Shown one piece after another: positions 1 through 18,204 of a stretch of DNA of 18,204 nt. The stretch covers positions 1 through 18,204 of the forward strand of contig CADBSZ010000013.1 of the NCBI GenBank assembly GCA_902797525.1. The letters are read 5' to 3'. This DNA is from an uncultured Ruminococcus sp. (lineage in GTDB: Bacteria; Bacillota; Clostridia; Oscillospirales; Acutalibacteraceae). Every line of letters begins with the position of its first letter. The first letter of the stretch is position 1. The translations under genes were made by a program, and so were the position numbers. The notes beneath the pieces are model-generated. The model was given only the letters and a program-made list of their open reading frames with translations, ran no database searches and was not told the origin of the DNA.

Positions 1-405
1 AATTTTGGTGTGAATAATCGCCGGGGTGTTGTCGCGCGTGTTCACGCGGTCAAACACCGGGTCACTGACAACGCTCTTGCGCAGATAGCCGTCGGTGTAC
101 GCCTCGCGCACGCCCTGCTGCACCGCGTCCTCAAAGCTGCCGCCCTCGACGCACACTCTGTCGCCGTACTCCACAAACAGCACCGCCATGCCCGTGTCCT
201 GACACAGCGGAATTTCCTCTTTGGCGGCGATGCTGTCGTTTTCGATAATCATGCCGAGCACGCTTTTTGCCACCGGGCTGTCCTCAATGTCCAGCGCCTG
301 CGTCAGCGAGCGCATGATGTCGTCTCCGATAAAATAATTGCAGTCCATAAACAGCTTTTTCACCGTCGCCGTAATGTCGGCGGCAGGGATTTTTCTGACG
401 TCCAT
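1..405 (-). CDS. Fumarate hydratase class I (or tartrate dehydratase) alpha subunit, N-terminal part
   Basis: Reading the minus strand from the ATG at 405 gives 135 residues that run off the left edge, so the stop is not in the window. The protein begins MDVRKIPAADITATVKKLF and contains PLCQDTGMAV around residues 66-75. In two-subunit class I fumarases and L-tartrate dehydratases the alpha subunit has a very similar PxCQDTG motif, whose cysteine (Cys68 here) is a ligand of the 4Fe-4S cluster. The complete alpha subunit is normally about 280 residues, so roughly half is present. The enzyme interconverts fumarate and malate in the cytoplasm; the beta subunit should follow beyond the edge. A GAAAGGAAC Shine-Dalgarno precedes the ATG. 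Fumarase and tartrate dehydratase cannot be separated on this fragment. Confidence 0.88.
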   Translation of the reverse strand, partial: MDVRKIPAADITATVKKLFMDCNYFIGDDIMRSLTQALDIEDSPVAKSVLGMIIENDSIAAKEEIPLCQDTGMAVLFVEYGDRVCVEGGSFEDAVQQGVREAYTDGYLRKSVVSDPVFDRVNTRDNTPAIIHTKI

Positions 406-498
406 GTTATCGTTCCTTTCGGGATTTTTTCAGGATTTTGTGTATCATAAGCATATAAACAGAAAAGCGCGGTTTCAAAAATCTTTATAACCCATCTT

Positions 499-527
499 AT
501 TATAAAACTTTTTCACAGGTATTTCAA
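499..527 (-). promoter_or_regulatory. Sigma-A-type promoter of the fumarase gene
   Basis: On the minus strand TTGAAA (527-522) is followed after exactly 17 bases by TATAAT (504-499), giving a start site near 492 and an untranslated leader of about 87 bases before the ATG at 405. The match is 5 of 6 and 6 of 6 to the housekeeping consensus. It is predicted from sequence only. Confidence 0.65.
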
Positions 528-550
528 TCTTTTTTATTTTGTGCTACAAT
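522..550 (+). promoter_or_regulatory. Possible extended -10 promoter of the two-component genes
   Basis: TGCTACAAT ending at 550 is an extended -10 element (TG, one base, then TACAAT with 5 of 6 matches). The -35 position 17 bases upstream (TTTCAA, 522-527) is poor, as is often the case for extended -10 promoters. It sits on the same bases as the -35 box of the opposing fumarase promoter, so the two would be back to back and could interfere. The start codon at 586 is about 30 bases downstream of the predicted start site. Confidence 0.45.
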
Positions 551-585
551 AAAATAGATGAATCAAAAGAAAAGGACGGACGCAT

Positions 586-1263
586 ATGAGCAAAATACTG
601 GTTGTTGACGACGAATTTCGCATTCGTCAGATTATCCGCAAATACGCCGAGTTTGAGGGCTATGAGGTCGAGGAGGCCGTTGACGGCATGCAGGCGATTC
701 AAATTTGCCGCCAAAAGGAATTTGACTTGATTATTATGGACGTCATGATGCCCGAGCTCGACGGCTTTTCCGCCTGCCGCGAAATCCGCAAGTTCCGCGA
801 CACTCCGATTATTATGCTTTCGGCGCGCGGCGAGGAATACGACAAAATCCACGGCTTTGAGCTGGGCAGCGACGACTATGTGGTTAAACCCTTCTCGCCC
901 AAGGAGCTGATGATGCGCGTCGGCGCGGTGATTAAGCGCTCGGGCAAGGGCGCAGAGGAGCAGAAAAACGACGCCTTTGCCTACAACGGGCTTGAGGTCA
1001 ATTTTTCGGCGCGCACCGTCACCATCGACGGCAAGCGCGTGGAGATGACGCCCAAGGAATACGACCTGTTCTTTTATATGGTGCGCAACAAAGGGCTTGC
1101 CCTCACGCGCGACAGCCTGATTCGCGAGGTGTGGGGCTACGACTTTTTCGGCGACGAGCGCACCCTCGACACACACATCAAGCTGCTGCGCAAAAGCTTG
1201 GGCGAATACAGCAAGTGCATTGTGACGCTCAGAGGAGTGGGATACAGATTTGAAACGGTTTGA
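586..1263 (+). CDS. OmpR/PhoB-family response regulator
   Basis: This 225-residue two-domain regulator has the usual length for the family. The N-terminal receiver domain (about 1-118) has the acidic pair Asp8-Asp9, the phospho-acceptor Asp52 in IIMDVMMPELDG, Ser79 and Lys101 in VVKPF. The C-terminal winged-helix DNA-binding domain (about 130-223) shows MTPKEYDLFFYMVRNKG and ends in TLDTHIKLLRKSLG and LRGVGYRFE. It should bind DNA as a dimer once phosphorylated by the kinase encoded immediately downstream, whose TTG start overlaps this gene's end by 14 bases. AAAGGA lies a few bases before the ATG. The target genes are unknown; the polysaccharide operon that converges on this pair is a possible target but nothing in the sequence shows it. 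Confidence 0.95.
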   Translation: MSKILVVDDEFRIRQIIRKYAEFEGYEVEEAVDGMQAIQICRQKEFDLIIMDVMMPELDGFSACREIRKFRDTPIIMLSARGEEYDKIHGFELGSDDYVVKPFSPKELMMRVGAVIKRSGKGAEEQKNDAFAYNGLEVNFSARTVTIDGKRVEMTPKEYDLFFYMVRNKGLALTRDSLIREVWGYDFFGDERTLDTHIKLLRKSLGEYSKCIVTLRGVGYRFETV

Positions 1264-2785
1264 CAGAAAAATGCTGCCGCTGCGCGCAAAGCTGCTCGGC
1301 TATTTTCTCGCGTTCGGCACAATTATCTTAATTATTCTGTGGGTGTTCCAGTCGTTCTTTCTCAAGCCGCTCTACACCATGTCAAAATCCATGCGTGTGC
1401 AGCAGGGCGCGAGCCGCATTTCGCAGTCGCTGCAATACAACAAAAACGTGTGGGCGACCGTTGACAACGTGGCGAACAAAAACGCCTTGTCGGTGTATTT
1501 GTATGAGGTCGGCAGCGGCGCGCCGCAGTTTTCAAAGGAATGCTCCTACGAAAACCCTGCCATCCGGCTGAACATCGAATACAGCGACGTGCTGCGCTAT
1601 TATGAAACCACCGTCGACAACGGCGGCAAGTACAGCTTTACCGACGCGAACGACATTGAGGACATCATCCGCAAGCGCGAGGAGATTTTTCAGCAGTCCG
1701 CCGCCAGCGCCGACAGCGTGCAGGCGCGCGTTCACCAGTCGAGCATGGAGCAAAACGAGAGCCTGGTGTTCACCTACATTGTCAGCCGCAACGACGGGCG
1801 GCAGACGTTTGTGATTATCACCTCGTCTGTTACGCCGCTGAACAACACCATCGATGTCATCCGCAACCAGATGATTTTGGTGTCGGTGGTGTTTGTGCTG
1901 CTGTCGCTGCTGTTCTCGGTTTATGCCAGCCGCCGCATCGCCAAGCCGATTGCCCAAACCAACAAGGCGGCAAAGGAGCTGGCGAAGAAGAACTATGACA
2001 TCGACTTCAACGCCAGGGGTTATCTTGAGGTGGAGGAGCTGAACAACACCCTCAACTACGCCAAAACCGAGCTGGCGGCCACCGAAAAGCTGCAGCGCGA
2101 GCTGATTGCCAACATTTCGCATGATTTGCGCACGCCGCTGACCATGATTACGGGCTACGGTGAGGTAATGCGCGATTTGCCCGGGGAAAACACGCCCGAA
2201 AATATCCAAATCATCATCGACGAGGCGTCGCGCCTTTCCACGCTTGTTAACGACCTGCTCGACTTGTCAAAATTACAGTCGGGCGCTTTGCAGGCGGAGA
2301 AAAAGGAGTTTTGCCTGACCGACAGCGTCAGGGCGATTTTTGAGCGATATGCAAAGCTCATTGAGCAGGACGGCTTTAACATTACCTTTGAAAGCAAGGA
2401 GGACGTTTTCATCAACGCCGACGAGCTGCGGATTTCGCAGGTGCTTTACAATCTGGTGAACAACGCCGTCAACCACGCCGGCGAGGACAAAACCGTTATC
2501 GTGACGCAGATTGTCAAGGACCGCCGCGTGCGCATTGAGGTCGCTGACCACGGCGAGGGCATTCCTGCCGACAAGCTACCCTACATTTGGGACAGATACT
2601 ACAAGGTTGACAAGGAGCACCGCCGCGGCGTTATCGGCTCGGGACTCGGACTTTCCATCGTCAAGAGTATTCTCGACGCGCACAACGCCCGTTACGGCGT
2701 GCGCAGCACTCCCGGCAAGGGAAGCACCTTCTGGTTTGAAATCAACGCCGTCAGCATTAAGCGGCGCAGAAAAAACGATAAATAA
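1250..2785 (+). CDS. Membrane sensor histidine kinase (HAMP, HisKA, HATPase)
   Basis: This is a 511-residue class I sensor kinase and the partner of the preceding regulator. The first transmembrane helix is about residues 14-36, an extracytoplasmic sensor of roughly 165 residues follows, and the second helix is about 207-226. A HAMP linker starts at SRRIAKPI. His291 in ISHDLRTPL is the phosphorylated histidine. The ATPase domain has the N box NLVNNAVNHAG (401-411), G1 DHGEGIP (433-439) and G2 GSGLGLSIV (463-471). The sensor domain is not recognisable to me, so the signal is unknown. The TTG start at 1250 is chosen because AGGAG lies 12 bases upstream and it overlaps the regulator; an ATG at 1271 is the alternative and would remove seven residues. 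A terminator follows the stop. Confidence 0.94.
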   Translation: MKRFDRKMLPLRAKLLGYFLAFGTIILIILWVFQSFFLKPLYTMSKSMRVQQGASRISQSLQYNKNVWATVDNVANKNALSVYLYEVGSGAPQFSKECSYENPAIRLNIEYSDVLRYYETTVDNGGKYSFTDANDIEDIIRKREEIFQQSAASADSVQARVHQSSMEQNESLVFTYIVSRNDGRQTFVIITSSVTPLNNTIDVIRNQMILVSVVFVLLSLLFSVYASRRIAKPIAQTNKAAKELAKKNYDIDFNARGYLEVEELNNTLNYAKTELAATEKLQRELIANISHDLRTPLTMITGYGEVMRDLPGENTPENIQIIIDEASRLSTLVNDLLDLSKLQSGALQAEKKEFCLTDSVRAIFERYAKLIEQDGFNITFESKEDVFINADELRISQVLYNLVNNAVNHAGEDKTVIVTQIVKDRRVRIEVADHGEGIPADKLPYIWDRYYKVDKEHRRGVIGSGLGLSIVKSILDAHNARYGVRSTPGKGSTFWFEINAVSIKRRRKNDK

Positions 2786-2790
2786 TATAA

Positions 2791-2827
2791 CCCACACACG
2801 CAGCGCAAGCCGGGTGTGTGGGTTTTT
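2791..2827 (+). terminator. Intrinsic terminator after the two-component genes
   Basis: CCCACACAC pairs with GTGTGTGGG across a GC-rich loop and is followed by TTTTT. It begins six bases after the kinase stop. The opposite strand also forms the hairpin, followed by a moderately T-rich tract, so it may stop the converging polysaccharide operon too. It shares 27 of 32 bases with the inverted repeat at 15927-15958. Confidence 0.8.
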
Positions 2828-2949
2828 ACTTTACAGGAAACTCCAATGTTTTGATCCCGCCGTTGCAGGAATGTCGCCGTACAATCTTTCTTTCCAAAGG
2901 CGGGTGAGAGTGCCCACCGGCACTTTTGTGCCATTCATTCAGGATGGGC
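2828..2949. other. Convergent intergenic region with inverted repeats, no gene recognised
   Basis: These 122 bases lie between two converging transcription units and hold no convincing coding sequence. CCCGCC (2856-2861) can pair with GGCGGG (2899-2904). GTGCC occurs at 2910-2914 and 2928-2932, and both copies can pair with the single GGCAC at 2919-2923, giving two mutually exclusive hairpins. The plus-strand version of the first is followed by TTTT and could be a weak terminator. I do not recognise an RNA family here. Confidence 0.3.
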
Positions 2950-3498
2950 TTATTGCTTTTGGTCGGCGATGAAGCCGTCAAGGCGCTTTTGCAGCGCGCT
3001 CCAAATTCCGTTTGCTTCATTGCGCGCTTTTTGCGTAATGCTGTCCGCTTCCTCCTTGGCGCTTTTTAACATGGCATCCGCCTTTTGCTTGGCTGCCAGC
3101 TCATATTCGGTGTGTTCGCGGCTCATGGCGTCGTACATTTCCTTAATTTTCGCAAGGTAATCGTCGGCTGCTTTTTGCGCCGACTCCATCACGCCGTTGA
3201 CGCGAACAGCCATTTCGGCAATCGAGCCGACCTCCGTGATGTCGGCGTCCCGTGCCGCGAGCTGCTTTTCCATGTCAGCCGCCTTCGCCTTGAGCGCTTC
3301 ATTTTCAGCGCTGAGAGACGCTGTCAGCTGCGTCAGTCGGTTCTTTTCCTCCACCGCCGCGGCAGCCTCGCTGAGCTTGCGGGTGAGCGTGTCGATGTCG
3401 CTTTTTTGCGATTGCAGCAGCATAATCAGCTGGTCTTTTCCCATGTTTTTATAATTTACGCCGGCTGCGGCAGCGTTTTCGTTTTGAAATAAAGCCAT
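2950..3498 (-). CDS. Coiled-coil protein, possibly DivIVA-like
   Basis: This 182-residue soluble protein is mostly helical. A charged coiled coil with alanine-rich heptads covers about residues 25-90, followed by a second helical region (about 92-180) rich in alanine, lysine and glutamate, including AKEEADSITQKARNEANGI. That C-terminal pattern resembles the tail of DivIVA/GpsB-type scaffolds, but the characteristic N-terminal DivIVA membrane-binding segment is not evident, so the family is a guess. There is no signal peptide or membrane helix. It is the last gene of the polysaccharide operon, 30 bases after the EAL gene, with a clear GGAGG nine bases before the ATG. A scaffolding or localisation role for the synthesis complex would fit the context but is inference. 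Confidence 0.75.
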   Translation of the reverse strand: MALFQNENAAAAGVNYKNMGKDQLIMLLQSQKSDIDTLTRKLSEAAAAVEEKNRLTQLTASLSAENEALKAKAADMEKQLAARDADITEVGSIAEMAVRVNGVMESAQKAADDYLAKIKEMYDAMSREHTEYELAAKQKADAMLKSAKEEADSITQKARNEANGIWSALQKRLDGFIADQKQ

Positions 3499-3528
3499 AA
3501 TCTGTGTCCTCCGTAGTGAAAAATTGTT

Positions 3529-5424
3529 TTATCGGAACGTGATGTTGCGCTCAACCGACGGTTCGTTTGCCGGGTTGGTTCTGGCGAGCAGATAGCCCTG
3601 AATATAATCGCACTCAGCCTCAACGGAAACCGTCATTTCTTCTTCGTTTTCAACGCCTTCGCACAGCGCCTGAATGCCGAGGAAGTGCGCCAGCTTTACA
3701 ATACCGCACAGCAGCTGCTTACCCTTTTCTTTGTTGGATTCGATAATCAGCTCACGGTCGATTTTGATAATGTCGATTGGATAATCGTTCAAATCCCTGA
3801 CGGACGAATAGCCGCAGCCAAAGTCATCCAGTGCGATACGGCAGCCGATTTGCTTGCAAACCGCGATGTTGTCAACAACCTGCTTTTGGCTTTCGGCAAG
3901 CGCGTCCTCGGTGATTTCAACCACCAGCTTGCCAATGTCAAAGTCATATTTTTTAACAATCGCCTTAAACCGCTCCGCAAAGTTTTCGTTTGAGAGTGTG
4001 ATGCGCGTCATGTTGCACGACAGCCAAAGGTTTTTCTTCGGCGTTTGTTTCCACTCCTGCAACGTGCGGCAGCATTCCTCGAGAATATAAAAGTCGAGTT
4101 CGTCAATCATCTCGGCGGTTTCGAGCATACGGATGTATTCCGTCGGCGGAATCACGCCCTCGTCCGGACTGTCCCAGCGCGACAGCGCCTCGGCGCCGCA
4201 CGCCGTTTTGCCTGTTCCGTCAAAAATGTACTGCACATACAGCCGGAACTCCTTTTCGTCCAGCGCGTCACGCAGCTTGTTTTTCAGACCGCGCACATAT
4301 TCCTCGCGCCTGAGCAGCTTTGCGTCGGCAAACACATAGGATTCTCCGGTTTCGCGCGCGTGATAAAAGCCGTGACGCGCATTAAATAACGCCTTTTCGC
4401 AGGGAATGTTCGGCGCGTCGAGGTGGAATACGCCTGCCTGAAAATGGATGTGATATTTCGTCATTACGTCGCTGTTAAAGCGGTTGAGCCGCGTGAGAAG
4501 CCGCTCGATGTATTCTTTCGCCTGCGCCTCAACGGGGGCCTCAAAGGCGAGGGCAAAGCGCCCGTCCGAAACACGCGCGCAAAAGTCGGCTTCGCCTGAT
4601 TCCGCCGCAATTTCGGAGGCGGCATAAATTTGAATCTCCTCCGAAACCGCCGCGTCGGCATATTGAAGAATTTGCTGAACGTCAATGCCGATATACGCGA
4701 TATAGTACAGCGCGCTCGAGGCGGGGGAGATGAAGTTGTGGTACCATTCCTCAAAATACAGACTGTTGCCGATGCCGGTGAGCGGATCTGCCAGCCGGTT
4801 TTCCTTCGCCAGCTTTTCTTTTTTGCGGCGCATGATGAGGATGATCACCAAAACGGCGCATAACAGCACGAGGCCGATGGCGGCAAACAGCAGCCAAAAG
4901 GGAAAATCGTTCGGAGAATTGTTTACCGCTGTTTCAACGGCAAGGCGCAGAATTTGCTCGGACGAGGCGGATTGCAGCGCCGAGGTGACGGTGTTGACCA
5001 AATCGTCGGACGCGATAGAGGTAAAGCCCACGCACAGTTCCACTTCTTCCTCGCCGTTGTTGTACGTAAGAATATGCACCTCGCCCGACAAAAAATCTAC
5101 ATCGCCCTTTGCGTGCGCCGAAACCAGCTCCACCTGCTTGTTTTTTGCCAGGCGGTATTGCTCGTTGGAGGTGCCGGAATTGATATAGGAAAAGTCGACG
5201 CCGCTGTCTTCTGAAATTTTCTTGTAGAGCTGCGGTAAAATGCCCTTATATTCCTTGGCGCGAACGTCGTAATATTCTATCGGGTACATGTCGGGATCGC
5301 CGGCAATATAGACGGTGTCTCCGTTTGTCGGTTCATCAACCGTATAAACCGCCGCGTGTGCGGCGACAGTTCCGAATATCAGCAGCACCGCGGCTGCAAA
5401 AATTGCTGTCAGTTTTAATTTCAT
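3529..5424 (-). CDS. Membrane c-di-GMP phosphodiesterase: truncated sensor domain, degenerate GGDEF, intact EAL
   Basis: This 631-residue protein has a signal peptide (about 1-24), an extracytoplasmic region (25-172) resembling part of a family 3 solute-binding domain, a membrane helix (about 175-198), a GGDEF-like domain (about 210-368) and an EAL domain (about 375-615). The GGDEF signature is replaced by SDGRF (286-290), so cyclase activity is not expected. The EAL domain keeps Glu412 of the EAL motif, Asn471, Glu503, Asp533-Asp534, Lys554, Glu589 and Gln609, which match the metal and catalytic residues of active c-di-GMP phosphodiesterases. It should hydrolyse c-di-GMP to pGpG at the membrane under control of an external signal. 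It starts 10 bases after the glycosyltransferase stop, with AGGGA before the ATG. Given the c-di-GMP riboswitch at the operon's front, it is a likely negative feedback element. Confidence 0.9.
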   Translation of the reverse strand: MKLKLTAIFAAAVLLIFGTVAAHAAVYTVDEPTNGDTVYIAGDPDMYPIEYYDVRAKEYKGILPQLYKKISEDSGVDFSYINSGTSNEQYRLAKNKQVELVSAHAKGDVDFLSGEVHILTYNNGEEEVELCVGFTSIASDDLVNTVTSALQSASSEQILRLAVETAVNNSPNDFPFWLLFAAIGLVLLCAVLVIILIMRRKKEKLAKENRLADPLTGIGNSLYFEEWYHNFISPASSALYYIAYIGIDVQQILQYADAAVSEEIQIYAASEIAAESGEADFCARVSDGRFALAFEAPVEAQAKEYIERLLTRLNRFNSDVMTKYHIHFQAGVFHLDAPNIPCEKALFNARHGFYHARETGESYVFADAKLLRREEYVRGLKNKLRDALDEKEFRLYVQYIFDGTGKTACGAEALSRWDSPDEGVIPPTEYIRMLETAEMIDELDFYILEECCRTLQEWKQTPKKNLWLSCNMTRITLSNENFAERFKAIVKKYDFDIGKLVVEITEDALAESQKQVVDNIAVCKQIGCRIALDDFGCGYSSVRDLNDYPIDIIKIDRELIIESNKEKGKQLLCGIVKLAHFLGIQALCEGVENEEEMTVSVEAECDYIQGYLLARTNPANEPSVERNITFR

Positions 5425-5434
5425 AGGCGGTCCC

Positions 5435-6865
5435 TTATTTCAAATTAATTTTTTGCCGCTGAATTTTGCCCCATTGCAGCTTTCTCTTTCTGTAGCCGAT
5501 GAATGCGGTTGCGCGCACCCACGCCATGATGAAGCGCAAAACGCTGATTTCAAAGGTGCACAGCAGCAGCGCCTTGAGCACATCGCGGAGAGTAACCTTG
5601 AGGTCGATGGTTTGTGTTCGCGCAAAAAAGGCGGTCATCGACATCACCGAGCCGAACAGCGCGTAAATGCCGAAAAACAACAGCATAAACGGCACGTTAA
5701 TCAGGTCGACAAGGAAGGCGAGAATCGTTGTGGCGATACCGAATATCTCGATAAACGGCGACAGCAGCTCATAAATCAAAAAGTAAAAATAGGAGATAAA
5801 GCTGGTTAAGCCGAATTTCGGATTTGCCAGCATAACGCGGTGCTTCCACATGGACTGGAACAAGCCGATGTGCCAGCGCCGGCGCTGTTTGCTGAGGTCC
5901 TTCAGGTTTTCGGGCACCTGCGACCAGCAGATGGCGTCGGTGGCGTAGCGAATGAGATAGGGCATGTTGTTGGAAACGCAGTAGTCGTGAAGCTTGACAA
6001 CAAGCTCCATGTCCTCGCCCATGGTCGTCGCGTCATAGCCGCCCGCGGCAACCACGGTGTCCTTTTTGAACAGTCCGAAGGCGCCCGAGATAATCAGAGA
6101 GCCGTTGAATTTATCAAAGAGAATACGCGACGCAAGAAAGGAACGGTCGTATTCAAGCACCTGCATGCAGGCGAGAAGATTGCGCGGCAGGCGGTAGTTG
6201 ATGACTCTGCCTTTTTCAATTTCAACGCTGTTGGACGGACGGACAGCGCCGCCGACCGCAACGACGTTTTCGTTTTCGAGCACGGGCTTGACAATCTTGC
6301 TCAGGGAATCGTATTGCAGCACCGAGTCGGCGTCAATGCAAATAAAGTAGGGATATTTGCAGGCGTTGATTCCCATGTTGAGAGAATCCGCCTTGCCGCC
6401 GTTTTTCTTTCGAATCAGCGTCAGGGGCACCTTTTGGGTTGCCGCCTCATACACAAATTCCACCGGCTGACAGTTGATTTTACGCTGTATCGGGCGGCGA
6501 ATCGGCAGCATGTCAAACGCCTCAATCAGCTTTGCCGAGGTTTTGTCGCCGGAGCCGTCGTCCACGACGATAATTTCATACAGCGGATAGTCGAGCGACA
6601 GCAAAGACTGCACGTTTTCAACAATCGTAACGTCCTCGTTGTACGCCGGCACGATGATGCTGATGGGAACATAGTGGTCTTTTAAGATAGTGTTTTTCAG
6701 TTTGTCCTGCTGCCGCTTGCGGAACAGCGAGGAAGAACCGGTAACAACGGAGATAAACAAAAAGGTGGAATAACCAATCAGATAGGCGACAAAGAAAAAC
6801 TCAACGCCTATTAAAAACACCTTGATGAATTCAAACACCGTGTCGTTAAATAAAAAATATCTCAT
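5435..6865 (-). CDS. Processive family 2 glycosyltransferase, polysaccharide synthase
   Basis: This 476-residue membrane protein resembles cellulose, chitin and poly-N-acetylglucosamine synthases. One or two N-terminal membrane helices (about 12-42) are followed by a GT-A catalytic domain with VDDGSGD (Asp102, Asp103), IDADS (Asp178-Asp180), GED (283-285, catalytic base region) and QRRRW (327-331), the QxxRW motif of processive enzymes. Several C-terminal helices lie between about 353 and 455. It should add sugars from a nucleotide sugar to a growing chain and help export it; neither sugar nor linkage can be read from the sequence. No PilZ domain is present, unlike bacterial cellulose synthase, so direct c-di-GMP activation is unlikely. 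The ATG overlaps the TGA of the preceding HEAT gene by four bases (ATGA) and is preceded by AAAGGAGG. Confidence 0.92.
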   Translation of the reverse strand: MRYFLFNDTVFEFIKVFLIGVEFFFVAYLIGYSTFLFISVVTGSSSLFRKRQQDKLKNTILKDHYVPISIIVPAYNEDVTIVENVQSLLSLDYPLYEIIVVDDGSGDKTSAKLIEAFDMLPIRRPIQRKINCQPVEFVYEAATQKVPLTLIRKKNGGKADSLNMGINACKYPYFICIDADSVLQYDSLSKIVKPVLENENVVAVGGAVRPSNSVEIEKGRVINYRLPRNLLACMQVLEYDRSFLASRILFDKFNGSLIISGAFGLFKKDTVVAAGGYDATTMGEDMELVVKLHDYCVSNNMPYLIRYATDAICWSQVPENLKDLSKQRRRWHIGLFQSMWKHRVMLANPKFGLTSFISYFYFLIYELLSPFIEIFGIATTILAFLVDLINVPFMLLFFGIYALFGSVMSMTAFFARTQTIDLKVTLRDVLKALLLCTFEISVLRFIMAWVRATAFIGYRKRKLQWGKIQRQKINLK

Positions 6866-7953
6866 GTTGCCGCCCTCCTTTCGCTCAGCTTTTTGCGGTC
6901 AAAGCGATAACGCATCATTTCGCCCGCATAGCGGTCGTTTCCTTCAAATACATCCAAAAAGTCAGCGTATTCCAGTCCCAAATTTTCCAGCGCCTGCGAG
7001 GCATTGAGACGGACATACCAGTTGCGGCTGCTGAGGTTCTTTTTGAGCACCTCAATGGTGCGCTCTCCCGGGTATGAGGCCAGCGCGAAGCAGGTGATAG
7101 AGGTGTATTCCCAGTGCATTTCGTCCTCGTGCTCGGCGTATTTCATCAGCTGCTCATAGGCAGGCGCATAGGGGTATCGTCCCAGATAGCGGATGGCGCA
7201 GAAGTGAATTTCACTGTCATGCTCCTCACGGAGCAGTCCGAGCATTCTCTCCTGAAAATCGCCCGATGAAAAACGGATATAGTCAAGAATCGCCTGCTGA
7301 ATATTGGGAGAATAGTCCTGCAGCTGCGACCACAAAAGCTCGTTGAGTTCATTTTTGTCGCCGGTAAAGCTCATCAAGCCGTCGGTCAGCAGCTTTTTGT
7401 TATGATAAAACCCGGCGAGGTCAATGATTTTCAGCGCGTCCGCAACGTTTTGGCTGACGCCCATGGAATAAAACGCGTTCAGCGCGTTTTCGCGGCAATA
7501 AACGGACGGCTTTTCCAGCAAGTCAACCAGAATACGGTTAATTTGCGGCAAATCCTCACCTAAAAACAGGCGGTAGCGTGCGATAACATACGGAAAATAT
7601 GCCATTTGCAGCTCATCTCTGCGGCTGTAGCGGTTGGCGAGCGCAATAAAAACATATTCCATTTTGCGCAGATATTCCATAATGTCGTCGGGGTATTCCC
7701 TGTAAAGAATCTCCAGCGACTTGTCAAACGCCGTCAGCTCGCGCACGCGCGTCAGTCGTTTGAGCATCAGGATTCGGTGCCGGTCTTCAAGCGCCTCTTT
7801 GCCGAATTGGTCTTTGATCAGGTCGATATAATAAAGCCGGCTTTCTTCGGTTTCTTTGTCGTTGTGACTGAACAAAAAGATGCAGACAATATTAAAGCCA
7901 ATCATCGCCAGACACACGGCAAGATATACGTAAACCAGTATCTCAATCTTCAT
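6862..7953 (-). CDS. Membrane-anchored HEAT-repeat protein
   Basis: This 363-residue protein has a single N-terminal membrane helix (about 5-29) and a cytoplasmic region made of repeated helix pairs. Later repeats are recognisable as HEAT-like, for example HFCAIRYLGRYPYAPAYEQL, YTSITCFALASYPGERTIEVL and WYVRLNASQALENLGLEYA. Such solenoids bind other proteins. It overlaps both neighbours (11 bases with the glycoside hydrolase gene, 4 bases with the glycosyltransferase gene), which implies translational coupling and balanced production with the synthase. I infer a structural subunit or regulator of the synthase complex; no catalytic motif is visible. GGAG lies before the ATG. Confidence 0.85.
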   Translation of the reverse strand: MKIEILVYVYLAVCLAMIGFNIVCIFLFSHNDKETEESRLYYIDLIKDQFGKEALEDRHRILMLKRLTRVRELTAFDKSLEILYREYPDDIMEYLRKMEYVFIALANRYSRRDELQMAYFPYVIARYRLFLGEDLPQINRILVDLLEKPSVYCRENALNAFYSMGVSQNVADALKIIDLAGFYHNKKLLTDGLMSFTGDKNELNELLWSQLQDYSPNIQQAILDYIRFSSGDFQERMLGLLREEHDSEIHFCAIRYLGRYPYAPAYEQLMKYAEHEDEMHWEYTSITCFALASYPGERTIEVLKKNLSSRNWYVRLNASQALENLGLEYADFLDVFEGNDRYAGEMMRYRFDRKKLSERRAAT

Positions 7954-10126
7954 CTTGATTTCTCCAGCGCTCCTGCAAAACGTAATAGGAGCTCTTCAGC
8001 CTTTCGTGATAGGTCACATGATTGTTCCAGCCCTGAAGCCGGAAGGGTTTAAGCTCTGCTCTTCGGGGGGAGCCGCCCTGCGTGGCAAGACCCACCCAAA
8101 TTTCATTCACCTGGATGTATTCAACGCCGTAATTTTCATAGTAATCGTCATGAATCATCCTCAGCGACGGGTCGGCAAAGTTGAGCAGCTGCCACGGCAG
8201 CTTGATTTCCACAAAGCCGTCGCCTGCCATAAAGTCCGCCAGCGAGTTAAAATCCGGGCTGTCGGGATTGGCGTTGCCGTAGGTCAGCTTGCCGGTTTCG
8301 AACACCTCGGCAGGCGCCTGCAGGTTGTTGTATAACAGCGGCGTTGCCGTTTGCAGAATCATGTCGATGTTGACAAACTTCGGTGAATCCTTTGCGGGAA
8401 TATTGTCCTTGAGATAGGCGTTAAATTCGTAAACGTTTTCCGAATAGTTGCTTCGGAGCACCTCATAGCGCTCCTGCACACGCACGCGGCTGTTCTTTTT
8501 GCCCTCCAGCTCGATGATAAAGTCTATCGCGCGGTCAAACAGGATATTCTTATCCTCATAATAGCTGCTGCCGGTTTTCGGCGTGATGTCAAGGGGAATA
8601 TAGATGTTGTCGCTGTCGATATTCAAGCCGTCTTTTTTTACCATGAAATAAACAAACTTTTCGTCATATTTCATTGAAAGCTGCATGTCGCCGCGTTCGG
8701 CAACAACATCCGCGTCCTTCCACTCGGCGTTGTCGCCGTCTACATAGCAGACAGATTGCTTTTCGCCGGGGTCAAAGGACAAAAGGCCGAAATACTGTTC
8801 GTTGGTTTGGTAGTCCGACCAGTAGGGCGTTCGCTTGAGGTTGACCGCGTACATGGTGTTCCACGTGCGCTTGAACCACTCGTCCTGCCACGCGAACACG
8901 CAGCAGCCCGAACAGCCTGCCGCCTTGATGTCCTCATAGCAGTCGATAATCGCCTTGCCCTGATCCTTTTCGGACATGTTGCCCTGGTTTCTGCCCATGT
9001 TCATTTCGCGCTGCGCCATGCCGCGTCCGGTTGAAACGCCGAACTCGGAAATCACAACCGGCATGGTGTGGTGCCGCGTCAGCATCGACAGATATGCGCG
9101 GTAGGTGTTGAGCACGCCGTCGGTGTAGTAGGGCGTGAGGTCGTCAAAGCCTAAGGCGCTCCAGTCGGAGATATACGCCAGATAATCGGGATAGTACGGA
9201 TAGACGTGATAGGACACAAACTGGCCCGACAGAAAATCCTCGGTTGTTTTAATGTGCTCCACGTCCACCTCGGCGCATTTCATGAAAAAGCGCTCGATGT
9301 CCTCGGGATATTCAAACGGGTCGGTGGTCGGCCAGTTGGAAAACGCAACGGGCTTTTGCGTTTTATAGCGGTTGGATTCGTATTCCACCACCCTGTCGCC
9401 AACCTCAGCCAGCATCGCCTCAAAGGGCGTTGCTTCGTCACAGGTGTAAAAATACTTGCCCTTGTAAACGTCGGCGCCCTCCACGTCTGCAAACTGCTCG
9501 TTGGTGTAGGCAACCGTCACGTCCTCCCACTCTACGCCGAGAATGTAGCCGATAACCCACTGCGAAATATCGTGCAGATAAAAGCCGGAGCCTGCGGACG
9601 CCATTCTGCCCAGCGAGATTTTTTTGTTGCCGTGGATAACGTCGAGCATGGTGCGGCAGTCGGACAAAAAGCGCTCCTTAAACTCCGGCGCAAAGCTGTC
9701 GCGGTGAGAGTTCTGCGTGTAGTCGTTTACCCACACGCCGTGCATGAGCCACAGCGGATGGTCGTTGTTTTTGTTGTATTCATAGAATGCGTCGTAAAAA
9801 ACGTCCTGCTGCACGGTGTAGATACGGATGGTGTTGGCGCCCATCTCCTGAATGTACGCAAACCAGCGCATATAGGTTTCTTTGTCGATGGCGAAGTCGG
9901 TTGACCATTCGCCCGGCTTGCCGCTGCCCATGTTGACGCCCTTGATTTCAAACGGCTCGTAATCCTCGCCGTTGAACATCAAAATTTTGTCGCCCTCGGT
10001 GCGGACAAAGGTGGTCGGCACATCGCCGGGGTTGAGGTCGATATACCAGCCGAAGCGGTAATACACCGTATCGAGTCCCAATGCAAGCAGCACCACGATA
10101 CATACAATAATAATAAATTTCTTCAT
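7943..10126 (-). CDS. Membrane-anchored or secreted TIM-barrel glycoside hydrolase-like protein with C-terminal beta domain
   Basis: This 727-residue protein begins with a signal peptide or anchor (about 3-20) without a lipobox. Residues about 40-460 look like a clan GH-A barrel: FEIKGVNMGSG at the first strand, GANTIRIYTVQQD, the candidate acid/base region GYILGVEWED (Glu199 or Glu201), and the candidate nucleophile Glu361 in VVISEFGVSTGRG. A C-terminal domain (about 465-727) with alternating strands, such as MQLSMKYDEKFVYFMVKKDG, resembles a sugar-binding or DOMON-like fold. It probably trims or remodels the exported polysaccharide outside the membrane, as hydrolases in cellulose and PNAG operons do. 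The substrate is unknown and I cannot name the GH family. GGAGACGCT precedes the ATG; the end overlaps the HEAT gene by 11 bases. Confidence 0.82.
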   Translation of the reverse strand: MKKFIIIVCIVVLLALGLDTVYYRFGWYIDLNPGDVPTTFVRTEGDKILMFNGEDYEPFEIKGVNMGSGKPGEWSTDFAIDKETYMRWFAYIQEMGANTIRIYTVQQDVFYDAFYEYNKNNDHPLWLMHGVWVNDYTQNSHRDSFAPEFKERFLSDCRTMLDVIHGNKKISLGRMASAGSGFYLHDISQWVIGYILGVEWEDVTVAYTNEQFADVEGADVYKGKYFYTCDEATPFEAMLAEVGDRVVEYESNRYKTQKPVAFSNWPTTDPFEYPEDIERFFMKCAEVDVEHIKTTEDFLSGQFVSYHVYPYYPDYLAYISDWSALGFDDLTPYYTDGVLNTYRAYLSMLTRHHTMPVVISEFGVSTGRGMAQREMNMGRNQGNMSEKDQGKAIIDCYEDIKAAGCSGCCVFAWQDEWFKRTWNTMYAVNLKRTPYWSDYQTNEQYFGLLSFDPGEKQSVCYVDGDNAEWKDADVVAERGDMQLSMKYDEKFVYFMVKKDGLNIDSDNIYIPLDITPKTGSSYYEDKNILFDRAIDFIIELEGKKNSRVRVQERYEVLRSNYSENVYEFNAYLKDNIPAKDSPKFVNIDMILQTATPLLYNNLQAPAEVFETGKLTYGNANPDSPDFNSLADFMAGDGFVEIKLPWQLLNFADPSLRMIHDDYYENYGVEYIQVNEIWVGLATQGGSPRRAELKPFRLQGWNNHVTYHERLKSSYYVLQERWRNQDED

Positions 10127-10152
10127 AGCGTCTCCGTTAAAAAAGAGTAGCT

Positions 10153-11622
10153 TTAGTTTGCGTTTTCAATAAACTTCTTGACGCGCGATTCGGCGCTGTA
10201 CTGTGCGAGCACGTCGATGTCTTTATCCAAAAACTTCGCGCGTTCATGAATAAAGCCCTTTAGCTGCGCCACAGCTTCCTCGTAGCTGTGAAGATTTCTT
10301 TCCTTCGGCCACAGCAGCTCATCGTTGTCAAAGGTGTAGCCCCAGCGCTCAAAATTGCGGTCAACCGCGGCGCCGAGATAGGCGATGGTGTCGTCGATGT
10401 ATTCGTCAAGATACTCGTCGGACAAAACGCCCTTGCGCAAATCGCGGTAACGCTCAACAATGCGGTTGGTGAAGTCCTCGTTTTTGATGAGCATCCAATA
10501 CCACGGAGCGTTAATCAGGCGAAAGTCGTCAAGCGGAATCGGCTGTTCCTGATAATTGTCGCAGGAGTTGTTGAAATCCCAAATGCACATGCCGTATTTT
10601 CCGCTCTTATCCTTGTAGATATAGGTAGAATAGCCGCCCGCGTCATAGTTCAGGGTGAATTCGTTGATGATAAAGTAATCCACAAAGGATTCGACGTTAA
10701 TTGTCTTTTTGTAGCCGAATTCATCGCTGTCAAAGTCGTAGGAATAAAGGGATTTTTCGAATGCCGAGAAATCCTTGGTAATCGACGCCGAAAGCTCCGG
10801 CGTAAGGTTTTTGGGACCGGGATATTCGATGTTGACGCCGCTGGTTTTGTTCAGACGGTAAACATATTTGGTGAAGTTGTTAATATCCGCCTCCGAGGTT
10901 CTGTCCATTCTCAGAAGATAGCCGGAGTAGGTGTTGTCTTTTTTGTCGACCGACAGCGGCAGTCTTGCGCCGTTCTTGCCGGCGGTTATGGTCTCCGTCA
11001 TGACATAAACGCCCTCGTATTCGCCGTTGATAAACAGCTCGCAAAAGCGGACGTTGGGGGCATAGGACATAATCTCGCCGCCGATGTTGTACCACATGTA
11101 GTTGCGGATGAGGGTTTTGTCAAGATACGGGCCGTGCAGCACCCATTCGCTGTGCGCCGCCATTCCCATCACGCTCTGGTTGTTGCTGTTTCCCTCGCTG
11201 TCAATCAGCTTGATTTTATATCCGAGCTTGTCAAAGTAGCGTGAGGAGTTGCCGTGCACGTGAACGGTCGCAAGGCTCTCGAGCGTCGGCGCGTCGCCGA
11301 GGTGATTGTTGGTTTCGTCGTGGTCGGTGATTTTGACGGTTGACACAATGCGGTCGGAGCCGTCAGCCGCCGTTGTTCGCTCGTGGCTGTGGTTCTTTTT
11401 GTCAATCACCGGCTTGCCGGGAATATCCTCGTCTGTTTCAATTTGAACCAGCGGAAGATGGGTACAAAATTTTTCGTCGCCGTGGTCGGCACAGTCCGCC
11501 TTTTTTGCTGCGGTCAGGTGCTGGTGCACCCGTCCCTTTTCCTGACGGACAAACAGCGTGGCGGTGAAGCCGGTAATCAACAGCGCGACGCAAAGAATGA
11601 TACCGATTATTCTGTTTTTCAT
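10153..11622 (-). CDS. CotH-family protein kinase, exported
   Basis: This 489-residue protein has an N-terminal signal or anchor (about 4-25) and a CotH domain. Family landmarks are LPLVQIETDEDIPGKPVID (57-74), VHGNSSRYFDKLGYKIKL (122-139), WVLHGPYLDKTLIRNYM (160-176), CELFINGEYEGVYVMTE (194-210) and the metal-binding region CIWDFNNSCDN (Asp349). Bacillus CotH is an atypical kinase that phosphorylates spore coat proteins; many clostridial relatives are secreted and have unknown targets, and some occur in cellulosomal proteins. The position in an operon with VTC and DUF4956 genes follows a pairing I recall from other bacterial genomes, but the joint function is not established. Start support is AGGAAAGGCGGTGG before the ATG. 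It lies 26 bases ahead of the glycoside hydrolase gene. Confidence 0.9.
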   Translation of the reverse strand: MKNRIIGIILCVALLITGFTATLFVRQEKGRVHQHLTAAKKADCADHGDEKFCTHLPLVQIETDEDIPGKPVIDKKNHSHERTTAADGSDRIVSTVKITDHDETNNHLGDAPTLESLATVHVHGNSSRYFDKLGYKIKLIDSEGNSNNQSVMGMAAHSEWVLHGPYLDKTLIRNYMWYNIGGEIMSYAPNVRFCELFINGEYEGVYVMTETITAGKNGARLPLSVDKKDNTYSGYLLRMDRTSEADINNFTKYVYRLNKTSGVNIEYPGPKNLTPELSASITKDFSAFEKSLYSYDFDSDEFGYKKTINVESFVDYFIINEFTLNYDAGGYSTYIYKDKSGKYGMCIWDFNNSCDNYQEQPIPLDDFRLINAPWYWMLIKNEDFTNRIVERYRDLRKGVLSDEYLDEYIDDTIAYLGAAVDRNFERWGYTFDNDELLWPKERNLHSYEEAVAQLKGFIHERAKFLDKDIDVLAQYSAESRVKKFIENAN

Positions 11623-11691
11623 TCAACCACCGCCTTTCCTGATAATGGGGTGTTTTGGGCAGTAATACTTTCTTCTGATTAAATGCGTCAT
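11623..11691 (-). CDS. Possible 22-residue cationic small protein between deacetylase and CotH genes
   Basis: A 23-codon ORF fills most of the 85-base gap between the deacetylase stop and the CotH start. It begins MTHLIRRKYYCPKHP and ends in a glycine triplet. Its TGA directly abuts the CotH ATG (TGAATG), and AAGGGCGG lies about ten bases before its own ATG. The peptide is basic, with one cysteine and no signal peptide. It may be a real microprotein, a leader that couples translation into CotH, or chance; conservation is the only test. Confidence 0.28.
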   Translation of the reverse strand: MTHLIRRKYYCPKHPIIRKGGG

Positions 11692-11707
11692 CCAAAACGC
11701 GCCGCCC

Positions 11708-13123
11708 TTAATCGCCAATGCAATCCGAGAAGGGCTCTCCCGTCATGCGGGCCACGCGCCTTACCACCGCGGATTTGCGGTTCAGACCGGCCTCACGGAC
11801 AAAATAATTGGTCATGCTGATGCTGACATTTTCGCTGTCTCCGGCAAAGAGCAGCTGATAGCCGCACTTCAGCCACGCCTGGTCAGACAGCTCCGTTCTT
11901 TTGGAATAGGGATACGCCATCACAAGCGGCTGGATGTTGAAATATTGACGGAAGTTGCGCGCGGTATCGGAATAGTCCTTTTGCGCAATCGGCAAAAAGT
12001 TTTCCAGCGTGTCGCCGTCCTTGGTGCACGCGCCGCACCGTCCGTTGTGTGAAAAATAATGCTGCTTATCCGTATGGCTGACGATTTCAATTTCGCCGGA
12101 AGCCGCCATTTCGGCAAGCTCCTGCCAGGTGCAGTACGGCGCCTCGCTTTTTTGGCGCGCGTCGGGCGCGTTGGTCGCGTTGTCAATTTCATAGCCAATC
12201 AGCGCCAGCGACGCTGTCATCTGATATTTTTTGAGCAGCGGCCACGCGCGTTTATAAACGCCGTATTTGCCGTCGTCAATCGTAATCAAAACGGGTTTTT
12301 CGGGCATGGTGCCCTTGCCGTTGAGGTAATCAATCAGCCGCGCGGCGGTAATGCTTGTGTAGCCGTTTTGCTTGAGCCACTTCAAATCGCTTTCAAATTC
12401 GTCCGCATAAACAGCGTACTCGTCAAAGGCGACGCCGCTGTCCAAATCCTCCTGCGTGACAAATTCATGGTACATCAAAATCGGCACGCCGAACACGGTT
12501 CCCGGCTGATAACCCGTTTGCTGCGGCGCGCTGAGCTCGCTGCGGAATTCTCCTCTGACAGCGCGCACGCGATAGAACCAGTCTGTTTTTTTGTCCTCGT
12601 TTGCGTCATAAAGGAACGGTTCGTCGCGGGTTGCCACAGGCTGATAGTCGCCGTCGCGCGAGGAAGCCCGCAAAAATTCATAGGTGCAGTTTTCCTGCGG
12701 CTTCACGGAAACCACAACGGTGTATTTGTCCTTGGCGGTAACGGAGGTGATAACCGGCGTTTCGGGCGCCTTCACCTCCTCGGCCGACTTGCTGCCGGGC
12801 ACGTTCAGGGTGCACTCCTGCGCCGTTGAAACGCCGTTTTTGCCGATGATTTCGAGCTTGTAAAGATAGGTGCCGCCGTCGCTGACAAAGCGGTCGGAAT
12901 AGCTTGTTTCGCCGCTGCCGGAGTCGAAGATAAATTTGAAGTCGGCGTCCTTCGGGCTGCGGCGGTAAAGCCGGTAGGTTTCGGCTTCGCCGCTTTGCGA
13001 CCAGCGGATAACCGCCGCGCCGTTTTCAAGAGTGGCGCTGAGCGTTTCCGGCGCTGCGGGCTTTTGACCGCAGGCGGTCAGCAAACAGCAAACCAGCAAA
13101 AGCGCCGCTAAAATCCGTTTCAT
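11708..13123 (-). CDS. Lipoprotein polysaccharide deacetylase with FN3-like domains
   Basis: This 471-residue lipoprotein starts MKRILAALLLVCCLLTACG with lipobox LTAC and lipidated Cys18. Two fibronectin III-like modules follow (about 25-110 and 118-203), then a NodB-type deacetylase domain (about 212-430). The domain starts VPILMYHEF and has ITIDDGKYGVY (Asp283, Asp284 as catalytic base and metal ligand) and SHTDKQH (His350, His355; spaced five apart, where many members have four), and YPYSK near the third motif. It probably removes acetyl groups from an exported polysaccharide at the outer face of the membrane. The ATG at 13123 is preferred over an in-frame ATG at 13171 because it begins the signal peptide, follows the upstream stop by one base and has GAGGTG at proper distance. 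Confidence 0.9.
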   Translation of the reverse strand: MKRILAALLLVCCLLTACGQKPAAPETLSATLENGAAVIRWSQSGEAETYRLYRRSPKDADFKFIFDSGSGETSYSDRFVSDGGTYLYKLEIIGKNGVSTAQECTLNVPGSKSAEEVKAPETPVITSVTAKDKYTVVVSVKPQENCTYEFLRASSRDGDYQPVATRDEPFLYDANEDKKTDWFYRVRAVRGEFRSELSAPQQTGYQPGTVFGVPILMYHEFVTQEDLDSGVAFDEYAVYADEFESDLKWLKQNGYTSITAARLIDYLNGKGTMPEKPVLITIDDGKYGVYKRAWPLLKKYQMTASLALIGYEIDNATNAPDARQKSEAPYCTWQELAEMAASGEIEIVSHTDKQHYFSHNGRCGACTKDGDTLENFLPIAQKDYSDTARNFRQYFNIQPLVMAYPYSKRTELSDQAWLKCGYQLLFAGDSENVSISMTNYFVREAGLNRKSAVVRRVARMTGEPFSDCIGD

Positions 13124-13124
13124 A

Positions 13125-13802
13125 TCAGTTGGACACCTCGTCGTTCTGCATGACAATGTTGACGTATTCAATGCCGCCGAGCTTGTAAATCGCGTCGGTC
13201 AGGTTGCCGTCCTGTTCCTCAACGCGTCTGAGCTGACGGGCGGTGATTTCGTAAATGAACTCAACGTTGTCCTCGTCCGTGTTTCTGACGCGCAAAATCG
13301 CCTTGCGCTTGAACACCGAGAACATATGCGCCTGAACCGCGGACTGGCGGCTGCGCGAGCCCCTGATGATGACAAGCATTCGGTTGTCGCTTTTGATGAG
13401 TCCGAGCACCAGCAATATCAGGAAGGTTATCACGCTGCCGACAGCGGCAACCACATAATCGCCAACGCCGCAGCAAATGCCGGCGATAACCGTCCAGAAA
13501 ATATAGATGGTATCGCGGCTGTCCTTAATCGCGGTGCGGAAACGCACAATCGACAGCGCGCCGACCATACCGAGAGAAAGCGCGATGTTGTTGCCGATGA
13601 CCGTCATCACCGTGCCGGTCAGCACCGTCATCACCACCAGCGAGGCGTTAAACTTTTTGCTGTAGATGGTTCCTTTGTGGGTAATCATGTAGGACACGAA
13701 AATAAACAAGCCCAAAACGGCTGAAACGAGAATATTAAAGATGATACTCTCAAGGCTTAATTCGCCCGTTGTCTGAAAAAGGTTAAATAGCTTATCTTTC
13801 AT
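13125..13802 (-). CDS. DUF4956 integral membrane protein
   Basis: The 225-residue product has three or four membrane helices in its first half (about 19-41, 51-73, 97-117 and 119-137) and a soluble C-terminal domain of about 90 residues. The stretch SLGMVGALSIVRFRTAIKDS and the following RDTIYIFWTVIAGICCG are the signature of the DUF4956 family. The family has no established biochemical role; members commonly sit beside VTC-domain genes and sometimes CotH genes. The soluble part after about residue 140 has an alternating strand-helix pattern suggestive of a ferredoxin-like regulatory fold, which is inference. The ATG at 13802 is used because GAGGAG lies eight bases before it; a TTG six bases earlier would be too close to that site. 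Twelve bases separate it from the VTC stop. Confidence 0.9.
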   Translation of the reverse strand: MKDKLFNLFQTTGELSLESIIFNILVSAVLGLFIFVSYMITHKGTIYSKKFNASLVVMTVLTGTVMTVIGNNIALSLGMVGALSIVRFRTAIKDSRDTIYIFWTVIAGICCGVGDYVVAAVGSVITFLILLVLGLIKSDNRMLVIIRGSRSRQSAVQAHMFSVFKRKAILRVRNTDEDNVEFIYEITARQLRRVEEQDGNLTDAIYKLGGIEYVNIVMQNDEVSN

Positions 13803-13814
13803 TTTCAACTCTCC

Positions 13815-14510
13815 TCAAAGGTGGGTTTGATAAGCGTTTTGTCTTGCCAGCACATATTTGCTGACGGACAGCTCGCTTTTGTCAATACAATTAATCATGC
13901 TCTGAATGTAATTCAGAAGGAAACCGTTGAACTTGACCTCCAGCACAACATTATACGGGTCAAGAACGGGATTCATGTTCAAGTGCTCCGAAAATAAATC
14001 AAAGCAGCTTTCGGTGGAGACGACGCGGTTGTCAAAGGTGACGCGGATTTTGTTTTCCTTGGCGATGAACGCCTTGCGGTTGTACTGCACAATCGTCCGC
14101 GGAATATACGCGCGCGCTTTCATCATTCCGTAGATTTCGGCGGCAAACGGCTCCCGATAGCTCAGCAGCGCCGAATAGTCGCCGTCAATCAGCCTCAGCG
14201 CGTCCTCGCGCGTGACGCGCAGCGAACGCTTCAATTGGCGCGCGCCCTGCTTTTGCTTCATTTCCAGCATGGCGAAATCCTGCTTGGGATCGTAGCACCG
14301 CAGGCGGATTTTTCTTCGCAGCTCCACGCCTGCCTGCTTTTCAAAAAAATCCGTATCATACGGCGTATCAAAATACAGGGAGCGAATCATGTAGCCGTGC
14401 ATACCGTTGTGCGAATCCTGCATCATCACCTTTTCCAGCCTGGCGCTGGTGCTGCGGAACTCGGCTATACTAATCAGAAATTTCTTTTCTTCACGCAATA
14501 CCTTATTCAA
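13815..14510 (-). CDS. VTC-domain protein (polyphosphate polymerase-like), TTG start
   Basis: From the TTG at 14510 the product is 231 residues and is almost entirely one VTC domain. Features include REEKKFLIS at the N-terminus, SLYFDTPY (44-51), the basic strand RRKIRLRCY (65-73), LEMKQK (Glu83, Lys85), KRSLRV (94-99), VQYNRKAF (141-148), RVTFD (156-160), LEVKF (Glu191, Lys193) and SKYV (Lys218). In yeast Vtc4 the equivalent basic tunnel binds polyphosphate and an acidic residue binds metal; bacterial members are annotated as polyphosphate polymerases mostly by similarity. The open frame extends upstream to an ATG at 14639, but that part encodes the riboswitch and terminator and would be nearly leaderless, so it is not protein coding. 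AAGGTCGGTGA precedes the chosen TTG; a TTG at 14498 is the alternative. Confidence 0.86.
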   Translation of the reverse strand: MNKVLREEKKFLISIAEFRSTSARLEKVMMQDSHNGMHGYMIRSLYFDTPYDTDFFEKQAGVELRRKIRLRCYDPKQDFAMLEMKQKQGARQLKRSLRVTREDALRLIDGDYSALLSYREPFAAEIYGMMKARAYIPRTIVQYNRKAFIAKENKIRVTFDNRVVSTESCFDLFSEHLNMNPVLDPYNVVLEVKFNGFLLNYIQSMINCIDKSELSVSKYVLARQNAYQTHL

Positions 14511-14525
14511 TCCATCACCGACCTT

Positions 14526-14565
14526 AAAAAGAAAATGCCGGCCGCAATCATCAAATTGCGGCCGG
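14526..14565 (-). terminator. Intrinsic terminator forming the riboswitch expression platform
   Basis: CCGGCCGCAA and TTGCGGCCGG form a perfect 10-bp stem with an 8-base loop (two inner pairs possible), followed by ATTTTCTTTTT. It lies between the aptamer and the VTC start, so it controls readthrough into the operon. Its 5' arm begins with bases that also close the aptamer, which makes aptamer and terminator mutually exclusive. Confidence 0.88.
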
Positions 14566-14636
14566 TCAATCATACGTTCATAAAACGCTGCAGATACCTT
14601 AGCTTTGCGTCCCTGCCTTTCAACAGGTTTGCCTTT
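14564..14636 (-). promoter_or_regulatory. c-di-GMP-I (GEMM-I) riboswitch aptamer
   Basis: The minus-strand leader reads AAAGGCAAACC, a stem CCTGTT/GGCAGG capped by a GAAA tetraloop, then GGGACGCAAAGC (14613-14602). These are the invariant elements of the GEMM-I aptamer, including the GNRA loop that docks into the second helix. A second hairpin CGTT-TTATG-AACG (14587-14575) sits inside a helix that GGT (14598-14596) and ACC (14566-14564) can close. 5' GGC (14633-14631) can pair with GCC at 14562-14560, which lies within the terminator arm. Ligand binding should therefore block the terminator and turn the operon on. Family assignment rests on motif recognition without a covariance-model search. 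Confidence 0.88.
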
Positions 14637-14650
14637 CATTATTCTATTAT

Positions 14651-14679
14651 ATTATACATAATAAAATGCCTAAAGTCAA
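14651..14679 (-). promoter_or_regulatory. Strong sigma-A-type promoter of the polysaccharide operon
   Basis: TTGACT (14679-14674), a 17-base spacer and TATAAT (14656-14651) match the housekeeping consensus at 11 of 12 positions. The predicted start site is about 14644-14643, seven or eight bases before the riboswitch aptamer and some 133 bases before the VTC start. The strength of the promoter fits a design in which control is exerted after initiation by the riboswitch. Confidence 0.82.
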
Positions 14680-14727
14680 GAAAAAACCAGTAGGAGAAGG
14701 CAAAAATATTTATTTTTATCACCATTT

Positions 14728-14823
14728 TTAACTGCCGGCATCAATCTGCGCGCGGCTTTTGCTGCTTGCGGCACATCCTGCCAACGCCGCCATCAGTATG
14801 ACGCTGTTGATAATCCTTTTCAT
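14728..14823 (-). CDS. 31-residue lipoprotein-like small ORF, possibly a remnant
   Basis: An ORF of 31 codons plus stop encodes MKRIINSVILMAALAGCAAS followed by eleven polar residues. It is a complete lipoprotein signal peptide with lipobox LAGC but almost no mature part. No Shine-Dalgarno is visible before the ATG. It lies between the prephenate dehydratase stop and the operon promoter on the same strand. It could be a decayed lipoprotein gene, a very small lipopeptide, or chance. Confidence 0.25.
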   Translation of the reverse strand: MKRIINSVILMAALAGCAASSKSRAQIDAGS

Positions 14824-14874
14824 GAAACGGTAAAAGATTATCTTTATCATAAGGGATTTTTACAGCCCCTTCAT

Positions 14875-15786
14875 TTACTTAACGGAATAACTGCCGAGAT
14901 AACGGAAGGTGAATTTGCTGTCTTGGGTCAGCTTTTGATAATTCTCATAACTGCAATCGCTGCATTCTATCAGATAATGATAATTTCCGAGTTCTGTTTT
15001 CTCGGGTCTGTCGTGCAGGGCGACAAGCGTGATTCCGAGCTTATCCATTTCAGCTGTCAGCTTCGGCAAATCCTTTGCAAAGCCGCTTGCGATAAAGGCA
15101 AGGCGGTCTGATGTCGCCGTTGCAGGCGCCTCCTTTGAAAGCACATAAAACCGGGTTTTGTTTTTATCGTTATTCTGAATCCCTGCGGCGAGGATTTCCA
15201 GGCCGTAAACATCCGCACAACCTGCCGACGCTATCGCCGCGCACGATTTATCTTTTCCGTCTGCAACCGTTTTTGCGCCTTCGGCAGTGGAGGACGCTTC
15301 AATTACTTCAGCATCGGGAAGATTCTTTTCCAGCCACTCTTTTCCCTGAGCGATGCCTTGCTTGTGCGAATACACGGTTTTGATATCGCTGAGTGTTGTT
15401 CCCGGAAGCACGAGCAGATTTTGGCTGATAGGCAACTCAACCTCGCCGACAACGGATACATTCTCGCTTGCTATCAGCGTATCCACATAATCAACCACTG
15501 CGCCGCCAATCGTATTTTCCTGCGGGATAACGGCATAATTGCTCTTTCCGTCCGTCAACGCCTGCACAGCTTTCGGAACGGTTTGATAGGGGAGATAACT
15601 GCCTTTGCGTTCAAAGAATTTTTCGCACGCCTCCTGCGTGTAGGTGCCTTCGGGTCCGAGATAACTTACCGTCGCCGCGTCACAGTCAATCTGTACGGGC
15701 GTGCCTTTCGCCGCATTCTGATTGGAACATCCTATCAGCGAAACGCACAGCATAAATGCCAACAGAACGGAAACTGTCTTTTTCAT
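14875..15786 (-). CDS. Lipoprotein with prephenate dehydratase and ACT-like domains
   Basis: The 303-residue product begins MKKTVSVLLAFMLCVSLIGC, a lipoprotein signal with the lipid-bearing cysteine at 20. The rest matches prephenate dehydratase: SYLGPEGTYTQEA (41-53), VIPQENTIGGAVVDY (86-100), VYSHKQGIAQ (138-147), STAEGAKTVA, AAIASAGCADVYGLEILAAGIQ and NKTRFYVL (TRF at 211-213, the catalytic motif). A C-terminal stretch GITLVALHDRPEKTELGNYHY resembles the ACT regulatory domain with HDRP in place of ESRP. The usual enzyme converts prephenate to phenylpyruvate in the cytoplasm; here the signal places it outside the membrane, where no prephenate supply is expected. It may bind an aromatic compound, or the substrate may be different. 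The start at 15786 is preferred over 15816 because the promoter's start site lies near 15808 and GGCGGTGAG precedes it. Confidence 0.85.
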   Translation of the reverse strand: MKKTVSVLLAFMLCVSLIGCSNQNAAKGTPVQIDCDAATVSYLGPEGTYTQEACEKFFERKGSYLPYQTVPKAVQALTDGKSNYAVIPQENTIGGAVVDYVDTLIASENVSVVGEVELPISQNLLVLPGTTLSDIKTVYSHKQGIAQGKEWLEKNLPDAEVIEASSTAEGAKTVADGKDKSCAAIASAGCADVYGLEILAAGIQNNDKNKTRFYVLSKEAPATATSDRLAFIASGFAKDLPKLTAEMDKLGITLVALHDRPEKTELGNYHYLIECSDCSYENYQKLTQDSKFTFRYLGSYSVK

Positions 15787-15814
15787 AAGCTCACCGCCTT
15801 TAAATGATAGTAGC

Positions 15815-15843
15815 ATTATACCACATGTTCACCGTATTGTCAC
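15815..15843 (-). promoter_or_regulatory. Sigma-A-type promoter of the lipoprotein dehydratase gene
   Basis: GTGACA (15843-15838), a 17-base spacer ending in TGG, and TATAAT (15820-15815) form a near-consensus promoter. The predicted start near 15808 excludes the upstream in-frame ATG at 15816 and supports translation from 15786. Confidence 0.72.
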
Positions 15844-15920
15844 TATACATTTTCAAGGATTAAGGAGTTCCAATGGTCATTTTCCTTGTTTCATGCGGTG
15901 TAAATTTAATTGATTTTTCC

Positions 15921-15958
15921 AAAAAACCCACACACTCAGCCAAAGCCGAATGTGTGGG
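15921..15958 (-). terminator. Intrinsic terminator after the dockerin gene
   Basis: On the minus strand CCCACACATTCGGC pairs with GCTGAGTGTGTGGG (14 positions, two G-T wobbles) around a short TTTG loop and is followed by six T. It begins nine bases after the dockerin gene's TAA. The inverted repeat is closely related to the terminator at 2791. Confidence 0.85.
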
Positions 15959-15967
15959 ATTGGTTCA

Positions 15968-18204
15968 TTATGATTGTTTTCCTAAAACGATGCCGTCAAA
16001 TTCCGCAAGATATGTTTGCAAATGGGTTGCGTCGTCGATGGTCACTTCTCCGTCGCCGTTGACGTCGGCTGAAACGAGCTGATTTGCGTTGAAGCTTTCG
16101 ATTTCGGCGAGATGGCGCTGAATTGCCGTTACGTCCTTAACGTTAATTTTGCCGTCGAGGTTGGCGTCGCCGATCAACACCTGCTCTGTTACAGGTGTTT
16201 CGATTTTTTCCGTTGTCACAGTCACGGTCAGCGCGCCGGTTACTTTTGTAATGCGGTAGGTGTTGGCAAGTCCGGTGTCGGTGGGGCCTTTGATGTTCTT
16301 GTAGGTTCCTGCGGTTACGGAAACGCTGTCGAGCGCGTAGCCGTCCGCAATTTCAATCGTGAAATTCACCTGACCGTTGCCGGTGGAATCAGGCTCGCCG
16401 GTGGCGCTGCTGCGCGATACGGTGGTGCCGGTTGCCGATATAGATTCGCTTGCGCCGGTGTAGTCCTGCGTGTTATATACTGTGATGGATTTTACGCCGC
16501 TGTCGCCTGCAAAGGTAACGGTGTATCCTTCGTCCGCAACTTCTTCCTGATCCACCGAATGGTCGCAGACGTCAACGGTAACCGTTGCGGGAACGGTCTG
16601 CTTTTCTGTTTCGCCGCATTTGGTGCAGGAATAGGTTGTAACGCCGTTGGCGGTGGTGCCGGAATTCCAGCTATGGCTCCACGAGCCGCCCTTGCACGCC
16701 GTCACGCTTGTTGCGGTCGCAAAGGAAGGCGTGTTGGAAGAAACCGTTGACGGATAGGAAGCCATGACATAGTTGACTGCCTTGGGCAATGTATAACTGA
16801 ACACTACACTGCCGCTGCTGCCTGCCGTTGTGTTGACAATTTTTCTGGCGGAATAGCTTGTTCTGTCGGCGTAATACTTTTGATTGCTGCCAAACCAGCC
16901 GGACTGCGCGGAGCCATCCATGCCGGTGGTGCCTGCGGTAAAAATTGTCGCGCCCTGAATCAAAACCGTGCCGTCCGCGTCAATTGCGGAGTTGTCGCCG
17001 CCGGACTTCATGCTGAACACAGCCTGTGTGCCGCCGTACAGATACAGTCCGCCGTTGGAGTCCAGACCGTCGCCGTCGCAGTTGACGTACAAATTGCCGC
17101 TGTAGATATAGATGTTATAGTCGCCCGTTGTCGCAGATGAACCGCCGCCGGGGTTGAATCCGCCGCCACTGCCGGGACGTCCTCCGGGGCCGCCGCCGGG
17201 ATTAAAGGTGTTGCCGCCGCCGGCTCCCGGGTCGGTGCCGCTGCTGCTGCCGCCTGCCGCGTTCACGCCGTCGTCGCTTGCGACAACATAACAACGTCCC
17301 GAATACTGATACACCGTGCCGCCCTCTAATCCCTCATAGGAGCTGTTGATGGTGATGTCGGGGTCGCGGTCATAGCCGCCCTCGGTGCCGATTGTTAACG
17401 ATGTGTCGGCGTGCATGCCGTCGTCGCCGGTTTGAATGGTGAAGGTGCCGCCGGTCACGGTGGCGTATGCGTCGGAATGTACCGCGTCGTCGCTGGTGTT
17501 CAGCGTAAAGGTGCCGCCTGTGATGGTGAGAGCAGGTTCAAGTCCTGCTTCCTCTGCGCGGTCACCGGAAGCCTTTAAGCCCTTGCAGCTGTATTCATTG
17601 GCAAGAGTGTCGTTCCACACGCTGTAGCCCTTCCAGGTTTGAATGTCAAAGGCGCCGCCGTTGATGTTCAGCGCGGTGTCCGCCTGGATTCCGTCGCCGT
17701 CAACATCAATGTCAAAGGTGCCGCCGTTGATGGTGATAGTGCCTGCGGATTCGGTGTCGATAACCGTACCCTCGGTTTCGTCCGTTGCGTCGGGCGCGCT
17801 CTTGACGCCGTCGTTCGCTGCCTTAATCACATAGGTACCCTGATTGATTAAGATACTGCCGTCGCAGGCGATGCCGTTGTTAACTGCCGCGCCCGAGGTG
17901 GTGGCGCCGTAGTATTTTGCGTTGCCGGTAATATTGATTTTGCCGCTCTGGTTAAAGATAAGGGAAGCGGTTGCGCCGCCCTTGATACCGTTCTTCGCGT
18001 TGGCAACCACATTCAGATTGCCGTCTCCGCAGAAGGTCACGGCAGAGCCGCTCTTTACCTTGATTGCCGCGCCCTCAAAGGCTTCGGCAACGGTGGTATC
18101 GGAGGAAGTTTCATTTGCAGGATCCTCGTTGTCGGTAATAGTAGAGGTTCCCGCTAAATGAATGTTGACAGTCGCCGACTTTTTCACGACAATCGGCGCT
18201 GTTG
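15968..18204 (-). CDS. Beta-helix carbohydrate-binding protein with C-terminal type I dockerin, N-terminus missing
   Basis: The frame is open to the right edge, so the signal peptide and first part are missing; a GTG at 18187 is internal. Numbering from that codon, 739 residues are present. Residues 1-430 hold repeated coils such as ITINGGTFDIDVDGDGIQAD, VTGGTFTIQTGDDGMHAD and ITGGTFTLNTSDDAVHSD, typical of the Cthe_2159-like carbohydrate-binding domain family (DUF4353). A glycine-rich insert (about 317-355) splits the helix. A region with CxxC (SCTKCGE) and a beta domain follow. Residues 670-739 are a dockerin with two calcium loops, DANLDGKINVKD and DVNGDGEVTIDD. The protein should be secreted, bind a plant or host polysaccharide, and attach to a cohesin on a scaffold. 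It is not part of the polysaccharide operon; a terminator lies just downstream. Confidence 0.9.
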   Translation of the reverse strand, partial: TAPIVVKKSATVNIHLAGTSTITDNEDPANETSSDTTVAEAFEGAAIKVKSGSAVTFCGDGNLNVVANAKNGIKGGATASLIFNQSGKINITGNAKYYGATTSGAAVNNGIACDGSILINQGTYVIKAANDGVKSAPDATDETEGTVIDTESAGTITINGGTFDIDVDGDGIQADTALNINGGAFDIQTWKGYSVWNDTLANEYSCKGLKASGDRAEEAGLEPALTITGGTFTLNTSDDAVHSDAYATVTGGTFTIQTGDDGMHADTSLTIGTEGGYDRDPDITINSSYEGLEGGTVYQYSGRCYVVASDDGVNAAGGSSSGTDPGAGGGNTFNPGGGPGGRPGSGGGFNPGGGSSATTGDYNIYIYSGNLYVNCDGDGLDSNGGLYLYGGTQAVFSMKSGGDNSAIDADGTVLIQGATIFTAGTTGMDGSAQSGWFGSNQKYYADRTSYSARKIVNTTAGSSGSVVFSYTLPKAVNYVMASYPSTVSSNTPSFATATSVTACKGGSWSHSWNSGTTANGVTTYSCTKCGETEKQTVPATVTVDVCDHSVDQEEVADEGYTVTFAGDSGVKSITVYNTQDYTGASESISATGTTVSRSSATGEPDSTGNGQVNFTIEIADGYALDSVSVTAGTYKNIKGPTDTGLANTYRITKVTGALTVTVTTEKIETPVTEQVLIGDANLDGKINVKDVTAIQRHLAEIESFNANQLVSADVNGDGEVTIDDATHLQTYLAEFDGIVLGKQS

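Follow-up and report, generated by a model that had tools for sequence, protein, structure and literature searches.

A row of nine genes from an uncultured Ruminococcus sp. is, in our judgment, likely to be a synthase-dependent exopolysaccharide operon that is induced by c-di-GMP. It lies within the window, the stretch of 18,204 nucleotides that was analyzed as a whole, and had been singled out in an earlier, sequence-only reading. The riboswitch-led gene row, the c-di-GMP control and the synthase core proposed there agree with our analysis, whereas deacetylation as a core step and a polymer of the PNAG or cellulose type do not. The following features were assigned:

14651–14679, minus strand: sigma-70-type promoter TTGACT-17-TATAAT with 11 of 12 consensus matches (consensus scan only)
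14554–14643, minus strand: c-di-GMP-I (GEMM-I) riboswitch aptamer (RF01051 and our own covariance model, whose training set included the window)
14538–14565, minus strand: putative intrinsic terminator, its 5' arm being the aptamer 3' strand (ON-switch expression platform; consensus scan and leader comparison)
13815–14510, minus strand: VTC-domain protein of the polyphosphate-polymerase family, TTG start (PF09359, 137 bits)
13125–13808, minus strand: DUF4956 membrane protein with a predicted MgtC-like C-terminal domain (PF16316, 44.6 bits)
11708–13123, minus strand: polysaccharide deacetylase, predicted lipoprotein, accessory gene (PF01522; start and lipobox from reading the sequence)
10153–11622, minus strand: CotH-family atypical kinase with an N-terminal hydrophobic segment (PF08757, 209 bits)
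7943–10126, minus strand: clan GH-A-type glycosidase with an N-terminal membrane segment and a C-terminal beta domain (profile, predicted structure, conserved residues)
6862–7953, minus strand: HEAT-repeat protein with an N-terminal membrane segment, overlapping its neighbors by 11 and 4 nt (HEAT_2, 40.4 bits)
5435–6865, minus strand: GT2 synthase with D, DxD, GED and Q-R-R-R-W motifs and no PilZ match (GT2, 93 bits)
3529–5424, minus strand: membrane protein with degenerate GGDEF and intact EAL motifs, a predicted c-di-GMP phosphodiesterase (PF00563, 197 bits)
2950–3498, minus strand: DivIVA-like coiled-coil protein (no Pfam family over cut-off)

Coordinates and Pfam domains bear out that nine genes follow the leader on one strand in the order VTC, DUF4956, polysaccharide deacetylase, CotH, GH-A glycosidase (GH), HEAT, GT2, EAL and coiled coil. 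Gaps or overlaps between neighbors do not exceed 30 nt, except for 85 nt between the deacetylase and CotH genes (11623–11707). The VTC frame opens at 14639, inside the aptamer; we place the gene at 13815–14510 because the starts of its relatives align with the TTG at 14510. The deacetylase most likely starts at the ATG at 13123 as a lipoprotein. A homologue of the coiled-coil protein was seen downstream of the EAL gene in five of 80 related loci (L078–L082).

A GEMM-I-like leader with a terminator behind a strong promoter had been described, and these elements were recovered. The Rfam search of the window yielded one aptamer scoring 57.6 bits for RF01051 against a gathering threshold of 35 (E 3.3e-9, model positions 1–87 complete). 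Directly before it, across a spacer of 7 bases, lies the near-consensus promoter, and a terminator-like stem (14565–14538, minus strand) has 12 pairs followed by CATTTTCTTT; both promoter and terminator calls are consensus scans, and the terminator count in the window was not above that in shuffles. Among 31 operon aptamers, 15 of 22 consensus pairs carried two-sided changes in at least one sequence, in a set that was picked as Rfam matches and is biased towards the structure. In 32 of 35 leaders one strand of the aptamer also serves as an arm of the terminator, compared to 0–2 of 35 in each of ten shuffles; the other three failed our strict terminator rule. A good T-tail was missing in two of 36 leader entries, which count one contig twice (L064 and L112, of equal length and with identical leaders). 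In the four leaders with GEMM-II, the unrelated second class of c-di-GMP riboswitch, 7–10 paired bases of the terminator arm fall inside the aptamer core. Since the 3' strand of the aptamer doubles as the 5' arm of the terminator, ligand-bound aptamer and terminator would be mutually exclusive, and this overlap points to an ON switch.

Of the loci compared, 67 have 250 nt or more of sequence before VTC, and in 33 of them a c-di-GMP riboswitch lies ahead of the operon. The count of GEMM-I across relatives that had been suggested as a check came to 29 of the 67; four carry GEMM-II and 34 neither class. Some matches had been mapped into loci by position number from other contigs, and only those confirmed in the locus sequence by our own covariance model were counted. 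In 32 of the 33 loci with a riboswitch, the end of the aptamer falls in a range from 56 nt inside the called VTC frame to 210 nt ahead of it; in L106, whose first gene is the deacetylase, it lies 1630 nt ahead of that frame. For 24 of the 29 GEMM-I genomes the operon aptamer was the sole RF01051 match among the matches listed, a number that may be too high as the genome scans scored part of the first-look candidates (at most 82–84 per genome). A model built from the 31 operon aptamers and run over 86 sources matched 33 of them and added no GEMM-I beyond those found with Rfam. GEMM-II was searched for in 40 genomes in whose locus VTC is present and GEMM-I does not precede it; 38 of these have 250 nt or more upstream, the remaining two being L121 and L125. 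It matched in five, in four of them directly upstream of VTC; the fifth match, in Paenibacillus agaridevorans, lies elsewhere in the genome. GEMM-II was gained via at least two separate changes on supported tree branches.

That riboswitches of two unrelated classes, both for c-di-GMP, occupy the same position is strong evidence, on comparative grounds, that control by c-di-GMP is what the leader is for. The alternative of an OFF switch, or of a riboswitch without function whose leader terminator is unregulated, could draw on the absence of riboswitches from half of the relatives and on a type I riboswitch of C. difficile that represses PPEP-1 at high c-di-GMP. Given the terminator arms shared with the aptamers of either class, and the use of one site by aptamers of unrelated structure that share a ligand, we regard this alternative as highly improbable. 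Conservation, the two classes and the ON-type leaders together argue for control by c-di-GMP as it had been proposed.

Other genomes share the gene order of the window. Among 80 loci from species-representative genomes, 66 hold the complete core VTC-DUF4956-CotH-GH-HEAT-GT2, and in 64 of these it is contiguous and in the order of the window. L128 is out of order owing to an over-long called frame, and in L157 HEAT and GT2 sit 4.7 kb away. Thirteen of the 14 loci with an incomplete core lack genes at a locus end; L153 misses VTC and DUF4956 despite sequence to spare. The six-gene core extends to records whose names place them in Bacillota, Mycoplasmatota and Actinomycetota. In the family of the window GEMM-I precedes VTC in three of six operon-bearing genomes, the window counted, and the three genomes of the same genus that were sampled gave neither a GH nor a GEMM-I match. 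The deacetylase occurs in only 10 of the 66 complete loci and is absent from 56. Deacetylation, which the sequence-only reading had brought in, is thus not a core step.

The enzyme that would degrade the ligand belongs to the same gene row, with EAL (PF00563, 197 bits) and GGDEF (27.7 bits) domains in one protein. EAL motifs were intact in 27 of 27 operons with a riboswitch vs 12 of 18 without, a comparison of 45 rows made up of the window and 44 of the 67 loci; L116, L136 and L143 had been left out because their rows are short or truncated. Of these three, L136 and L143 have no riboswitch and appear to carry degenerate EAL domains. Additional GGDEF matches were seen in the MAG of the window.

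Processive GT2 polysaccharide synthases are marked by the motifs D, DxD, (T/G)ED and Q(Q/R)xRW. Six of the seven motif residues are conserved in 73 of 73 GT2 sequences and D102 in 72 of 73. The best NCBIfam match of the GT2 protein is PgaC/IcaA (TIGR03937), with 148.2 against an equivalog cut-off of 422.3, and that of the deacetylase is PgaB (TIGR03938), with 124.4 against 321.9 over profile positions 5–231 of 621. For cellulose synthase (TIGR03030) the GT2 protein scored 40.8 against 699.1, and Pfam gave no match in it to a PilZ domain, the expected mark of cellulose synthase. Scores this far below the cut-offs do not indicate PNAG or cellulose, and we rejected both on these scores and on gene content. 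No PelF, PelG or PelD family was found among the nine genes with Pfam and NCBIfam. The deacetylase matches Polysacc_deac_1 with 54.9 bits and has four candidate active-site residues. The glycosidase scored 24.3 bits for GH72 (PF03198), below the cut-off of 25.9; its candidate active-site residues E199 and E361 are conserved in 80 of 81 and 81 of 81 sequences, and L063, a relative from the family of the window, has Gly at the residue taken as nucleophile. GH157 was the top Foldseek match of the predicted structure (E 6e-13), yet with TM scores of 0.33/0.43, an rmsd of 25 and a model pLDDT of 73.5, and the GH157 profile match near the second glutamate is weak (E 0.0028).

The operon might still make a known PNAG-like or cellulose-like polymer, VTC, DUF4956 and CotH being incidental phosphate-storage or signalling genes that share its promoter. 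PgaC/IcaA and PgaB as best matches would fit this, as would the 61 of 107 VTC-DUF4956 pairs without CotH within 3.5 kb (contig ends ignored). We nevertheless consider it unlikely in view of the low scores, the many complete loci without a deacetylase, and the contiguity and fixed order of VTC, DUF4956 and CotH with the synthase genes in the 64 of 66 loci, which were picked as core-complete.

The phosphate-related proteins scored above their family cut-offs. The VTC domain reached 137.4 bits (PF09359, cut-off 23). Among solved structures, Vtc2 (3g3o) matched only with E 0.14 and none matched at E 0.01; no correspondence of residues with a solved VTC structure was obtained. DUF4956 scored 44.6 bits (PF16316, cut-off 30.6), and 107 of 111 DUF4956 matches are paired with VTC. 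MgtC (PF02308) stayed below its cut-off in the DUF4956 protein (24.1 vs 31.4); in the predicted structure the C-terminal fold appears to resemble the MgtC C-terminal domain (VIA-align rows, residues 139–226, tied among ferredoxin-like folds). CotH reached 209.4 bits (PF08757, cut-off 23.8), and its profile matched the known structure of spore coat protein H (5jd9) with E 2.1e-7. D327 (72 of 73) and D349 (73 of 73), which we take to be candidate catalytic aspartates, align with NFD and WDYD of 5jd9 only in a segment of 1.4 bits. A hydrophobic N-terminal segment is found in 72 of 72 CotH proteins, so the kinase domain is likely extracellular; VTC has such a segment in 3 of 69.

ATP is scarce outside the cell, and neither GT2 nor EAL would be expected to have its catalytic domain there. 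This speaks against CotH being a protein kinase with a regulatory role in the machinery and the polymer being free of phosphate. The match to 5jd9, the two conserved aspartates and the regulation by phosphorylation proposed for pel in the part of Whitfield 2020 consulted (PMC7112168) make such a role a real possibility, if not a probable one. A bolder guess, with evidence on both sides, is that polyphosphate serves as the donor for exported CotH. VTC and DUF4956 would then correspond in bacteria to the eukaryotic VTC complex, making polyphosphate and passing it across the cytoplasmic membrane to CotH, which would phosphorylate the new exopolysaccharide, all switched on by the c-di-GMP riboswitch; as a whole we hold this quite improbable. 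CotH and VTC co-occur strongly (VTC in 65 of 70 genomes with CotH vs 31 of 126, raw counts that ignore kinship). Five of the 70 CotH-bearing genomes in the class sample are without VTC, and in four of them CotH has the N-terminal segment, so exported CotH does not strictly depend on VTC; the CotH of the fifth is a weak 26-bit match.

We return to the c-di-GMP-induced exopolysaccharide operon. Raised c-di-GMP would let RNA polymerase read through the leader terminator, GT2, partnered in the membrane by the HEAT protein, would polymerize and export a glycan, and the exported glycosidase would trim or release it; in a minority of loci the lipoprotein deacetylase may de-acetylate it. VTC and DUF4956 would form a membrane-bound polyphosphate-polymerase unit that, together with the exported kinase-like CotH, may place phosphate on the polymer or its anchoring proteins, and the EAL enzyme would lower c-di-GMP as negative feedback. 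The operon probably builds a surface sugar polymer. Scattered and poorly understood genes, for which the main sources so far were an inventory of C. perfringens loci associated with disease and the surroundings of pel clusters, can now be read as a single exopolysaccharide operon, controlled by c-di-GMP and widespread among gut Clostridia and their relatives. The role of bacterial VTC/DUF4956 proteins, the targets of exported CotH kinases and their phosphate donor now become testable.

The operon shares a GT2 synthase and a PgaB-like deacetylase domain with PNAG systems (pga/ica) but differs in scores far under the family cut-offs, an accessory deacetylase and the additional VTC, DUF4956, CotH, HEAT and GH genes. 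C. difficile regulons, as far as described in the sections consulted, likewise have both c-di-GMP riboswitch classes upstream of surface genes; these are cell-wall proteins and a protease, each class acting on different genes (PMC7865049). In our partial survey of the literature, to which further papers could add, we found no published report of riboswitch control of this operon and no publication combining DUF4956, CotH and VTC, or CotH, polyphosphate polymerase and exopolysaccharide, or cyclic di-GMP, riboswitch and polyphosphate polymerase. CotH, polyphosphate polymerase (VTC) and DUF4956 were described in 2020 as accessory genes beside Gram-positive pel, again next to an exopolysaccharide synthase and with a c-di-GMP link. 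The core is there pelDEADAFG with PelF as polymerase instead of HEAT-GT2-GH, and in B. cereus c-di-GMP acts through PelD, the word riboswitch being absent from the main text (PMC7112168). Nearly the same gene set is listed for NELoc-2 of C. perfringens, published in 2010 and re-annotated in 2024: Table 4 gives VTC, 'tubulin/FtsZ', CotH, a 685-aa hypothetical protein, HEAT and a GT2 'chitin synthase' (PMC2879425, PMC11677781). We infer that the 'tubulin/FtsZ' membrane proteins of 226 and 222 aa in the DUF4956 position are DUF4956; the re-annotation, as available, identifies polyphosphate polymerases and includes a polysaccharide deacetylase as well. NELoc-2 differs in that VTC and its partner are duplicated around a resolvase and sigma/anti-sigma factor genes lie within the locus. 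This likeness is known from the published gene lists, in which a riboswitch goes unmentioned. The statement that no characterized system has this gene set therefore holds for function, as far as these sources extend, and not for the genes themselves, which are in print as a set for NELoc-2 and in their VTC/DUF4956/CotH part for pel.

Sequence evidence from the window and its relatives indicates that the operon is real, conserved and riboswitch-controlled, and its product is probably an exopolysaccharide. The sequence-only reading had described a GEMM-I-like leader with a terminator upstream of the operon's genes, and the covariance search bore out the riboswitch. The region from which nine genes extend downstream to 2950 has the following elements:

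14679-14651, - strand: near-consensus promoter (consensus match)
14643-14554, - strand: full-length c-di-GMP-I riboswitch (RF01051, 57.6 bits against a gathering score of 35)
14565-14538, - strand: terminator of 12 pairs, its 5' arm being the last bases of the aptamer

Seven bases separate promoter and aptamer, and in a longer stem model of the terminator 14 paired bases of the 5' arm lie inside the aptamer. The VTC reading frame opens within the aptamer, but its relatives start at the column of the TTG at 14510, which leaves aptamer and terminator together as a genuine leader. Further downstream, the deacetylase, as read from the sequence, likely starts at 13123 with a lipoprotein signal. A T-tailed hairpin built on the 3' strand of the aptamer was present in 34 of 36 leader entries, the two failures being the same contig entered twice. 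A stricter terminator rule was passed by 32 of 35 leaders versus 0-2 of 35 shuffled controls (downstream 90 nt randomised, ten rounds). Because the terminator uses the 3' strand of the aptamer, its structure suggests that ligand-bound aptamer and terminator should be mutually exclusive, giving an ON switch. The aptamer is the single RF01051 match in the draft assembly of the window's genome (1.5 Mb, 247 contigs, 81% complete). Additional GGDEF matches on a different contig make a source of c-di-GMP plausible.

Among named genomes, at least 588 stretches, of 596 compared, encoded a relative of the glycoside hydrolase (GH) alignment, and we mapped the genes of the best 80 loci by phmmer. The gene order that the earlier reading had proposed to look for elsewhere is indeed widespread: 66 of these 80 loci carry the complete six-gene core without a change of strand, 64 of the 66 contiguously in the order VTC-DUF4956-CotH-GH-HEAT-GT2. 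Since the loci were selected via the GH, these counts state how often it brings the rest of the core. Of the 66 complete loci, 10 have the deacetylase and 48 an EAL gene no more than 1.5 kb past GT2. The records include, among the matches listed, Paenibacillus, Blautia, Eisenbergiella, Holdemania, Eggerthellaceae and a Tenericutes MAG; many are MAGs, in which contigs may be misplaced. Within the window's family, 14 of 300 genomes, the window's included, have a GH match. Neighbourhoods retrieved for all 13 others showed the window's core order in five (L062, L063, L064, L066 and L070) and, from the stretches read, a second operon type alone in seven and GH fragments only in one (G029). Neither GH nor GEMM-I was matched in three genomes of the window's genus (G074, G185 and G259; completeness 99-100%), and the operon is therefore patchy within the genus.

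The second operon type was seen in eight family genomes (loci L065, L066, L067, L068, L069, L071, L072, L073 and L074); in G200 both types lie back to back. It encodes a protein of about 750-840 residues (with an HD domain in G200, the one tested), a GH-like protein of about 1000 residues with a weak GH match, HEAT (recognised in some loci only), GT2 and two GH homologues. By hand, GEMM-I was located upstream on the same contig and strand, within about 3 kb, in G200, G050, G002, G137 and G066; none was among the matches listed for G104, G246 and G169.

The 80 locus genomes were searched in two batches of 40, with RF01051 matches in 33 genomes of the first and 15 of the second. As to how often GEMM-I precedes the gene set, a count the sequence-only reading had called for, it lies directly upstream of the first operon gene (the deacetylase in L106) in 29 of the 67 loci showing at least 250 nt before VTC among the best 80, as mapped and then verified against the sequence of the loci. 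For 24 of the 29, no other RF01051 match is listed in the genome. Forty genomes having VTC without GEMM-I there were searched for GEMM-II, which matched in five, four times directly upstream of VTC (L120, L124, L128 and L154). On a quick GH protein tree of 68 rows, supported branches force at least two changes for GEMM-II. These positions and changes argue that two unrelated RNAs have been recruited at one site, where c-di-GMP control is established by either. Neither class was found in 34 of the 67 loci.

The EAL proteins of the operons have a degenerate GGDEF site (45 rows compared); the EAL motifs themselves are intact in all 27 that belong to riboswitch operons, versus 12 of 18 from operons without a riboswitch. 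This would agree with feedback through a phosphodiesterase whose activity is retained wherever RNA senses c-di-GMP. As two pairs of sisters on the GH tree are among the six rows with degenerate motifs, the link between intact EAL and riboswitch is suggestive only. In the riboswitch-free loci L126, L135, L127, L142, L134 and L145 the EAL catalytic aspartate pair is wholly or partly gone; such a degenerate protein may have turned into a c-di-GMP receptor standing in for the RNA sensor.

GT2 synthase motifs are kept in 72-73 of 73 sequences, the candidate glutamates of the GH in 80 of 81 and 81 of 81, and two candidate catalytic aspartates of CotH in 72 of 73 and 73 of 73. The N-terminal part of the CotH profile matches solved spore coat protein H (E 2.1e-7); the aspartates align with its NFD and WDYD only in a second, non-significant segment. 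For the GH model (pLDDT 73.5), GH157 ranked top, followed by beta-glucuronidases, GH158 and GH5, with the GH72 enzymes Gel4 and Gas2 lower. Because superposition on these matches was poor, the model can safely be read as a GH-A-type barrel with a hint of beta-1,3-glucan and nothing finer. The GH of G053 (L063:3704-5866 (+)) has Gly at the second glutamate, the candidate nucleophile, which is Glu in 81 of 81 others, and may for this reason be inactive.

The interest of the operon lies in its unexplained phosphate module. Across 196 genomes of the class, 107 of 111 DUF4956 matches have VTC no more than 1.2 kb away on their own strand, DUF4956 partners 107 of 119 VTC matches, and all 92 DUF4956-bearing genomes contain VTC. 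In 14 named control genomes, both matched in the same three. CotH lies within 3.5 kb of 46 of the 107 pairs, and VTC occurs in 65 of 70 genomes with CotH versus 31 of 126 without. Given this pairing and co-occurrence, VTC and DUF4956 could constitute a polyphosphate unit cooperating with exported CotH. Against this proposal, in four of the five genomes that have CotH but no VTC, the CotH still carries a hydrophobic segment at its N-terminus. Since that segment is found in 72 of 72 CotH versus 3 of 69 VTC proteins, CotH kinase and VTC polymerase probably lie on opposite membrane sides. The DUF4956 model (pLDDT 77) is that of a helical membrane protein. Its C-terminal domain is ferredoxin-like and, in Foldseek, has the corresponding domain of MgtC as its top match. 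Elsewhere in the window's genome, outside the operon, lie another VTC-DUF4956 pair (G000:C26:1342-2548 (+)) and another CotH (G000:C119:11189-11941 (+)).

Beside the operon, 15968-18187 (-) encodes a Cthe_2159-type carbohydrate-binding protein whose type I dockerin suggests that this organism has a cellulosome-like system. The product of 14875-15816 (-), with a prephenate dehydratase domain (PF00800, 207 bits) after an apparent lipoprotein signal (LIGCSNQ), could be either an exported dehydratase or a re-used solute-binding domain.

Literature searches, with subscription journals and preprints outside their coverage, returned no text on riboswitch control of a VTC-to-GT2 operon. A paper on pel names a CotH-PPP-DUF4956 accessory set (PMC7112168). 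NELoc-2 of C. perfringens is described as a row of VTC, 'tubulin', CotH, a protein of 685 aa, HEAT and a 'chitin synthase' of family GT2 (PMC2879425). According to a 2016 RNA-seq study, its first VTC and 'tubulin' genes were down in vivo, as was a dgc gene (PMC4983038), a decrease that would fit c-di-GMP activation, the data being expression levels that give no mechanism. A 2024 paper added a deacetylase to NELoc-2 (PMC11677781). The order of NELoc-2 is that of the window's core, its 'tubulin' having the size and position of DUF4956 (PMC2879425).
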